Origin: Synechococcus sp. NOUM97013
GTDB taxonomy: Bacteria; Cyanobacteriota; Cyanobacteriia; PCC-6307; Cyanobiaceae
Length of the DNA stretch: 64,000 nt
Reading direction: 5' to 3'
NCBI RefSeq assembly: GCF_014279815.1
Contig: NZ_CP047941.1
Coordinates: forward strand, 2,418,001-2,482,000
In this document: positions 1 through 64,000 of the stretch, piece after piece
Position numbering within the stretch: position 1 is the first letter of the stretch
Layout of the letters: each line of letters starts with the position of its first letter
The notes under the pieces: model-generated
The model's input: the letters and a program-made list of their open reading frames with translations, nothing else
Database searches by the model: none
Told to the model about the DNA's origin: nothing
Program-made: the position numbers and the translations under genes

Positions 1-356
1 AAACGTGTGAGCTGCTCGCCCAGGTGGGCTGCCACATAACGCCAAAGCGGATGCAGCGGTTGCAGCAGATAGGGCGATAGCCGACCGAGAAGAGCGTCTT
101 CCTCAAAGGCATACACCACCCACACCACCGAGAACTGGCGCACCAGAAAGGCGCTGAGGAAATAACGATCCAGGGCCACACCATCCAGCCCCAGCCCTGA
201 GCGCGCGTCGCTGCCGCTCCAGACGCTGAGCATGATGAAAGGCAGCACTCCGGAGAGAGCCCAGAGGGCGATCTCGGCGCGGTACTCGAGCATGTGGGCG
301 TACTGGGACCCCAGCAACACCCGGATGATCCGCCGGTTAAGCCCGAAGATCCGCAT
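1..356 (-). CDS. ABC-2 type exporter permease (partial, runs off window start)
   Basis: Reading the minus strand from the ATG at 356-354 gives an uninterrupted frame to the window edge, beginning MRIFGLNRRIIRV. It continues with a hydrophobic helix (ALSGVLPFIMLSVWSG) and later a tract matching LRQ/QP-type membrane proteins that pair with a NatA-like ATPase. The ATG shares one base with the TGA of the upstream ATPase gene (TGATG), so the two are translationally coupled and this is the membrane subunit of that exporter. Only about 118 residues are visible. The substrate is unknown. The family resembles the DUF990/ABC-2 permeases, but I cannot name the exact subfamily. Confidence 0.7.
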   Translation of the reverse strand, partial: MRIFGLNRRIIRVLLGSQYAHMLEYRAEIALWALSGVLPFIMLSVWSGSDARSGLGLDGVALDRYFLSAFLVRQFSVVWVVYAFEEDALLGRLSPYLLQPLHPLWRYVAAHLGEQLTR

Positions 357-1333
357 CAGACCCGGCCCTGGCGGAACAACCCACCGATCAGTTCCTCAAT
401 CGGCGGATCAGTCACATCCAAATCGCGCACCGCAAAACGTTCCAGCAGCTGGGCCACCACGACAGTGAGCTGATCGCGAGGTACCAGCAGCCGCACATCA
501 CACCCCTCCATCAACTCCAACCGTCCCAAACCAGCCAAAGCTTCCGGCTCCACGGGCGACTCCAACTCCAGCCGCACCTCCCGCTCCGGAGCCAGCTGAT
601 CGGCAAGCACTTCAAGGGGGCCGTCGTGGAACAACCGCCCCTGGTGAATCAGCAGCACCCGGGGGCACAGCGCTGTGATGTCAGCCATGTAATGGCTGGT
701 GAGCAGCACCGTTGCCCCCGTGCGCCGGTTGTACTCGGCCAAAAACTGGCGAACCCGGGCCTGGGCATTCACATCCAACCCCAGCGTCGGTTCATCGAGA
801 AACAACACCTCCGGCTCGTGCAAAAGCGCCGCCAACAGTTCGGCCTTCATTCGCTGACCGAGGGAAAGCTTGCGCACCGGCCGGGTGAGCTCCTCCCCCA
901 GCTCCAGCAAATCCGCCAGCTCGTTGATCCGCCGCCGAGCCACACCATCGGGAATGCCGTAGACGGCCGCATTCACCCGCAGTGAATCCATCGGCGGCAG
1001 ATCCCAGAGCAGCTGCTGCTTCTGACCCATCACCAGAGTGATCCGGCGCAGAAACTCCGCCTGACGGCGCTGCGGCCGGTGCCCCGCCACCTGCACATCC
1101 CCAGCACTGGGGTGAATCAACCCGCAGAGCATCTTCAAGGTGGTGGTCTTGCCGGCGCCATTGGCGCCGAGAAAACCCACCATCTCGCCGGGCTCGATCC
1201 GAAAGGAGACGTCCTGCACCGCCGTCACATCCCGCGTGCGGCGGCGAACGAAATGGCGCAGGGTGCCGGCCAGTCCGGGCTGCTTCTCGGCAACCCGGTA
1301 GATCTTGCTCAGCCCCTCGACCTGAATCACCAA
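356..1333 (-). CDS. ABC transporter ATP-binding protein (exporter type)
   Basis: 325-residue ATPase with all the ABC motifs: Walker A GANGAGKTTTLK near residue 55, signature LSLGQRMKAELL near 157 and Walker B VLFLDEPTLGLDV near 177. The roughly 100-residue C-terminal extension is typical of NatA/CcmA-like exporters that work with an ABC-2 permease. The frame opens with TTG (1333) followed at once by GTG (1330); either could be the start, and GTG gives a product one residue shorter. The start sits 2 bases after the valS stop and the stop overlaps the permease ATG, so valS, this gene and the permease look like one transcription unit. Substrate unknown. Confidence 0.85.
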   Translation of the reverse strand: MVIQVEGLSKIYRVAEKQPGLAGTLRHFVRRRTRDVTAVQDVSFRIEPGEMVGFLGANGAGKTTTLKMLCGLIHPSAGDVQVAGHRPQRRQAEFLRRITLVMGQKQQLLWDLPPMDSLRVNAAVYGIPDGVARRRINELADLLELGEELTRPVRKLSLGQRMKAELLAALLHEPEVLFLDEPTLGLDVNAQARVRQFLAEYNRRTGATVLLTSHYMADITALCPRVLLIHQGRLFHDGPLEVLADQLAPEREVRLELESPVEPEALAGLGRLELMEGCDVRLLVPRDQLTVVVAQLLERFAVRDLDVTDPPIEELIGGLFRQGRV

Positions 1334-1334
1334 C

Positions 1335-4088
1335 TCAGCTCAGGTCCGCCAGGCGCTTGCGGGCCAGATCCGCCTGGGCCTGCTTCTCCGCCAGGTTGGC
1401 CTTGCATTCCGCCACCACCTCCGGCGGTGCCTTATCGGCGAAGTTGGGATTCCCAAGCCGGCCCGCCAGGCCCTTGATCTCCTTCTCGGCCTTGGCGATG
1501 TCTTTCTCGAGGCGGCCCTTGAGCGCATCGAGATCCACCAGGCCTTCGATCGGCAGCAGCACCTGCAGCTCACCGCTCACTCCCGCCAGGGCCTTGGCCA
1601 CCGGAGCCGCATCAGCTTCCGCCGGCGCCATCACCGCCACCGACTCCGCTCGCGTCAAGGCTGTGATGTCGGCCGTGCCCTTGGTGAGCACAGCCGCCAA
1701 CTCGCCGCGGCCCGTAACGAAACGCACCGGCACCGATTGAGAGGGCTTGAGGCCCGCCACCGCCCGCAGGTTGCGCACGAGGCGGATGGCACCAATCAAC
1801 TCCGCGAAGGCGGCTTCCAAGGCATCATCCAGAGCGCTTTCATCCAAGGCCGGCCAGGGCTGCAACGCCAAGAAGGTGGTCTCCGGCTCGCCGGTGACGC
1901 TGTGCCAAAGCTCCTCGGTGAGGTGGGGCATCAGCGGGTGCAGCATCAGGTGCATCTGACTGATCACCTTGGCCAGCACCTGCTTGGCCACCCGCTGATC
2001 AGCCAGGGCCTCGGCTGAGGGGTTCTCACCGGGGTTGAGCCGGCGCTTGCTCAGCTCCAGATACCAGTCGCAGACGTCATTCCAGGCGAACTCATAGAGG
2101 CCCTTGGCCGCTTCACCGAGGCCATAGCTGCTGTAGCGCTGGGCCGTCTCGCGGTTCACCCGGGCCAAACGGGAGAGGATCCAGCGGTCAGCCAGCTGCA
2201 GGGCCGCAGGGGCGGGCTCCCCAAGTTGAGCCGGCGTTTCGCCACCCAGGTTCATCAGGGCGAAGCGGGTGGCGTTCCAGAGCTTGTTGGCGAAGTTGCG
2301 CGAGGCCTCCACCGTGGCGGAGGTGTCCTTCTTGCGGTCGTAGTCCAGGCGGATGTCCTGACCCGCACCCGCCACTTCCCGCACCAGGGCGAAACGAAGG
2401 GCATCGGTGCCGTAACGGTCGATCAGCAGCAGCGGATCGATGCCATTGCCGGCGCTCTTGCTCATCTTGCGGTTCTGCTCGTCCCGCACCAGGCCGTGGA
2501 TGTAGACGTCCTGGAAGGGCATCTCGCCGGTGAAGGCGCCGGCCATCATCGTCATCCGGGCCACCCAGAAAAAGATGATGTCGAAGCCCGTCACCAAAGT
2601 GCTGGTGGGGTACCAGCGCTGCAGGTCAGCGCTGCCCGCATCGGGCCAACCCAGGGTGGAGAAGGGCCAGAGGCCGCTGGAGAACCAGGTGTCGAGCACG
2701 TCTTCGTCCTGCTCGATCTCCGCCGCCGCGCCGTACTCCGCCTTGGCTTTCTCCAGGGCTTCGGCTTCGTTGCGGGCCACCACGTAGGGCGTGGTGTCGG
2801 TGTATTTGCCGTCGGTTTCGCTGATCACGAACCAAGCGGGGATGCGATGGCCCCACCAGAGCTGACGACTGATGCACCAGTCGCGAATGTCGGTGAGCCA
2901 GTCGCGGTAGACCTTCTCCCAGCGCTCCGGGATGAAGCGAGGATCCTGCTTCTCCAGCGCTTCACGGCAGCGGGCGGCCAAGGGCTCGGTTTTGACAAAC
3001 CACTGGGTGGAAAGCAGCGGCTCCACCGGCACCTTGCCGCGGTCGGAATAGGGAACGCTGTGGCGGTAGTCCTCCACCTTCACCAGCAGCCCCAGTTCCT
3101 CCAAGCCAGCCACCACGGCCTTGCGTGCTTCGAAGCGATCCAGTCCCTCGAACTGACCGGCCTCCTTGTTCATGGTGCCGTTCTTGCGCATCACCGTGAT
3201 CTGGGGCAGACCGTGGCGCTGACCGATGGCGAAATCGTTGGGGTCGTGGGCCGGCGTCACCTTGACGCAGCCGGTGCCGAACTCCTTCTCCACGTGGTCG
3301 TCGGCCACGATCGGAATCTCCCGCCCCACAAACGGCAGCGTGAGGGTCTGGCCCACCAGGTGGGCGTAGCGCTCGTCGGTGGGATTCACAGCCACCGCCG
3401 TGTCGCCCAGCATCGTTTCGGGGCGGGTGGTGGCCACCTCCAGGTGGCCGTCGCCGCTGCTGAGCGGATAGCGGAAATGCCAGAGGTGGCCATCCACCTC
3501 CTTCATCTCCACCTCCAAATCACTCACCGCCGAACCAGAGGCGGGGCACCAGTTCACCAGGTACTCACCGCGGTAAATCAGCCCCTGCTCATGCAGGCGC
3601 ACGAAGGCCTCCTTCACCGCCTCACTCAAGCCCTCATCGAGGGTGAAGCGCTGGCGCTGCCAATCCACGGAATAACCAAGGCGGCGCAGCTGGCCCACGA
3701 TGCGGCCTCCGCTTTCAGCCTTCCACTGCCAGGCGCGCTCCAGAAAGGCATCGCGGCCGAGATCGTGGCGGGATTTGCCCTCCTCCTTCAGCTGCTTCTC
3801 GAGGATCGTCTGCACGGCGATCGAGGCGTGATCGGTGCCCGGCAGGCAGAGCACGTTCTTTCCTGCCAGGCGCTGATAGCGCACGATCGTGTCGATCAAA
3901 GCCGTGTTGAACGCATGGCCCATGTGCAGGCTGCCGGTCACGTTCGGCGGCGGGATCACCACAGAGAACGGTTCACCGGGGGCCTTCGAGTCGGGATGGA
4001 ACGCTCCCTGGTCCTCCCAGGCCTGCTGCCAGCGAGCTTCCGTACCAACCGGGTCGTAGGTCTTGGCCAGTTCGGGCACGGGAGGCAT
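1335..4088 (-). CDS. valS: Valyl-tRNA synthetase
   Basis: Charges tRNA-Val. It is a class I synthetase of about 917 residues. It carries the HIGH-type motif [13 protein letters not shown] near residue 55, a large editing (CP1) insertion with [24 protein letters not shown], the KMSKS motif ([14 protein letters not shown]) near 540, an anticodon-binding helical domain and the C-terminal valyl coiled coil ([19 protein letters not shown]). An in-frame ATG six codons upstream (4106) is also possible; neither start has a clear Shine-Dalgarno. It is followed by the ABC exporter genes with almost no gap. Confidence 0.95.
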
Positions 4089-4438
4089 GCGCACACAGCC
4101 GCCCATGCTCGCAAAGGGACGGAAGAGCGCACAACACCGTGCGCATCACCCGCCAGCCCACAGTCGATGCTCCTTCAAGCCTCGACTGGTGATCTCTGGC
4201 ATAGGCACTGATCTTCTGCGGGAAAGCGTTCCAACACGAAGGCATCAGCATTGCCACCCCAGAACAAGGCCTGTGACGCTGCGAGTGCTCCGAACCAACG
4301 CAGCGACGCACTCACCGAGCCCCTGCAAGTCGGCATCCGACCGCACGCACCCTCTCCATCAAGGTCAGGGATCTTCCGCAACGTTCAACCAAGACCAACA
4401 AAACAACCGACAATGTTGATCAACACGCTCTCTGACGC
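4089..4438. other. Intergenic region between valS and the lipoprotein gene
   Basis: About 350 bases between divergent genes, presumably holding both promoters. I see no tRNA, long inverted repeat or convincing longer ORF. The last part contains an ATG at 4413 opening a nine-codon frame (MLINTLSDA) whose TGA (4440-4442) overlaps the TTG start of the downstream lipoprotein. This could be a translational-coupling leader or chance. Confidence 0.5.
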
Positions 4439-5668
4439 TTGATCCGAAAGCTCGCCGTCAGTCTGCTGATCACGTCTTGGCTACTCGCAAGCTGCGGGCG
4501 CATCGGCAACGAGATGCCGGTGTTGCTGTATCTGGCCATGGCGATCGACAAGGACGCCAGCATCGACACCAGTACGCAGGCCGACTTCCGCAAAAGGATC
4601 GAGCTGATTGCTGATGACTACCGCAAGATTCATCCGCACGTTCAAGTGCAGTTTGAGCTCTACGAGCACAGCAACCTGCTCAAAGAGCTCAAGCGACGCG
4701 ACGCCTCAGACCTGGGACCGGATCTGATCATCACGGACACACTGCAAGCCAATGAATTGTTTGCAGCCCAGCTGACGGAGGCGGTTCCATTGCCAGAGGC
4801 CAAACGCCTCGACACCGAAACCTCACTCTGGGAACGGGTGCTGCTCAGCAATGGAGACGTCGTGGGGCAGCCCATCGCGATCTTCCCCCAGATCGCCTGC
4901 TTCAACACAACCGTGATTGAGCGAGCACCGGCCACATTGAGCGCCTTGCAGCAAACGGCAACGTCCGGAGCACGCGTCGGGCTGCCGGTGACCTTCGCCG
5001 AATTGCTGTGGTCCGCCAGCAGCCATGGTGCCCTTACAAGCCTGGCGCGGGCCGGAGCCGGCGAGACCCTGTCCACGCAAAACACCGAATCAATCCAGGA
5101 CTGGCTCCTCTGGCTGGAAAACGCCAGTGCCCACAACAACATCACCTTCTTTGAGGACCAGGGCCAGCTGGAGAACTTGCTCAAAGACGAGCAGCTGGAC
5201 TGGGTGAGCTGCAATGCCAACAGCCTGCCGCGACTGCGCGAGGCCCTGGGCGACAAGCTCGGCGTGGCTGCACTGCCCGACGGTCCAGATGGTGCAGCAA
5301 GCCCCGTGAACGACGTCAGAGTGCTCGCGTTGGGCTCCAACTCAAGCGCCCAGCAACGTGCCGCTGCCATCAACCTGACCCACTACATCACCAACGCCAT
5401 GGTTCAGCGCAATCTCTCTCTGCGCTCCCTGGCCTTTCTTCCCGTCAATCCCAACGTCGATATTTCCGACCCAAGCTCCACCACCCTGACGACGCTGGTG
5501 TCAGCCAAAAACGCCGCAACACAACACGAAGCGGATCTGGCAGGGCTCGTCCACCAAGCCGACCGATCTAGCGCTGTGACGCCAACCCTGATCCCCTTGA
5601 TCTTCGGCGCCTCTAATCCACAATCCAGCGCAGATGCGCTGGTCCAGAGCCTGCAAAGCAGACCATGA
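4439..5668 (+). CDS. Extracellular solute-binding lipoprotein (ABC SBP-like)
   Basis: 409 residues. The N terminus is a lipoprotein signal (MIRKLAVSLLITSWLLASCG) with Cys at about residue 19 as the lipid anchor. The mature part resembles family 1 periplasmic solute-binding proteins: an early IELIADDYRKIHPHVQVQFELY strand-helix, then DLIITDTLQANELFAA and a C-terminal helical lobe. TTG is the only start that keeps the signal peptide; an in-frame TGA lies two codons upstream and the next ATG is past the lipobox. No ABC permease or ATPase follows. Instead the stop overlaps the start of an MscS channel gene (ATGA). The ligand is unknown and a role in transport is not shown. Confidence 0.75.
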   Translation: MIRKLAVSLLITSWLLASCGRIGNEMPVLLYLAMAIDKDASIDTSTQADFRKRIELIADDYRKIHPHVQVQFELYEHSNLLKELKRRDASDLGPDLIITDTLQANELFAAQLTEAVPLPEAKRLDTETSLWERVLLSNGDVVGQPIAIFPQIACFNTTVIERAPATLSALQQTATSGARVGLPVTFAELLWSASSHGALTSLARAGAGETLSTQNTESIQDWLLWLENASAHNNITFFEDQGQLENLLKDEQLDWVSCNANSLPRLREALGDKLGVAALPDGPDGAASPVNDVRVLALGSNSSAQQRAAAINLTHYITNAMVQRNLSLRSLAFLPVNPNVDISDPSSTTLTTLVSAKNAATQHEADLAGLVHQADRSSAVTPTLIPLIFGASNPQSSADALVQSLQSRP

Positions 5669-6948
5669 ATGAGCTGCTCTGGGAAATCGTCGGTTGGTTC
5701 GGATACTTACAGCGAAGCGCTGTGGTCAGCCAGGTCCTGCTCATCGCCGGAATCAGTGCGGCCTGGCGACTGAGCGCCCATCAGCGATTGCAGGTAAAAG
5801 CCAATCGATCCCTGCGCCTGTTGTTCGGTCCGATCACTGTGCTGCTTATCGCAGGGCTGATCGGTGCCTTTGGAGGTAAAGCCGGATTGATCAGCTATGC
5901 CGGGTTGTGCTGGCTGGGCTGGAATTCGCTCAGCCTGCTCAGAAAATTGCTGCAGCGATTGATCCCCGCTGAGCAAGTACGTGCACTGGAAAGCCGTCTG
6001 CTTAGGCCGCTTTATCTCGTTGTCGCCGGCCTCAATTTGATCAGTCAATTCGATAACCCAGCCGATCTCGGCGTGATCCAGCTGGGCAACCTTTTCGGGG
6101 TTGCCATCACCTTGAACACATTGATTGGTTCGTTGCTGGTGACTTACTTGCTGTTGGTGGCCAACAAGCCACCTGCTGCAGCTCTGGCCTGGTTGCTGAA
6201 ACAACTGCTGGGCTGCACGGAAAACAGCCGCAAAGCGGTCGAACTCATCATCCGCTACGTGCTGGTGGGCATCGGCGTCTTAGCCGTGAGTTTTCAAATC
6301 GGCTTGAACAGCACAGCCCTGCTGACGATTGCTGGGGGTTTGTCAGTGGGTCTTGGCTTTGGCGTTAAAGAAGTGTTCTCGAACTTCATCAGTGGCATCT
6401 GGCTGTTGTTCGAAGGGTCCGTTCGCCCGGGTGAAATTCTTGTGGTCGATGGAGACCTCTGCGAAGTCCGCAAGCTCGGCTTGCGCGCCACCTTGCTTTG
6501 GCGAGGGAAAGACAATGCCGAACTGCTGATTCCCAATCAGCAGTTCTTCACCGATAAGGCCACCAGTTACACCGCAACCGACCGCATGCGGCGCAGCCAA
6601 ATCCGAGTGGGCGCGGCCTACCACCACGACCCTGAAAAAGTGATCGCCATCTTGGAACAGTCGGCTCTGGGTATTACAAAGCTGCTCGACTATCCAGAAC
6701 CCAAAGCACGTTTAGTGAACTACGGGGAGTCCTCCATTGAATACTCCCTGAGCTTCTGGATGGAAGACCCCATGAGCAATGCAGGGATCAAAAGCGATCT
6801 CAATCGGGCGATCTGGAACGCCTTCCAACGCGAAAAGATTGAAATTCCATTCCCTCAGCGTGTGGACTACATCCGCGAATGGCCCCCTGGCCAAACCGGC
6901 GACCCGCAGCTGAACGATCAGCACCCGAGCGACGCACGCGAGCTGTAA
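5665..6948 (+). CDS. Small-conductance mechanosensitive channel (MscS family)
   Basis: 427 residues with several N-terminal membrane segments, the MscS pore helix (GGLSVGLGFGVKEVFSNFISG, near residue 225), the following beta domain (PGEILVVDGDLCEVRKLGLRATLLW) and the C-terminal alpha/beta vestibule. The family releases solutes during hypo-osmotic shock. It is longer than the 286-residue E. coli MscS because of additional N-terminal helices. The ATG overlaps the lipoprotein TGA by four bases, so the two are co-translated. That partnership suggests regulation of the channel by a lipid-anchored binding protein in the periplasm; this is inference only. Confidence 0.88.
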   Translation: MNELLWEIVGWFGYLQRSAVVSQVLLIAGISAAWRLSAHQRLQVKANRSLRLLFGPITVLLIAGLIGAFGGKAGLISYAGLCWLGWNSLSLLRKLLQRLIPAEQVRALESRLLRPLYLVVAGLNLISQFDNPADLGVIQLGNLFGVAITLNTLIGSLLVTYLLLVANKPPAAALAWLLKQLLGCTENSRKAVELIIRYVLVGIGVLAVSFQIGLNSTALLTIAGGLSVGLGFGVKEVFSNFISGIWLLFEGSVRPGEILVVDGDLCEVRKLGLRATLLWRGKDNAELLIPNQQFFTDKATSYTATDRMRRSQIRVGAAYHHDPEKVIAILEQSALGITKLLDYPEPKARLVNYGESSIEYSLSFWMEDPMSNAGIKSDLNRAIWNAFQREKIEIPFPQRVDYIREWPPGQTGDPQLNDQHPSDAREL

Positions 6949-6949
6949 T

Positions 6950-7585
6950 TCAGGACTGTGAAAGCCGCTGGAGGTAGCCCGCACGGGTGCCGGCATTGAT
7001 CCAGCCCGTGGCGATGGTTTTGCTGTGTTGATGATTCACACGGCCACGATGAATGTGGCTGGGGCCTGCGGGAAAAATCACCAATTTGCCCCGTTCCGCC
7101 TCTTCATGATGCTGCTGCCAGTGAAACTCGGTGCCGGCCTCTTCCACGGAATCGCAATAAAGAATCCAAGCCAGAACGCGGTGCACAGGCTCCGTTGCTT
7201 CGTCGCTGATGGTCCAATCGCAGTGCCATTGGCGAAAGCCTTCTCCAGGGGCATAACGCTGGAGATTGAAGATCGGCAGCACGAAGAGTTCCCGGTCGGG
7301 ACACACGTCTCGGAACAACGGGCGCTCCTGCAGGTAGCGCTCAAGTCCAGCCGTCACGCCACGGAGGATCAGCTCGGCGAGAGCGCAGGCTTCCGGATCA
7401 CTGCGGTCGATCGCAACGAGGCTGATGTCCGTGCTGACTTTGGCGGGCTCCTGATCATTGGCGGAGCCAAAGGCAATGCCAGGACGCTGCAGATCCTGAC
7501 GACGATCAAAAAATGCCATCACGCCATCGGCCACGGAAGCAAAGCCGGCGTTGCTGTAACGCCCGATCAAATTGGAACCATCCAT
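6950..7585 (-). CDS. 2OG-Fe(II) dioxygenase family protein
   Basis: 211 residues with the jelly-roll iron site: HxD in RQWHCDWTISDE (near residue 118) and a distal His followed by Arg in PSHIHRGRVN (near 185), the usual iron and 2-oxoglutarate ligands. The preceding segment (FVLPIFNLQRYAPGEGFRQWH) resembles prolyl 4-hydroxylase-type enzymes. The substrate cannot be told from sequence. It lies 14 bases downstream of, and co-directional with, the small gene at 7600-8055, and is convergent with the MscS gene, ending two bases from it. Confidence 0.8.
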   Translation of the reverse strand: MDGSNLIGRYSNAGFASVADGVMAFFDRRQDLQRPGIAFGSANDQEPAKVSTDISLVAIDRSDPEACALAELILRGVTAGLERYLQERPLFRDVCPDRELFVLPIFNLQRYAPGEGFRQWHCDWTISDEATEPVHRVLAWILYCDSVEEAGTEFHWQQHHEEAERGKLVIFPAGPSHIHRGRVNHQHSKTIATGWINAGTRAGYLQRLSQS

Positions 7586-7599
7586 TTCAGGCCTCGGTC

Positions 7600-8055
7600 T
7601 CAGGACTCGGTCGAACTCCAGGGAATCGTCATCACCCCCTCCAACTGCTGCCAGCGGGCGCGCTCCAGCACCCGTCCAGTCAACCCCACGCGCTCCAGCG
7701 CCTTGGCCACTTGGTCTGGATGAAGCACGGAGGCATCCTCAGGCGCCTGGGACAGCACCAACACCTGCTGATCGGCGGGATCCGCCAGCACCTGCAGCTC
7801 GAGATCCCCGAGTTCCCGCTCAAAGAACACGCGTCGCAACCGGGACGTCAGAGGATCACCCAGTGCCCTGGCGAACTGCTCAAGGCTGTCGCGTTCCCCA
7901 GACAAGCCGCAATTGAGCGCAAGCCAGATCAGCAATTTCGCCCAGCTATCAACCGTCCAAAGCGGCTGGAAACTGTCCCGATGCTGACGGATGAGCTCCA
8001 TCAAGGCGAAATCAACCAACGTGCCCTGCAGCTGATCGGGATCCGGATGGCTCAT
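7600..8055 (-). CDS. Conserved hypothetical protein (cyanobacterial)
   Basis: 151 residues, soluble, with no signal or membrane segment. The N-terminal half is helical and rich in Trp and Leu (LIRQHRDSFQPLWTVDSWAKLLIWLAL). A mixed second half has a short beta-rich segment (LGDLELQVLADPADQQVLVLSQ). I do not recognise a named domain. Codon use matches the neighbours and the frame is clean. It probably forms an operon with the dioxygenase downstream, and is divergent from the 85-residue gene at 8124, leaving a 68-base shared promoter region. Confidence 0.7.
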   Translation of the reverse strand: MSHPDPDQLQGTLVDFALMELIRQHRDSFQPLWTVDSWAKLLIWLALNCGLSGERDSLEQFARALGDPLTSRLRRVFFERELGDLELQVLADPADQQVLVLSQAPEDASVLHPDQVAKALERVGLTGRVLERARWQQLEGVMTIPWSSTES

Positions 8056-8123
8056 GCTGATCCTTACTTGAGGACATCTTCACCCCCGGGGGTCAGACTG
8101 GTGCAGCGCCTGTCCGCCTGACC

Positions 8124-8381
8124 ATGACCCTGGATCTCAACGATCCCGAACTCGAGTTCTCCGATCTGGTGTACGCCTATCAGAGCTGGGTGATGGCGAT
8201 CATCAACGACGAGAAGCTCGAAGGCGAGGACATCCTTCTCACCGATGAAATCGCTGAAGACGCTCTGAATGCGATGCGCTTCCTCCCAGGGGAGGTCACA
8301 AGCGCCATCGAAACTTCGCTCGCACGCGTCTACGACGTGGATGCCGATGAACTAGCTGCCTTGCTCTTCCCCGAAGACTGA
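8124..8381 (+). CDS. Small acidic conserved hypothetical protein
   Basis: 85 residues, strongly acidic and helical (EFSDLVYAYQSWVMAIINDEKLEGEDILLTDEIAEDALNAMRF compressed in its first half, ending in ELAALLFPED). No signal peptide, metal motif or recognised domain. Codon use is normal for the chromosome and the gene sits 38 bases before the dehydrogenase gene in the same direction, so they may be co-transcribed. The function is unknown. Confidence 0.65.
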   Translation: MTLDLNDPELEFSDLVYAYQSWVMAIINDEKLEGEDILLTDEIAEDALNAMRFLPGEVTSAIETSLARVYDVDADELAALLFPED

Positions 8382-8419
8382 GCCCAGCAGCGAAACTGCA
8401 CTCGAGCTGCCATCGCCGC

Positions 8420-9340
8420 ATGGGCTGGACCATCGACGACATGCCTGATCAACGGGGGCGCATTGCCCTTGTGACAGGTGCCAACAGCGGACTGGGCCTG
8501 GAGACAACCCGGGCCCTGCTCAAAGCTGGTGCCACGGTGTTGATGGCTTGCCGCAGCCGCCGCAAAGGGGAAGCAGCCCGCTCGCAACTGCTGGAACTGG
8601 GCTCCTCTGGCGTTGACCTGCTCCACCTGGATCTTGCTGACCTGGCCAGCGTGGAGGCCTGCATCGATGAGGTGCAATCCCGTTATGGACGACTGGATTT
8701 GCTGATCAACAACGCGGGAGTGATGGCACCACCGCGCTTGCTGAGCCAACAGGGCCATGAGATGCAGTGGGCCGTCAATCACCTCGGACACTTCGCACTC
8801 ACCAACGCCCTGCTGCCTCTGATGGAAGGCCGAGAGCTGGCGAGGGTGGTCACGGTCACGTCCGGCGCTCAGTATTTCGGCGCAATTGGTTGGGATGACC
8901 TCAACGGAGAGCGCCGCTACGACCGCTGGAAGGCGTACTGCCAGAGCAAACTCGCCAACGTGATGTTCGCGATCGAGCTGAACGAACGGCTTGAACAACG
9001 CGGAAGCTGCGTTCGCTCCCTAGCCGCCCATCCAGGACTGGCCAGAACGAATCTGCAACCGATGTCGGTGGCGGCATCAGGAGCCTGGCAGGAAGCCATG
9101 GCCTATCGCCTGATGGATCCGTTGTTCCAGAGCGCTGCACAGGGTGCCCTTCCTCAGTTGCATGCCGCCACCAGCCCCACGGCCAAGGGAGGCGAGCACT
9201 ACGGCCCAGGACAATTTGGCGGCATGCGCGGCGCCCCCAAGCAACAACCGATCGCACCCAGTGCACGCATTGCCAAGGATCGCGAACGCCTGTGGCAAGT
9301 CAGCGAAACGCTGATCGAAACCCGCAGCAACGCGGCCTAA
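8420..9340 (+). CDS. Short-chain dehydrogenase/reductase
   Basis: 306 residues of the SDR superfamily. It has the Rossmann glycine motif TGANSGLGLET near residue 18, the NNAG motif (LLINNAGVMAPP) near 95, a catalytic Ser before the active-site pair and YxxxK as YCQSK near 175. The general layout is that of the retinol dehydrogenase/protochlorophyllide reductase-like branch of SDRs. It presumably uses NADP(H), given the basic CRSRRK after the second strand. The substrate is unknown. The stop is seven bases before the Fur-family gene, consistent with an operon. Confidence 0.85.
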   Translation: MGWTIDDMPDQRGRIALVTGANSGLGLETTRALLKAGATVLMACRSRRKGEAARSQLLELGSSGVDLLHLDLADLASVEACIDEVQSRYGRLDLLINNAGVMAPPRLLSQQGHEMQWAVNHLGHFALTNALLPLMEGRELARVVTVTSGAQYFGAIGWDDLNGERRYDRWKAYCQSKLANVMFAIELNERLEQRGSCVRSLAAHPGLARTNLQPMSVAASGAWQEAMAYRLMDPLFQSAAQGALPQLHAATSPTAKGGEHYGPGQFGGMRGAPKQQPIAPSARIAKDRERLWQVSETLIETRSNAA

Positions 9341-9347
9341 GAGGACC

Positions 9348-9743
9348 ATGGAGCAACCAGGATCCACTGCCACCCAGCGTCAGCAGCTGCTTCTGGACGA
9401 ACTGCGGCGGAGTGATAGTGAAATGAGCGGGCAACAACTGCATCGGCAGCTGGAAGGCCGCCCCGGCGCGATGGGCCTGGCAACCGTGTACCGAAACCTG
9501 CGCAAGCTTCAGCAATGCGGAAAGGTGAGGTGTCGCCATCTGCCGAACGGTGAAGCGCTGTATGCACCCGTGGATCGCGATGAGCACCATCTCACCTGTG
9601 TGAACTGCGGATCAACGCAAACACTCGAGCAGTGCCCCATCCATGGCATTCACGTGAATGCGCCGGAGACGAGCAACTTTCACCTGCTCTTTCACACCCT
9701 GGAATTTTTTGGACTGTGCGATAACTGCCGCCAGGACCGCTGA
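9348..9743 (+). CDS. Fur-family metalloregulator (Zur/PerR-like)
   Basis: 131 residues. The winged-helix N-terminal half has the recognition helix MGLATVYRNLRKL (near residue 43). The C-terminal half has two CxxC pairs (CVNC and CDNC) forming the structural zinc site, and a metal-sensing His cluster (DRDEHHL). Family members repress metal uptake or oxidative-stress genes with Fe, Zn or peroxide as signal. Sequence alone does not settle whether this is Zur, PerR or Fur. It follows the SDR gene by seven bases, and no metal transporter is adjacent in this window. Confidence 0.85.
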   Translation: MEQPGSTATQRQQLLLDELRRSDSEMSGQQLHRQLEGRPGAMGLATVYRNLRKLQQCGKVRCRHLPNGEALYAPVDRDEHHLTCVNCGSTQTLEQCPIHGIHVNAPETSNFHLLFHTLEFFGLCDNCRQDR

Positions 9744-9877
9744 AGACAGGCATCCACCAGGCAAACCAAAAAACCGCAACCCAGCAACGCAACAAGACCA
9801 AATCGAGAAGCGTGAGATTTGATACGCCATGAACTGCGCCGGGTGAGCCATGACCAAGGCATCTTCGAACCACCCCG

Positions 9878-10081
9878 ATGGCCTCCCAACCCGAACTGAT
9901 CGCGCTGACACCGCGAGGCTCCTCCATTCACAAACTTGAAAGCGGCGGATACAAAGCCTGCGATCAAGAACACCACTGCCATTTCACCAACAGCCTCTAC
10001 CGGGCCGAAGAAGTGGTCCGCGAGATGGAACAGGGCTATGGCTACCCCTACGCAACCAGTTTTCACGAAATCACGCACTGA
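9878..10081 (+). CDS. Small conserved hypothetical protein
   Basis: 67 residues beginning MASQPELIALTPRG and ending YATSFHEITH. It has a compact His/Cys-containing centre (YKACDQEHHCHF), which could bind a metal, and no signal peptide. Codon use is similar to neighbouring core genes and the ATG has a downstream frame without interruptions. It lies alone between the Fur-family gene and the Nif11 gene. Function unknown. Confidence 0.5.
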   Translation: MASQPELIALTPRGSSIHKLESGGYKACDQEHHCHFTNSLYRAEEVVREMEQGYGYPYATSFHEITH

Positions 10082-10239
10082 GTGAGCCTCAGGGAGAGCA
10101 GACCTCCGCACACGGTGGTGCCCGCAGACTTCATGAGTCTCGGCGGGCAGCCGATCAACACTGCAAAGGGCGTGGCGAGGCACGCAACCTTTCAGTGGCG
10201 CTCTGCTGCTGTGACCGCTCAGAAGGTCTGGAGCCACCC

Positions 10240-10719
10240 ATGCCGGCGGAGCAACTGAAAGCATTTCTGCGCCAAGCGAAACAGGACACAGCCCTTCAGA
10301 ACAAGCTCAAGAACAGCGCCAATCTGGAGACCACGCTGGCCATTGCCAAAGACGCGGGGTTCAACATCTCTGCCAATGATGTCACCGAAATGCAGGCAGA
10401 GCTGGAAGACAACGAATTGAAAAATGCTTCAGGCGGCAGGGGATTCGCCGAGTGGTTCGAGGGATTTTTCAGATGCACCACGACGATGGCATCCAGGACG
10501 GCTACCTATAAAGAGGTTTCCCCAATCACGATCAACCCAAATCTTGAGGTCGAAAATCGATTTACTTCTGTTCCCATAACGCAACCAGCCACTGATCGAA
10601 CCTGGAATCGTCATTCGGCGGCGACTGCCTCCTGCGACGGACGGAGTCGATGCATTCACCGAGATCACGTAAGCGATGCAACGGGTGACCGCAGGTTGAC
10701 AAAGACCTTATCAAAATGA
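10240..10719 (+). CDS. Nif11-type leader peptide (RiPP precursor-like) with unusual tail
   Basis: From the ATG at 10240 the first ~65 residues are a Nif11 leader: MPAEQLKAFLRQAKQDTALQ, a helical middle (TLAIAKDAGFNISANDV) and the double-glycine cleavage site NASGG. Such leaders direct peptide maturation and export, as in prochlorosins of marine picocyanobacteria. The tail after GG is about 93 residues, rich in Thr and Ser with three Cys (FRCTT, ASCDG, SRCIH), which is longer than usual. In another frame the first bases after FEG read FQMHHDDGIQDGYL then stop, so a one-base frameshift after the leader is possible. No lanthionine synthetase or ABC protease-exporter lies in the window, so it would be an orphan substrate. 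Confidence 0.6.
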   Translation: MPAEQLKAFLRQAKQDTALQNKLKNSANLETTLAIAKDAGFNISANDVTEMQAELEDNELKNASGGRGFAEWFEGFFRCTTTMASRTATYKEVSPITINPNLEVENRFTSVPITQPATDRTWNRHSAATASCDGRSRCIHRDHVSDATGDRRLTKTLSK

Positions 10720-11043
10720 TCACTCAAATAACATTAAAATCAAAAAGCCGCATTACAGCAGCTTTGCTTTAAATAAAATCTTACGCCTCACCCGAGCCGC
10801 TCGCCCCGTCGCCACAACAAGCAACATCCATACTGCCAATAGACCGAAAATGATGAGTAATTTCATTTCCAATAGAGCCGCGCGAAAACTTTAAACACTC
10901 ACTAGGAAAGTCAGGTTGAGAACATTTCAACATCCGGCTAAGAACAGGTAATCAGGCCAACCATTCAGCCAACAAGCCTGTAGCCCAGACAACCAAAAGC
11001 GCGACAAGGGCTGGATAAAGTCAACTCACATGAGCTCAAGACA
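10720..11043. other. AT-rich gap between the Nif11 gene and the 80-residue gene
   Basis: 324 bases, clearly richer in A and T than the flanks. Apart from the possible 37-residue membrane peptide on the minus strand (10753-10866), I see no gene, no clear terminator and no tRNA. The stretch carries the promoter of the 11044 gene by position only. Confidence 0.5.
10753..10866 (-). CDS. Possible 37-residue single-pass membrane peptide
   Basis: Reading the minus strand from the ATG at 10866 gives MKLLIIFGLLAVWMLLVVAT followed by a basic tail (GRAARVRRKILFKAKLL) and TAA. This is a clean single transmembrane helix with positive residues after it, a common layout for small membrane proteins. There is only a weak GGAA upstream, very close to the start, so expression is uncertain. 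It could be chance in an AT-rich gap. Confidence 0.3.
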   Translation of the reverse strand: MKLLIIFGLLAVWMLLVVATGRAARVRRKILFKAKLL

Positions 11044-11286
11044 ATGTCCAAGGCCTCCAAGCTCATCAAGGCAATCGATGAGGCATTGAACCGATTCGAC
11101 ACGTTTGGTGACGACCCGGACTCCTTTGTGATCAACCTCATTCTTGAACTCGAAGTGGAGATAGAAGAGGTTCTTGACAATGGGAAACCAAAACAGTTTC
11201 AAACCATTTACGTCGAGCGTGATCGCGCTCGCATCAAAGAAAAGATCCTGAACCACGTCATGGCTCAAAACCATCCCACCAAGTAA
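11044..11286 (+). CDS. Small hypothetical protein, acidic and helical
   Basis: 80 residues (MSKASKLIKAIDEALNRF to HPTK), predicted mainly helical, with an acidic central stretch (NLILELEVEIEEVL) that may form a coiled coil. No signal peptide or known domain. Its codon use is less GC-rich than the core genes, like the rest of the 9.7-11.3 kb patch. It ends 130 bases before the tRNA-Val gene, which is on the other strand. Function unknown. Confidence 0.5.
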   Translation: MSKASKLIKAIDEALNRFDTFGDDPDSFVINLILELEVEIEEVLDNGKPKQFQTIYVERDRARIKEKILNHVMAQNHPTK

Positions 11287-11416
11287 TCATTGCTCTGACG
11301 AGCACACCCTTCAACCCCACACGTCGGCTTGAGAGCATGAAGCCTCAGCCTGATCTCCATAGCAAAGCCCACCGACTGAAGGGCTGAGAATGGCTGAAAA
11401 GCCTTGCTGTGGCTGA

Positions 11417-11488
11417 TGGGCGATACTGGGATCGAACCAGTGACAATCTCCTTGTAAGGGAGGTGCTCTACCGCTGAGCTAATCGCCC
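11417..11488 (-). tRNA. tRNA-Val (anticodon UAC)
   Basis: On the minus strand the sequence folds as a full cloverleaf: 7-bp acceptor GGGCGAT/ATCGCCC, D-arm GCTC/GAGC, anticodon loop CTTACAA giving UAC, and T-arm ACTGG/CCAGT with loop TTCGATC. The discriminator base is A and CCA is not encoded. The outermost anticodon-stem pair (27-43) is a C-A mismatch. It is the only tRNA in the window. Confidence 0.95.
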
Positions 11489-11545
11489 GTCGGGCTAATT
11501 CTGCCTGATCGCGGCAGTCTGGATCTGTTGTTGATCGCTGCGTCC

Positions 11546-12058
11546 GTGGCCTGCGGCCGAGACCATGACCGCGCCACCGCGGCCTTCTGCATTCCAATCT
11601 GGATGATCACCAGCTGGTGGCTGGGCTGGAGCACTGGGAGCATCGCCGCTGTCTCCTTTCTGGTGGGCGGCCTCTGGCTGTCGCCGGATCTTGACGTTCA
11701 ATCCCGTGCGTTGAAGCGCTGGGGCCTGCTGGCCTGGATCTGGTGGCCCTACCGGCGGCTGGTCCCGCATCGCTCGTTGTGGTCGCACGGTCCTGTGATC
11801 GGCATGACGGTGCGCCTGGCCTGGATCCTGCTGCTGCTGGGGCTGGCATGGACCGGACTGGCTTGGATCGTGGAACCCACCATCCCGACCCCCCTCCAGG
11901 CATGGCCGGGACTGCTTGCTGCCGCGCGGCAACACCCGCACGCGCTGTGGGGGGCCTTGCTGGGCCTGGAAGGCAGCGTGTGGCTGCACTTGCTGCTCGA
12001 TGGCGATCCTTTGCCAGCCGAATGGCCCAAGCGATGGCGCCGGCGTCGCCAACGGTGA
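11546..12058 (+). CDS. DUF2227 family putative metal-binding membrane protein
   Basis: About 170 residues. It begins ACGRDHDRATAAFCIPIW, matching the family's N-terminal SGRxHD pattern, so GTG at 11546 is the best start (TTG at 11528 and 11531 would add six residues). Further His/Asp motifs (SPDLDV, PHRSLWSHGP) and two or three hydrophobic segments (ITSWWLGW, LLLLGLAWTGLAW) fit the DUF2227 'putative metal-binding' family. The biochemical role is not known. The basic C terminus (PKRWRRRRQR) ends 28 bases before mazG. Confidence 0.7.
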   Translation: MACGRDHDRATAAFCIPIWMITSWWLGWSTGSIAAVSFLVGGLWLSPDLDVQSRALKRWGLLAWIWWPYRRLVPHRSLWSHGPVIGMTVRLAWILLLLGLAWTGLAWIVEPTIPTPLQAWPGLLAAARQHPHALWGALLGLEGSVWLHLLLDGDPLPAEWPKRWRRRRQR

Positions 12059-12086
12059 GAGGGTGGCCACAACCCTTGGCATCACC

Positions 12087-12920
12087 ATGGCCTACGACGT
12101 GCCAGTCCCCGAACCCACCGATCCGTTACGCCGCCTCGAAGCCGTGGTGGCTCGTCTGCGCGATCCCAATGGCGGCTGCCCATGGGACCTGGAACAGACC
12201 CATGCATCGTTGACGCCCTACGTGCTGGAGGAAGCCCACGAGGTGGCCGACGCGATCCGCCATGGCGATGACCAGCAGCTGAGGGAGGAACTGGGGGACC
12301 TGTTACTACAAGTTGTGCTGCACGCCCAGATCGCCAAAGAAGGCCAGCGCTTCAACCTGGATGCCATTGCCAACGCCATCAGCGAGAAACTGATCCGTCG
12401 CCATCCCCATGTGTTTGCCGATGGGACAGCAGACAACAGCGCAGCGGTCCGCGCGAGCTGGGAAGCGATCAAAGCGCAGGAACGGGCCCAGCAGACAGGG
12501 GCTGCCAAGTCGGCAAGCCCACTGAGCGGTCAACTCAGCAGCAAGGTGCGTGGTCAGCCCGCGTTGGCCGGCGCCATGACCATTTCAAAAAAAGCAGCCA
12601 AAGCCGGCTTCGAATGGGACGACATGGCGGGAGTGTGGGAAAAGGTGCACGAAGAGCTCGATGAGCTCAAGGAGGCAGTCGCATCGGGAGACCGAACCCA
12701 CGCCCAGGAGGAACTGGGGGATGTGTTGTTCACGCTCGTGAATGTGGCCCGGTGGTGCGAAATCGACCCTGAAGACGGATTGGCCGGCACCAATCACCGC
12801 TTTCTTGATCGCTTTTCCAGAGTGGAAGCAGCCCTGGGTGGAGACATTCAGGGGAAAAGCATTCGCGAGCTAGAAGCTCTCTGGCAACAGGCCAAAGCGG
12901 CAATCCGCGCTGAGTCCTGA
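12087..12920 (+). CDS. mazG: Nucleoside triphosphate pyrophosphohydrolase MazG
   Basis: 277 residues; hydrolyses NTPs or dNTPs to monophosphates and PPi (house-cleaning, and in E. coli ppGpp tuning). It has two MazG domains, each with the metal-binding ExxE...ExxD pattern: PYVLEEAHEVADAI with EELGDLLLQVVLHA, then VHEELDELKEAV with EELGDVLFTLVNVARW. Starts MAYDVPVPEP at the ATG 12087; the longer frame upstream is an overlap with the DUF2227 gene in another phase. Neighbours are house-keeping genes. Confidence 0.92.
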   Translation: MAYDVPVPEPTDPLRRLEAVVARLRDPNGGCPWDLEQTHASLTPYVLEEAHEVADAIRHGDDQQLREELGDLLLQVVLHAQIAKEGQRFNLDAIANAISEKLIRRHPHVFADGTADNSAAVRASWEAIKAQERAQQTGAAKSASPLSGQLSSKVRGQPALAGAMTISKKAAKAGFEWDDMAGVWEKVHEELDELKEAVASGDRTHAQEELGDVLFTLVNVARWCEIDPEDGLAGTNHRFLDRFSRVEAALGGDIQGKSIRELEALWQQAKAAIRAES

Positions 12921-12953
12921 ACGCAAACGTCGGAGATCACGCCAAGCGAGGCA

Positions 12954-13139
12954 TCACTCGTGGGAGACGATCGTGCCCTCGGTGGTACCCCACAAATGGC
13001 GCTTGACCTGATCGGCCTGTCGGATGTAGGCCCGCGCCTGCTCTCGCGACGTGCAACGACGGGCACCTTCTTCAAGACGCATCAGAGCAACAAGCTCTTC
13101 GGTTGGGGAGTGCCAGGGCCTTGACGAGTTCTGCTTCAT
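12954..13139 (-). CDS. Small hypothetical protein
   Basis: 61 residues from the ATG at 13139 (MKQNSSRPWHSPTEELVALM to GTIVSHE); an extended frame to 13205 exists but the ATG is more natural. It is hydrophilic, basic and helical, with no recognised domain. It lies 70 bases downstream of arfB on the same strand, so it may be the tail of that transcript. Function unknown. Confidence 0.5.
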   Translation of the reverse strand: MKQNSSRPWHSPTEELVALMRLEEGARRCTSREQARAYIRQADQVKRHLWGTTEGTIVSHE

Positions 13140-13208
13140 CGGTCCACCTCCGCGACACACTTGAGTTAAACCCACCTTAACCAAAACTTCCAGCCCTCTT
13201 AGCAATGA

Positions 13209-13643
13209 CTAATCGTCCAGAGAAGGGCGGCCCTGTCGGCGTCGCTTGAGCTCGCTACGGCGACCTTTGGCATCCAGCCGTCGTTTCACAGCACCGCGTC
13301 CAGGACGGGTGGGTTTGCGCTTAGGCGGCGGTGATTTCAATCCCTCCCGCAACAGATCAGCAAGACGCGCCAAGGCCCGCTGGCGGTTCTGCCACTGCGA
13401 GCGTTCCTCCGCCGCGACCACCCGCAGACATCCACTCTGCAGACGCGAAGCCAGCTGTTCCCGCAACAGCCGTTGGCGAAACGGGCCAAGCGCCTTGGAC
13501 TGCTCAAGATCGAAGAGCAGCTCTACGCGGGAGTCGGTGGTGTTCACCCCCTGCCCGCCTGGACCAGAAGCCCGTGAGAACCGCCACTGCAGCTCAGCCG
13601 CAGGAATCACCAGCCGGTCATTGATGTGGAGATCTTGAACCAT
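13209..13643 (-). CDS. arfB: Peptidyl-tRNA hydrolase ArfB (alternative release factor)
   Basis: 144 residues. It is a class I release-factor-like hydrolase that rescues ribosomes stalled on messages without a stop codon. The catalytic GGQ is in SRASGPGGQGVNTTDSRVEL near residue 32. The C-terminal tail is very basic (KRKPTRPGRGAVKRRLDAKGRRSELKRRR in part), which in ArfB enters the empty mRNA channel. There is no codon-recognition domain, as expected for this family. ATG at 13643. It sits 21 bases downstream of the membrane protein gene at 13665. Confidence 0.9.
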   Translation of the reverse strand: MVQDLHINDRLVIPAAELQWRFSRASGPGGQGVNTTDSRVELLFDLEQSKALGPFRQRLLREQLASRLQSGCLRVVAAEERSQWQNRQRALARLADLLREGLKSPPPKRKPTRPGRGAVKRRLDAKGRRSELKRRRQGRPSLDD

Positions 13644-13664
13644 GACAACGCTCCGGCCAATCTC

Positions 13665-14351
13665 CTAGCGGAACAGATTCATGCCCAGCAGCTGCTGCTT
13701 GGCGTCGAGCTTCTGCAGATGCTCAGGAAGCCGCAGATCAATTGCATCCCAGATCGGCACCTCTAGATATGCAGCCAGGGTTCGGGCATCGTCACGAATG
13801 GCATGAAGCGAACCGTGGTCAGTCACATTCAGCCGCCGGCCATCGCGACACACCAGATTGAGCTCAAAGCTGTCATAGGAGCCCTCGTTGCCACGCACAA
13901 ACTCCCGCAGCAACTGCAGGGCATACACCTCCCGCAACGGCGTCGCACGGTCCCGCTGCATAAACACTCCCTTGGATTGATCGAAGCAAACCTGCTGACG
14001 ACGCATGTGCCAAAAGAACAATCCCCCCATCACTGAAAACACCATTGGCGCCAACCCCATCAGCGGAGCCTGAGCGACTGAGGGCGTGAACAGCAGATGA
14101 CCGACGGTGAGCACAACACCCAACAGCACGAGTGCGCCACATCCGAACGTCACCAGCGGCGTGACCGCAAAAGTCAGGGTCGAAGCCATCAAGCCCTTGC
14201 ACAGCTGCGCACGATGGGTGCAGATATTGGTGCCTCCGCGCACCAGCGGCATCCAATCGACCTGCACGGCAATGGGGTCGTCAAAGCAGGCGGGATCCAG
14301 CAGCTCCCGCTTGTCTGCGAACACCGACAAGGCCGATTGGATCCAGCCCAT
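13665..14351 (-). CDS. Hypothetical membrane protein with two transmembrane helices
   Basis: About 228 residues from ATG 14351 (MGWIQSALSVFADKREL); the frame extends upstream but that part reads poorly. Two adjacent hydrophobic helices (TLTFAVTPLVTFGCGALVLLG and LMGLAPMVFSVMGGLFFW) are followed by a soluble domain of about 110 residues resembling a PH-like fold (VCFDQSKGVFMQRD, YALQLLREFV, YDSFELNLVCRDG). No named family recognised. It is divergent from speE and upstream of arfB. Confidence 0.6.
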   Translation of the reverse strand: MGWIQSALSVFADKRELLDPACFDDPIAVQVDWMPLVRGGTNICTHRAQLCKGLMASTLTFAVTPLVTFGCGALVLLGVVLTVGHLLFTPSVAQAPLMGLAPMVFSVMGGLFFWHMRRQQVCFDQSKGVFMQRDRATPLREVYALQLLREFVRGNEGSYDSFELNLVCRDGRRLNVTDHGSLHAIRDDARTLAAYLEVPIWDAIDLRLPEHLQKLDAKQQLLGMNLFR

Positions 14352-14473
14352 AGAAGCTCTGCAGGGATGGGTCCAGTCTGCGCCGAACAACAACCGCCCA
14401 ACAACAGCCGCCGAACAACAAAGCAGATCGACCAACGCTGGTCTTAGCTAGAGGAGAACCCAAGCGTCCAGCC

Positions 14474-15337
14474 ATGACCCAACCATCTCCAGCCGCAACA
14501 GGCTGGATTGATGAACCCCACCAGGGGGTGCGCTACGGCCTCGAGGGTCGCGTACTGGTGGAGGAGCAGAGCAAGTTCCAGCGCATCACCGTGATCGAAA
14601 GCGCGCGCTACGGCAAAGGGCTACTGCTCGATGGCTGCTGGATGACGGCTGAACGACAGGAACGCCACTACCACGAATCCCTGGTGCACCCGGCCCTCTG
14701 TGGTGCTGAAGGCATCGCCAAGGTGCTGGTGATCGGAGGTGGCGATGGCGGCACCGCACGCGAATGCCTGCGCCACCACGGTGTGCAGCATCTCGACATG
14801 GTGGAGATCGACGGGCGAGTTGTGGCGCTCAGTCAGGAACATCTGAGCTCAGTCGGCGGCGACTGCTGGGACGACCCCCGCTTTCACCTCACCGTGGGCG
14901 ACGGAGTCGCCTGGACCGCAGCCGCACCAGATGCCAGCTACGACGTCGTGATCGTGGACGGCTCTGACCCAACAGGCCCCGCTGAAGGTCTGTTCAACCG
15001 CACCTTCTTCCAGCACTGCCGACGCATCCTCAAACCGGGTGGCGTGTTTGCAACGCAGAGCGAATCACCGGAAGCCTTCCGCCAGGTGCACATCGACCTG
15101 GTGCGGATGCTGCGGGAGGTGTTCGACCATGCCGATCCCCTCTATGGATGGGTTCCGATGTATCCCAGTGGCTGGTGGAGCTGGACCTTCGCAGCGCAGG
15201 GACAACCGCGTTATCGAAATGCTGATCCTGCCCGTACCGCGGCGATAGCGGCGGGCTGTGAGATCTGGAGCCCCCGTTGGCAGGCGGGCGCCTTTGGGGC
15301 CATGCCCGTGTTCATGGAGCGGGAGCTGACGCCATGA
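14474..15337 (+). CDS. speE: Spermidine synthase (polyamine aminopropyltransferase)
   Basis: 287 residues. It transfers aminopropyl from decarboxylated S-adenosylmethionine to putrescine. Visible motifs are the SAM-binding [14 protein letters not shown] near residue 82, the acidic strand end VEIDGRVV, and the active-site loop [16 protein letters not shown] near 160. An aromatic C-terminal stretch ([12 protein letters not shown]) is typical. The stop overlaps the agmatinase start as ATGA, tying two polyamine enzymes in one transcript. Confidence 0.93.
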
Positions 15338-16197
15338 CGGATGACCGCAACAACCTGTTTGACCAGGAAGGCGCCATCTTCATGGGAGCGCGGCGCGAAC
15401 CGAAAGGCTGCCAAGTGGGACTCTTCGGGGTGCCCTACGACGGCACCACATCGTTCCGGCCTGGCACCCGCTTCGGGCCAGCCGCCGTTAGGGAGGTCAG
15501 CACAGGACTGGAGAGCTATTGCCCGCAACTGGATCGTGACCTGGAGGCCATGGCCTACGCCGACCTGGGCGCCGTGGAGATTCCCATTGGGGCTCCGGAG
15601 CCAGTGGTGGACGCCGTCAAGAAAGCAACCGCCTGCGTATTGAGCGAGGGTCTCAAACCACTGATGCTGGGAGGCGAACACTCGATTACGTCTGGAGCTG
15701 TCGCTGCCGTCGCTGCCCATCACGCTGATCTAGTGATGGTGCAGCTGGATGCCCACGCCGACTTACGCGATGAATGGCTGGGGGCCCAGCACAGCCATGC
15801 CTGCGCCATGCGCCGCTGCTTAGACGTGCTACCCAGCCAGATGCTGCTGCAAATCGCCATTCGCAGTGGCACCAAGCAAGAGTTTTCAGAGCTGAACACC
15901 AGCGGACGACTCACCCCCATCAAGGAGATGGCTCAACGACTCCATCCGCTCCGAGGCAAGCCCCTCTATCTCACGGTGGATCTCGACTGGTTTGATCCAG
16001 CGGTGATGCCAGGAACCGGCACACCCGAACCGGGGGGATTTCTCTGGCAGCACTTCGCGGAACTGATCGAAGAACTGAAGCACCACAACCTGGTCGGAGC
16101 AGATGTAGTGGAGCTGGCACCTCAGTTGGACCCCAGTGGCATCAGCAGTGTGCTGGCCGCCAAGGTGACGCGGAGTTTGCTGCTCCTGCTGGGTTAG
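15334..16197 (+). CDS. speB: Agmatinase (ureohydrolase)
   Basis: 287 residues. It hydrolyses agmatine to putrescine and urea with a binuclear Mn centre. Metal ligands are visible in GGEHS (near residue 113), [10 protein letters not shown] (near 137) and DLDWFDPA (near 216), the three ureohydrolase signatures. The ATG at 15334 overlaps the speE stop; upstream in-frame residues belong to speE sequence in another phase. The urea produced could feed the urease coded at 55.9-61.1 kb. It ends tail-to-tail with the CNB gene, overlapping by four bases. Confidence 0.92.
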
Positions 16198-16574
16198 TAG
16201 AAGTGCGTTGCGTCCAGACGCTGCTCCCGCAGCCGCCGGTGCTGACCACTGAGCAACGTGAGCACGAGCGTGGGATGGGTGTGGATCAGCTCCAGGAAAC
16301 TCTTGCGATCCAGACGCAACGCGTGCACCGGTGTGATGGCCTTGGCGGTGCGGCTGTGGCGAGCGGCATCCGCCACAAGATCCTCGTAGAAAAACACCTC
16401 GCCATCCTGATAACGGAGGCGATCACGACCATCAGAGGTCAACTCCACCAATCCACGCTGGATGGCGTAGAGAGCGCTTGCCGTTTCACCACGCTCAAAC
16501 AGGATGCTTCCTGTGGGCAGCAACAGCTGCTCCACGTTGCGATGTTCAGCGATCAGCTGAACGGCAGTCGGCAT
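16194..16574 (-). CDS. Cyclic-nucleotide-binding domain protein (Crp-like, no HTH)
   Basis: 126 residues from ATG 16574 (MPTAVQLIAEHRNVEQL); a TTG at 16634 would add 20 residues. The beta-roll of the CNB domain is clear: LPTGSILFERGETASALYAIQRGLVEL, then YQDGEVFFYEDLVADAARH with the phosphate-binding-cassette region, and a closing helix. There is no DNA-binding helix-turn-helix, so it is not a complete Crp regulator. Whether it binds cAMP, cGMP or nothing is unclear because the usual Arg/Ser contacts are not obvious. Confidence 0.75.
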   Translation of the reverse strand: MPTAVQLIAEHRNVEQLLLPTGSILFERGETASALYAIQRGLVELTSDGRDRLRYQDGEVFFYEDLVADAARHSRTAKAITPVHALRLDRKSFLELIHTHPTLVLTLLSGQHRRLREQRLDATHFY

Positions 16575-17074
16575 GGACTGAGGAACCGGCACACGAACAG
16601 CAACAGGACATTCCCATTGTTGCCAACGCGTCAACGTTCTGACGTCATCTCAACACTTGCTCGTGGTACTACAAAACCCGCACTGGCGTGTCCTGAGAAT
16701 GAGCGGCCTCGACGGAGGCTCCAAGATCCAACTGGCGATCACCGCTGATCAAGGCCTGATCAACGGAAACCAGAGGGGGAAGCACCGGAGCGCGGGCCGT
16801 CCAGTGATGGCAAAACAGAATGCGGGCCAACTCTGGGTGCACATGCAAACGCCGTAGACGACACCAACCACCAGACGAGCCTGAACCGGCGGCAACGCAA
16901 TGAAGGCAGGACTGGCAGGTGGTCTGAGACAGAAGCAAGAACTGAAGTGAAGCTCAAGCTAAGGACGCTTGCCAAAGCGGGCGACATTCATGGCGCAATC
17001 TGCGGCTTTGCTTCCACTTCCGACGAAAAACGGAGGTGCGTTCATAGGATCACGATCAAGGCAGCAAATGCACC
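16575..17074. other. Intergenic region upstream of gcvT
   Basis: About 500 bases between the CNB gene and gcvT. Base composition drops toward the right end as gcvT begins. The only candidate gene is the minus-strand frame at 16669-16938. I found no riboswitch-like conserved core before gcvT and no terminator that I trust. Confidence 0.45.
16669..16938 (-). CDS. Possible small protein with Cys/His motifs
   Basis: An 89-residue frame opening with TTG, reading HPELARILFCHHWTARAPVLPPLV in its centre and containing four Cys near the N terminus (CQSCLHC, WCRLRR). Codon use looks like chromosomal genes rather than random sequence, and it is co-directional with the CNB gene downstream. No family recognised, and the TTG start without a clear Shine-Dalgarno keeps this tentative. 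Confidence 0.35.
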   Translation of the reverse strand: MLLSQTTCQSCLHCVAAGSGSSGGWCRLRRLHVHPELARILFCHHWTARAPVLPPLVSVDQALISGDRQLDLGASVEAAHSQDTPVRVL

Positions 17075-18178
17075 ATGGGCAATCTCAAAACACCTCTCCA
17101 TAGCCGCTGCCTAGAAGCCAACGCAAAGATGGTTGATTTCGCTGGGTGGGACATGCCACTGCAGTTTGATGGAGTTCTGCAAGAACACAAATCAGTACGC
17201 GAACGCTGTGGGCTATTTGATATTTCGCACATGGGCATTTTAAGCCTTAGCGGAAGGCAAGCAAAAGAAGCACTCCAAGGATTGGTTCCCACTGACCTCT
17301 TCCGAATCGGGAAAGGACAAGCCTGTTACTCAGTTTTAACCAATGAACATGGCGGAATCATTGATGACTTGATTGTCTACGACAATGGATGGAACGAAGA
17401 CATCGATAAAGAAGAAATGTTTATTGTCATCAATGCCGCAAGAGCCGAAAAAGATGCTGAATGGATCAAGAATGGCGTCAAAGCCTTTGAAATAAACATC
17501 ACCGATAAAAAGGGAGATGGTGTTCTACTGGCACTTCAAGGGCCGGAAGCAGAAGACAGATTGAAAGAAATAACCGAATTAGATCTACATGAAATGCCCC
17601 CATTTGGGCATCGCACATTCGATACGCGAGATTTTGGGGAAGTGATGATAAGCAGGACTGGTTACACAGGTGAAGACGGGTTTGAATTGCTTTTCAATAC
17701 GGAAGCTGGTGGGCTTTTTTGGGATCAATGCTGCGAACGTGGAATACAGCTTTGCGGCTTGGGTGCACGCGACACTCTCAGACTTGAGGCGGCAATGCAT
17801 CTCTATGGAAACGATATGACAGAGGAAACAACACCAATTGAAGTTGGCCTGGGGTGGCTAGTCCATCTAGAAATTCCAAGAGATTTTATCGGACGTAAAC
17901 AGCTCGAGCAGCAAGCCCAAAACAACACCAACCGAAAACTAAGATGCATCAAAATGGAAGAGAAAGCAATACCCCGCAAGGGATACAAAGTTCAAGATGC
18001 AAACGGCAAAGTTGTCGGAACGATTACCAGTGGAGGGTGGTCCCCAACATTAGAAGCAGGAATAGGACTCGCACTAGTCAATCTCAGCAGCAGCAAACTA
18101 GGCACGCAACTTAGTGTAGAGATCCGAGGCAACAAAAATGCTTGCAAGATAGTAAAGAGACCATTCATACAAAAGTAA
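17075..18178 (+). CDS. gcvT: Glycine cleavage system T protein (aminomethyltransferase)
   Basis: 367 residues. It transfers the methylene from aminomethyl-lipoyl H protein to tetrahydrofolate, releasing ammonia. Characteristic stretches are VDFAGWDMPLQFDG (N-terminal), FDISHMGILSLSG, SRTGYTGEDGFELL near residue 193 and the C-terminal GTITSGGWSPTLEAGIGLA. The gene lies next to the island and is markedly more AT-rich than speE-speB upstream, with codon choices like the island. It is otherwise intact. In picocyanobacteria I expect gcvT to be followed by aspS, here 14.6 kb away. Confidence 0.92.
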   Translation: MGNLKTPLHSRCLEANAKMVDFAGWDMPLQFDGVLQEHKSVRERCGLFDISHMGILSLSGRQAKEALQGLVPTDLFRIGKGQACYSVLTNEHGGIIDDLIVYDNGWNEDIDKEEMFIVINAARAEKDAEWIKNGVKAFEINITDKKGDGVLLALQGPEAEDRLKEITELDLHEMPPFGHRTFDTRDFGEVMISRTGYTGEDGFELLFNTEAGGLFWDQCCERGIQLCGLGARDTLRLEAAMHLYGNDMTEETTPIEVGLGWLVHLEIPRDFIGRKQLEQQAQNNTNRKLRCIKMEEKAIPRKGYKVQDANGKVVGTITSGGWSPTLEAGIGLALVNLSSSKLGTQLSVEIRGNKNACKIVKRPFIQK

Positions 18179-18208
18179 GGCAGCAAACAAACTCCTATCA
18201 ACGAATGG

Positions 18209-20332
18209 TTATGGACCGTTCCATTTCCAAACCATGACAGTCAAATCGTCAAATTGTTCTTCATCGCCCTTGAAGTCGTCTACGTCACTGAGAATAGAAT
18301 TCATTAAATCTGAAGGACTGAAATCAGCACTCTTCATCAATAGCTTCAGAAGCCTCTCGAGGCCCCAACCCTCGTTGGAAGGACCACGAGCATCCACAAG
18401 ACCATCGCTATAAATCACTAATGAATCACGTGGCTGCAACTGTAAAGACGATAAAGAGTATTGAGCACCATCAAACAATCCAATGGCTGGACCACCAGTC
18501 GCATCTAACTTGGATAAGCCAGAAGAACCAATCAAAAGAGGTGGTTCATGACCGGCACCAATATAAGAAACATAGCCCGTCGTCGTATTGATCGCAGAGA
18601 TAAATACGGTGGCAAACATCATTGAGGAATTCTGATTCGAAGCCATATAGCTATTAGTTTGCTCAATCGCCAGACGAATGCACTCGGAAGCGATTTGATC
18701 AGCTTGAGCGTGGCAAACACCATGCATAGATTCACCTTCATTAAGACGAACCGAGAGGTCTAACAATTTGGAACGAATCAAGCTCCGAAAAACTGACATA
18801 TACAATGCAGATGGGACGCCTTTATCGCAAACATCAGCAACAACAAGAAAAACATGCTGACCCGCTTGAACCATGTCGTACCAATCCGCGCCGATGGTCA
18901 ACGCAGGACGTGAGAAAGCTTCAACCTGGTAGTGAGATGATTTGGGGAGATCAGTCAATAGGAAGTCAGCCTGGATAGCCTTGGCGGTATCCAACTGCGT
19001 TTCGGTGACGGCAAAAGAGGTTGCTTGAGCCAGAAAAACTTTGAGCCGATTAGCTGCACTTTGAATATCGCGAAAGAGGCCACCCATCTCGTCATTGGCA
19101 GTAATCGGAAGCTCAACATCAAAATCACCGTCACTAATGCGATGCAATGCTTGGCCAGCTAATGAAATAGGAGAGGTGATAGCACAGGCCCTAGATCTAA
19201 CAATCAAAAACGCAAGCAGAATACTCGTAAGGCCAATTGACAAGAGAATAATCCCCAAATTGCGCATGGCAGTCAAGTAACGATTCTCATTAAGGAGAAG
19301 AACGATTGACCAAGCTGAATCAACTTGAGAAGTGAGGACAAGATATCGGTCGTCTTCAATACCGATCGATTGAAATACATCCTTCCCTCTCATTGCGGTT
19401 GCAATGACGGGATAAAGGCTTGCATATTTAGAGGATTTAATGTCTTCAATATCAGGAATTGACAGTGGCTGAGACCTATCTCCTGGAAAAAGAAGTTGAC
19501 CTGTAGTATTGCTAACTAAGATCAAAGCACTTTCAACTCCATCGGGATCATTTAGAAAATCATTCTGTTGTGATTCGCCGGATAAAAGTGCAAGACGTTG
19601 ATCTGTAAATAATTCATAGAGTCCAGTGTCTGCGGCAAGCTTTTCAAGTGGAATGCACATCACAAGGATGCCAGAAAGATCATTCCGAACAGGAACCGAC
19701 ATCACAGCTGTTTGATCGATAAGATCTTGAACAGGTGCGACTACATTTATATCTTTCTGTAGAGTGCCTTTCTTAAAAACCGGCTGAGCAATATTTAAAC
19801 ACCCCTGATCAGTCGTGCGAGACATCACGCTCTGATAAGTCGGATAGCCTCGTAATGCAGCCTGAAAATAAAAACGATTCAACTGATTGGCTTCAGATGC
19901 AAGCTTTTGTGGAGGACTAATCGTGCCGGTATAGGCAAGAAGTTGAGGCGCCAATGAGCTTGCGGTCCAAAAACGCCAAAGCCGCCCTGGTTCTGAAACA
20001 TTCAGACGATCAAAGCTAGCTTGAATATCTTCGGCACGTGCTTGACGAAGTGCGGGAGCCTGAGACAAATAGTTTAAAGAAAAAGAAACTCCAGTTCCCC
20101 ATTCTTTAAGGCCATAAGATATCAGCTCAGCTTCAGCCTGCAGGCGTCTCTGACCAGCTTTATAAATTCGAGCAAGGACAAGCTGATGAACAAGTACAAA
20201 GCCAATTCCCAACGTAGGCACTAATGCAACAGCAATACCTACTGTCAGTTGATCTCGAATTGAGGAAACATGCAGCCGTGAGAAGAGGCTATCTAGAAAA
20301 CGATGACGTTCTTTTGGTTGCAGCTTAGTCAT
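18209..20332 (-). CDS. RsbU/SpoIIE-type PP2C phosphatase with HAMP and extracytoplasmic sensor
   Basis: 707 residues. A transmembrane helix near residues 27-52, about 300 residues outside the membrane, a second helix near 355-378, a HAMP domain (RISDGDFDVELPITANDEMG) and a C-terminal PP2C domain from about 450. Metal-binding Asp motifs are all present: GADWYDM, VADVCDKG, IYSDGLVDA and FDDLTVMV. The family dephosphorylates STAS antagonist proteins. The external region would sense a periplasmic ligand. It is convergent with gcvT and upstream of nothing on its strand, but follows the GH13_2 gene by 86 bases, so the two may be co-transcribed. It is distinct from the second phosphatase at 28787. 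Confidence 0.9.
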   Translation of the reverse strand: MTKLQPKERHRFLDSLFSRLHVSSIRDQLTVGIAVALVPTLGIGFVLVHQLVLARIYKAGQRRLQAEAELISYGLKEWGTGVSFSLNYLSQAPALRQARAEDIQASFDRLNVSEPGRLWRFWTASSLAPQLLAYTGTISPPQKLASEANQLNRFYFQAALRGYPTYQSVMSRTTDQGCLNIAQPVFKKGTLQKDINVVAPVQDLIDQTAVMSVPVRNDLSGILVMCIPLEKLAADTGLYELFTDQRLALLSGESQQNDFLNDPDGVESALILVSNTTGQLLFPGDRSQPLSIPDIEDIKSSKYASLYPVIATAMRGKDVFQSIGIEDDRYLVLTSQVDSAWSIVLLLNENRYLTAMRNLGIILLSIGLTSILLAFLIVRSRACAITSPISLAGQALHRISDGDFDVELPITANDEMGGLFRDIQSAANRLKVFLAQATSFAVTETQLDTAKAIQADFLLTDLPKSSHYQVEAFSRPALTIGADWYDMVQAGQHVFLVVADVCDKGVPSALYMSVFRSLIRSKLLDLSVRLNEGESMHGVCHAQADQIASECIRLAIEQTNSYMASNQNSSMMFATVFISAINTTTGYVSYIGAGHEPPLLIGSSGLSKLDATGGPAIGLFDGAQYSLSSLQLQPRDSLVIYSDGLVDARGPSNEGWGLERLLKLLMKSADFSPSDLMNSILSDVDDFKGDEEQFDDLTVMVWKWNGP

Positions 20333-20418
20333 CCCAAAAGTGTAAGATCAGAACAAAAGTCATGCAACACTCTCGTATCAATGTCGCAGCTTGAAAACAA
20401 GAAGATTGACACCATGCA

Positions 20419-22272
20419 TTAACGAAAAGACCAAAGAGCGTCAACTTTTTGTCGTCCGGACGATCCCAGCAAAAAGCGCCTAGGGAGGATAGCTTCATAA
20501 GCAGGATCAACCGAATCACCAATCAATACAAACTTGAATTGGATTTGCTGGCCAACACTGGCGTTAAAGGCGACTTCACAAATCCAAGTGTTCTGATTGA
20601 CATATTCCATTCCATAGCCGCAATCAAGATCCCAGATTCCAAGTTCAGGACAATCACCTAACAAAATCACAGACTGGCCAGGTAACGTCTCCAATCCATT
20701 GAGCTGAAAGGTCACCACGAGAGTACCGTCGACACGTTGCCCCGCGGAACTGAAAAGATAGGCACCAGCGCTTGGGACGTTGAGATGGATTTTTCCATCC
20801 ACAGCAAAGAGTTGCTCATTCGTTAAAATACAAGACAATTGCTTGGAACGAAGAGGGCCAGGCAAATCCAAGACAATATTAGTCTGCGGGCCTTTATTCA
20901 ATACACATAAAGCAAATGAGTCACGATAAGAACGAAGAAATGCGTAAATATTCTCAGATAAATACAACTGGCGATGTGACCCAAAAGTAAGAGCTTGATT
21001 GCTTCTTCGTGTAGAGATTAATTTCTGAATCAGAGAAAAGCCTGAACTTGTAATGTCCCACGATTCCATCATAGGTCTGTTATATGGATCACCCCCGCCA
21101 TCTGTTTGATTGACAAGATATTGCTCTGTACCATAAAAAATACAGGGAACTCCGCGAAGACAGAAGAGCAATATCAAAGCTTGTTCTAATGAGCGCTCAT
21201 CATCACAGACAGACAAAAATCGAGGCATATCATGGTTATCAATAAACGTCACAAGCTCGTTCGCTCTGTGATAGACATGGTCATACGTCAACAAAGTTTC
21301 TATTAACTGGAAACCACCTGGCTCTTGACCAGAAAAAGCAAATCGAATCGCATCACATAAGCCAAAATCAAGAATTGACATTCCTGATTGATTGGCATAA
21401 TCCACAGTTCTCTGCTCCCAAGGCTTTCCGAAACCATATTCGCCGAACAAAAACAACTCTGGCTTGTAAGCCTTCATATCAGCTGTAAATTCCTGCCAAA
21501 ACCAGATAGGCATGTGCTTGATAGTATCAATACGCAATGCGTCAACGCCCAAATCAAGCCATTCAATAATTGCAGATTTAATATATTTCCTGTATTCCGG
21601 GTTGCGCTCATTAAAGGTGGCAAGTCCGCACATCTCGCCATTGATCAATTGATACTCATCCTCCCAATCGGTAATCTCAGCGTTATGGTGATAAAATCCA
21701 CTAACGTCATTATTAAAATCGCACAAAAGATTACCATCATCAAACACAATACCCTTGGATCCGTTCACATCAGGTGAGCTGTGGTTACAAACGACATCAA
21801 GAACAAGCTTAATGTCATTGGCATGAAGAGCATCAACAAGTTGACATAATGTAGAGGAATTATGAAGACTATTAGGCTCATCAGTAGGCAAGAATCTAGG
21901 ATTAATTCGCTTGAAGTCTTTTGTCCAATAACCATGCATTGGTGCACGGTCAAATTGCATATCGTCAACCTGCTCAAACAGAGGTGAAAGCCAGACTGCT
22001 GTAATTCCAAGCTGTTTAAGATATGGAATTTTTTCGATAATTCCCTTAAGATTTCCACCCCAATATTTTCCCCATTGCGTCCAAGTCTTGTCATATAAGC
22101 CCTGTTTTGAACCTCGGTCCCAGACTCCTTGTCTCTCCTCTTCATCGCTGGTAGCGTCATAAAAGCGATCGACGATAAGAAAGTAGATCACCTCCTCTCG
22201 AAATTCACGCTCAGTGATGAACAGACCACGCGTGGTCTGATCAAGCCCAGATGTTGAAAATTGAAGATTCAT
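20419..22272 (-). CDS. GH13 subfamily 2-like alpha-glucanotransferase/amylase with CBM20
   Basis: 617 residues. Four GH13 regions are intact: DVVCNHSS, ALRIDTIKH (nucleophile Asp249), FLFGEYG (acid/base Glu278) and FIDNHDMPRF (Asp348). The pattern is closest to cyclodextrin glucanotransferases and maltogenic amylases. The last ~100 residues are a CBM20 starch-binding domain (PGQSVILLGDCPELGIWD, QIQFKFVLIG). Unlike secreted CGTases there is no signal peptide; the start MNLQFSTSG is plainly cytosolic. So it probably remodels internal glycogen or maltodextrins. Substrate and product (cyclodextrin versus linear) cannot be read from sequence. Confidence 0.85.
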   Translation of the reverse strand: MNLQFSTSGLDQTTRGLFITEREFREEVIYFLIVDRFYDATSDEEERQGVWDRGSKQGLYDKTWTQWGKYWGGNLKGIIEKIPYLKQLGITAVWLSPLFEQVDDMQFDRAPMHGYWTKDFKRINPRFLPTDEPNSLHNSSTLCQLVDALHANDIKLVLDVVCNHSSPDVNGSKGIVFDDGNLLCDFNNDVSGFYHHNAEITDWEDEYQLINGEMCGLATFNERNPEYRKYIKSAIIEWLDLGVDALRIDTIKHMPIWFWQEFTADMKAYKPELFLFGEYGFGKPWEQRTVDYANQSGMSILDFGLCDAIRFAFSGQEPGGFQLIETLLTYDHVYHRANELVTFIDNHDMPRFLSVCDDERSLEQALILLFCLRGVPCIFYGTEQYLVNQTDGGGDPYNRPMMESWDITSSGFSLIQKLISTRRSNQALTFGSHRQLYLSENIYAFLRSYRDSFALCVLNKGPQTNIVLDLPGPLRSKQLSCILTNEQLFAVDGKIHLNVPSAGAYLFSSAGQRVDGTLVVTFQLNGLETLPGQSVILLGDCPELGIWDLDCGYGMEYVNQNTWICEVAFNASVGQQIQFKFVLIGDSVDPAYEAILPRRFLLGSSGRQKVDALWSFR

Positions 22273-22714
22273 TGTTCAAAGCAAATGGGTGAAAAGATAG
22301 AGAAGGCGCGGGAATGCTCTGACAGTTACAATGATTCAAAACAAATCAAGCTGTCAAATTAAGAGGATAAAGACATCACATGTAAAGAAGACATCGTAAA
22401 GAGTCGCGTGGAACTACCAAGAATAGACGAGTTGCACAAGTAGCACATTAAAAATCACCTGGCAAACGTGAGAGTACGCTTAAAGACAATTGTATTCTCG
22501 CAATCATGGCAATTACCGAAGCGTTAGACACAAGCAAGAGGTAGAGGCAAGGCTCCTCTACTTATTTTTAGATTTGAACGAATAAAAAAGAAAACTGTAT
22601 CAACGTCAACACAAAGAGACCATGCCAGAAGTGTCTATTAATTTTTTTTGCAAACAAGTCGCCAGCAGAGTCTATCGCTAATGTTGAATTGGCTTGGTCA
22701 TTTGGAGCATTAAA
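22273..22714. other. Divergent promoter region of the island
   Basis: About 440 AT-rich bases between the GH13_2 gene (minus) and the DJ-1 gene (plus). It contains a 12-codon frame (MAITEALDTSKR, ATG 22506) whose stop lies in the stem of a terminator-like hairpin at 22541-22561. Otherwise I see no gene. Promoters for both operon halves must lie here. Confidence 0.5.
22541..22570 (+). terminator. Orphan terminator-like hairpin
   Basis: Inverted repeat GTAGAGG (22541-22547) and CCTCTAC (22555-22561), loop of seven bases, followed by TTATTTTTA. This has the form of an intrinsic terminator on the plus strand, but no annotated plus-strand gene precedes it; a short RNA or peptide upstream would be the candidate. 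Confidence 0.5.
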
Positions 22715-23296
22715 TTGACCCACAAAGTTCTAGTGCTAATTGAAGAGCATTATGACGAAACTGAGTTTAATGTCTTCAATGACTTCTTCCCAAGCAATGG
22801 CATCGAAGTTGAATATGCTTCGTACCTATGGGGAAATGATTCATTAACGTTTGAAGGGAACGACAAAACGAGCAAAGTCGAGGTTACGCAATGCGTTAGC
22901 AAGACCAATTTAAGTAACTACAAAGGTCTGATTCTCATTGGTGGATATGCCATGGATCGACTGCGCTACGAAGAAAAGTGCAAAGCAGTCAATCAAGCAC
23001 CTGCTGTTGTTCTGCTACGCAAAGCAGTTGAGATGATGGATCAAGGATCAATAGCAATTGGGACCATCTGCCATTCGCTTTGGCTATTTTGTGCAGATCC
23101 GAGACTAATTAAAGGAAGAGAAGTGACATGCGCACATAATATTGTCTGCGATGTCGAAAACGCCGGTGGAAAAATAATTAATACGTCTGGGACCAATGTT
23201 GAGTTACATCAACAAGGATTATTGATTACAGGAAAACATCCAGGCTGCGTTGATGTTTTCGTAAAAGCTTTTAAGGATGCTATTGAAGCGATCTGA
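22715..23296 (+). CDS. DJ-1/PfpI family protein
   Basis: 193 residues with TTG start at 22715, supported by GGAG seven bases upstream (22704-22707); TTG 22694 would add seven residues. A glutamine-amidotransferase-like flavodoxin fold is seen: KVLVLIEEHYDETEF at the start, GLILIGGYAMDRLRY, and the nucleophile-elbow Cys in AIGTICHSLWLF near residue 117. DJ-1/PfpI members act as proteases, deglycases or chaperones. Here it is the first gene of the plus-strand operon and 40 bases before the AGE gene, a position also filled by a PfpI-like gene in the Synechocystis icfG cluster, as I recall. Its role in the switch is unknown. Confidence 0.8.
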   Translation: MTHKVLVLIEEHYDETEFNVFNDFFPSNGIEVEYASYLWGNDSLTFEGNDKTSKVEVTQCVSKTNLSNYKGLILIGGYAMDRLRYEEKCKAVNQAPAVVLLRKAVEMMDQGSIAIGTICHSLWLFCADPRLIKGREVTCAHNIVCDVENAGGKIINTSGTNVELHQQGLLITGKHPGCVDVFVKAFKDAIEAI

Positions 23297-23336
23297 TTTT
23301 CGACGAGAAGTCTAAAGCCACATTCACTCTCAAACA

Positions 23337-25166
23337 ATGAACGACCTTTCCTTCACTTTCTCTGATCTGATCTCTGGGTACGTCACCTCGTACAACGAGA
23401 ATGAAAAACTCATCGGAATTAAAACTTCAGATGGAAGAGAATTTGAGGCAAAGCTCACAGGTAATTCGTACGCGAAATTAAGCCAAAACTTAGGTGAAAG
23501 CTGGCCTGATCGATCAGGTCAACTAGACAAGCTCTTAGTTCCAGGGCAAATGATCTTTGTCTATGGAACTTTCTTCCCAGAAGACAAAGTCAAATTTGAA
23601 GTGAATTACATCATCTTTGCAGGTGATGCAAGGGATGAGTATCGCTATGCCGATGAGCAAGGCTGGTGGATCAAACAAATCGATCAAATCGCATCATCCT
23701 ATTGTGAGTGGCAATTCAATGCTCCAGAACAGGATATTGATTACAATAACTATCGAACAATCATTAACCTGACAGGGGGGAAAGAAGAAGAGGACTATCT
23801 CCAGGAAACAGACACAATTTCCAGGATGGTTTACGGCATGGCATGCGCATATATGTTGACTGGAAAAGATTTATATTTAGATGCAGCTGAAAAAGGAACC
23901 GAATATTTACGAGACAAGATGCGCTTCACGGACACTGATACAGGTTTAATCTACTGGTATCACGGTCAGAAAGTCAGCAGTGGCGGTGAAGAGCAAAAGT
24001 TATTAGTTTCAGAATTCGGTGATGACTATGACTGCATTCCGGCTTACGAACAAATCTATGCTTTAGCTGGTCCAGTTCAAACCTATCGAATCACTGGAGA
24101 TCCACAAATTCTCCGAGATGCTGAAAAAACCGTTGATTTGTTCGACGAATGTTTTAAAGACAAAGAAAAAGGTGGATATTACTCGCATATTCATGCTGTA
24201 ACACTCAGTGCGCACGATAAAAGCTTAGGCCGCAATCAGGCGAAAAAGAACTGGAACTCCGTTGGTGACCATGCGCCCGCGTATCTCATCAATTTATGGC
24301 TGGCGACTGGCGAAGAGCGATACAAGACGATGCTCGAGGATACATTCGATACGATTACGAGTCATTTCCCAGACTACGACGAAAGTCCCTTTGTCCAGGA
24401 AAAATTCTTCGACGATTGGAGCAAAGACCAAACATGGGGATGGCAACAGAATCGCGCGGTTGTTGGGCACAACCTCAAAATAGCCTGGAATTTAATGAGG
24501 TTTTATGCCGAAATGGGCAAAGACAAGTATGTTGAGATCGCACAAAAAATAGCGTCTTTAATGCCTAAGGTGGGTTACGACGCTCAAAGGTTTGGATGGT
24601 ACGACGTTGTTGAAAGAGTACTTGGAGAAAACGAAAAGTATCACCGTTATGCATGGCATGATCGCAAAGCATGGTGGCAACAAGAGCAAGGAATTCTTGC
24701 TTACTTAATACTGCAAGGACATATGCCAGAGAATCAAGATTATAAAAAGTATGCGGAAGAGTCCGCAGCTTTCTATAACGCTTTTTTCTTAGACAATAAC
24801 GATGGGGGCGTCTACTTTAATGTACTTGCGAACGGTGTTCCGTACTTAGTTGGAACAGAAAGGTATAAAGGGAGTCATTCGATGAGTGCTTATCACTCAA
24901 CTGAACTGTGTTTCCTTTCAACAGTCTATATCGATCTAATGATCAAAAAACGACCACTTGATCTTTACTTCAAGCCAATGCCTAATGGCTTCAAAGACAG
25001 ATTACTAAGGGTAGAACCGGACATCCTTCCTAAAGGTTCTCTGTATATCGGTAAATGCGAAATTGATGGACAAGAACATACAGATTATGATTCACAGTCA
25101 ATGACGATTAAGCTTCCCGAGGCCGATCATCGACTAAAAGTCAAAGTCACAATCAGCACAAAGTGA
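23337..25166 (+). CDS. AGE-family (N-acylglucosamine 2-epimerase-like) sugar epimerase/isomerase
   Basis: 609 residues. Roughly the first 95 form a beta-rich extra domain; residues ~100-510 form the alpha/alpha toroid of the AGE superfamily, with NWNSVGDHAPAYL (His ~312), the conserved AVVGHNLKIAWNL (His ~378) and HDRKAWWQQEQG (~441-452). A C-terminal beta domain follows. Family members interconvert aldose/ketose or C2 epimers (mannose, cellobiose, GlcNAc). It is larger than the usual 400-residue enzymes and its substrate is unknown. The Synechocystis icfG cluster carries a gene annotated as this type beside the STAS gene. It is in the operon with both STAS genes and glgX. Confidence 0.8.
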   Translation: MNDLSFTFSDLISGYVTSYNENEKLIGIKTSDGREFEAKLTGNSYAKLSQNLGESWPDRSGQLDKLLVPGQMIFVYGTFFPEDKVKFEVNYIIFAGDARDEYRYADEQGWWIKQIDQIASSYCEWQFNAPEQDIDYNNYRTIINLTGGKEEEDYLQETDTISRMVYGMACAYMLTGKDLYLDAAEKGTEYLRDKMRFTDTDTGLIYWYHGQKVSSGGEEQKLLVSEFGDDYDCIPAYEQIYALAGPVQTYRITGDPQILRDAEKTVDLFDECFKDKEKGGYYSHIHAVTLSAHDKSLGRNQAKKNWNSVGDHAPAYLINLWLATGEERYKTMLEDTFDTITSHFPDYDESPFVQEKFFDDWSKDQTWGWQQNRAVVGHNLKIAWNLMRFYAEMGKDKYVEIAQKIASLMPKVGYDAQRFGWYDVVERVLGENEKYHRYAWHDRKAWWQQEQGILAYLILQGHMPENQDYKKYAEESAAFYNAFFLDNNDGGVYFNVLANGVPYLVGTERYKGSHSMSAYHSTELCFLSTVYIDLMIKKRPLDLYFKPMPNGFKDRLLRVEPDILPKGSLYIGKCEIDGQEHTDYDSQSMTIKLPEADHRLKVKVTISTK

Positions 25167-25179
25167 GGAGGATCTAATC

Positions 25180-25506
25180 ATGGATATTCAAACTGAAACG
25201 TTTAAAAACTGGCAAGTGATCAAGGTTAGTGGGCAAATTGACTCAAAAACAGTGGTCAAACTTAGAGATTTCATCGATTCAGAGCTTAAGACTAACCAAC
25301 CCGTTGCTCTAGAACTCACAGACGTGCCATTCATGTCGAGTGCTGGCTTACGTACACTCTTAACTCTTCAACGAAAAACAAAAGAGCTTAATCTCGATCT
25401 GGCTCTGATCGGCCTAGGAGAGGGGATTGCTGACACGATGAAAGTGACTGGTTTTTATCAGTTTTTCACCGTCTACGAGTCACTTGAGGCAATTCCTGGA
25501 GCCTAA
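25180..25506 (+). CDS. STAS-domain anti-sigma-factor antagonist (RsbV-like), first copy
   Basis: 108 residues covering one STAS domain. The phosphorylation site is in VPFMSSAGLRTLL, with Ser53/Ser54 at the usual position. The start has a strong Shine-Dalgarno (GAGGAGGATC) 14 bases after the AGE stop. When dephosphorylated, such proteins bind the RsbW kinase and release its partner. It equals the Slr1856 position of the icfG cluster by order (epimerase, STAS, glgX). Confidence 0.92.
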   Translation: MDIQTETFKNWQVIKVSGQIDSKTVVKLRDFIDSELKTNQPVALELTDVPFMSSAGLRTLLTLQRKTKELNLDLALIGLGEGIADTMKVTGFYQFFTVYESLEAIPGA

Positions 25507-25511
25507 GAGAG

Positions 25512-27620
25512 ATGAATCACGAAAGAATTGACAATCTACCGACTGATACGCTTCAAGGTTTTCGGACCAGGCCAGGAAAACCTTTGCCCTTCGGTGTTTC
25601 TCACGTTCCAGGTGGCCTAAATTTCTCAATCTATACTTCTGCAGGAACGGCCTGTACATTGGTACTTTTCAGTCGAGAAAGCAACACATGTCTGACTGAA
25701 ATCAAAATCCCCGATCACTATCGAATTGGTGATGTTTACTCGATTATTATCTATGATCTTGACGATGAAGATATTGAATATGGCTTCAGAATAGATGGCC
25801 CCAATGCACCACAAGATGGCTATAGGTTTGATCCAGAAAAAATCTTAATGGATCCATATGCAAAAGTCATTTCAGGAAGAGATCGGTGGGGAGAAGAGCC
25901 CCATTGGGACAATCCATACCAGTATCGATCGCGTATTGCATTTGATGACTTTGACTGGGAGAGTGATCATCCGCTTGAAATAAATGATGCTGATCTTATA
26001 ATTTATGAGCTTCACGTACGATCATTTACCAAAAGTGAATCTTCCAAGAATAAATTTAGAGGTACCTATGCAGGTATTGTAGAAAAAATCCCCTATCTCA
26101 AATCACTGGGCATTAACGCTGTTGAATTAATGCCAATTTTCGAATTTGACGAATTTGAAAATTCGAGAATTCATCCAGATACCGGAGAACGGCTGTACAA
26201 CTACTGGGGCTATAGCACGGTTGGATTCTTTGCTCCCAAAGCCGGACTCGCAGAGTCAGGACGTTTTGGTATGCAAGTTGATGAATTCAAGCAGTTAGTG
26301 AAAAAGCTCCATCAAGCGGGTATTGAGGTCATTCTTGATGTTGTTTTTAATCACACGGCCGAGGGGAACGAGCGAGGTCCGACAATCTCTTTCAAAGGGT
26401 TAGACAACAAAATATACTACATGCTAACGCCAGAAGGATATTATTTTAATTTTAGCGGAACAGGTAATACTCTTAACTGCAACAACCCAGTCGTAAGAAA
26501 TTTAGTTCTTGATTGCCTAAGATATTGGACATCTGAATACCATATCGACGGATTCAGGTTTGACTTGGCAAGTATATTAGGACGCGATCCGTGGGGTGCA
26601 CCCCTCAGTAATCCACCGCTACTAGAATCGCTCGCCTTTGACCCAATTTTATCGTCGTGCAAATTAATTGCAGAAGCCTGGGATGCTGGTGGCTTATATC
26701 AGGTCGGTACATTTCCTGCATTTGGACGATGGTCTGAGTGGAATGGAAAATATAGAGACACCCTAAGACGCTATTTAAAAGGTGATGACGGCCAACTGGG
26801 TGAAATGGCTCAAAGAGTTCAAGGATCCCCTGATCTCTATCAATGGAACGGTCGGTCACCGGCGACATCGATTAATTTCATTACCTGCCACGATGGATTT
26901 ACTTTGGCAGACTTAGTTTCCTTTAATGGAAAGCATAATGAAGCAAATGGAGAAAATAATCAAGATGGTGGGAATGACAATTACAGCTGGAATTGTGGCG
27001 CTGAAGGTTGGACAGATGACAGCAATATCCTCTCACTGCGAAGCAAACAATGCATGAATGCTCTCAGCATGCTGATGACAAGTAGAGGAACACCCATGTT
27101 ACTCATGGGGGATGAATTTGGAAGATCACAACAAGGAAATAACAACGCTTACTGCATTGATTCACCACTCACATGGGTTGACTGGAATTTATTAGAAAGC
27201 AATCACTTGCTTTTTGAATTCACACAAAAACTAATTCGCTTCAGGCATGTGCATCCATGCTTGCGCATCAACGACTTTACCCATCATGGAAGTAAATACT
27301 TTCCAAGCTGTAGCTTCCATGGCACATCGCCTTGGCAGGTCAATTGGTCTGATGATTCAAAACAACTTGCATGGCTTATGAGCTGCGACAAATCAGAAAA
27401 TGATGACACTGACACTGTTTATGTTGCCACAAACACCGCTCACTATGCGACATGGTTTGATTTACCCTCATTACCCAATGGCTATGAATGGCATTTAAAT
27501 TTCAATACTGGGGACAGCAAAACTCCCATGATTAATAAGTCCTCGCCATTCAGAGATCAAGGCATCCTAGTCGGTGAAAGATCCGTCGTTATTTTTTCTG
27601 CGTCTCGATCCGAGACGTAA
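25512..27620 (+). CDS. glgX: Glycogen debranching enzyme GlgX (isoamylase type, GH13_11)
   Basis: 702 residues. It hydrolyses alpha-1,6 branch points of limit-dextrin-like glycogen. An N-terminal CBM48-like beta domain (PFGVSHVPGGLNFSIY) precedes the barrel. Catalytic residues lie in IDGFRFDLAS (nucleophile Asp351), LIAEAWDAGG (acid/base Glu388) and ITCHDGFTLADLV (Asp461). The sequence starts five bases after the first STAS gene and is 40 bases upstream of the second, so it is embedded in the partner-switch operon. This is a second, non-core glgX-type gene in character (AT-rich); a core glgX may exist elsewhere. Confidence 0.93.
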   Translation: MNHERIDNLPTDTLQGFRTRPGKPLPFGVSHVPGGLNFSIYTSAGTACTLVLFSRESNTCLTEIKIPDHYRIGDVYSIIIYDLDDEDIEYGFRIDGPNAPQDGYRFDPEKILMDPYAKVISGRDRWGEEPHWDNPYQYRSRIAFDDFDWESDHPLEINDADLIIYELHVRSFTKSESSKNKFRGTYAGIVEKIPYLKSLGINAVELMPIFEFDEFENSRIHPDTGERLYNYWGYSTVGFFAPKAGLAESGRFGMQVDEFKQLVKKLHQAGIEVILDVVFNHTAEGNERGPTISFKGLDNKIYYMLTPEGYYFNFSGTGNTLNCNNPVVRNLVLDCLRYWTSEYHIDGFRFDLASILGRDPWGAPLSNPPLLESLAFDPILSSCKLIAEAWDAGGLYQVGTFPAFGRWSEWNGKYRDTLRRYLKGDDGQLGEMAQRVQGSPDLYQWNGRSPATSINFITCHDGFTLADLVSFNGKHNEANGENNQDGGNDNYSWNCGAEGWTDDSNILSLRSKQCMNALSMLMTSRGTPMLLMGDEFGRSQQGNNNAYCIDSPLTWVDWNLLESNHLLFEFTQKLIRFRHVHPCLRINDFTHHGSKYFPSCSFHGTSPWQVNWSDDSKQLAWLMSCDKSENDDTDTVYVATNTAHYATWFDLPSLPNGYEWHLNFNTGDSKTPMINKSSPFRDQGILVGERSVVIFSASRSET

Positions 27621-27659
27621 TCTCAAAAAAACCATCAAGCAATTTCAGGATTTTCAACC

Positions 27660-27986
27660 ATGACACTTGCAATTAATGTCACCAAAGCTGAGAATTACGT
27701 GACCATGACTCTGAGTGGTGAAGTTGATACAAAAACAGCCCCAGATCTTTTACAAGAGCTGACCGCACTTGATTTACATACTCTTAGTCAATTACGTCTG
27801 GAGCTTGCAGAGGTTGGCTTCATGAGTAGCGCAGGACTCAGAGCTCTTGTTTTTGCAAAACAAAAAATGCCTCATAGCTCAAGTCTGTATGTCATCGGAG
27901 CTTCAACAGTAATTCGAGACACCATCACAAAAACCGGACTGGCTCAAGCAGTTGTCATGGTGGGCGCAGAGGGTGAAATTAAATGA
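27660..27986 (+). CDS. STAS-domain anti-sigma-factor antagonist (RsbV-like), second copy
   Basis: 108 residues with a single STAS domain and the same phosphorylation motif, VGFMSSAGLRALV (Ser56/Ser57). It differs clearly from the first copy in the rest of its sequence, so it is not a recent duplicate. TGA at 27984-27986 is one base from the kinase ATG, so the kinase and this antagonist are tightly coupled. Two antagonists feeding one kinase is the layout of the icfG cluster. Confidence 0.92.
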   Translation: MTLAINVTKAENYVTMTLSGEVDTKTAPDLLQELTALDLHTLSQLRLELAEVGFMSSAGLRALVFAKQKMPHSSSLYVIGASTVIRDTITKTGLAQAVVMVGAEGEIK

Positions 27987-27987
27987 T

Positions 27988-28449
27988 ATGGATAACACGA
28001 TAAACAAACAAAAGCCAGAGAAATATGAAGCACCAGCATCAATGGAATTTTGGGATAATTTTACTGATTTCGCAACTGATCAGATCAAGCATTCTCCACT
28101 CGATGAATCACGTGCCTACAAATTGAGGCTGGCATATGAGGAATTAATTTCTAACATTATTCGATATGCAAATAATGCAACTGATCAGGAAGGTGACTTC
28201 GCCAGGCTAGAAGTGTCTTTGAGTATCAAAACCATTGACTCTAAGCCATGGCTGATCTTACAGACCAAAGACAATGGTGTTCAATTCAATCCAAACTTTT
28301 ACAATCGATCACCAATTGATACCGAGCAGCCAGTAGCCGAACGACAGATTGGCGGGCTCGGAATTTTTCTGATTGAGCAATCAGTGGACAAGGCCACATA
28401 CGAGTGGAGAGACAACAAAAACGTATATCAACTAAAAATGAGTTGCTGA
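27988..28449 (+). CDS. RsbW/SpoIIAB-like serine kinase (anti-sigma factor)
   Basis: 153 residues from ATG 27988; the earlier in-frame TTG is inside the STAS gene. It is a GHKL ATPase: N-box EELISNIIRYANN near residue 51, G1 box DNGVQFNP at 95-97 and G2 box GGLGIFLIEQSVD at 122-125. Such kinases phosphorylate STAS antagonists and otherwise sequester a partner, usually a sigma factor. No sigma gene is in the island; the Synechocystis homologue Slr1861 works on the two STAS proteins of its cluster. Confidence 0.9.
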   Translation: MDNTINKQKPEKYEAPASMEFWDNFTDFATDQIKHSPLDESRAYKLRLAYEELISNIIRYANNATDQEGDFARLEVSLSIKTIDSKPWLILQTKDNGVQFNPNFYNRSPIDTEQPVAERQIGGLGIFLIEQSVDKATYEWRDNKNVYQLKMSC

Positions 28450-28786
28450 ACAACTTAAAATAATCGATTTAAATTGATTGCTTGACAATGCCAACAAATT
28501 AGTCGTTAAAGCCAGCCAGTCAGTCAGCAATAGCAAAGGTCATATTTTAATTTTTTGAAAGTACGCAATCAATGGTTAGCCATAATGAGTTGCAGGATTA
28601 CACTTGGAGCCAGCATTATTTAATTCTCTGAGGATGCAAAAATTAAAGCCCGAAAATTCATAAAAGACTAATTAATTCATTATTGGTGATTTAAAAACGT
28701 CCATGTCAGCAAATTAATATTTCAGGGGGAAATCAAACAAGCTTGTTCAGGCATTTATTCCTAAGCTGTAGATAAAGACACGGGAA
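28450..28786. other. AT-rich gap upstream of the second phosphatase gene
   Basis: 337 bases with no ORF that I trust. A TTGACA hexamer at 28482-28487 is followed 17 bases later only by a poor -10 match (GTTAAA), so any promoter call is weak. The gap suggests the second phosphatase has its own promoter rather than simple read-through from the kinase gene. Confidence 0.35.
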
Positions 28787-30871
28787 ATGCTCTTTAACAC
28801 CACCCCGTCCGTGCGCCAAAAGTATTGGCTCGTCGTTGTGGCGGGCTGTCTAGGTGCTTTCGCCAATCTGCACCCATACGAGCTGTACGTCAATACGAGT
28901 TTGACGCTTGGGATGAGTATCGGACTTTTTATCCTCTTCGTCGCCAGAGGCTGGTGGGGATTCGCGGTGGCAATCCCTGCAGGTTTAATGAATATAGATT
29001 TTCTAGGACGTTATTACTCATTCATTATCTACATGATTGAGATATTAGTTCTAACACTATGCATCAATAGTCGCCATGGAAATCGCTTACTAGAAAAAGG
29101 TCATATTATTATTATTGGTTTTCTATTTTGGCTGGCAATAGGAGCCCCTTTACATTATCTGTCTCACTACTTTCTGGTTGGACTAACCCACAATGAAGCC
29201 TTTACACTGGCAGAAAAAGCACTGTTGAATGGTGTCGTCAATATATTGATTGCATTCATTGCTTATTCAGCTATTTCCTTATTTAAAAATCAACGGAAAT
29301 CCAAAAGAGCGCAAGTCTCTATTCAGGCCTTAACACTTTCAACCGTTTACAGCCTGATTGTGTTTATTTCATTATTCACAGCTTCTGCACTCTTTAATAA
29401 TGTCAATACAATGCAGGCTAAAAATCTTTCAATATTCTTTCGCGACCAAGCTGCATACATTTTCGACACATTGAGCCTAAGCAGCTCACAAGAGGAGCAA
29501 GAAAAAATTATTCAGTATATGGAGTCGCAAAATGTATTTTTCCGTTGGGAGAATTTAAATTCTCCAGGTCAAGTCGTAACGACAAACAATCAAGATATCG
29601 ATTCAATTATGGAATCTTATAAGCCTTCATCGGTTCGCACACCACTCTCGAGGCTTGCTGCTGAACTAGCAGAGCCACCGAACAAAATTAGGTTGTTGAT
29701 GCCTCCAAGTGATGACAAAGCACGGCTACTTAAAAAAATTGAGATGAGCTATTGGAAAGTAAGACTCTACAACGAAAATGAAGCTGTCACAATCATTCAG
29801 CGCGCTCTACCGAGTTTTAATGCTCTCATTAGTTTTTACCGCAGCATGCTAAATATATTGATCATCAGCCTTGTGATCGGAATCGTTATTAGTGTTGTTA
29901 TATCAATCACAATACAAAGAGAATTCGTTTCTGTCCTAAAACCAAAAAGCAAGCATGCAAGCGCTAGCATCAAAAAGGAAAGAGCTGCTAATGATGAGGA
30001 TATTTATCTACAACTTTCACCCATATGTGAAGTTAGTGAACTTGCGAGCAAAGTCAACGAGAGAACAGCAGTCATTGAGGCTAGTAAGGAGCAAATCGAG
30101 GAGCTCAACAATATTGCACAACAGCAATTGAGTACAGCTGGTGAAATCCAGCAATGCTTTCTTGGAGTTCGTGACGAATGTGCTGAAGAACCTGATGTCA
30201 GTCTCTTTATGCGCCCTGCATACAATGCAGGTGGAGATTGGTACGATATATTTGAGGTTAACAGTAAGACCTATATTGTTGTCGCAGATGTTTGTGATAA
30301 AGGAGTGGGTGCAGCACTCTTTATGTCTGTGTTTCGAAGCCTCATTCGATATTCTGCAGAGTCACTCTGCATTCAAAATCCCGAAACGACAGAGCCACTG
30401 GATCAAGTCATAGAGAGCGTCAATAATTATATGAGCACGAAACATGCTGCTACTACTATGTTTGCCACTGTATTTTTAGCCTGTATCAATAGGGATCTCA
30501 AACAACTTGATTACGTACTAGCAGGCCATGAACCACCTATCCTCCTGAGCTCGAAAGGAGACAGCTACGAATTTGAATATTCTGGGCCAGCGATTGGTTT
30601 ATTTCCAGACACAGATTATTCAATTGGAACCACTAAATATGATACTGGTTCAATACTAGTGGGCTACTCCGACGGAGTTGTCGATGCTCGGAACACCGAG
30701 GATATTTCTTACGGACACGAAAGGTTGATGCAGCTAATTTTAAAACTCAAAAAAAGTGACTCGAATCTAAAAGCCAAAACAATCACTGATACTCTTGTCC
30801 ATGAACTTGATGAGCATATTGGTGAAGCAGCTCAATTTGATGACATAACTGCTGTGGCAGCTATCCTGTAA
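28787..30871 (+). CDS. icfG: IcfG-like PP2C phosphatase with N-terminal membrane sensor
   Basis: 694 residues. The first ~200 are a multi-helix membrane domain (LVVVAGCLGAFANLHPYELY and several further helices, MASE1-like in appearance), then a likely external segment, another helix near 365-385 (LNILIISLVIGIVISVV), a coiled-coil linker (NERTAVIEASKEQIEELN) and the PP2C/SpoIIE domain to the end. Metal motifs: GDWYDIF, VADVCDKGVG, YSDGVVDA and FDDITAV. By order after the STAS-kinase pair it matches IcfG (Slr1860), though the exact membrane architecture is my reading. The symbol is used for cluster position, not proven orthology. Two phosphatases with different sensor regions would give two inputs to the same switch. 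Confidence 0.85.
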   Translation: MLFNTTPSVRQKYWLVVVAGCLGAFANLHPYELYVNTSLTLGMSIGLFILFVARGWWGFAVAIPAGLMNIDFLGRYYSFIIYMIEILVLTLCINSRHGNRLLEKGHIIIIGFLFWLAIGAPLHYLSHYFLVGLTHNEAFTLAEKALLNGVVNILIAFIAYSAISLFKNQRKSKRAQVSIQALTLSTVYSLIVFISLFTASALFNNVNTMQAKNLSIFFRDQAAYIFDTLSLSSSQEEQEKIIQYMESQNVFFRWENLNSPGQVVTTNNQDIDSIMESYKPSSVRTPLSRLAAELAEPPNKIRLLMPPSDDKARLLKKIEMSYWKVRLYNENEAVTIIQRALPSFNALISFYRSMLNILIISLVIGIVISVVISITIQREFVSVLKPKSKHASASIKKERAANDEDIYLQLSPICEVSELASKVNERTAVIEASKEQIEELNNIAQQQLSTAGEIQQCFLGVRDECAEEPDVSLFMRPAYNAGGDWYDIFEVNSKTYIVVADVCDKGVGAALFMSVFRSLIRYSAESLCIQNPETTEPLDQVIESVNNYMSTKHAATTMFATVFLACINRDLKQLDYVLAGHEPPILLSSKGDSYEFEYSGPAIGLFPDTDYSIGTTKYDTGSILVGYSDGVVDARNTEDISYGHERLMQLILKLKKSDSNLKAKTITDTLVHELDEHIGEAAQFDDITAVAAIL

Positions 30872-31002
30872 TTATATTAATCAAGTGTGCTTTGATTGAA
30901 GACAGTATTTAGAAGGAAAGTTAGCTTCAAACATATCAGTTCTCACCCATTAGAAGCCAGTCTCAAACAACTTTCATTGCCAATAGAAAGCCAAGGTACG
31001 CG

Positions 31003-32556
31003 CTAGAAAAACAACCAAACCTGAAATCCTGCAACAAATGCAGGTGAGGCATCAGGATCTCCACCACGATTCATAATTAATTGGACATTAGGCATCAGTT
31101 TGATACTTTGGTTCAGGTTAAAACTATAGTTAACTTCAGTAGACCATTCAGTACCGGGTTGATATGTATCTGGATCCAAACCAGGCAAAAAATAATCACT
31201 ATTAAAGGAGGCATAGCTCGTTCCAACACTGAATGTGTCGAAAGGTCTTTGAGGGAACAAACCCTCAATCACAAGACCCGCTTGTCCACCTGAGAGAAAA
31301 TCTTGGACATTGGGATTCAATCCCACACCGCCACTCAAGAAAACACGATGATCCAAACCCAAAGAGAACCCTGGAATCTTCAAGCTAAGAATTCCATAGG
31401 CACCATTATTTTGAGATTCGGCAGACCCTAGATCAGCCACAGCCTGATAAGATCCTGACCCAAACCAACCACCAAGAGTCATCGTCCCGGCCGGCAAGTT
31501 GGACTGATAAATTGCATTCGCTTGATCGCGAGAGGAGACCTTTAAAGCGCGGGTTTGCTGATTGAGTTGAACAGGAATTTGTGCATCTATAACGATTGGG
31601 ACACGCAATTCCGCAAAGTGAGCAACTCCATTTCCTTGGTTGAACCGAAAATCCATACCATGATATTTAGGAGCAAATGTGTTCGGAGCAATCTGATAAA
31701 TTCCATATCTTAAGTTCGCTTTGTTTGAATCGCCAAACGCAACAACTGCACCGTAGCTATTGAAAGGATTGCCAGGTATGTCAATCATCGAGGGGACCCC
31801 TTCTGCCCAACCACAAAGACCAAAACTAGAAAAATAACATTGGATGGGATTAACAGTAAAATCTTGAGCTTGCATCAATTTTCCTAATTTGACCATAGAG
31901 ATGAGCTCACCTTCCGCTTGATATTCCAAATTCAAATAATTGAGCCGTGCGATCGGGCCATTGCCAAAATTCCACTGTGTGTTGAGCTGATTCGGAATCG
32001 ATGACGAAAGGATCTGACCTGCACGCTGCGTAAAAAGAGCGTTGATAGCAATCTTCGATTCAAAAGGTTGATGATCGTGCTGTTCATGCACACTCGATTT
32101 TTGCTGCTGAGGAGAAAGATTGCTTACCGCCTTCAGAGGCATCAAACGAAAACCTAAATTAATCAGATTTGACGACGTTGGCTGAACCGGAGGAGAGGAA
32201 AACGACGCGTTATTTTGGCTCAGTATCGACGCATTAAGTTCAAACCAATCCGGTGTCGACAAAGCTCGGTTTAAATTCCATCCCTCTTTCAATGAAATAA
32301 TCGGAAGCACTTGGCTCGATTGCCGATCTTTAAGACGTTCAGATTTGTTTTCTTGATCCGTTGTTAGATCCGCCTCAATCTCACCGCGATGCTCCCGACC
32401 AGAGTGACCTTGCTGATCGCTATAAAAAGCATTCTCAGCACGAGAATTCTGTGCTGCTGAAACAGTTCCCGCCACACCCAAGGCAAAAAGCCAAGCCAAC
32501 AATCGACCTCGAGGGATGCAGGCGAGCTTGGAATCATTCAGGCCAAGAAAAAACAA
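31003..32556 (-). CDS. OprB-type carbohydrate-selective porin
   Basis: 517 residues. An N-terminal signal (RGRLLAWLFALGVAGTVSA-AQ) and a C-terminal Phe with alternating aromatic strands (FVAGFQVWLFF) mark an outer-membrane barrel. The OprB signature region is clear: NPIQCYFSSFGLCGWAEGV followed by IPGNPFNSYGAVV. OprB channels favour sugars such as glucose. It lacks the SLH domain found in common cyanobacterial porins, pointing to the proteobacterial-style OprB group. Convergent with the phosphatase gene, it is the only island gene that reaches the outside of the cell. Confidence 0.85.
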   Translation of the reverse strand: MFFLGLNDSKLACIPRGRLLAWLFALGVAGTVSAAQNSRAENAFYSDQQGHSGREHRGEIEADLTTDQENKSERLKDRQSSQVLPIISLKEGWNLNRALSTPDWFELNASILSQNNASFSSPPVQPTSSNLINLGFRLMPLKAVSNLSPQQQKSSVHEQHDHQPFESKIAINALFTQRAGQILSSSIPNQLNTQWNFGNGPIARLNYLNLEYQAEGELISMVKLGKLMQAQDFTVNPIQCYFSSFGLCGWAEGVPSMIDIPGNPFNSYGAVVAFGDSNKANLRYGIYQIAPNTFAPKYHGMDFRFNQGNGVAHFAELRVPIVIDAQIPVQLNQQTRALKVSSRDQANAIYQSNLPAGTMTLGGWFGSGSYQAVADLGSAESQNNGAYGILSLKIPGFSLGLDHRVFLSGGVGLNPNVQDFLSGGQAGLVIEGLFPQRPFDTFSVGTSYASFNSDYFLPGLDPDTYQPGTEWSTEVNYSFNLNQSIKLMPNVQLIMNRGGDPDASPAFVAGFQVWLFF

Positions 32557-32822
32557 ATCATTCTCCGATGATTCGGATTAATTTTAGACCGTTTATTGAT
32601 GAAAAGGACGACTAAATCAAGCAAGTTCAAATTCTCTACTGGCAACACTTTTGAGGCGTCCAGGGCTATTGAGACGCGGTCATGTCACGTTCAGCTTCAA
32701 GGGATGCCCCAATAGGAAAGTGCCGCTCAGCGATGAGCCACCCAGCTGCTCAGCAACCAGCCCACTCCATCAAGCAGCCAGCAAGGTGGGACAATCGCCA
32801 ACTAACTTCACCTGTTTTCACC

Positions 32823-34658
32823 ATGCGCAGCAACGGTTGCGGCGACCTGCGCGAGCAGACCATCGACAAGCAGGTGCAACTGTGCGGCTGGGTGGACCGA
32901 CGCCGTGATCACGGTGGAGTGATCTTCATTGACCTCAGAGACCGCAGCGGCACGGTGCAGATCACTGTTGATCCTGATCTGGGAGCAGAGGCGTTCGCGG
33001 TCGCCGAGCATCTCCGCAGCGAAACCGTGCTGCTGGTTGAGGGGAAAGTCCGCGCCCGTCCTGCCGAATCCCTCAACGACAAGCTGGCCACGGGGGCCGT
33101 TGAAGTGCTGGCCAGCAGCATCTCTGTGCTGAACAGCGTCAAGGGCAACCTGCCGTTCCCCGTCTCGGTGCACGACGAGGAAAACACTCGCGAAGAGTTG
33201 CGACTGCGTCACCGCTATCTGGATCTGCGCCGCAAGCGCATGAACGACAACCTACGCCTACGGGCCCAGACCATCCAGGCCGCCCGTCGCTTCCTGGAGG
33301 ACGAAGGCTTCATCGAGGTGGAGACCCCGGTGCTGACTCGTTCCACCCCGGAAGGTGCACGTGACTACGTGCTGCCAAGTCGGGTCTGCGGCGGCGAATG
33401 GTTCGCCCTGCCCCAGTCCCCTCAGTTGTTCAAGCAGCTGCTGATGGTGGGCGGCATCGAGCGGTACTACCAGGTAGCCCGCTGTTTTCGCGACGAGGAT
33501 CTGCGCGCTGACCGCCAGCCGGAATTCACCCAGCTGGACATCGAAATGAGCTTCATGGATCAAGAGCAGATCCTGGAGCTAAACGAAGCGCTGATCTGCT
33601 CCATCTGGAAGGCAGTCAAAGGCATCGATCTGCCGCGGCCCTTCCCGCGCATGACCTGGCATGACGCCATGGAGCGCTACGGCACAGACCGGCCCGACAC
33701 CCGCTATGGCATGGAGCTCACCAACGTGAGCGACATCGTCAAGGACATGGGCTTCAAGGTGTTCAGCGGCGCCGTGAAATCCGGTGGCGCGGTGAAGTGC
33801 ATTGCGGTTCCCGGCGGCAATGACGCCCTTTCCAACGTGCGCATCAAGCCTGGCGGCGATGTGTTCAGCGAGGCTCAGAAAGCCGGTGCCGGTGGCCTGG
33901 CCTTCATCCGAGTTCGGGATGGCGGCGAAATCGACACGATCGGCGCCATCAAGGACAACCTCAGCGATGCGCAGAAGCAGGAGCTGCTCAGCCGCACCGG
34001 CGCGGAACCCGGCACCTTGCTGCTGTTCGGAGCCGGCGACACCGCCACGGTGAACAAAGCCCTCGACCGGGTGCGCCAGTACTTGGCCAAAGATCTGGGC
34101 ATGGTCAAGGCCGACCGGGACAACGACCAGTGGAACTTCCTCTGGGTGGTGGACTTCCCGATGTTCGAGTTCAACAGCGACGAGAACCGCTACGAGGCAT
34201 TGCACCACCCCTTCTGCGCCCCCAATACCGAGGATCTCGGCAGCGATGCGTCGAAGTGGGCCGACACCCTGCCGGGTGCCCGGGCCCAGGCCTACGACCT
34301 GGTGCTCAATGGCCTTGAGCTCGGCGGTGGCTCCCTGCGCATCCATGACTCCGCCCTGCAGCGCCAGGTGTTGCAGACCGTTGGATTACCTCTTGAGGAA
34401 GCTCAGGAGCAGTTCGGCTTCCTGATGGACGCTCTCGATGTGGGTGCACCTCCCCACGGCGGCCTGGCCTTCGGTGTGGACCGAATGGTGATGCTGCTGG
34501 CCGGCGAGGAATCGATCCGCGACACCATTGCCTTCCCCAAAACCCAGCAAGCGCGCTGTTTGATGACCAGTGCACCGGGCGGCGTGGCCGACAAGCAGCT
34601 CGAGGAACTGCATGTGGCCAGCACCTGGGTCAATCCAAGTGAGGAAGACCAGAACTAG
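32823..34658 (+). CDS. aspS: Aspartyl-tRNA synthetase
   Basis: 611 residues from ATG 32823 ([18 protein letters not shown]); the frame extends upstream to 32682 but that part is the intergenic region. It is a class II enzyme with an N-terminal anticodon-binding OB fold ([22 protein letters not shown]), motif 2 ([20 protein letters not shown]) and motif 3 ([25 protein letters not shown]). The large bacterial insertion domain is present. Composition returns to GC-rich here, marking the end of the island. A strong terminator follows. Confidence 0.95.
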
Positions 34659-34706
34659 AACCCGAACAGAAACCGGCGTTTCCGAGCACTGAGCCTCGGA
34701 TGGATC

Positions 34707-34743
34707 AACCCTGGAAGAGCAGTCAGCCTTCCAGGGTTTTTTT
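34707..34743 (+). terminator. Intrinsic terminator after aspS
   Basis: 11-bp perfect stem AACCCTGGAAG / CTTCCAGGGTT (34707-34717 with 34728-34738), 10-base loop, then T's to 34743. It lies inside the first 15 codons of the extended sigma-factor frame (ATG 34700), which argues that the sigma gene starts after it. Confidence 0.85.
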
Positions 34744-35872
34744 GTCCGACAAACCACGATCGACGGGACATGCCCCGATCCGCTGGAGCGGCGGCAATGA
34801 CCTGCTCCGCCTGTATCTGCAGGACATTGGTCGGGTGGATCTGCTCACCAGTGAGGAGGAGGTGACCCTCTCGCGCCAGGTGCAGCAACGGGAGAAGCTG
34901 CTGGTGCAAGAACGTGATCTGAGCACTCGGCACGCAGCGATCCGGGTGCTCCTGGACCTCGAGGAACTTCAGCTGCGTGAAGCCAATCAGGTCAGCCACT
35001 GGCCCACCCGGCAGGAATGGGCACGGGCTGCTGCACTGCCACTGGAGGAACTCAACCATCAGCTCAATGAGGGCTACACCCTCTGGGCGGATGAAGTTGG
35101 GCTAGAAGCCAAGGAGCTTCAGCGACGACTGCGGGAAGGCCGCCGAGCCAGGGATCGAATGATCCAGGCCAACTTGCGCCTGGTGGTGGCCGTGGCCAAG
35201 AAATATCAGCAACGGGGCATGGAGCTGCTTGACCTCGTGCAGGAGGGCACCCTCGGCCTGGAACGGGCGGTGGAGAAATTCGATCCCACCCGCGGCTTCC
35301 GCTTCAGCACCTACGCCTACTGGTGGATCCGCCAGGGCATCACCCGGGCCATTGCCACCCAGAGCCGCACCATTCGCCTGCCGGTTCATGTCACCGAAAA
35401 GCTGAACCGAATCAAACGGGTGCAGCAGGAAATCGCTGCAGAAAAAGGGCGTCTGGCCTCCGTGAGCGATCTGGCCAAGGAGCTCGGACTCAGCGAAGAG
35501 ACCGTGCGGCAGACCCTCGCGCGCGTTCCTCGGTCTATCTCCCTCGAAACCCGGGTCGGCAAAGACCAGGACACCCAGCTGGGAGATCTGCTGGAAGACG
35601 GCAAGGCCACACCAGAGCAAACACTCACCCGTGATGCCCTCCACGACGATCTAGAACTGCTGCTCGACGAACTCTCACCGCGGGAGGCGGAAGTAATCCG
35701 CAGTCGCTTCGGCCTGGAAGACGACCATCCCCGCACCCTGGCGGAAATTGGCGAAGCGATGGCACTGTCACGGGAACGGGTGCGTCAGATCGAGACGCGC
35801 GCCCTGCTGAAACTGCGGCAACCGCAACGACGCTCCAAGGTGCGGGATTACATCCAGGGCCTTGATTCCTGA
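34742..35872 (+). CDS. Group 2 RpoD-type sigma factor
   Basis: About 376 residues from TTG 34742 (LSDKPRSTGHAPIRW); the ATG at 34700 would add 14 residues but is covered by the aspS terminator. It has region 1.2 (DLLRLYLQDIGRVDLLTSEEEV), region 2 (RLVVAVAKKYQQRGMELLDLVQEGTLGL, FSTYAYWWIRQGITRAIATQSRTIRLP), region 3 and region 4 (TLAEIGEAMALSRERVRQIETRAL). No long N-terminal region 1.1, so it is a group 2 (non-essential) factor; I cannot assign it to a specific Sig letter. It lies just right of the island and is a candidate target for the kinase, on proximity only. Confidence 0.9.
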   Translation: MSDKPRSTGHAPIRWSGGNDLLRLYLQDIGRVDLLTSEEEVTLSRQVQQREKLLVQERDLSTRHAAIRVLLDLEELQLREANQVSHWPTRQEWARAAALPLEELNHQLNEGYTLWADEVGLEAKELQRRLREGRRARDRMIQANLRLVVAVAKKYQQRGMELLDLVQEGTLGLERAVEKFDPTRGFRFSTYAYWWIRQGITRAIATQSRTIRLPVHVTEKLNRIKRVQQEIAAEKGRLASVSDLAKELGLSEETVRQTLARVPRSISLETRVGKDQDTQLGDLLEDGKATPEQTLTRDALHDDLELLLDELSPREAEVIRSRFGLEDDHPRTLAEIGEAMALSRERVRQIETRALLKLRQPQRRSKVRDYIQGLDS

Positions 35873-35908
35873 GCCCACGCCTCTCCATCCACCGCACAGC
35901 CCACCACC

Positions 35909-36391
35909 ATGTCCAGCGCACCCCAAATCGACATCGGCATCGACCAGGCTGAACGTGAGCAGATCACGGCCGGGCTGAGCCGACTGCTCGCTGACACATA
36001 CGTCCTCTACGGCAACACCCACGGGTTCCATTGGAACGTCACCGGTCCGATGTTCAACACCCTGCATCTGATGTTCATGGATCAGTACACCGAGCTCTGG
36101 AACGCGCTGGACGTCATTGCTGAGCGCATCCGGTCCCTTGGTGTGGTGGCACCGCACGGTGGGTCGACGCTGGCGTCCCTGGCCTCCATCAAGGAAGCCC
36201 CGCAGCAACCGGCCGCCCTCGACATGGTGCGTGAACTCGTGGCTGGCCATGAAGCCGTGGCCCGCACGGCCCGCAGTGTGTTTCCCCTGGTGGAAGCGGC
36301 CAGTGACGAACCGACGGCCGACCTGCTGACTCAACGATTGCAGGTCCACGAAAAAACGGCCTGGATGCTGCGCAGCCTGCTGGAAAGCTGA
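35909..36391 (+). CDS. dps: Dps family ferritin-like DNA-binding protein
   Basis: 160 residues. Dodecameric ferritin-like proteins that store iron and protect DNA from peroxide. The inter-subunit ferroxidase ligands are visible in [22 protein letters not shown] and [15 protein letters not shown] (His/Asp/Glu pattern), with a further helix pair [20 protein letters not shown]. The length is typical. It follows the sigma gene by 36 bases and is probably in the same transcript; dps control by a stress sigma would be natural but is not shown. Confidence 0.88.
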
Positions 36392-36479
36392 AGCCCGGGC
36401 TCAACAGAACGCAAGGCACGTGCGATCGCAGGCTGGAGGCCTTCAGCACCGCCAGATCAGAGGGTCCTCGGTAGATTGA

Positions 36480-38177
<1,698 letters not shown>

Positions 38178-38191
38178 GTGTTGAGCGATCC

Positions 38192-38797
38192 ATGACCAGC
38201 CTGCCTGTGGTGGAGACCTTTCACTCCCTGCAGGGAGAGGGTTTGCATGCAGGTCGCAGCGCCTTTTTCATCCGCTTGGCCGGCTGCAATGTGGGCTGCA
38301 GCTGGTGCGACACCAAACACTCCTGGCCGGCAGAATCCCACCCCCAGCAAAGCGTCGACAGCCTTGCCACAGCAGCTGCCCAGGCTGGGAAGGCCGGCGC
38401 TGCCTTTGTGGTGATCACAGGAGGAGAACCGCTGCATCACAACCTTGATGCCCTCACCGCTGCCATTCGGCGCGGCTGTGATTTGCCGGTGCACATCGAG
38501 ACCAGTGGCGTCGACCCACTCAGCGGAGCAATTGACTGGGTCACGCTCTCTCCGAAACGGCATCGCCCACCGCTGCCGGAGCTACTTACCAGTTGCCATG
38601 AGTTGAAGGTGGTGATTCATGAACCGGACGATCTGCTGTTCGCTGACGTCGTCTCCGCTCAGGCTCCACAGGCGCAGTGGCTTCTGCAACCGGGCTGGGA
38701 CAGCCAGGAAGGACAGCAACTGGCTGTCACCAAGGCACAAGGCGATGGCCGCTGGCGCTTGAGTCTGCAAAGCCATAAGTGGCTCGGCGTGCGCTGA
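38192..38797 (+). CDS. queE: 7-carboxy-7-deazaguanine synthase
   Basis: 201 residues from ATG 38192 (MTSLPVVETFHSLQGEG); TTG 38174 would add six. It is a small radical-SAM enzyme in queuosine synthesis, with the three-Cys cluster motif CNVGCSWCDTK near residue 32 and GGEPLHH for SAM binding. The product feeds QueC, coded 1.2 kb downstream. The linker genes between queE and queC are an M23 peptidase and the opposing ecotin gene. Confidence 0.9.
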   Translation: MTSLPVVETFHSLQGEGLHAGRSAFFIRLAGCNVGCSWCDTKHSWPAESHPQQSVDSLATAAAQAGKAGAAFVVITGGEPLHHNLDALTAAIRRGCDLPVHIETSGVDPLSGAIDWVTLSPKRHRPPLPELLTSCHELKVVIHEPDDLLFADVVSAQAPQAQWLLQPGWDSQEGQQLAVTKAQGDGRWRLSLQSHKWLGVR

Positions 38798-38831
38798 ATC
38801 GATACAACAAGCGCGAGCCATTGTCGTCGTC

Positions 38832-39440
38832 ATGCAGGGCATCCATCGGCCGCTGTTCCCAGCACTGACGCTGGCGTTAGCACTCAGCCCTGGCATCGGC
38901 GCACTGAAAGCGCAGCCACTGCCACCGGAACGCATTCCTGACCGCACCGGAGTCTCGAACCTGGCCTTGCTCAGCAGTTCCCGTCCCCGGCAGCTACCGC
39001 CCTCACACCGACCCTTCCTTGCCGGACAGACCCTGCAAATGGTCTATCCACTACCGTTTCCAGCTGAGGAGGTGCAGCCCTACGGATGGCGCTACTCCAA
39101 CCAACGCCAGCGCTGGCGCATGCATGTCGGACACGACCTGATTGCGCCCGCAGCAACACCAGTGTTGGCGATGCTCTCGGGACGCGCACAATTGGTGCAA
39201 GCGATCGATGGCTACGGCCTGACGGTGTTGCTGGACCATGGTCGCGGCTGGCAGACGGTGTATGCCCATCTGCAATCGGCTGAGGTGCGACCCGGTGCAC
39301 TGGTGAAAGCGGGCGAACCGATCGGGCGCGTCGGACGCAGCGGATTCGCCAGCACCGACCACCTGCATGTGGAGCTGCGAAGGCTGGACGGTCAGCAGGC
39401 TTACGCCTTGGATCTTGGACCGCTACTGCCCCATCACTGA
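38832..39440 (+). CDS. M23 family (LytM-type) metallopeptidase
   Basis: 202 residues. A signal-like N terminus (PALTLALALSPGIGALKA) precedes a zinc metallopeptidase domain with the ligands HxxxD in HVGHDLIAPA and HxH in STDHLHVEL. These enzymes cleave peptidoglycan peptide cross-links or activate amidases. Catalytic motifs are intact, so it is probably active. Ends tail-to-tail with ecotin, separated by 21 bases that include the inverted repeat ACGGTG-AG-CACCGT. Confidence 0.85.
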   Translation: MQGIHRPLFPALTLALALSPGIGALKAQPLPPERIPDRTGVSNLALLSSSRPRQLPPSHRPFLAGQTLQMVYPLPFPAEEVQPYGWRYSNQRQRWRMHVGHDLIAPAATPVLAMLSGRAQLVQAIDGYGLTVLLDHGRGWQTVYAHLQSAEVRPGALVKAGEPIGRVGRSGFASTDHLHVELRRLDGQQAYALDLGPLLPHH

Positions 39441-39461
39441 CAGCACGGTGAGCACCGTCCC

Positions 39462-40007
39462 TCAGAGCTTCACTGCCTCCTGCTGGCGCGTTTCCGCTTT
39501 CCAGACACGCCAACGCAGCTCAGCACCCTTGGGGAGGTCAACCACGATTGGCCAGGAGGCGTTGTAGGGAACCAGATAGGGCTGCTTGCCCAACGACAGG
39601 AAAGAACGCTTGGTGGGTTCGTCTGCAGGACAGGCCTTGCGCGTGCTGACCACCGCCATCGGTCCCTGCACCTCAAACAGCGCCTTGCCGGAAGCCTCAG
39701 GAAGCATGCGCATGGTCATCCCTGGGCCTGAGAGCCGCTGCACGTTGCAATCCAGGTCAACCTCCTGGCCGACGATCAGCTGGATGCGCCAGTCGATGGG
39801 CCGAGCGGAAATGATCGGATCCGAACTTTTGGGCAACAGACCCGAGGGCTGAATCACCCAACGCTGCAGCCCCGGTGCCGGTGCGGGATAGCCGCTCAGA
39901 TCGAGACGAGGAACCGCTGCCGCAACCGTCGGCGTCAGCAGCAGCAGGGCCAGGCCGGATCCCGCGGCGGTGATCGGGGTCAACGGAACATGCGCGGACT
40001 TCGTCAT
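39462..40007 (-). CDS. eco: Ecotin-family serine protease inhibitor
   Basis: 181 residues from ATG 40007, with a signal peptide ([20 protein letters not shown]) suggesting periplasmic location. Ecotin signatures: [35 protein letters not shown] and [20 protein letters not shown]. The two Cys of the family disulphide are present. By alignment with the E. coli reactive loop (STMMACP), the P1 residue here is Arg (STRKACP) instead of Met, which would favour trypsin-like proteases. Ecotins inhibit a wide range of serine proteases, often of predators or the host. It is divergent from queC. Confidence 0.88.
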
Positions 40008-40034
40008 CCCCTTCCGGGCAACAGAATGCACAGC

Positions 40035-40715
40035 ATGACCGATTTCTCTGCGATCGCCTTGCTCTCCGGCGGGCTGGATTCCGCCACAGCGGCGGCGCTG
40101 GCGCAGGAAGCCGGCGGACGGGTGATCGGATTGTCGTTTGACTACGGCCAGCGACACCGACGCGAGCTGCAGGCGGCAGCAGCAATCGCTGACGATCTCA
40201 AGCTGGCGGAACACCACACGATCAGCGTGAACCTGGCCAGCTGGGGGGGGTCCTCACTCACGGACAGCGCGCAGGATCTGCCGGTTGATGGCGTGCAAGA
40301 CGGGGTGATTCCCAGCACCTACGTACCCGGCCGCAACACGGTGTTCATCAGCATCGGGCTGAGCCTGGCGGAAGCCCGCAGCGCTGATCGTCTGGTGCTG
40401 GGGGTCAACGCCGTGGACTACTCCGGTTACCCCGACTGCCGGCCGGACTACCTGGAGGCCTTTCAGACCCTGGCGGATCTCAGCAGCAAGGTGGGCCGCG
40501 AAGGGCGGGGCCCGCGCCTGTGGGCACCACTGGTGGAGTGGAGCAAGCAGAAAATTGTGGAAGAGGCACTACGCCTGGGGGTCCCGATCGAACACACCTG
40601 GAGCTGTTACAGCGGCGGTGATCACCCCTGCGGCGTCTGTGACAGCTGCCGGATCCGCGATGCCGCGCTGCGGGAGGCTGGTCGGCCTGATCTCTGCAGC
40701 ACCGCCAGCCGATGA
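40035..40715 (+). CDS. queC: 7-cyano-7-deazaguanine synthase
   Basis: 226 residues from ATG 40035 ([19 protein letters not shown]). PP-loop ATPase motif SGGLDSAT near residue 11 and the C-terminal zinc site with Cys in [19 protein letters not shown], as in QueC. It converts the QueE product to preQ0. Divergent from eco with 27 bases between. The stop overlaps the pabB start (ATGA). Confidence 0.93.
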
Positions 40716-42025
40716 CACTGCTGCGCAGGCGATTGCCATGGCGTGAACCGGCTGAAGTCGCGGCTGTTCTGGCCCGCCTGCATGGAGAGCAGGGCCTCAT
40801 CTGGCTGGACGGCGATGGCGGCGAACTTGGACGGCGCATCACCCTGGCGGCGGACCCTCTGGAGCAGCACTGCTGCCGCGGCCTGCCTGGCGATCCCGAG
40901 GCCACCAACCCCTTCAGCAGGCTGCGACAACTGAGCCCTGGTCACTGGACGGGCTGGCTGAGTTACGACGCCGCGGCCTGGACCGAACCGACCAACCCCT
41001 GGCGGCCTGATGCCATGGCCAGCCTCTGGATCGCGCGTCACGACCCCGTTCTGCGCTTTGACTTGCAGAGCAAAGAACTTCACCTCGAAGGCATCGACCC
41101 CATCCGCCTTGCCGCGATGGCGCTTCGACTGGAGACCCACCCAGTCGAAGCGATTCCACCCGAAACGACCGCAACACAACCGCTGGGTTGCCGATGGCAC
41201 CGCCACAGCGACCGCGACGCGTTCATGGCCGGGGTGACGCGCATCCGCGAGCTAATCGCCAGCGGAGATCTCTTTCAGGCGAACCTCACCGCTTGTGCAA
41301 GCGCCACTCTTCCAGAGCACACGAGCAACCTGGCGCTCTACCAACGCCTGCGCCACCGTTGCCCCGCCCCCTTCAGCGGTCTGCTGGTCGGCAGCGGCGG
41401 CGCCGCAGGCGAAGCCGTGCTGTCCACCTCACCGGAGCGGTTTCTGGAAGTCTTGCCTGATGGAGCCGTGCAGACGCGACCGATCAAAGGCACCCGTCCA
41501 CGCCATCCCGATCCAGGCATCGACGATGACCTGGCTGCCGAACTGGTGTGCAGCGCCAAAGACCGTGCCGAGAACGTAATGATCGTGGATCTGCTGCGCA
41601 ATGACCTCGGCCGTGTGTGTGTCCCAGGATCCGTGCAAGTGCCGGATCTGGTGCGCCTGGAGAGTTACGCACGCGTGCACCACCTCACCTCCGTGGTCAC
41701 CGGTCAGCTGAAAGCCGGCACCACCTGGGTGGATCTGCTGGAAGCCAGCTGGCCGGGCGGCTCCATCACAGGAGCACCCAAGCTGCGGGCCTGCCAACGC
41801 CTGCAGGAGCTGGAACCGCTGGGACGTGGTCCCTACTGCGGATCAATCCTGCACATCGACTGGGACGGCCGCTTCGACAGCAACATTCTGATTCGCACCC
41901 TGCTGCGCAAGGAGGCTGACCTGCGCTTGCATGCCGGCTGCGGCATCGTCGCCGACTCGGATCCCGCCGCCGAAGCCGACGAATTGGACTGGAAACTGCT
42001 GCCGCTGCTGGAGGCGCTCACATGA
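40712..42025 (+). CDS. pabB: Aminodeoxychorismate synthase component I (chorismate-binding)
   Basis: 437 residues of the anthranilate synthase I / PabB / isochorismate synthase fold. Signature elements: [61 protein letters not shown] and [15 protein letters not shown]. Neighbourhood with an aminotransferase-class-IV gene immediately downstream (ATGA overlap) favours PabB (folate branch) over TrpE. It has no fused glutamine amidotransferase, so the amidotransferase partner is coded elsewhere. Confidence 0.85.
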
Positions 42026-42858
42026 CCCCTGAAGCACTGGCGTGGCATGACGGCCAATGGGGAGACAGCCACAACCTCCATCTGCCGCTCTCCGATCGCG
42101 GCCTGCAGCTGGCGGATGGGCTGTTCGAAACCGTGCTGATCCTTCACGGCAAAGCCCAACTGCTCCCGGCCCACCTGCAGCGCTGGCATCAGAGCGCGGC
42201 GCTGCTGGGGATGGCCACACCGCCAGATCAGGCCGTGCTGGACCCCTTGATCGACGACGCCATTGAGCGGGTCAATCTCAATCTCGGCAACAGCGCGGGT
42301 GCCCTGCGACTGAACTGGAGCCGGGGCAGCGTCGCCGGTCGCGGCATCGGCCTGCCCCAGGAGCCGCCTGATGCCACGCAGCATCGCTTCTGGTTAACAC
42401 TGCAGCCCCATCAGCTCTGCTTCTCGCTGGCAAAAGCCTGGATCTGCACGCAGGAGCAGCGCAACGATCGCAGCCTGCTCAGCCGTTGCAAAACCCTGGC
42501 CTACGGCCAATCGATCCAAGCCAGGCGGGAAGCGCAGCGCCATGGAGCCGAGCTGGCACTGCTGCGCAACACACGTGGAGACCTCTGTTGCGGCGACAGT
42601 GCCAACCTGCTGGTGCTCCGTGAGGGCGAATGGATCACACCGCCACTCAGCAGTGGCTGCCTGCCTGGTGTGATGCGCGCGCAACTGCTCCAGCGTGGGT
42701 TGGCTCGGGAAGCCACGCTGGGCGCTGAACTGCAATCCGGCGATCAGGCGCTGCTGATCAACAGCCTCGGCTGCCGAGCCCTTCAGGCGGTCAATGGCCA
42801 AGCGATGACCGCTGATCTCCCGGCAGAAACGCTGTGGCGCCAATTGATCAGCTCCTGA
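42022..42858 (+). CDS. pabC: Class IV aminotransferase, probable aminodeoxychorismate lyase
   Basis: 278 residues. PLP-dependent fold-type IV with the catalytic Lys in LLSRCKTLAYGQ near residue 158 and the N-terminal SDRGLQLADGLFETV typical of the family. It would release p-aminobenzoate from aminodeoxychorismate. The overlap with pabB supports PabC over a branched-chain aminotransferase. Ends 73 bases before the permease pseudogene. Confidence 0.82.
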   Translation: MTPEALAWHDGQWGDSHNLHLPLSDRGLQLADGLFETVLILHGKAQLLPAHLQRWHQSAALLGMATPPDQAVLDPLIDDAIERVNLNLGNSAGALRLNWSRGSVAGRGIGLPQEPPDATQHRFWLTLQPHQLCFSLAKAWICTQEQRNDRSLLSRCKTLAYGQSIQARREAQRHGAELALLRNTRGDLCCGDSANLLVLREGEWITPPLSSGCLPGVMRAQLLQRGLAREATLGAELQSGDQALLINSLGCRALQAVNGQAMTADLPAETLWRQLISS

Positions 42859-42931
42859 CACGGACGGCTGCCACGCGTTGACTTCATTGCCAATCTGATG
42901 CCGAGCGGCACGGCATCGGAGCGACGGGTCT

Positions 42932-44496
42932 GTGGCAACAACACTGCGACGCGAGCTGGGCATCACTTCCTTGATCCTCACGGTGGTCACCGGCACCATC
43001 GGCTCCGGATGGCTTTTGGCGCCGTATTTCTGCGCGCGCATCGCAGGTCCTTCGAGTCTGCTGGCCTGGCTGCTCGGCGGAGCCATGGCCTTCCTGCTGG
43101 CCATGGTCTTCGCCGAGCTGGGGAGCCTGGTGAACAGCTCTGGTGCGCTGGCCCAGATCCCCCTGCTCAGCCATGGCCGGTTCTCAGGCTTCGTGGGCGG
43201 GTGGAGCGCCTGGATCTCCTACGTCGCCCTACCAACGATCGTGTGCTGGCCCTGCTGCAGTACCTCTCCAGCGTCCTCCCCTGGCTCACCCGTGACGTGG
43301 GCAAGACCCAGATGCTCAGTGGTGCCGGTCAGCTGACGGCTGTGGCCCTGCTGGTGCTGTTCACCTGGATCAACCTCGCGGGCGTCAGCCGCCTGGCGCA
43401 GTGGATCGATGGACTGACGTTGTGGAAACTCCTGGTGCCACTACTGGTCTCCATCACCCTGATGCTGATCGCAGGCCACTGGAGCAATCTCAGCCTGGCG
43501 ATGCCGGCCAGCGGCACGGTGGTGGAGGCGATCGGCAGCGGGGGCATTTTGTTCAGCCTGCTGGGCTTCCGTTCCGCCATGGACATGGCCGGAGAAGTGC
43601 GCAATCCGCAGCGCAACGTGCCGCTGGCGATGGCCGTTGGTCTCGGCATCTGCCTGCTGATTTATCTGGTGCTGCAGCTGAGTTTTCTGGTGAGCGTGCC
43701 TCCGGAGTCACTCCACAAGGGTTGGAGTCAGCTCAGCCTCACAGCCCATGGCGGACCGCTGGTGGCGCTGGCCGTTGGCCTGGGGCTGAGCTGGGTCGCC
43801 CTGGTGCTGTTGATCGATGCCGTGGTGTCACCGAGTGCTACAGGGATGGCTTATCTCGGCATCTCGGCACGCGTGAGCTGGATGATGGGCGAATGCCGTC
43901 TGCTTCCCGGCGCGCTCGGACGCCTGAACAGCCGCGGCGTTCCCCACTGGGCGTTGCTGAGCAGCCTGATCATCAGCATGCTCCTGCTGTGGCTCACACC
44001 CAGCTGGCAGGGGCTGGTGAGCTTTCTCACATCCACCCAGATCATTGCCCTGGCCATGGGACCGGTGAGCTTGCTGGCGCTGCGGCGTCAGTTGCCGGAC
44101 GCTGAGCGGAGATTTCAGGTGCCCTGCCCTCGGATGTTCTGCAGCCTTGCCTTCGTGATGGCCACGTGGGCCACCAGCTGTACAGGCCGTACAGCCCTGG
44201 AAGGTGCCGTGCTGGTGATCAGCATTCCCAGCCTGATGTATGTGCTGGTGCGCAGTGTCCAGGGCCAAGCCATGGACCTCAAAGCCGGGCTGTGGTGGGG
44301 TCTTTATTTGGGTCTGTTGACCCTCGACATGGAACTGTTTTCCCAAGGGCAACGCTGGGCCTTACCCACCGGCTGGCACCTCGTTCTTCTGGCGGGTCTG
44401 GCGCTAGCGGTGATGCCGATGGCCGTCAACAGCGCGTTGCCGCGTGCCTCAGCCCATGCCCTCACCAACCTGACGCAGCCGCCTGATCCAGATTGA
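42932..44496 (+). pseudogene. Amino acid permease (APC family), frameshifted
   Basis: GTG at 42932 opens a good permease N terminus (MATTLRRELGITSLILTVVTG, then SAWISYVALPTI) that stays in frame to about 43240. From 43243 the coding continues in another phase as VLALLQYLSSVLPWL and runs to 44496 with all the remaining membrane helices (SRLAQWIDGLTLWKLLVPLLV, VALAVGLGLSWVALVLL and more). Joining needs one missing base near ATCGTGTGCTGG (43238-43249). Each half is clean, so the event is either a recent inactivation, a sequencing or assembly error, or a programmed shift. The intact protein would be about 520 residues with roughly 12 helices. It directly follows the pab genes. Confidence 0.8.
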
Positions 44497-46081
44497 GACC
44501 GGGTGCAACCCGTTCCAGCTGCTGACGGCTGAGGCGAGGCATCACTAGCAGCTTCAAAGGATCACGGCCCGCACCCACGAAGGGATCCGTCGGGGTGGGG
44601 AGCCACGACGGCAACACCGGCTGCGAGCGCAGGTGGTAGTCAAAGAAGCCACGCGCCATCCCCTTGAGCTGCGTCCTGGCGAACGACAGATCGGGGCCGA
44701 GAACCGCGGGAGGCAGGTCTGACGTGCCCTCCAGAAACGACAGATGCGTGCCGTTGTTCTGCAGCACCAGAAGCGACCCCTGCTGCTGGATCCAACTGAA
44801 GGGGATCAACTGCTGAGAGAGGGAGGGAGCAAAAATGTCGTGAGTCCCCGACACCACCAGGATCGGAACGGCCAGTGCCTGCATCGAGGAGGCACTGAAG
44901 ATCGGATTGGTTACAGGATTGATGGCAACGGCGACCTTCACGCGCGGATCGCGAAAGCTCTGGCGTTGAATCACTTGGTCGTACCCGGAACACTGCCAGA
45001 CCATGGCGGGATTGAGCACCACGACCTTCGGATCCGACAGCTGACGGCACTGACGTTCGAGGGCCGCCCAGTCGAGCTCTGCCCCTGCCAACGCCATGAC
45101 GGTGTAACCCCCGAGAGACTGACCCAGCAGACCTACCTGTTGGGTATCCACGCGAGCACCCCAACGTTGCTCCACCTGATCGATCAGCGCACTCACATCC
45201 AGGGGCTGAGCAAACCAAGCCTTCACCGGTGGAATCAAGCCAGTGCCCTGAATCACTGCCTGAACGGCATCGGCGCTGGTGAATGGAAAGTTCAGCGACG
45301 CCACGGCGTAACCATGGCTGGCCAGATGTCGCCCCGCATAGAGCAGCGCATTCATGTCGGTGTTGAGACCAGGGGCGATGGCCACCAACGGAGCAGGGCT
45401 GTCTGCGGTCGACGTCTCCGGCAGGTAGGTGATGGCGCTAATGCGCTCGCCTTCAGGACCCTTGTATTGAAAAGGGATCTGACGGAACGGGATGGATCCC
45501 TCAGTCGTCAAAGGCGTGAGCTCGTCTCCTGCAAAAGGGATCGCCGTGCCGCTGGTCAGGGTGTCGAACATTGCCCCCTGCTGAGCCAGCCCCAACGTGA
45601 GGGATTGCGCGAGGGACAACACCGCTGCGACGTTCACGGGAAGCCGCTGGGTGGGATAAGCCTCCAAGACATTCACCAACCGCAGTCCTCCGGGCTTTGC
45701 CGCACCAAGCACCAGAGCCGAGGCCAGCCCTGGCTCAGCGACCGTCACCGGTTGGTCCAGCACCTTCACCAGCTGCTGGAGTGACCGACGGCCCAGCGGC
45801 GTGCTCAGCAGATTGGACACCGACACCACATCCACCGGTAACGGCTGACTGAGCGCCGTGCGCAGAGCCTCTCGCTCCGCAGGTTTCAAACGCCGCAGGA
45901 TCGGTTTCAGTCCTGACGCGACGGCACCGGTCTCGCTGAATTGCCGCAGCTCCGGCACAGAAACATCTCTGGCGAACTCGCCAAAGCGAAACACAATGCG
46001 CTCAGCCGCCACACTCGCTGATCCGGAACTGACAAGTAGTCCGGTGATCAGAGAACCGAGCCAAGAACGCAGACTGCTCAT
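44462..46081 (-). CDS. Alpha/beta hydrolase with N-terminal DUF1400 region
   Basis: 539 residues from ATG 46081 (MSSLRSWLGSLITGLLVSSGS), which gives a signal peptide ending near SASVAA-AE. An N-terminal DUF1400-type helical domain (RFGEFARDVSVPELRQF, LSTPLGRRSLQQLVKVL) precedes a lipase/esterase fold with the nucleophile Ser in GLLGQSLGGYTVMALAG and a late His (GTHLSFLEGTSD). It is a probable periplasmic or exported esterase. The frame overlaps the permease end (44462-44496) on the opposite strand. Substrate unknown. Confidence 0.82.
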   Translation of the reverse strand: MSSLRSWLGSLITGLLVSSGSASVAAERIVFRFGEFARDVSVPELRQFSETGAVASGLKPILRRLKPAEREALRTALSQPLPVDVVSVSNLLSTPLGRRSLQQLVKVLDQPVTVAEPGLASALVLGAAKPGGLRLVNVLEAYPTQRLPVNVAAVLSLAQSLTLGLAQQGAMFDTLTSGTAIPFAGDELTPLTTEGSIPFRQIPFQYKGPEGERISAITYLPETSTADSPAPLVAIAPGLNTDMNALLYAGRHLASHGYAVASLNFPFTSADAVQAVIQGTGLIPPVKAWFAQPLDVSALIDQVEQRWGARVDTQQVGLLGQSLGGYTVMALAGAELDWAALERQCRQLSDPKVVVLNPAMVWQCSGYDQVIQRQSFRDPRVKVAVAINPVTNPIFSASSMQALAVPILVVSGTHDIFAPSLSQQLIPFSWIQQQGSLLVLQNNGTHLSFLEGTSDLPPAVLGPDLSFARTQLKGMARGFFDYHLRSQPVLPSWLPTPTDPFVGAGRDPLKLLVMPRLSRQQLERVAPGLNLDQAAASGW

Positions 46082-46153
46082 CTTGATACCACCACTGGCT
46101 GCATGATCACCCGCATCCGAGTGCAAGCCAAAGCGGAACAGCATCCACCCGCC

Positions 46154-46966
46154 CTACAGACCAGGGATGAGACGCAGCACGGCCTGCGACCAGCCGACCC
46201 CGTGCGGTGATGGTGCCAACTGATAAAGACCCGCCTCAAGGCCTGATTTCAAAGCCGGGTGCGGTCCATTGGCACCGGGAACCACCACCGCACAATCGCT
46301 GGCGTCCAGCAAGGGCAGATCGTTCGGCGAATCACCAAGACCCAGCACCTTCACATCCGGACACCCCAGATGCTGCTTCAGCCGCTGCAACGCCTTGCCC
46401 TTGCTGACGCCCAGACCCAAGAGGTGCCCGAGGCGATTGCCTTGCACCACCGTCAGTTGCCGTTGGGCCGCGAGAGCCTTCAGCTTGTCGCGTGACGCAG
46501 GGTCCGTCGGCGACACAAAAGGAACGCTGCATTGACGCCGCTGCGCCTGGAGCAATGCGTCTCCCTGGAGCCCCAGCAAGCGGTCAGCATCGTCGGCATT
46601 GAGATCATCCAGGGCCTGCAAGGGTTGCCCCAAGTCCTGGGCGAGCTGATTCAACTGTGGTCGCAGCTCTTGCCAGCTGGGGCCCAGAGCCAGATGCCAG
46701 GGTTCGCCATCCGGTGTTTCCCCGTGAATCGCCCCACCGTTTTCAACAATGAACGGGTCACGCAATCCGATCTGCTTGCGAAAACGCGCCACCTCTTCGG
46801 CGGTCTTACTGGTGCAAGGAATCACAGGGACACCACAACGCTGCAGTCGCTGAATGGCTGCTTTGGCGGGGGACCAGTCGTAGTGATGGTCCATCAAGGT
46901 GCCGTCCAAATCCGTGACGACCCACCACAGGGATTGCGGAGTCGGGGATTGGGTAGTCATTGTCAT
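46154..46966 (-). CDS. gpgP: HAD phosphatase, probable glucosyl-3-phosphoglycerate phosphatase
   Basis: 270 residues from ATG 46966, which shares a base with the upstream stop (TGATG). It has HAD motif I in VTDLDGTLMDHHYD, motif II CTSKTAEEV and motif IV LGLGDSPNDLPLLD, with the cap of the Cof/mannosyl-3-phosphoglycerate phosphatase type. Sequence alone cannot separate glucosyl- from mannosyl-phosphoglycerate, but the divergent gpgS gene argues for glucosyl. It would form glucosylglycerate. Confidence 0.8.
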   Translation of the reverse strand: MTMTTQSPTPQSLWWVVTDLDGTLMDHHYDWSPAKAAIQRLQRCGVPVIPCTSKTAEEVARFRKQIGLRDPFIVENGGAIHGETPDGEPWHLALGPSWQELRPQLNQLAQDLGQPLQALDDLNADDADRLLGLQGDALLQAQRRQCSVPFVSPTDPASRDKLKALAAQRQLTVVQGNRLGHLLGLGVSKGKALQRLKQHLGCPDVKVLGLGDSPNDLPLLDASDCAVVVPGANGPHPALKSGLEAGLYQLAPSPHGVGWSQAVLRLIPGL

Positions 46967-48693
46967 CACTGAACCAACCACAGCACTGCGTAAGGCTCCA
47001 GGGCATGCAGCCTGCGCGGGTCAAGCACCTGACCGCTGAAACAATCGGTCCAGGCCGTCTCTGGATCACCGCCGAGCCGTGCTGGGTCCAAGGTCAGACG
47101 GGATGACGTCATGTTGTGCACGGCCACAAGACTCTGACCGCCATGGGTGCGGCGCAACACCACGCGATCCATCCTCTCGGGACTGAGCAGCTCCATGTCG
47201 GCATCGGGATGGAGCGCTGGCAACTCCGCCCGTCGTGCGAGTGCTTGCTTCATCACCGTCAGCACGGCCGTCGCATCACTCTCTGGATCCTCAAGACGAC
47301 GTTCCAGCGTTGATGCCTTGAACTGAGGCCGATTCAGATCGCGGCGATGGCCACTGATGCGGAATCGGGCCAGATCATTGGGTGTGGCAAGGATGGCAGG
47401 GAGATAGAACGCCGGCACTCCGGGCAGCACCAACATCAGCAGATGGGTCAGCAGAAACCGTTCCCGCTGAAGGTGAGCGGGATCGATTCCCCCATCAGCC
47501 ATCGCACTCCACCAACTGATGTTGATCTCATAGGGAACCTCCTCTCCCGAGGCCAGGCGGCGATGACTGACCAGACCGCCACGCTGTTCACAGTCGATCA
47601 ACAGATTCAACAGACGCTGCTGCGGCATCAATCCCTCCAAGGGTCTCAATCCCACGCCGTCGTGGCAGGCGGTGAAATTGAGCAATGAGGTGGATTTCGG
47701 CAGGTCCGGCCAACGGGCCAACCAGCTGTTGAGCAGATCTGCAGAGCCACTGATCGCTGCTTCCAGCAGCAGGGGTGGCAAGGGAAAGTTGTAGGCCAGA
47801 TGCGCCTCTCGCCCACTGCGCAGATAAGACAGGTTCTCCTGTTCAGGAACGTTGGTCTCGGTCACAACGACACCACCGTCGCCACAAGCATGGGACATCA
47901 AATGGCGCAGCACTTCCACCAGCTGATGCGCCTCAGGACGGTGAATGCAGTCGGTGTGCGGCTCTTTCCAGACGAAACCCACGGCATCGAGTCGAATCCA
48001 GCGCACGCCATGGGACAGCTTCTGTTTCAGCAGGCGCACGAATCCGAGCAGCACCTCTGGATGCCGCCAGTTCACATCCACCTGATCGGGACCAAACGTG
48101 GTCCACACCTGACGCTGGCCGGAAGGGCCCTGCAAGCGGGTGAACAATGCGGAACTGCGGGGGCGCACGACTGAATCCCAGCAGGGATCCGGCTCTGCCT
48201 CCAGAACACAGAACCGACCGGGTGCCTCGTCGCGCAGAAACTGACGCACCCACGGGTGAGACGCCGACACATGATTGAGCACCAGATCGGCCATCAAACG
48301 TCGGCCTTCAGCCAAGGCCGCAAGATCACTCCACTCGCCATGACGGGACGCCAGACGTTCATGACTGGCAACGGCGAACCCGCCGTCGCTGGTGGATTCC
48401 AGAAACGGCAGAACGTGGATCACCGGCGCAAACAGGCGCAAATGGCGGTTCACAAACGTGCTCAACCCTTGCAACCCAGGCTTTTGCTCGCCGAGGACGG
48501 CATCGGCGTAGGTGATCAGCACGACGTCATCGCCAGACCACGGCTCAACGTCGACAGATCTGTCGGCATGAACAGCAGCGTGACCGAGAATTTGCAGCAA
48601 TTGCGACGACAACTCTTCGAGATCACCGGAAGAATTACCCGGGTAGAGATTTCCCAGCAGAGCTCGCAGCGTTTCATCACGCGGAGACTGCAT
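46966..48693 (-). CDS. GH13_18 phosphorylase, probable glucosylglycerate phosphorylase
   Basis: 575 residues from ATG 48693 (MQSPRDETLRALLGNL); ATG 48711 would add six. GH13 residues: nucleophile Asp in VRWIRLDAVGFVWKE, acid/base Glu in VVVTETNVPEQENL and the third Asp in FTACHDGVGLRPLEG. The pattern is that of sucrose-phosphorylase-like GH13_18 enzymes, some of which are glucosylglycerate phosphorylases. Its stop overlaps gpgP and it is divergent from gpgS, so reversible cleavage of glucosylglycerate to glucose-1-phosphate and glycerate is the best guess. Sucrose phosphorolysis remains possible. Confidence 0.78.
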   Translation of the reverse strand: MQSPRDETLRALLGNLYPGNSSGDLEELSSQLLQILGHAAVHADRSVDVEPWSGDDVVLITYADAVLGEQKPGLQGLSTFVNRHLRLFAPVIHVLPFLESTSDGGFAVASHERLASRHGEWSDLAALAEGRRLMADLVLNHVSASHPWVRQFLRDEAPGRFCVLEAEPDPCWDSVVRPRSSALFTRLQGPSGQRQVWTTFGPDQVDVNWRHPEVLLGFVRLLKQKLSHGVRWIRLDAVGFVWKEPHTDCIHRPEAHQLVEVLRHLMSHACGDGGVVVTETNVPEQENLSYLRSGREAHLAYNFPLPPLLLEAAISGSADLLNSWLARWPDLPKSTSLLNFTACHDGVGLRPLEGLMPQQRLLNLLIDCEQRGGLVSHRRLASGEEVPYEINISWWSAMADGGIDPAHLQRERFLLTHLLMLVLPGVPAFYLPAILATPNDLARFRISGHRRDLNRPQFKASTLERRLEDPESDATAVLTVMKQALARRAELPALHPDADMELLSPERMDRVVLRRTHGGQSLVAVHNMTSSRLTLDPARLGGDPETAWTDCFSGQVLDPRRLHALEPYAVLWLVQ

Positions 48694-48762
48694 CACGCTT
48701 CCACTGAACACGTGTCAGATATGGAGCAGGACTCTCTCCTCTGTTGTCGCATTGGACACCGC

Positions 48763-50061
48763 ATGGATTTTCAGCAGAGTCTGATCACCACGGTTCATGA
48801 CTACAGCCTTGGCAATCTCGATGCCATTGCCTTCAACAAAGAGCTCAAGCAGCGACCAACGGCTCTGCTGATTCCGTGCCTGATGGAGGAATTCAGTCGT
48901 CCGGCCCTGACGCTGATCCGCGACACCCTGGCGTCGCTCACCGAGCTGACATCCCTGGTGATCGCACTCTCGGCCGACAGTGCTGAGGATGTCGCGGAGG
49001 CGGAGCGCTTCTTCGCCGACATGCCCTTCCCAGTGCGCGTGCACTGGACCAACGGCCCCGCCGTGGGCGAGGTGCTGTCGTCCATGGCAAGTCTTGGGCT
49101 TGACCTAACCGGCCCTCCCGGCAAGGGCTGGGCTGTATGGCAAGGCCTGGGCGTCGCCTGCCAGGACGCTGAGGTCATCGGCCTGTTCGACGCCGACATC
49201 CGCACCTTCGGATCGGGCTATCCCGAACGGATGCTGCGGCCGTTGCTGGACCCCTCCCACGGCATGGCCTACGTGAAGGCCTTTTACAGCCGCCTCTCCC
49301 TGGAAACCCAGGCACTTCAAGGACGTGCCACACGCTTGTTTGTGGGACCGCTGCTGGCCAGTCTCGAGCAGATCTTCGGCCCACTCCCCTACCTGCGCTA
49401 CCTGCAGACCTTCCGTTATCCCCTCGCCGGGGAGTTCGCGTTCACCCGCGATCTGGCCATGAACCTGCGCATTCCCTCCGACTGGGGCCTGGAAATGGGA
49501 CTGCTGTCTGAGGTGTACCGCCACGTGGCACCCAGCCGCATCACCCAAGTGGATCTGGGCCTGTTTGACCACAAACACAAAGGGCTCGGCCAGAAGCCCA
49601 ATGAGGGCCTGCAACGCATGGCCAGCGAGATCTTCTGCACGGTGCTTCGCAGCCTCATGGAGCATGAGGGTTGCGTGGTCTCCATGGATCAGCTCCCGAC
49701 CCTCGAAGTGCTCTACCGACGCGTCGGAGAAGATCGCGTGCGCCAGTTCGGTCTGGACTCCGCCATCAATCGACTCCCCTATGACCGCCATGGAGAGGAA
49801 CTCGCTGTTCACCGATTCGCCGATCTGCTGCGACCTGGTCTCGCCTCCTTGATGGAATCCCCCATCGCCCATCAGCTACCGAGCTGGTCGCGCCTGAACA
49901 GCTGCAATCCTTCCTTCGCAGACGACCTGGCGCAGGCCGGACAAGCTGATCGTTCCACTTACAGCACCACTACGGTGCGTCGACCGCGCAGACCCAACTG
50001 CGAGACCATCAGTCCTCGTCCGGCGCGCCCCAGCCGACCCTCCGCGCCCACAGCCGCCTGA
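48763..50061 (+). CDS. gpgS: Glucosyl-3-phosphoglycerate synthase
   Basis: 432 residues from ATG 48763 (MDFQQSLITTVHDY); the open frame upstream is antisense to the phosphorylase gene. Characteristic GpgS stretches are ALLIPCLMEEFSRPAL near residue 28, the DxD-like VIGLFDADIRTFGSGYPERM near 140, the helix YPLAGEFAFTRDLAMNLRIPSDW and FDHKHKGLGQ near 268. It transfers glucose from an NDP-glucose to 3-phosphoglycerate. The last ~30 residues (TVRRPRRPNC onward) look like a tail beyond the usual end. About 70 bases separate it from the phosphorylase start, holding both promoters. Confidence 0.88.
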   Translation: MDFQQSLITTVHDYSLGNLDAIAFNKELKQRPTALLIPCLMEEFSRPALTLIRDTLASLTELTSLVIALSADSAEDVAEAERFFADMPFPVRVHWTNGPAVGEVLSSMASLGLDLTGPPGKGWAVWQGLGVACQDAEVIGLFDADIRTFGSGYPERMLRPLLDPSHGMAYVKAFYSRLSLETQALQGRATRLFVGPLLASLEQIFGPLPYLRYLQTFRYPLAGEFAFTRDLAMNLRIPSDWGLEMGLLSEVYRHVAPSRITQVDLGLFDHKHKGLGQKPNEGLQRMASEIFCTVLRSLMEHEGCVVSMDQLPTLEVLYRRVGEDRVRQFGLDSAINRLPYDRHGEELAVHRFADLLRPGLASLMESPIAHQLPSWSRLNSCNPSFADDLAQAGQADRSTYSTTTVRRPRRPNCETISPRPARPSRPSAPTAA

Positions 50062-50224
50062 ATCGCCATCATCCAAGTCGTCGATGCATGCAGCAATCGC
50101 TACACAAATCGAGCATTTGGTATCAACAGGGAAAATCAATTCCAATTCAATGCTGATTCGGTGACCAATCAGACATTGACCTTGCTGCGGGCTCGCAACA
50201 TTGGGAACATTATTTTTGACTCCA

Positions 50225-50464
50225 ATGCTTGAGTGCGTATATCGCAACGACACCAACCGGATGGTGATCGTGAAGCTGATCGGCGATCAACACTTCTATC
50301 GAGAAAAGGTGGTCATGCCAATGGAGGTGTTCTGGTTCGAAGCGCCGGAACAAGCGCGTCTTGAGATCTGGCAGATGTCGGCCCAGGGGCAGATGCTGCA
50401 TGTGCGTGCTGATATCACCGACTACGTTCATGTGGAAGAGACGGCAGCAGCGAAGAGTGCCTGA
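50225..50464 (+). CDS. DUF1830 family small protein
   Basis: 79 residues from ATG 50225 (MLECVYRNDTNRMVIVKLIG); eight more residues are open upstream. The CxYRN and VFWFEAPEQARLEIW elements match the cyanobacterial DUF1830 family, whose function is unknown. It ends convergent with urtE and is preceded by a 163-base gap with no other feature. Confidence 0.75.
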   Translation: MLECVYRNDTNRMVIVKLIGDQHFYREKVVMPMEVFWFEAPEQARLEIWQMSAQGQMLHVRADITDYVHVEETAAAKSA

Positions 50465-50559
50465 ACTGCACCGGCTAGGGCTGGCCTGACAGAAGACCTG
50501 CACAGACCGAGCAGACCCGGTGGGTCCAACTCGGCCTTGAACACAGCATGGTCCTCAGC

Positions 50560-51270
50560 TCAGACACTGAGAAACGCATCCACCACCGACTGACTGAGCT
50601 CACTGGTGGGGCCACTCGCAACGATTCCGCCCCGCTGCATGGCGTAATAACGATCGGCTTGTCGAACGAAATGAAGGTGTTGTTCCACCAACAGAACACC
50701 GATCCCCGTCTCAGCAATGATCCGCCGCACCGCCGCCTCGATGTCCTGGACAATGTTGGGCTGAATGCCCTCCGTGGGTTCATCCAGTAACAGCAGCTTT
50801 GGCTTGCCGAGCAGAGCGCGAGCGATGGCCAGTTGCTGCTGTTGACCGCCACTCAAGTCACCGCCCTTACGTGGGAGGAACTCCTGCAAGACAGGAAATA
50901 GCTCATACACGATGGGATCAATCCGGCGATTGCGACCCAGGCCACCGGGCAGCGCCTCCATCCCCAGCAGCAGGTTTTCCTCGACCGTGAGTTGAGGAAT
51001 AATTTCACGGCCCTGAGGGACATAGCCCAAGCCGGCCCGGGCCCGTTGATGGGGAGCCGCACGATCCAGTCCCCTGCCATCGAAACTGATCTGTCCGCTG
51101 CGCGGAGACAACAGGCCGATCAAGGACTTCAACAGGGTGGTCTTGCCCACACCATTGCGTCCGATCAGGCAGACCATCTCGCCAGCCTTCACCGTGAGAT
51201 CCACATCCCGAAGGATGTGACTCTCTCCATAAAAGGTGTTGAGGCCTCGGATCTCTAGAAGCGTCGTCAT
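50560..51270 (-). CDS. urtE: Urea ABC transporter, ATP-binding subunit UrtE
   Basis: 236 residues, LivF-like ATPase. Walker A GRNGVGKTTLL near residue 38, signature LSGGQQQQLAIARAL near 141 and Walker B LLLLDEPTEGIQP near 160. Last gene of the urt operon. The ATG overlaps the urtD stop by four bases. It powers high-affinity urea import with UrtD. Confidence 0.93.
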   Translation of the reverse strand: MTTLLEIRGLNTFYGESHILRDVDLTVKAGEMVCLIGRNGVGKTTLLKSLIGLLSPRSGQISFDGRGLDRAAPHQRARAGLGYVPQGREIIPQLTVEENLLLGMEALPGGLGRNRRIDPIVYELFPVLQEFLPRKGGDLSGGQQQQLAIARALLGKPKLLLLDEPTEGIQPNIVQDIEAAVRRIIAETGIGVLLVEQHLHFVRQADRYYAMQRGGIVASGPTSELSQSVVDAFLSV

Positions 51271-52022
51271 GCGTTGTCCTCCTCAGTGCTGCCGAGATAC
51301 ACATCAATCACGCGTTGATCGGCCTGAACCTGATCCATGGTTCCCTCACAGAGCACATGGCCCTGATGCAGGACCGTGACCGGACTCTCAAGGCGCCGGA
51401 TGAATTCCATGTCGTGTTCGATCACCAGCACGGTGTGATCGCCGGCCAGAGACTTGAGCAGATCCGCGGTGAGGTCCGTCTCCTCATCCGTCAGGCCTGC
51501 AACCGGCTCATCCACCAGCAACAAGTCAGGGTCCTGACCGACAAGCATCGCAATCTCCAACCACTGCTTCTGTCCATGGGACAGGGAGCCGGCCTTCCAG
51601 TCGGCACGGGATTGCAGATTGACGATGCCCATCAAGTGATGAACACGGTCCCGCTGCTCAGCACTGAGGCCTCCGAACAACAAAGGCCAGGGTTGCTTGG
51701 GTCGACTCACCGCCAGGGCAAGGTTCTCCTGGACCGTGAGCTTTTCAAACACCCGCGGGCTCTGAAACTTGCGACCGATCCCCAAGCGTGCGATGCGGTG
51801 CTCGCTCGTGCCAAGCAGCGAGAGACCCTTGAACACCACGTCCCCTTGCGTTGGGGGCGTTTTGCCCGTGATCACATCCAAGAAGGTGGTCTTACCGGCT
51901 CCATTGGGTCCGATCACAGCCCGCAGCTCACCGGGCTGCAAGGAAAGATTGAGATCGCGAAGGGCCAAAAAGCCATCAAAGCTGACGGTGATCTGACGCA
52001 GTTCCAACAAGGCATGGCTCAT
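51267..52022 (-). CDS. urtD: Urea ABC transporter, ATP-binding subunit UrtD
   Basis: 251 residues, LivG-like ATPase with Walker A GPNGAGKTTFLD near residue 38, signature LSHGQKQWLEIAML near 148 and Walker B LLLVDEPVAGL near 168. ATGA overlap with urtC before and urtE after. The order urtA-B-C-D-E separates urea systems from branched-chain amino acid systems. Confidence 0.93.
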   Translation of the reverse strand: MSHALLELRQITVSFDGFLALRDLNLSLQPGELRAVIGPNGAGKTTFLDVITGKTPPTQGDVVFKGLSLLGTSEHRIARLGIGRKFQSPRVFEKLTVQENLALAVSRPKQPWPLLFGGLSAEQRDRVHHLMGIVNLQSRADWKAGSLSHGQKQWLEIAMLVGQDPDLLLVDEPVAGLTDEETDLTADLLKSLAGDHTVLVIEHDMEFIRRLESPVTVLHQGHVLCEGTMDQVQADQRVIDVYLGSTEEDNA

Positions 52023-53281
52023 GGCTGCACCTCCTCCTGACCTTCAAATTCGAGTTGCGGGTACGTCCCACTACGACGCACGATCCCAAGGCTGTTAAGG
52101 GACTGACCACGCCGCACCAGCGCGATGCCAAGACGATTCGTCACCGTGGAAGCAAAGCTTGTATCGATCAGCGCATTGCCCCAGGCAATCAATTGATTGC
52201 CCAATTGATTGAGCAAGGAACCCACACGGTTGAACGCATTGCCAGGCCCATCACCACGGAACCACCCGATCACACCTTCCGGCAGAACCGTCACCACCAG
52301 GATGAACAATCCACCCTGAACGAACAGCCAGCCCTGCGGATACACCTCACTCACCAGACTCTGGGCGTAGTTGATCACCACAGCACCGAGAATCGCGCCC
52401 ACCAAGGTGCCGCGTCCGCCGACCGCCACCCAGATCACCATGTCAATCGACATCGGCACCTCCATGAACTGCGGGGAGGCGCTACCGGATTGAACGGTGT
52501 AGAGAGCTCCACCTATGCCCGCCAGGGCACCGGCCACACCAAACACGATCGTCTTGAAGAACGTGGGGTTGAAACCAGCAAAGCGCAGACGCGGTTCGTC
52601 ATCACGGATGGCGATCAACACATCACCAAAGCGACCGCGCACCACCCAGCGGAGGAAGGCCCACACCCCAATCACCAACACGGCGGTGACCCAGAAGAAC
52701 CACCGCTGCATCAATTCAGACCCGACGTACTGACCGAACAATTTGGTTGCCGGTGTCTGCAACCCGTTGGTGCCGTTGATCAGTTTCTGCTGGCCATTGA
52801 AGAAGTTGTAAAAGACGAGCAGAGCTGCCTGAGTCAGGATCGAGAAATAGACCCCCTTGATCCGGTTGCGGAACACCAGACCACCCAAAACGGCTGCGAG
52901 AAGTCCGGGGACCAGCCAGATGGCCACCAAGGTGAACCATGGCGAAGCGAAGGGGTGCCAGAAGAACGGCAACTCACTGACGCCGTAAAGACTGAAAAAT
53001 TCGGGAATTCCATTGAGAAGATCGCCAGCGCTGCTGAGCTGCAGATACATGGCAGCCGCATAACCACCCAACGCGAAGAAAATTCCCTGACCAAGACTGA
53101 GCAGGCCCGTAAAGCCCCAGATCAGATCGATGCCGAGAGCCACGATCGCTAAAGCCAGAAAACGACCCAGCAGATTCAGCCTGAACTCCGACAGCACAGC
53201 AGGGGCCGCCACGATTGCGGCAATGATCACCACCCAAAGCAGAAGCTGACGCCAACGGCTCTGTTGAAGGAACTGGAACAT
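52019..53281 (-). CDS. urtC: Urea ABC transporter, permease subunit UrtC
   Basis: 420 residues, LivM-like membrane permease with about nine helices (LLLWVVIIAAIVAAPAVL, GLLSLGQGIFFALGGYAA, GVAGALAGIGGALY and VAVGGRGTLVGAILGAVV). It ends with an extra soluble stretch of about 75 residues (GNAFNRVGSLLNQLGNQL onward) rich in Asn and Leu, longer than usual. Four bases separate its start from the urtB stop. It forms the channel with UrtB. Confidence 0.93.
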   Translation of the reverse strand: MFQFLQQSRWRQLLLWVVIIAAIVAAPAVLSEFRLNLLGRFLALAIVALGIDLIWGFTGLLSLGQGIFFALGGYAAAMYLQLSSAGDLLNGIPEFFSLYGVSELPFFWHPFASPWFTLVAIWLVPGLLAAVLGGLVFRNRIKGVYFSILTQAALLVFYNFFNGQQKLINGTNGLQTPATKLFGQYVGSELMQRWFFWVTAVLVIGVWAFLRWVVRGRFGDVLIAIRDDEPRLRFAGFNPTFFKTIVFGVAGALAGIGGALYTVQSGSASPQFMEVPMSIDMVIWVAVGGRGTLVGAILGAVVINYAQSLVSEVYPQGWLFVQGGLFILVVTVLPEGVIGWFRGDGPGNAFNRVGSLLNQLGNQLIAWGNALIDTSFASTVTNRLGIALVRRGQSLNSLGIVRRSGTYPQLEFEGQEEVQP

Positions 53282-53285
53282 CGGA

Positions 53286-54440
53286 TCAGGCCTCCACCAT
53301 GCGTCCCTTTTGCGGGAACATTCCCGCAGGACGGAACTGCAAGAACACCACGATCAGAGCGAAGATCATCACTTGGGCCATGCTGGTGGTGGCAAAGAAG
53401 GTCACCGCACCGGCCAGCGGGGTAGGCATGTCAGGCCAGAGCGTGAGCAGGCGGCCAGCCCCGATCAGATCGGTGAGCCAACCGATGGCGAAGGAGGCGA
53501 GCACCGTGCCGAACAGATTGCCGACACCGCCAAGCACCACAACCATGAAACAGCCCACGATGTAGGAGTTGCCGACATTGGGGCCCACGGACCCCAGCAG
53601 GGAAACAGCCACACCGGCCACACCGGCCAAGCCTGAGCCGATGCCGAAAGTCAAAACATCAACCGTGTCGGTCGCAATCCCCAAACAGTCACTCATGGAT
53701 CGGTTCTGAGTCACGGCGCGAATGCGCATGCCCCAGGCACTGCGGTTGAGGAACCACGTGACGCCAACCACCGCCACCAGCGTGACCACAATGATCACCA
53801 AACGCGGCACCGGGACGGTCATACCAAGCAGGTCGATGCCGCCACGCATCCACTGCGGGGCAGTGACATCCACATTGCGGGAATCAGGCTTGGCCAGTCG
53901 GCTGATCCACGAGCCCAGGCCATTCGCCAACAGAACGCCGAACAGGGCTGCGACGCCCCAGCTCCCGGCACGAACCAGCCGTGAGCGCGGACCATTCAAC
54001 CAACGATCCGGGAGAAATAACGGCAGACCGAAGCCCAGCACCAGCGCAAGAATCAAGCCCGACGCATTGGCCATCGGGACACTGCGCACGAACTGCTGAA
54101 GGATCAAACTCACACCCCAGGTCGCCAGCAATGTCTCCAAAGGATTGCCGTAAAGACGACGAATCACCGTGCGTTCCAACAACACACCAACGACGCCACT
54201 GACAACAAACGCGATCGGAATCGCCACCAGCACGTAGAGGTTGTAGACGGATGCCAACGCTGGCTGCTTGAAAATCATCTGCACCACGAAGGTGGTGTAG
54301 GCCCCCAGCATGATCAGCTCACCGTGGGCGAGGTTGATCACACCCATCAAGCCAAAAACAATCGCCAATCCAAGGGCGGCCATCAGCAGCACTGAGCCGA
54401 TGGCCACTCCGTTGAACAGACTTTCAAAAAGCAATTGCAC
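53286..54440 (-). CDS. urtB: Urea ABC transporter, permease subunit UrtB
   Basis: 384 residues, LivH-like permease. The signature GLMGVINLAHGELIMLGAYTTF near residue 30 and VVLGGVGNLFGTVLASFAIG near 300 are present. It has eight to nine helices. A terminator-like hairpin lies between this gene and urtA upstream. Confidence 0.93.
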   Translation of the reverse strand: MQLLFESLFNGVAIGSVLLMAALGLAIVFGLMGVINLAHGELIMLGAYTTFVVQMIFKQPALASVYNLYVLVAIPIAFVVSGVVGVLLERTVIRRLYGNPLETLLATWGVSLILQQFVRSVPMANASGLILALVLGFGLPLFLPDRWLNGPRSRLVRAGSWGVAALFGVLLANGLGSWISRLAKPDSRNVDVTAPQWMRGGIDLLGMTVPVPRLVIIVVTLVAVVGVTWFLNRSAWGMRIRAVTQNRSMSDCLGIATDTVDVLTFGIGSGLAGVAGVAVSLLGSVGPNVGNSYIVGCFMVVVLGGVGNLFGTVLASFAIGWLTDLIGAGRLLTLWPDMPTPLAGAVTFFATTSMAQVMIFALIVVFLQFRPAGMFPQKGRMVEA

Positions 54441-54476
54441 GACTGTCTGAAACGAAGCGTTCAGGAAAACAACAAA

Positions 54477-54502
54477 AGAGGAGCCCGAAAACGAGCTCCT
54501 CT
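54477..54502 (-). terminator. Intercistronic hairpin between urtA and urtB
   Basis: 8-bp stem AGAGGAGC / GCTCCTCT (54477-54484 with 54495-54502), ten-base loop, followed on the minus strand by TTTGTTGTTTTC. Downstream of the urtA stop, it would cut most transcripts after urtA and let a minority continue to urtBCDE, giving excess binding protein. Confidence 0.75.
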
Positions 54503-54532
54503 GCGAAAAAAGATCAGGCTTTGATCAGAAGA

Positions 54533-55843
54533 TCAGAGCTTGTACTTGCCGCCCTTGGAGGCATCGGTCCAGTCGCAGGCGAAGCCGGTGGAATCCGGGT
54601 GGATCTGGTTCCAGGCCTGGGGAGCGATGGGGCCATCGGTCTCCTCGAGAATGGCGAACTGACCATCCTTGGTGATCTGACCGATGCGCACGGTCTGAGA
54701 CAGGTGGTGATTCGGCATCACAGTGACCTTGCCCTGAGGCGCATCAAATTCGATACCGACGAGAGCTTCACGCACCTTGTCGTTGTCGAAGCTGTTGGCC
54801 TTCTCAACAGCGGCTTTCCAGAGATAAACCATGTTGTAGGCAGACTCCTGAGGGTCAGCCACCTGACGGTCTTCGCCGTACTTGGCCTTGAAGTCAGCAG
54901 CGAACTTCTTGGAAGCAGGCGTGTCGATCGACATCATGTAGTTCCAAGCGCCGTAGTGGCCCTCGAGGAACTCAGGTCCAATCGTGCTGATCTCTTCTTC
55001 CGCGATGGAGTAGCTCATCACGTAGTAGCCATTGGCAGGCGTGAGGCCGGCGTCCTGAATCTGCTTGAAGAAAGCGACGTTCTGGTCACCGTTCAGGGTG
55101 TTGATGATCACACCGCCATCGGGCAGAGCCTTTTTGATCTTGGCGATGATCGGAGCCACCTCGGTGTTACCCAGGGGCAGGTAGTCCTCGCCGACAACCT
55201 TGCCGCCCAGCTGCTCCACCTGAGATTTGGTGATGGTGTTGGACGTGCGGGGGAAGACGTAGTCCGAACCCACGAGGAAGAAGGGCTTGCCAGCAGCAGG
55301 CGACTTCTCATACATGAACTTGGTGGCAGGCTCCGACTGCTGGTTCGGAGTCGCACCGGTGTAGAAGATGTTGTTGGAGCACTCCTGACCCTCGTACTGA
55401 ATCGGGTAGTAGAGGAAAGCGTCCTTGGACTCGTAAACCGGCAGCATTTCCTTGCGGCTGGCGGAGGTCCAACCACCGAAGACCACGGGCACGTTGTCCT
55501 GGTCAATCAGCTTTTTGGACTTCTCAGCGAAGGTGGGCCAGGAGGAAGCACCGTCTTCAACGATGGTTTCGATGGTGTATTTCTTGCCATCCACTTCAAC
55601 GCCACCGGCGGCGTTGATCTCTTCGATCGCCAACTCTTCGGTATCGACGAGCGTCTTCTCCGAGATCGCCATCGTGCCGGTCAGGGAGTGCAGGATGCCG
55701 ACGGTGACGGTGCAGTTTTCGCCATTGTCATCGCACTTGGCATTGGTGCTGGCCTTCTCACCACCGCCACAGGCGGTCACAGCCAGACCCAGCGACGTTG
55801 CGGCGAGGCCGGCAAACAAACGCTTTGAGAGAGAGGAGCTCAT
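54533..55843 (-). CDS. urtA: Urea ABC transporter, substrate-binding lipoprotein UrtA
   Basis: 436 residues. Signal peptide with lipobox GLAVTACGGG (Cys near residue 25). The mature protein is a LivJ-like binding protein: VTVGILHSLTGTMAISEKTLVD, VVFGGWTSASRKEMLPVYE, YYPIQYEGQECSNNIFYTGATPNQ and YGAWNYMMS. It is the first gene of the urt cluster and is preceded by ureG after 119 bases that include a NtcA-like motif. Confidence 0.95.
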   Translation of the reverse strand: MSSSLSKRLFAGLAATSLGLAVTACGGGEKASTNAKCDDNGENCTVTVGILHSLTGTMAISEKTLVDTEELAIEEINAAGGVEVDGKKYTIETIVEDGASSWPTFAEKSKKLIDQDNVPVVFGGWTSASRKEMLPVYESKDAFLYYPIQYEGQECSNNIFYTGATPNQQSEPATKFMYEKSPAAGKPFFLVGSDYVFPRTSNTITKSQVEQLGGKVVGEDYLPLGNTEVAPIIAKIKKALPDGGVIINTLNGDQNVAFFKQIQDAGLTPANGYYVMSYSIAEEEISTIGPEFLEGHYGAWNYMMSIDTPASKKFAADFKAKYGEDRQVADPQESAYNMVYLWKAAVEKANSFDNDKVREALVGIEFDAPQGKVTVMPNHHLSQTVRIGQITKDGQFAILEETDGPIAPQAWNQIHPDSTGFACDWTDASKGGKYKL

Positions 55844-55922
55844 GAAATGTGCAACACGGTGATGAACGGTCGTCTCACGACGAACGAACCATGACCATGC
55901 ACTTCAGACGCACCACGAGAAT

Positions 55923-55936
55923 GTATCAACTGGAAC
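55923..55936 (-). promoter_or_regulatory. NtcA-like site upstream of urtA
   Basis: GTA-N8-AAC at 55923-55936 (minus strand GTT-N8-TAC), one base from the GTAN8TAC consensus, about 80 bases before the urtA start. No good -10 follows at the expected 22-23 bases, so this is tentative. Confidence 0.35.
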
Positions 55937-55962
55937 ACTTCTGCCCTCCGGGTAGGCCGCGA

Positions 55963-56568
55963 TCAGGAATTGGGTAACTGTCGATACACAAACTCAACGA
56001 TGCGCTCCAGTCCCTCTCCGCTGTGGAGGTTGGCGAAGCACCAGGGACGCTCCCCGCGCATGGCCAGCGTGTCGCGCTCCATCACCGCCAGATCGGCGCC
56101 GACCAACGGGGCCAGATCAATCTTGTTGATCACCAGCAGATCCGATCGGGTGATACCAGGCCCGCCCTTGCGCGGAATCTTGTCGCCGGCCGCCACATCA
56201 ATCACGTAGATGCAGAGATCCACCAGTTCCGGACTGAAGCTGGCCGCGAGATTGTCACCGCCGCTTTCCACCAGCACCAGATCCAGCCCAGGGAACTGAT
56301 CCTCCAACTCGGCAACGGCTGCACGGTTGATCGAGCAGTCCTCACGAATCGCCGTGTGAGGGCAGCCACCCGTCTCCACCCCACGAATCCGCTCCGGCTC
56401 CAGAGCTCCAACACGGGTGAGGAACTGAGCGTCCTCATGCGTATAGATGTCGTTGGTGACCACAGCCAGCTGCAGGTGATCACGGAGGCGACGACAGAGG
56501 GCTTCAACCAGAGCCGTCTTCCCCGAACCCACCGGACCGGCCACCCCAAGACGCAGCTTGCTGCTCAT
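55963..56568 (-). CDS. ureG: Urease accessory GTPase UreG
   Basis: 201 residues. P-loop [14 protein letters not shown] near residue 11, then [14 protein letters not shown], the [15 protein letters not shown] motif near 101 and [16 protein letters not shown] near 144. It hydrolyses GTP during nickel delivery. The start shares a base with the ureF stop. Third in the ureE-F-G order. Confidence 0.95.
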
Positions 56569-57236
56569 CAGCTTCGAAACAGGCGTGAATACAACTCAGC
56601 ATGGGCGAGCTGGGCCATCCCCGCACCCACGCCACCAGTCCAGAGCGTTTGGAGGTCACAGCGCAGCAACTGGTCGGCTTCACCCCGGATCAACGGCTGC
56701 AAGCGGTGCTGCAGCACCTGAGCCCGCGTCGGCCCCAGCGGCAGCAGCCGAACAGCGGCACTGAGCTGATTGGCAACCCAGCCGTAGAGATAACCCTCCA
56801 CCATCTCTTCCTGGGACACCTCCAACGCCAATGCCGCAGCAGCCCAGGCAGCCGGCCAGCTCAACGGCACCGCTTCAGGGAGGGGCCGGTCCATGTCAGC
56901 CAAAAGCTGCAACAAGGACTGGCCCATCTGACGCTGTTGCGCACGCAGCTCAGAGGCTTCACGGGTGGCAAGCAACCAGCCGTCCAGGTCGATCAAACGC
57001 TCCTTCGCCGCAGCCTCACCTGCCGACCAGGCCGCAAGCTCGCGTGCCAGAGACGGAAGCGCTGCAGCCTCCAACCGCAACGCACCGCGCTGCAGTTCAG
57101 CCTCCAGCCAACCCTGCAACTGAAAATCATCCGCAATCGCCCCCGACTGAATCAACACCTCCAGCCCCTCGGAGTAACTGAAAGCACCCACCGGAAGGGC
57201 AGGACTCACCAGCTGGAGCAAGGACAGCGACGTCAT
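56568..57236 (-). CDS. ureF: Urease accessory protein UreF
   Basis: 222 residues, all-helical. The N-terminal [20 protein letters not shown] is the family signature and the C-terminal [18 protein letters not shown] is also typical. UreF bridges UreD-urease and UreG. Its start overlaps the ureE stop by four bases (ATGA). Confidence 0.93.
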
Positions 57237-57685
57237 CCGTGGGAATGCTCCGCATAGGCACCACTCTCAGGAGCAAACGGCTGGCAGCAGCGGCTCACCC
57301 GCAGCCCCCGACTCTCGAGCATGCCGGCCAGCACAGAGTCGTCTGGCAACAGCAGCTGTCGCTCATGCAGCTCGAGAGCCACGTGGCGATTGCCCAGGTG
57401 ATAAGCCGCCTGCAGCAATTCCAGGGCAGAACCCGCTTCCACCCGCAATAACGCTTCCGGTGCGGCGGCAATCTCAACGCGCACGGAGCCAGCCTGATCG
57501 GTCAGGCAATCCCCGGGCTTCAAAGCACCATGCCTCGGCAGCTGCAGCAACACCTCGCGACCGCAAGCCGTCTGACGTCGTCCCCGCAGCACGGTGCGCT
57601 CATCGGCCGTCAGTGGCAGCCGCAAACCAGCCATCGCCCCGTCTCGCTCACAACGCTGCACCAACACGATCACCGTGTCATTCAC
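57233..57685 (-). CDS. ureE: Urease nickel metallochaperone UreE
   Basis: 150 residues from GTG 57685. GGAGGG six bases upstream supports this over the TTG at 57757. The N-terminal beta domain (NDTVIVLVQRCERDG, LPLTADERTVLRGRR) and ferredoxin-like C-terminal domain (LLQAAYHLGNRHVALELHERQL) fit UreE. The end is short (EHSHG), without a His-rich tail. It begins the ureEFG half of the urea block and is divergent from ureD across the NtcA-like motif. Confidence 0.9.
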   Translation of the reverse strand: MNDTVIVLVQRCERDGAMAGLRLPLTADERTVLRGRRQTACGREVLLQLPRHGALKPGDCLTDQAGSVRVEIAAAPEALLRVEAGSALELLQAAYHLGNRHVALELHERQLLLPDDSVLAGMLESRGLRVSRCCQPFAPESGAYAEHSHG

Positions 57686-57736
57686 AAGCACCCTCCAGCC
57701 TGCGGAAAGCCTGCCCAGCGATGTCCTCGCGTTTTG

Positions 57737-57750
57737 GTGCGCATTGCTAC
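57737..57750. promoter_or_regulatory. NtcA-like site between ureE and ureD
   Basis: GTG-N8-TAC at 57737-57750, one base from consensus, lying between the two divergent urease transcripts. It is followed by AAAAC, so the stretch TTGCTACAAAAC (57745-57756) is repeated exactly at the second site (61957-61968). It is 51 bases upstream of the ureE GTG and 35 upstream of the ureD ATG; that is close for a ureD promoter, and no clear -10 was found. Confidence 0.5.
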
Positions 57751-57785
57751 AAAACAATCGGTCATTGACATCCGAGCCTTCTCCA

Positions 57786-58724
57786 ATGAGAGGTCTTGAG
57801 CCCTGGCACGGAAGTTGCCACCTGCAATTTCAGCTGGATCAGCTCGGCCGCACCCGACACCAGGGGGGCTGCAGTGCGCCTTTCAAACTGATGCGTGCCG
57901 AAATCGGCGGCGATGGCCGCTGCGACATCCCCCTGCTGCACACGGCCGGAGGGCTTGTTGGGGGTGACCGCCTCAGCATCGATCTGCATCTTTCAGAACA
58001 CAGCCGCGGCCTGGTGACCAGCGTGGCTGCGCAGAAGGTGTATGGCTCGATCGGCCTCAGCCGCATCCAGCCCCAAGGCTCCTGGGCAGAACAAACCGTG
58101 AAGGCAGAGCTCAGTGACCACGCGGATCTGGAGTGGCTCCCCCAGGAACTGGTGCTCTACGCCAACGCGCTCTACGCACAAAGCCTGCGCGTGAGCTTGC
58201 CTGACAACGCCTCGTTCCTCAGCGCCGAAATTGTGCGACTGGGCCGCACCGCTGCCGGCGAACAACTTGACCAGGGGCGTTGGCGCTCCAGCCTGGAGAT
58301 TCAGCGTTGTAGCCCTGCAGGACGTCGCTGGGAGCTCGTGGACCGAATCGAACTGGGAGGCGACAGCCTGAGTGACAGTCACGGCATGGGCGGAGCCCCG
58401 GTGTACGGATCGCTGGCGTGGGCCGCCCCGCTCAGCCTGGAACCGGAGCAGATCCAAAACCTGCTGGACGGAGCAAGGGCTGATCGTGAAGGACTGGAGG
58501 GCACGATGCGCTGCAGCGCGCTGGCACAAGGACTGGTGGCTCGCTACAAGGGTCACTCCAGCCGCGATGCCCGCTTCTGGTTCAGCAGGATCTGGGCCCG
58601 CACCCGCCGTTTGCGGACCCTGAGTCAACCCGAGATTCCACGGGTTTGGCCCTTGCAGGAACTGCCCTTGCGGCGATCAGAGTCCACACTGAACACTGCG
58701 CCGACGCCGGCGGAGACACACTGA
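57786..58724 (+). CDS. ureD: Urease accessory protein UreD
   Basis: 312 residues from ATG 57786 (MRGLEPWHGSCHLQFQLD). UreD elements: GGLVGGDRLSIDLHL near residue 57, VTSVAAQKVYGS and LEWLPQELVLYANA near 118. It binds apo-urease as a scaffold for UreF-UreG. No Shine-Dalgarno is obvious. The next gene, ureA, starts 18 bases after the stop. Confidence 0.92.
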   Translation: MRGLEPWHGSCHLQFQLDQLGRTRHQGGCSAPFKLMRAEIGGDGRCDIPLLHTAGGLVGGDRLSIDLHLSEHSRGLVTSVAAQKVYGSIGLSRIQPQGSWAEQTVKAELSDHADLEWLPQELVLYANALYAQSLRVSLPDNASFLSAEIVRLGRTAAGEQLDQGRWRSSLEIQRCSPAGRRWELVDRIELGGDSLSDSHGMGGAPVYGSLAWAAPLSLEPEQIQNLLDGARADREGLEGTMRCSALAQGLVARYKGHSSRDARFWFSRIWARTRRLRTLSQPEIPRVWPLQELPLRRSESTLNTAPTPAETH

Positions 58725-58742
58725 AGAAGACCGAGCTTCGCC

Positions 58743-59045
58743 ATGCATCTCAGTCCCCAGGAAAAGGACAAGCTCCTGATCGTGACCGCAGCCCTGCTGG
58801 CCGAGCGGCGTTTGAACCGCGGCCTCAAGCTCAACCACCCCGAAGCGGTGGCCTGGCTCAGCTTTCTCGTGCTGGAAGGCGCCCGTGATGGCAAGAGCGT
58901 GGCGGAGCTCATGCAGGACGGCACCACCTGGCTGCGTCAGGACCAGGTGATGGAGGGCGTGCCCGAGCTCGTCCATGAGGTGCAGATCGAGGCCGTGTTC
59001 CCCGATGGCACCAAGCTCGTCACCCTGCACGATCCGATTCGCTGA
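58743..59045 (+). CDS. ureA: Urease gamma subunit
   Basis: 100 residues, the classic UreA length. Starts [21 protein letters not shown] and ends [16 protein letters not shown]. Part of the (alpha-beta-gamma)3 urease with the following two genes, ten bases before ureB. Confidence 0.96.
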
Positions 59046-59055
59046 GGCAGAACCC

Positions 59056-59376
59056 ATGGCACCTCTCATTCCAGGCGAACTGCTTCCCGAACCGGGTGAA
59101 CTGGAGCTGAATGCAGGCCGACCCGTCACCACACTGAGCGTCTCCAACAGCGGCGACCGGCCGGTGCAGGTGGGCTCCCATTTCCATTTCGCCGAAGCCA
59201 ATGCCGCCCTGCAGTTCGACCGGACCGCAGCCCGCGGTCAACGGCTCGACATCCCCGCCGGCACCGCCATCCGCTTCGAACCCGGCGACAGCCGCGACGT
59301 GAACCTGATTCCCTTCGCCGGTGCGCGACGCGTCATCGGCTTCAACGGCCAGATCAACGGACCCCTCGACGCCTGA
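59056..59376 (+). CDS. ureB: Urease beta subunit
   Basis: 106 residues from ATG 59056 ([19 protein letters not shown]). Family elements [14 protein letters not shown] and [18 protein letters not shown] are intact. Three bases separate its stop from ureC. Separate subunits (not fused) is the usual cyanobacterial arrangement. Confidence 0.96.
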
Positions 59377-59379
59377 CCC

Positions 59380-61085
<1,706 letters not shown>

Positions 61086-61089
<4 letters not shown>

Positions 61090-61847
61090 GCCCCACGCTG
61101 CTGGTGGTCCAACATGTGGACCACGAAGGGCCTGATCTGATCGGCCGTTTGGCAAGTCAACAAGGCCTCACCATTCGAACCGTGCGTCCGGACCGGGGCG
61201 ATGCGCTGCCCGCACCGAGCGATTGTCCGGACTGCCTGGCTCTGGTGCTGGGGGGACCGATGGGAGTCAACGATCGACACAGCGCAGGATTGAATTGGCT
61301 GCAAACGGAACTCGATTGGCTGGCGGCGTGGCACCAAGCTGAAAAGCCGGTCATCGGCATCTGCCTGGGAGCACAGCTCCTGGCCGTCGCCGCAGGCGGT
61401 TCAGTCGAGGCACTGCAGGTAGGTGAACCACCTCACCCCCTAAAAGAAGTGGGACTCGGGGCGATTCACTGGCTGGTGGGAGCCGACGCCGAACCGTTGC
61501 TGGAAGACTTGGGCACAAGCACCACGGTGCTGCACTGGCACGGCGACCGCATTCGTCTTCCCGAACAGGCCACACTGCTGGGGTCCTCGCTGCACTGTGC
61601 GGAACAGGTGTTTCGGATCGGTCGCCACGCCCTGGGCCTGCAATGCCATCTCGAGGTGAGCACGGCGTCACTCGAGCAATGGATCACACAAGACGAGGCC
61701 TATTTGGTGAGCGCCATGGGCACGCAAGGCCCTGCGCAGATCAAGCGAGTGTGGCAACGCGTGGGGAACGACCTGCAAATCCAAGGCTCACGCTTCTTCG
61801 CAGCCGCTCTGCGGCAGTTGCTACCGCTCACAACAAAAAGAAGCTGA
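61086..61847 (+). CDS. Class I glutamine amidotransferase-like protein
   Basis: 253 residues, TTG start (TTGA overlap with ureC). Triad of class I amidotransferases: Cys in [10 protein letters not shown] near residue 92, and the His/Glu pair in LQCHLEVS near 184. GGPMGVND and HWHGDRI elements are also seen. It is a stand-alone domain like GMP-synthase-related proteins; the acceptor is unknown. Its place at the end of ureDABC suggests a nitrogen role, by position only. Confidence 0.8.
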
Positions 61848-61948
61848 AGCGAATTAGTTCTCGCCAAGCAAAAATCAAAATCAAAAATTTTCTAAATTTG
61901 TATCAGCCTGAACGACCAAAGAAGAGACGCATTACAGACAATCGCTGC

Positions 61949-61962
61949 GTAGCAGTTGCTAC
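61949..61962 (+). promoter_or_regulatory. Perfect-consensus NtcA site
   Basis: GTAGCAGTTGCTAC at 61949-61962 matches GTAN8TAC exactly, and its 6-base arms (GTAGCA/TGCTAC) are a perfect inverted repeat. It shares TTGCTACAAAAC with the ureE-ureD site. It lies about 83 bases before the DUF4278 ATG, but no TAN3T -10 box sits at the usual 22-23 base distance, so the start point is not resolved. Confidence 0.65.
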
Positions 61963-61966
61963 AAAA

Positions 61967-62015
61967 CGTTCACCACGTAACACACGTGGCGCAGTACGAC
62001 TCAGGCCATGGAACG
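61967..62015 (+). ncRNA. Possible degenerate glutamine-riboswitch-like stem
   Basis: Outer helix CGTTC (61967-61971) with GAACG (62011-62015), inner perfect stem CCACGT-AACAC-ACGTGG (61973-61989), then CGCAGTA. The layout resembles the glnA/Downstream-peptide motif of picocyanobacteria. However, the conserved GGAAGUA core reads GCAGTA, and a clear third stem is missing. The NtcA motif only four bases upstream would place a start site inside this structure, so both assignments cannot stand in the simplest form. Confidence 0.25.
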
Positions 62016-62044
62016 GGGACCTGGGCTTGCTTCGTTGAACAACC

Positions 62045-62212
62045 ATGAGCACACTCCTCTATCGCGGACACACCTACAGCCCTAATCACTGCGCCGCACA
62101 AAAGCCGGTGATTCAGCTGACGTACCGCCGCAATGTGTATCAGTCACGGCAGACATCTCCTCAAAGGATTCCCGTGGAGTTGATTTATCGCGGTGTTCAG
62201 TACACACGCTGA
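62045..62212 (+). CDS. Very small DUF4278-like protein
   Basis: 55 residues. Starts MSTLLYRGHTYSP and ends LIYRGVQYTR, with two copies of the L-x-YRG-x-x-Y pattern typical of the cyanobacterial DUF4278 family. Its function is unknown. It lies downstream of the NtcA consensus site and has no obvious Shine-Dalgarno. Confidence 0.7.
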   Translation: MSTLLYRGHTYSPNHCAAQKPVIQLTYRRNVYQSRQTSPQRIPVELIYRGVQYTR

Positions 62213-62293
62213 GCAATTCGCAACTCGGTATCAAGAAAAACAACTGAGGCCAGGCTCTAAAGGGGTTAATAGATCCAGCGATGCATAAGTTGC

Positions 62294-62512
62294 GTGGATC
62301 TAATCGCACAACCCCACGACTCTGATCTGGTGCTGCTGCAACCAGCGAGCATCCACGGAGTGTTCTGGCTTCAGTGCCACTTTCCTCAAAGTGAATGGGA
62401 CGCTCTGCTCTCAGGGCAGGCCGTGTTTGAAGTGAGCTGCATGAAGCAATTGGCTCAAGATGCCCGACTGGCAGGCGTCAGCCTGGATTGGGCAACTTCT
62501 GTAGCTTCCTGA
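62294..62512 (+). CDS. Small conserved hypothetical protein
   Basis: 72 residues from GTG 62294 (MDLIAQPHDSDLVLLQPASIH). Mixed alpha/beta, with two aromatics in GVFWLQCHFPQSEWDALL and no known domain. It ends three bases from the end of the opposing DUF1028 gene. Function unknown. Confidence 0.55.
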   Translation: MDLIAQPHDSDLVLLQPASIHGVFWLQCHFPQSEWDALLSGQAVFEVSCMKQLAQDARLAGVSLDWATSVAS

Positions 62513-62515
62513 GGC

Positions 62516-63193
62516 CTATCCAGCCATCAAACGGTTCAAGCGTGGCAGCTCGGTGAACGAATCACGCCACTCTTGAACCCAAAGCTCTTGGCTGCGTTCG
62601 TACACACGCATCAATTCTTCGACAGCAGCATCACGAAAGTCGACGCGTAAATCCAAAAGTGGAAAGGCGGCTTCACCACTGACCTGAACCGCAGCCGATG
62701 TGGATGTTTCAGAACGATGGTCACCGCCTGCGGCTTCACCTGCCTGTAGAGCCAACATCAATCGCCTACCCAATTTCCATGTCGGGTCGCTGTTGAGAAA
62801 TCCCTCCTCGATGGCTGCAAGCACCTCTTCTCCGACCAGGTAATTCCCTGCCACCGAAAGATTTAAGTGATGGCGGTGGCCAGCCCAGCCACCACAGGAT
62901 TGACCAGTCCAACAGGCTGTCCGACCTGCGGAATCAATGAGATGAAACTGACGCTGATCGCGGTGGGGATCATCGGCAAGCAGGCTGCTGAGCACCCCAT
63001 CGGCATCGGCACTTTGTTCGAGCCGTTCCAGACCACAGATCCCGAGATAGGGATTGGTGTGTGCCTGCGTGGCCACAGCACCGACACCAGAACGAATGTG
63101 AGGAACAGTGGATCCAACTGCTAAGTGACAGGTCGCCACGGCTACTCCAAAACGGCCGTTGCTTGGATCTCGGGCAACGATCGAAAAGGTCAT
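62516..63193 (-). CDS. DUF1028 family Ntn-hydrolase-like protein
   Basis: 225 residues from ATG 63193 (MTFSIVARDPSNGRFGVAVATCHLAVG); the open upstream part is another frame. The start, VPHIRSGVGAVATQAHTNP and NLSVAGNYLVGEEVL are family signatures. The family's biochemistry is not well defined; it is often next to amidohydrolase or ureide genes. The ATG overlaps the stop of the M20 hydrolase (ATGA), so the two are one unit. Confidence 0.82.
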   Translation of the reverse strand: MTFSIVARDPSNGRFGVAVATCHLAVGSTVPHIRSGVGAVATQAHTNPYLGICGLERLEQSADADGVLSSLLADDPHRDQRQFHLIDSAGRTACWTGQSCGGWAGHRHHLNLSVAGNYLVGEEVLAAIEEGFLNSDPTWKLGRRLMLALQAGEAAGGDHRSETSTSAAVQVSGEAAFPLLDLRVDFRDAAVEELMRVYERSQELWVQEWRDSFTELPRLNRLMAG

Positions 63194-64000
63194 GTCAGCG
63201 CACAATCGAGCCGCTGAATGGTTTCCAGCAAGACGGCCGTGCCATCCACACACTGGCGGTCACTGGTGAATTCAGCCGCTGAATGGCTGAGACCATCTCG
63301 ACTGGGAACAAAAATCATGCCCATCGGCCAGCGACGGCCAATCTCTTGGGCATCGTGGCTGGCGCGACTCGGAAGGCCGCTCCAGTTCAAGCCGAGATCC
63401 GTCGCCACGGACGCGATCGTTGACATCACCATGGCAGAAGCAGGAGTCGGCTCCACCTGGAACTGGGGCTCCAAGCGAATCGGGCATCCCGTCGCTGTGG
63501 AGATCCGTTCCAGCTCATCCTCCAGGCTGGAGACCAATTGATCCAGCACAGCTGGGCTGAGATCCCTAATGTCCACCGTCATCGAAACGGAACCGGGCAC
63601 CACGTTGGCGGCATTGGGCCAAACCTCCAGTCGACCCACCGTCGCCACAGGATCTCCTGGATGCTGTTGGGCGATGGACTCCACCGCGAGCACAACTCTG
63701 GACGCTGCAGCCAAGGCGTCCTTGCGCAAGGTCATCGGCGTCGTGCCGGCATGGTTGGGCTGACCCTCCACCTGAATGGAGAAACGCCGCTGACCAACGA
63801 TGCCCTCAACAACACCAATGGCGTCACCACGATGCTCCAGAACAGCCCCCTGCTCGACGTGCAACTCCAGAAAAGCAGCAACCGCATGATCCGGGCGACA
63901 GGCAGACGCCAATGCAGGCCAGTGCCCACCAATACGCTTCAGATTGACGTCAATCGGCTCACCATTGCTGGTGGCATAGGCCGTCGGCTCCGCAGACGCC
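63190..64000 (-). CDS. M20-family Zn-dependent hydantoinase/carbamoylase (partial, runs off window end)
   Basis: About 270 visible residues, open to the window edge. Family elements: FLELHVEQGAVLEHRGDAIG, GQPNHAGTTPMTLRKDAL (dimerisation domain) and SRASHDAQEIGRRWPMGMIFVPSRDGLSHSAAEF near the C terminus. These enzymes hydrolyse N-carbamoyl amino acids, ureidoglycolate or allantoate to give ammonia and CO2. The exact substrate cannot be read. Placement beside urease supports ureide nitrogen use. Its catalytic N-terminal domain is outside the window. Confidence 0.85.
   Translation of the reverse strand, partial: ASAEPTAYATSNGEPIDVNLKRIGGHWPALASACRPDHAVAAFLELHVEQGAVLEHRGDAIGVVEGIVGQRRFSIQVEGQPNHAGTTPMTLRKDALAAASRVVLAVESIAQQHPGDPVATVGRLEVWPNAANVVPGSVSMTVDIRDLSPAVLDQLVSSLEDELERISTATGCPIRLEPQFQVEPTPASAMVMSTIASVATDLGLNWSGLPSRASHDAQEIGRRWPMGMIFVPSRDGLSHSAAEFTSDRQCVDGTAVLLETIQRLDCALT

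Follow-up and report, generated by a model that had tools for sequence, protein, structure and literature searches.

The gap between gcvT and aspS in Synechococcus sp. NOUM97013 is filled with sugar and signalling genes that are much richer in A + T than their surroundings, which raises the question of how these genes came to this site and what the regulatory switch encoded among them controls. In the stretch of DNA analysed in this study (64,000 nucleotides, referred to as the window), the GC content is 42.4% at 17075-32700 and 61.4% in the remainder, and segments of one kb range from 0.382 to 0.462 inside the block (n = 15) and from 0.519 to 0.664 outside of it (n = 47). DNA homology to the island-free genome G239 ends at about 17028 and resumes at 32821, the start of aspS. 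A 144-base patch inside gcvT is the sole homology to G239 within these borders. The block contains the following features:

17030..32820, no strand: whole foreign block, from gcvT to just 5' of the aspS start (DNA homology borders with G239 and GC contrast)
17075..18178, + strand: gcvT, foreign version (composition, identity, trees)
18209..20332, - strand: sensor phosphatase A, dCache-HAMP-PP2C of SpoIIE type (Pfam HAMP and SpoIIE; fold of residues 55-350)
20419..22272, - strand: GH13 enzyme with a C-terminal CBM20 (family match)
22694..23296, + strand: DJ-1/PfpI family protein (family match)
23337..25166, + strand: AGE-superfamily protein of 609 aa with a sugar epimerase/isomerase fold, extended by beta parts at both termini (predicted fold)
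25180..25506, + strand: STAS protein 1, anti-sigma-antagonist type (family match)
25512..27620, + strand: GlgX glycogen debranching enzyme (TIGR02100, 695.5 bits, cut-off 640.9)
25524..25547, + strand: N-terminal tag of GlgX, residues 5-12 (motif; the TIGR02100 match begins at residue 22)
27660..27986, + strand: STAS protein 2 (family match)
27988..28449, + strand: RsbW/SpoIIAB-like serine kinase, HATPase_c_2 (family match, with the upstream TTG at 27952 as start of the scanned frame)
28787..30871, + strand: sensor phosphatase B, N-terminal multi-pass membrane part and SpoIIE-type PP2C (family match; membrane part read from the sequence)
31003..32556, - strand: OprB-family porin (family match)

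For all genes named in an earlier note on this DNA open reading frames were found at the coordinates it gave and the families confirmed, including the icfG-type gene order and the additional sensor phosphatase, GH13-CBM20 enzyme and OprB porin, and the GC contrast bears out its description of AT-rich genes in a GC-rich locus. The same note had taken gcvT as the native left flank, which has to be revised, as its composition, the gene trees and the end of the G239 homology all place gcvT within the foreign block. Its GC content is 0.457 (GC3 0.424), compared with 0.55-0.68 for the gcvT genes of 28 congeners, and it is 54-58% identical to those of congeners and 67% identical to that of the sister genome G141. 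In the gcvT tree, which contains long branches, the island gcvT group has a support of 96/74 (not starred), and a placement inside the genus is modestly disfavoured (AU p 0.027). The incoming block probably replaced the native gcvT. According to the note, transfer would be supported if few strains carried the block while its flanks were adjacent elsewhere, and this is the observed distribution: gcvT is in direct contact with aspS in 27 of the 31 genomes examined in the genus, two have the junction filled by the block (the genome of the window, G000, and G141, sisters in the aspS tree with a support of 100/100), and two could not be judged. The extended unit is also present elsewhere, as G141 contains all of it in the same gene order and Vulcanococcus G177 a shorter version with most of it, both at the same site. 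In a tree of AGE plus GlgX, G000 and G141 are grouped with G023 and two genomes of the Vulcanococcus group (support 99, starred), with G061 outside; unlike this placement, the gcvT of G061 falls beside this genus in the gcvT tree. Composition, distribution and gene trees together make a horizontal acquisition of the block into the genus well supported. No mobility genes were found among the 11 genes scanned with Pfam, no tRNA gene flanks the block (the nearest one is at 11417) and no repeat pair of at least 20 nt was detected across its two borders.

The side-by-side arrangement of STAS, GlgX/isoamylase, STAS, kinase and PP2C genes identifies the core of the block as an icfG-type partner switch, and the conserved residues of such a switch are retained. 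The motif around the phosphorylatable serine of the STAS proteins, SSAGLR, is invariant in all 12 aligned sequences. E52, N56, D95 and GG[LI]G, the kinase motifs of the HATPase_c_2 fold, are kept in 8 of 8 aligned kinases, and the metal-binding aspartate blocks of the PP2C domains (DWYD, ADVCDKG, DG and FDD) in 4 of 4 and 7 of 7 sequences of two alignments. The genes for the DJ-1 and AGE proteins lie upstream of the switch, an order that recurs in other cyanobacteria and that we take to be also that of the Synechocystis icfG cluster. For the AGE protein Pfam yields a weak GH127 match only, so that its fold was derived from a structure model (pLDDT 84.9). Comparison of this model with 5x32 (369 residues aligned with an rmsd of 2.8, Z 27.6) revealed an AGE barrel at residues ~93-540, and a GHN stretch that aligns with the glucose 2-epimerase 8h1k suggests a putative epimerase or isomerase activity. 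By sequence, the top solved relatives of the GH13-CBM20 enzyme are cyclodextrin glucanotransferases and an alpha-amylase (1qho). The sensor of phosphatase A (residues 55-350) has the fold of a double Cache domain, with amino acids as the ligands of many of the solved structures that match it best, so that the proposal of the earlier note that the switch reads external sugar is not supported.

In all 74 loci for which the downstream sequence reaches at least 2.5 kb, AGE, STAS and glgX follow each other in this order, and a second STAS gene and the kinase gene come next in 60 of the 64 loci with at least 5.5 kb. As these loci belong to several phyla, the icfG-type core extends beyond the cyanobacteria. 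It is also found on plasmids: 22 plasmid records match, 20 of them predicted to be non-mobilizable. Of five that were inspected, the plasmids from Runella and Streptomyces carry AGE followed by STAS-glgX-STAS-ATPase, a Deinococcus plasmid STAS-glgX-STAS and a phosphatase with no kinase listed, a Nostoc plasmid STAS-glgX only, and a Gemmobacter plasmid glgX-AGE without STAS. As all five are predicted to be non-mobilizable, the cluster is plasmid-borne, with mobility not established. No AGE relative was found among 50,697 phage records or in viral contigs, where none of five pattern matches could be confirmed. A description of the cross-phylum cluster or of the GlgX tag was not found among the titles and beginnings of abstracts listed from an open-licence library.

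The GlgX proteins encoded beside STAS genes share a short N-terminal tag, R[IL]D-x2-P[TI], which precedes the start of the GlgX family match and is present in 79 of 79 readable loci (80 in total, seven phyla). As an indel comparison could reflect the ends of local alignments, the N-terminal sequences were taken directly from the DNA. The pattern was fixed thereafter, and neither the 31 proteins without linkage nor 15 of the readable loci (19 in total) in the phylum-wide sample described below contributed to it. A looser pattern, R[ILV][DN]-x1-4-P[TI], was applied to the two additional sets. Among 53 GlgX-like matches in 22 of these genomes, the tag is present in all 22 STAS-linked proteins and in none of the 31 unlinked ones (30 readable), a protein being counted as unlinked if neither of the fetched 1.5-kb flanks contained a match to STAS. 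In the phylum-wide sample, 19 of 19 readable loci (of 20) are linked and tagged, one of them with RVD, which fits the looser pattern. STAS-linked GlgX proteins form essentially one clade, and the tag may therefore be a mark of this clade. Two untagged and unlinked proteins, L310 and L311, fall inside the linked clade in the best trees (forks not starred), and in 200 bootstrap trees the linked proteins never form one side of a branch. Nevertheless, a tree that unites all linked GlgX in one clade is not rejected by the AU test (p 0.405). It is thus not demonstrated that GlgX loses the tag once separated from the switch, and L310 and L311 were discarded as proof of such a loss.

We favour the reading that the switch acts on GlgX directly. 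The kinase would add phosphate to the STAS serines and the two membrane phosphatases would remove it when their own ligands are present. Free STAS protein, or kinase released by STAS, could then bind GlgX via the N-terminal RIDxxPT tag and set the rate of debranching, and the GH13-CBM20 and AGE enzymes would process the freed oligosaccharides. In addition, the switch may have a second output via a group 2 sigma factor, in the manner reported for Slr1861 and SigC of Synechocystis. Taken as a whole, the reading of the block as a transferred unit that replaced the native gcvT and carries a complete icfG-type switch with a predicted direct control of GlgX via the tag is marginally probable. The broader proposal, that the tag is the element by which the switch directly sets debranching, that the STAS-GlgX-STAS-kinase cassette is a general regulator of glycogen use in several phyla and on plasmids, and that sigma control in Synechocystis is a second branch, is put forward tentatively.

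The main rival is that the switch acts on a sigma factor as in Synechocystis, with GlgX and AGE merely belonging to the same programme and the tag being structural in GlgX or a clade mark; it is a serious possibility, held at less than even confidence. It draws on the reports that Slr1861 controls SigC and phosphorylates Ssr1600, Slr1856 and Slr1859 (PMC12329169). In the window, the cluster itself contains no sigma gene, but the native flank has one (regions 1.2-4) as the immediate neighbour behind aspS. The unrejected single clade of linked GlgX agrees with a clade mark. Counting sigma factors with region 3, ECF sigma factors being outside this count, nine carriers of phyla other than Bacteroidota have 2-6, so that a sigma output is possible in those, yet 13 of 14 Bacteroidota carriers have just one. 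A pure sigma output also does not predict that glgX is located between two STAS genes across phyla, nor that the tag tracks STAS neighbours so strictly (22 of 22 versus 0 of 31).

Regarding the history of the block, it would also be conceivable, though rather unlikely, that G000 and G141 acquired or exchanged it separately. Their dS values suggest this at first sight: among the nine block genes with a length of 110 aa or more, dS is 1.0-1.83 in eight and saturated in gcvT (scored as high), whereas 42 flank genes do not exceed 0.74, and the difference holds against 12 control genes with a GC3 below 0.55 (p 0.023; 205 pairs in total, 9 block, 191 control and 5 dropped for less than 60% identity). 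However, a regression on GC3 predicts a dS of 0.84 at GC3 0.39, another shared AT-rich stretch ranges from 0.73 to saturated, the short STAS2 gene has a dS of 0.53, near the flank values, and the gene order is equal in both genomes. The GC3 control and STAS2 thus weaken a case for separate acquisition from dS alone. It is improbable that, instead of a transfer, the block is ancestral at gcvT-aspS in this part of the family and was lost in most lineages. The cluster does adjoin aspS in G000, G141, G177 and G269 of two genera, and window and G177 are almost as similar in AGE (86% identity) as in AspS (88%). However, in 27 congeners the block would have had to vanish with gcvT and aspS cleanly joined and with a gcvT of another kind, the tree of AGE plus GlgX includes G023 and G177 in the group of the window but leaves out G061, and the AT-rich contrast is confined to this family. 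There, the cluster is AT-rich relative to its flanks in 10 of 11 genomes (14 rows with three duplicates, the flank of L114 still including part of the block), while 63 loci outside the family differ from their own flanks by only -0.026 to +0.061 in GC (77 of 80 loci lie outside, 14 dropped for short flanks).

If the favoured direct control of GlgX holds, the STAS-GlgX-STAS-kinase cassette would be a general regulator of glycogen use. The block also illustrates how a whole control circuit of carbon storage can enter a picocyanobacterium and take the core gene gcvT along, and the conserved tag on GlgX next to the switch offers a simple experimental test of STAS targets. A figure legend of a 2025 paper on the icfG cluster marks the targets of its two STAS proteins as unknown (PMC12329169).

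Among the closest known systems is this icfG cluster of Synechocystis PCC 6803 (slr1856, slr1857, slr1859, icfG/slr1860 and slr1861), which, like the block, unites two STAS-type antagonists with an isoamylase, a kinase resembling RsbW and a PP2C (PMC12329169), and in which the kinase is reported to phosphorylate the STAS proteins and the phosphatase to reverse this (PMC12329169, PMC11619594). Compared with it, the block adds a second PP2C sensor, the GH13-CBM20 enzyme and OprB, lies in the gcvT-aspS interval, where gcvT itself is foreign, and is much AT-richer than its flanks. With the AGE-superfamily enzymes (D-mannose isomerase 5x32, cellobiose 2-epimerase 3wkf and glucose 2-epimerase 8h1l) the block protein shares the fold of residues ~93-540, but is only 16-20% identical in the alignments and has additional N- and C-terminal beta parts. 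Partner switches with an enzyme output, a diguanylate cyclase, are represented by SiaABCD and HsbRAD of Pseudomonas, and both phosphatases of the block have a weak NCBIfam match to SiaA, far under the cut-off. The Bacillus switches (SpoIIAB/RsbW, SpoIIAA/RsbV and RsbU/SpoIIE) have the kinase, the STAS proteins with conserved serines and the SpoIIE-type PP2C in common with the block, whereas the cluster described here is without a sigma gene and has a debranching enzyme between its STAS genes.

The ten genes that the earlier note had named between gcvT and aspS are all intact open frames at the positions it gave, and their families were confirmed. The AT-rich character it had ascribed to this block also holds, with a GC content of 42.4% at positions 17075-32700 vs 61.4% in the remaining window; the ranges of the one-kb windows, 15 inside and 47 outside, do not overlap. 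DNA homology to an island-free congener (G239) ends at 17028 and restarts at 32821, the start of aspS, with a single 144-base patch inside gcvT as exception. However, gcvT cannot serve as the native flank for which it had been taken, as it is itself AT-rich (GC 0.457, GC3 0.424) compared with 0.55-0.68 in 28 congeners. In the gcvT tree, the copies of the window's genome (G000) and its sister G141 cluster with that of the cluster-bearing Vulcanococcus genome G177 (96/74, not starred), and a placement inside the genus lowers the log-likelihood by 38 (AU p 0.027). As the branches are long, this is moderate evidence for a foreign origin of gcvT. The gcvT of G177 has a GC content of 0.556, which is lowered relative to 0.67-0.69 in four other Vulcanococcus genomes.

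Of 31 genomes in the genus, 27 have gcvT directly next to aspS and two carry the block (G000 and G141, sisters in the aspS tree with 100/100), which bears out the expectation of a rare insertion between flanks adjacent elsewhere; the other two fall outside this call (gcvT match absent in G301, matches on separate contigs in G317). It is possible that both sisters acquired the block separately, since dS between them is 1.0-1.83 for eight of the nine block genes that encode 110 or more amino acids (gcvT saturated; median 1.72) vs a median of 0.41 and a maximum of 0.74 for 42 flank genes. Yet, the short STAS2 gene has a dS of only 0.53, dS rises with falling GC3 among 191 control gene pairs, and a second AT-rich stretch common to both genomes also has raised values (0.73 to saturated). 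Such a stretch with raised silent divergence (L269:237-16022, G000 chromosome ~640-656 kb) encodes large multicopper-oxidase proteins, a GMC oxidoreductase and an MFS transporter.

Relatives of the AGE protein (E 1e-50) occur in 34 of 400 family genomes, 12 of them, including the window's own, with 74-100% identity and 22 with 49-52%. AGE, STAS, glgX, STAS and kinase genes are consecutive in all 11 other genomes of the closer kind. The entire block was found in G141. In the Vulcanococcus-group genomes G177 and G269 the cluster adjoins aspS; in G177 gcvT adjoins too, while the G269 contig ends before that side could be read. Neither gcvT nor aspS was found within the 16-20 kb fetched for the other eight. 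G177 further has matches to phosphatase A (51%) and GH13-CBM20 (73%), and phosphatase B and OprB were unmatched at this locus. A sigma factor (regions 1.2, 2, 3 and 4; 34700-35872) directly follows aspS in the native flank of the window, and one adjoins aspS in G177 and G269 as well. Nine fetched loci of the 49-52% kind contain AGE and glgX with STAS and kinase unmatched at 1e-5; the enzyme pair therefore exists without the switch. In a tree of AGE and GlgX, the clusters of the family form one clade (100, starred), with the window and G141 beside G023 (95, starred), followed by G177 and G269 (99, starred) and G061 outside. The cluster is AT-richer than its flanks in 10 of 11 cluster-bearing family genomes (exception G081), and at 63 loci outside the family it stays within -0.026 to +0.061 of them. 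Because of this tree and a contrast confined to family loci, we read the cluster as having probably moved by transfer inside the family, out of an AT-rich pool.

Beyond the family, the best 80 of at least 479 stretches with AGE relatives, which represent the nearest relatives and not every AGE protein, belong to Cyanobacteriota (32), Bacteroidota (27), Chloroflexota (8), Pseudomonadota (8), Thermodesulfobacteriota (2), Verrucomicrobiota, Nitrospirota and an unassigned lineage (1 each). Within these 80, all 74 loci that extend 2.5 kb or more downstream keep the single-strand order AGE-STAS-glgX; in two of them a phosphatase separates STAS from glgX, and in one AGE is followed by a 3.5-kb gap. 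Of the 64 that extend 5.5 kb or more, 60 continue with a second STAS and a kinase. AGE-STAS-glgX also occurs on plasmids from four genera (Nostoc, Runella, Deinococcus and Streptomyces), extending the range to Deinococcota and Actinomycetota. All of these but the Nostoc plasmid list a further STAS-type gene, and those of Runella and Streptomyces also list a kinase-like ATP-binding protein. On the Streptomyces (L287), Deinococcus (L286) and Nostoc (L283) plasmids the next gene after the cluster is of the MinD/ParA type, maltokinase and maltose-1-phosphate maltosyltransferase genes lie nearby on L287, and a thiamine-diphosphate enzyme is encoded upstream on the Streptomyces, Deinococcus and Gemmobacter plasmids. 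In an Anaerolineae genome (L047:14882-17308) a single protein after glgX combines kinase, receiver, GAF and PP2C domains. In Dyadobacter (L040:15488-18652) an nSTAND1-WD40 protein, possibly a further switch partner, directly follows the kinase.

GlgX encoded beside STAS genes carries an N-terminal R[IL]D-x2-PT tag in all 79 readable loci of these best 80 of at least 479 (glgX match absent in L049), with RID in 78 and RLD in one, PTH in 72, PTN in six and PTD in one, and a constant spacing of two. In the window it occupies residues 5-11, and the GlgX family match begins at residue 22. Among 53 GlgX-like matches (E 1e-40) in 22 genomes, the tag is present in 22 of 22 STAS-linked and 0 of 31 unlinked proteins (30 of the latter readable, L340 being aligned from residue 155 only). 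It was absent from all ten switch-less GlgX N-termini inspected. Switch-less pairs with untagged GlgX are found in picocyanobacteria (L125-L133) and on a Gemmobacter plasmid (L285). L310 and L311, unlinked and untagged, share 58% identity with the window GlgX; close matches to L311 occur in 20 of 292 genomes of a phylum sample, and all 19 readable ones are STAS-linked and tagged (four previously in the set, one with RVD). Tag and switch thus co-occur perfectly among the GlgX examined. Two trees made without the tag columns place L310 and L311 inside the linked clade, but as these forks are not starred and a single linked clade is not rejected (AU p 0.405), the tag could be the mark of one enzyme clade.

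Among the switch proteins, the motifs of the kinase, the STAS serines and the aspartate blocks of the phosphatases are all kept. The model of the AGE protein shows the AGE fold plus additional beta parts. The sensor of phosphatase A is a dCache domain (model pLDDT 79.8; Z 16.7 against 6mni, rmsd 3.0 over 221 residues). Since many of the best structural matches to this model bind amino acids, a sugar ligand, and with it the sensing of external sugar suggested earlier, is unsupported. The N-terminal part of phosphatase B differs and, on our reading of its sequence, is probably multi-pass. SpoIIE-type phosphatases number one in 26 of 31 genomes of the genus and none in three incomplete ones, four in G000 and three in G141. 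The core copy may be HltA, described as a GAF-PP2C protein that most cyanobacteria encode in single copy (PMC9430166). An extra phosphatase of G000 (L248:9480-12844, chromosome ~757-761 kb; 34% identity to phosphatase B), which may be a further input to this switch, adjoins a major-royal-jelly-type protein and lies in an AT-rich stretch of its own; the SpoIIE-type count of G141 is lower by one.

As to the output, we propose direct control of GlgX, whose activity the switch would set via the N-terminal tag. Three observations favour this and likewise speak against a sigma factor as output: the association of tag and switch, the order of the genes, and the fact that 13 of 14 Bacteroidota carriers have just one region-3 sigma factor (counts exclude ECF factors and come from genomes of completeness not given). 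That alternative is still plausible, as nine carriers of other phyla have 2-6 such factors and control of SigC by Slr1861 has been reported (PMC12329169). In published work on these proteins (PMC12329169; PMC11619594), Slr1856, Slr1859 and Ssr1600 are phosphorylation substrates of Slr1861, IcfG is described as removing phosphate from Slr1856 and not from Slr1859, and carbon and glucose phenotypes are reported for mutants in icfG and slr1859.
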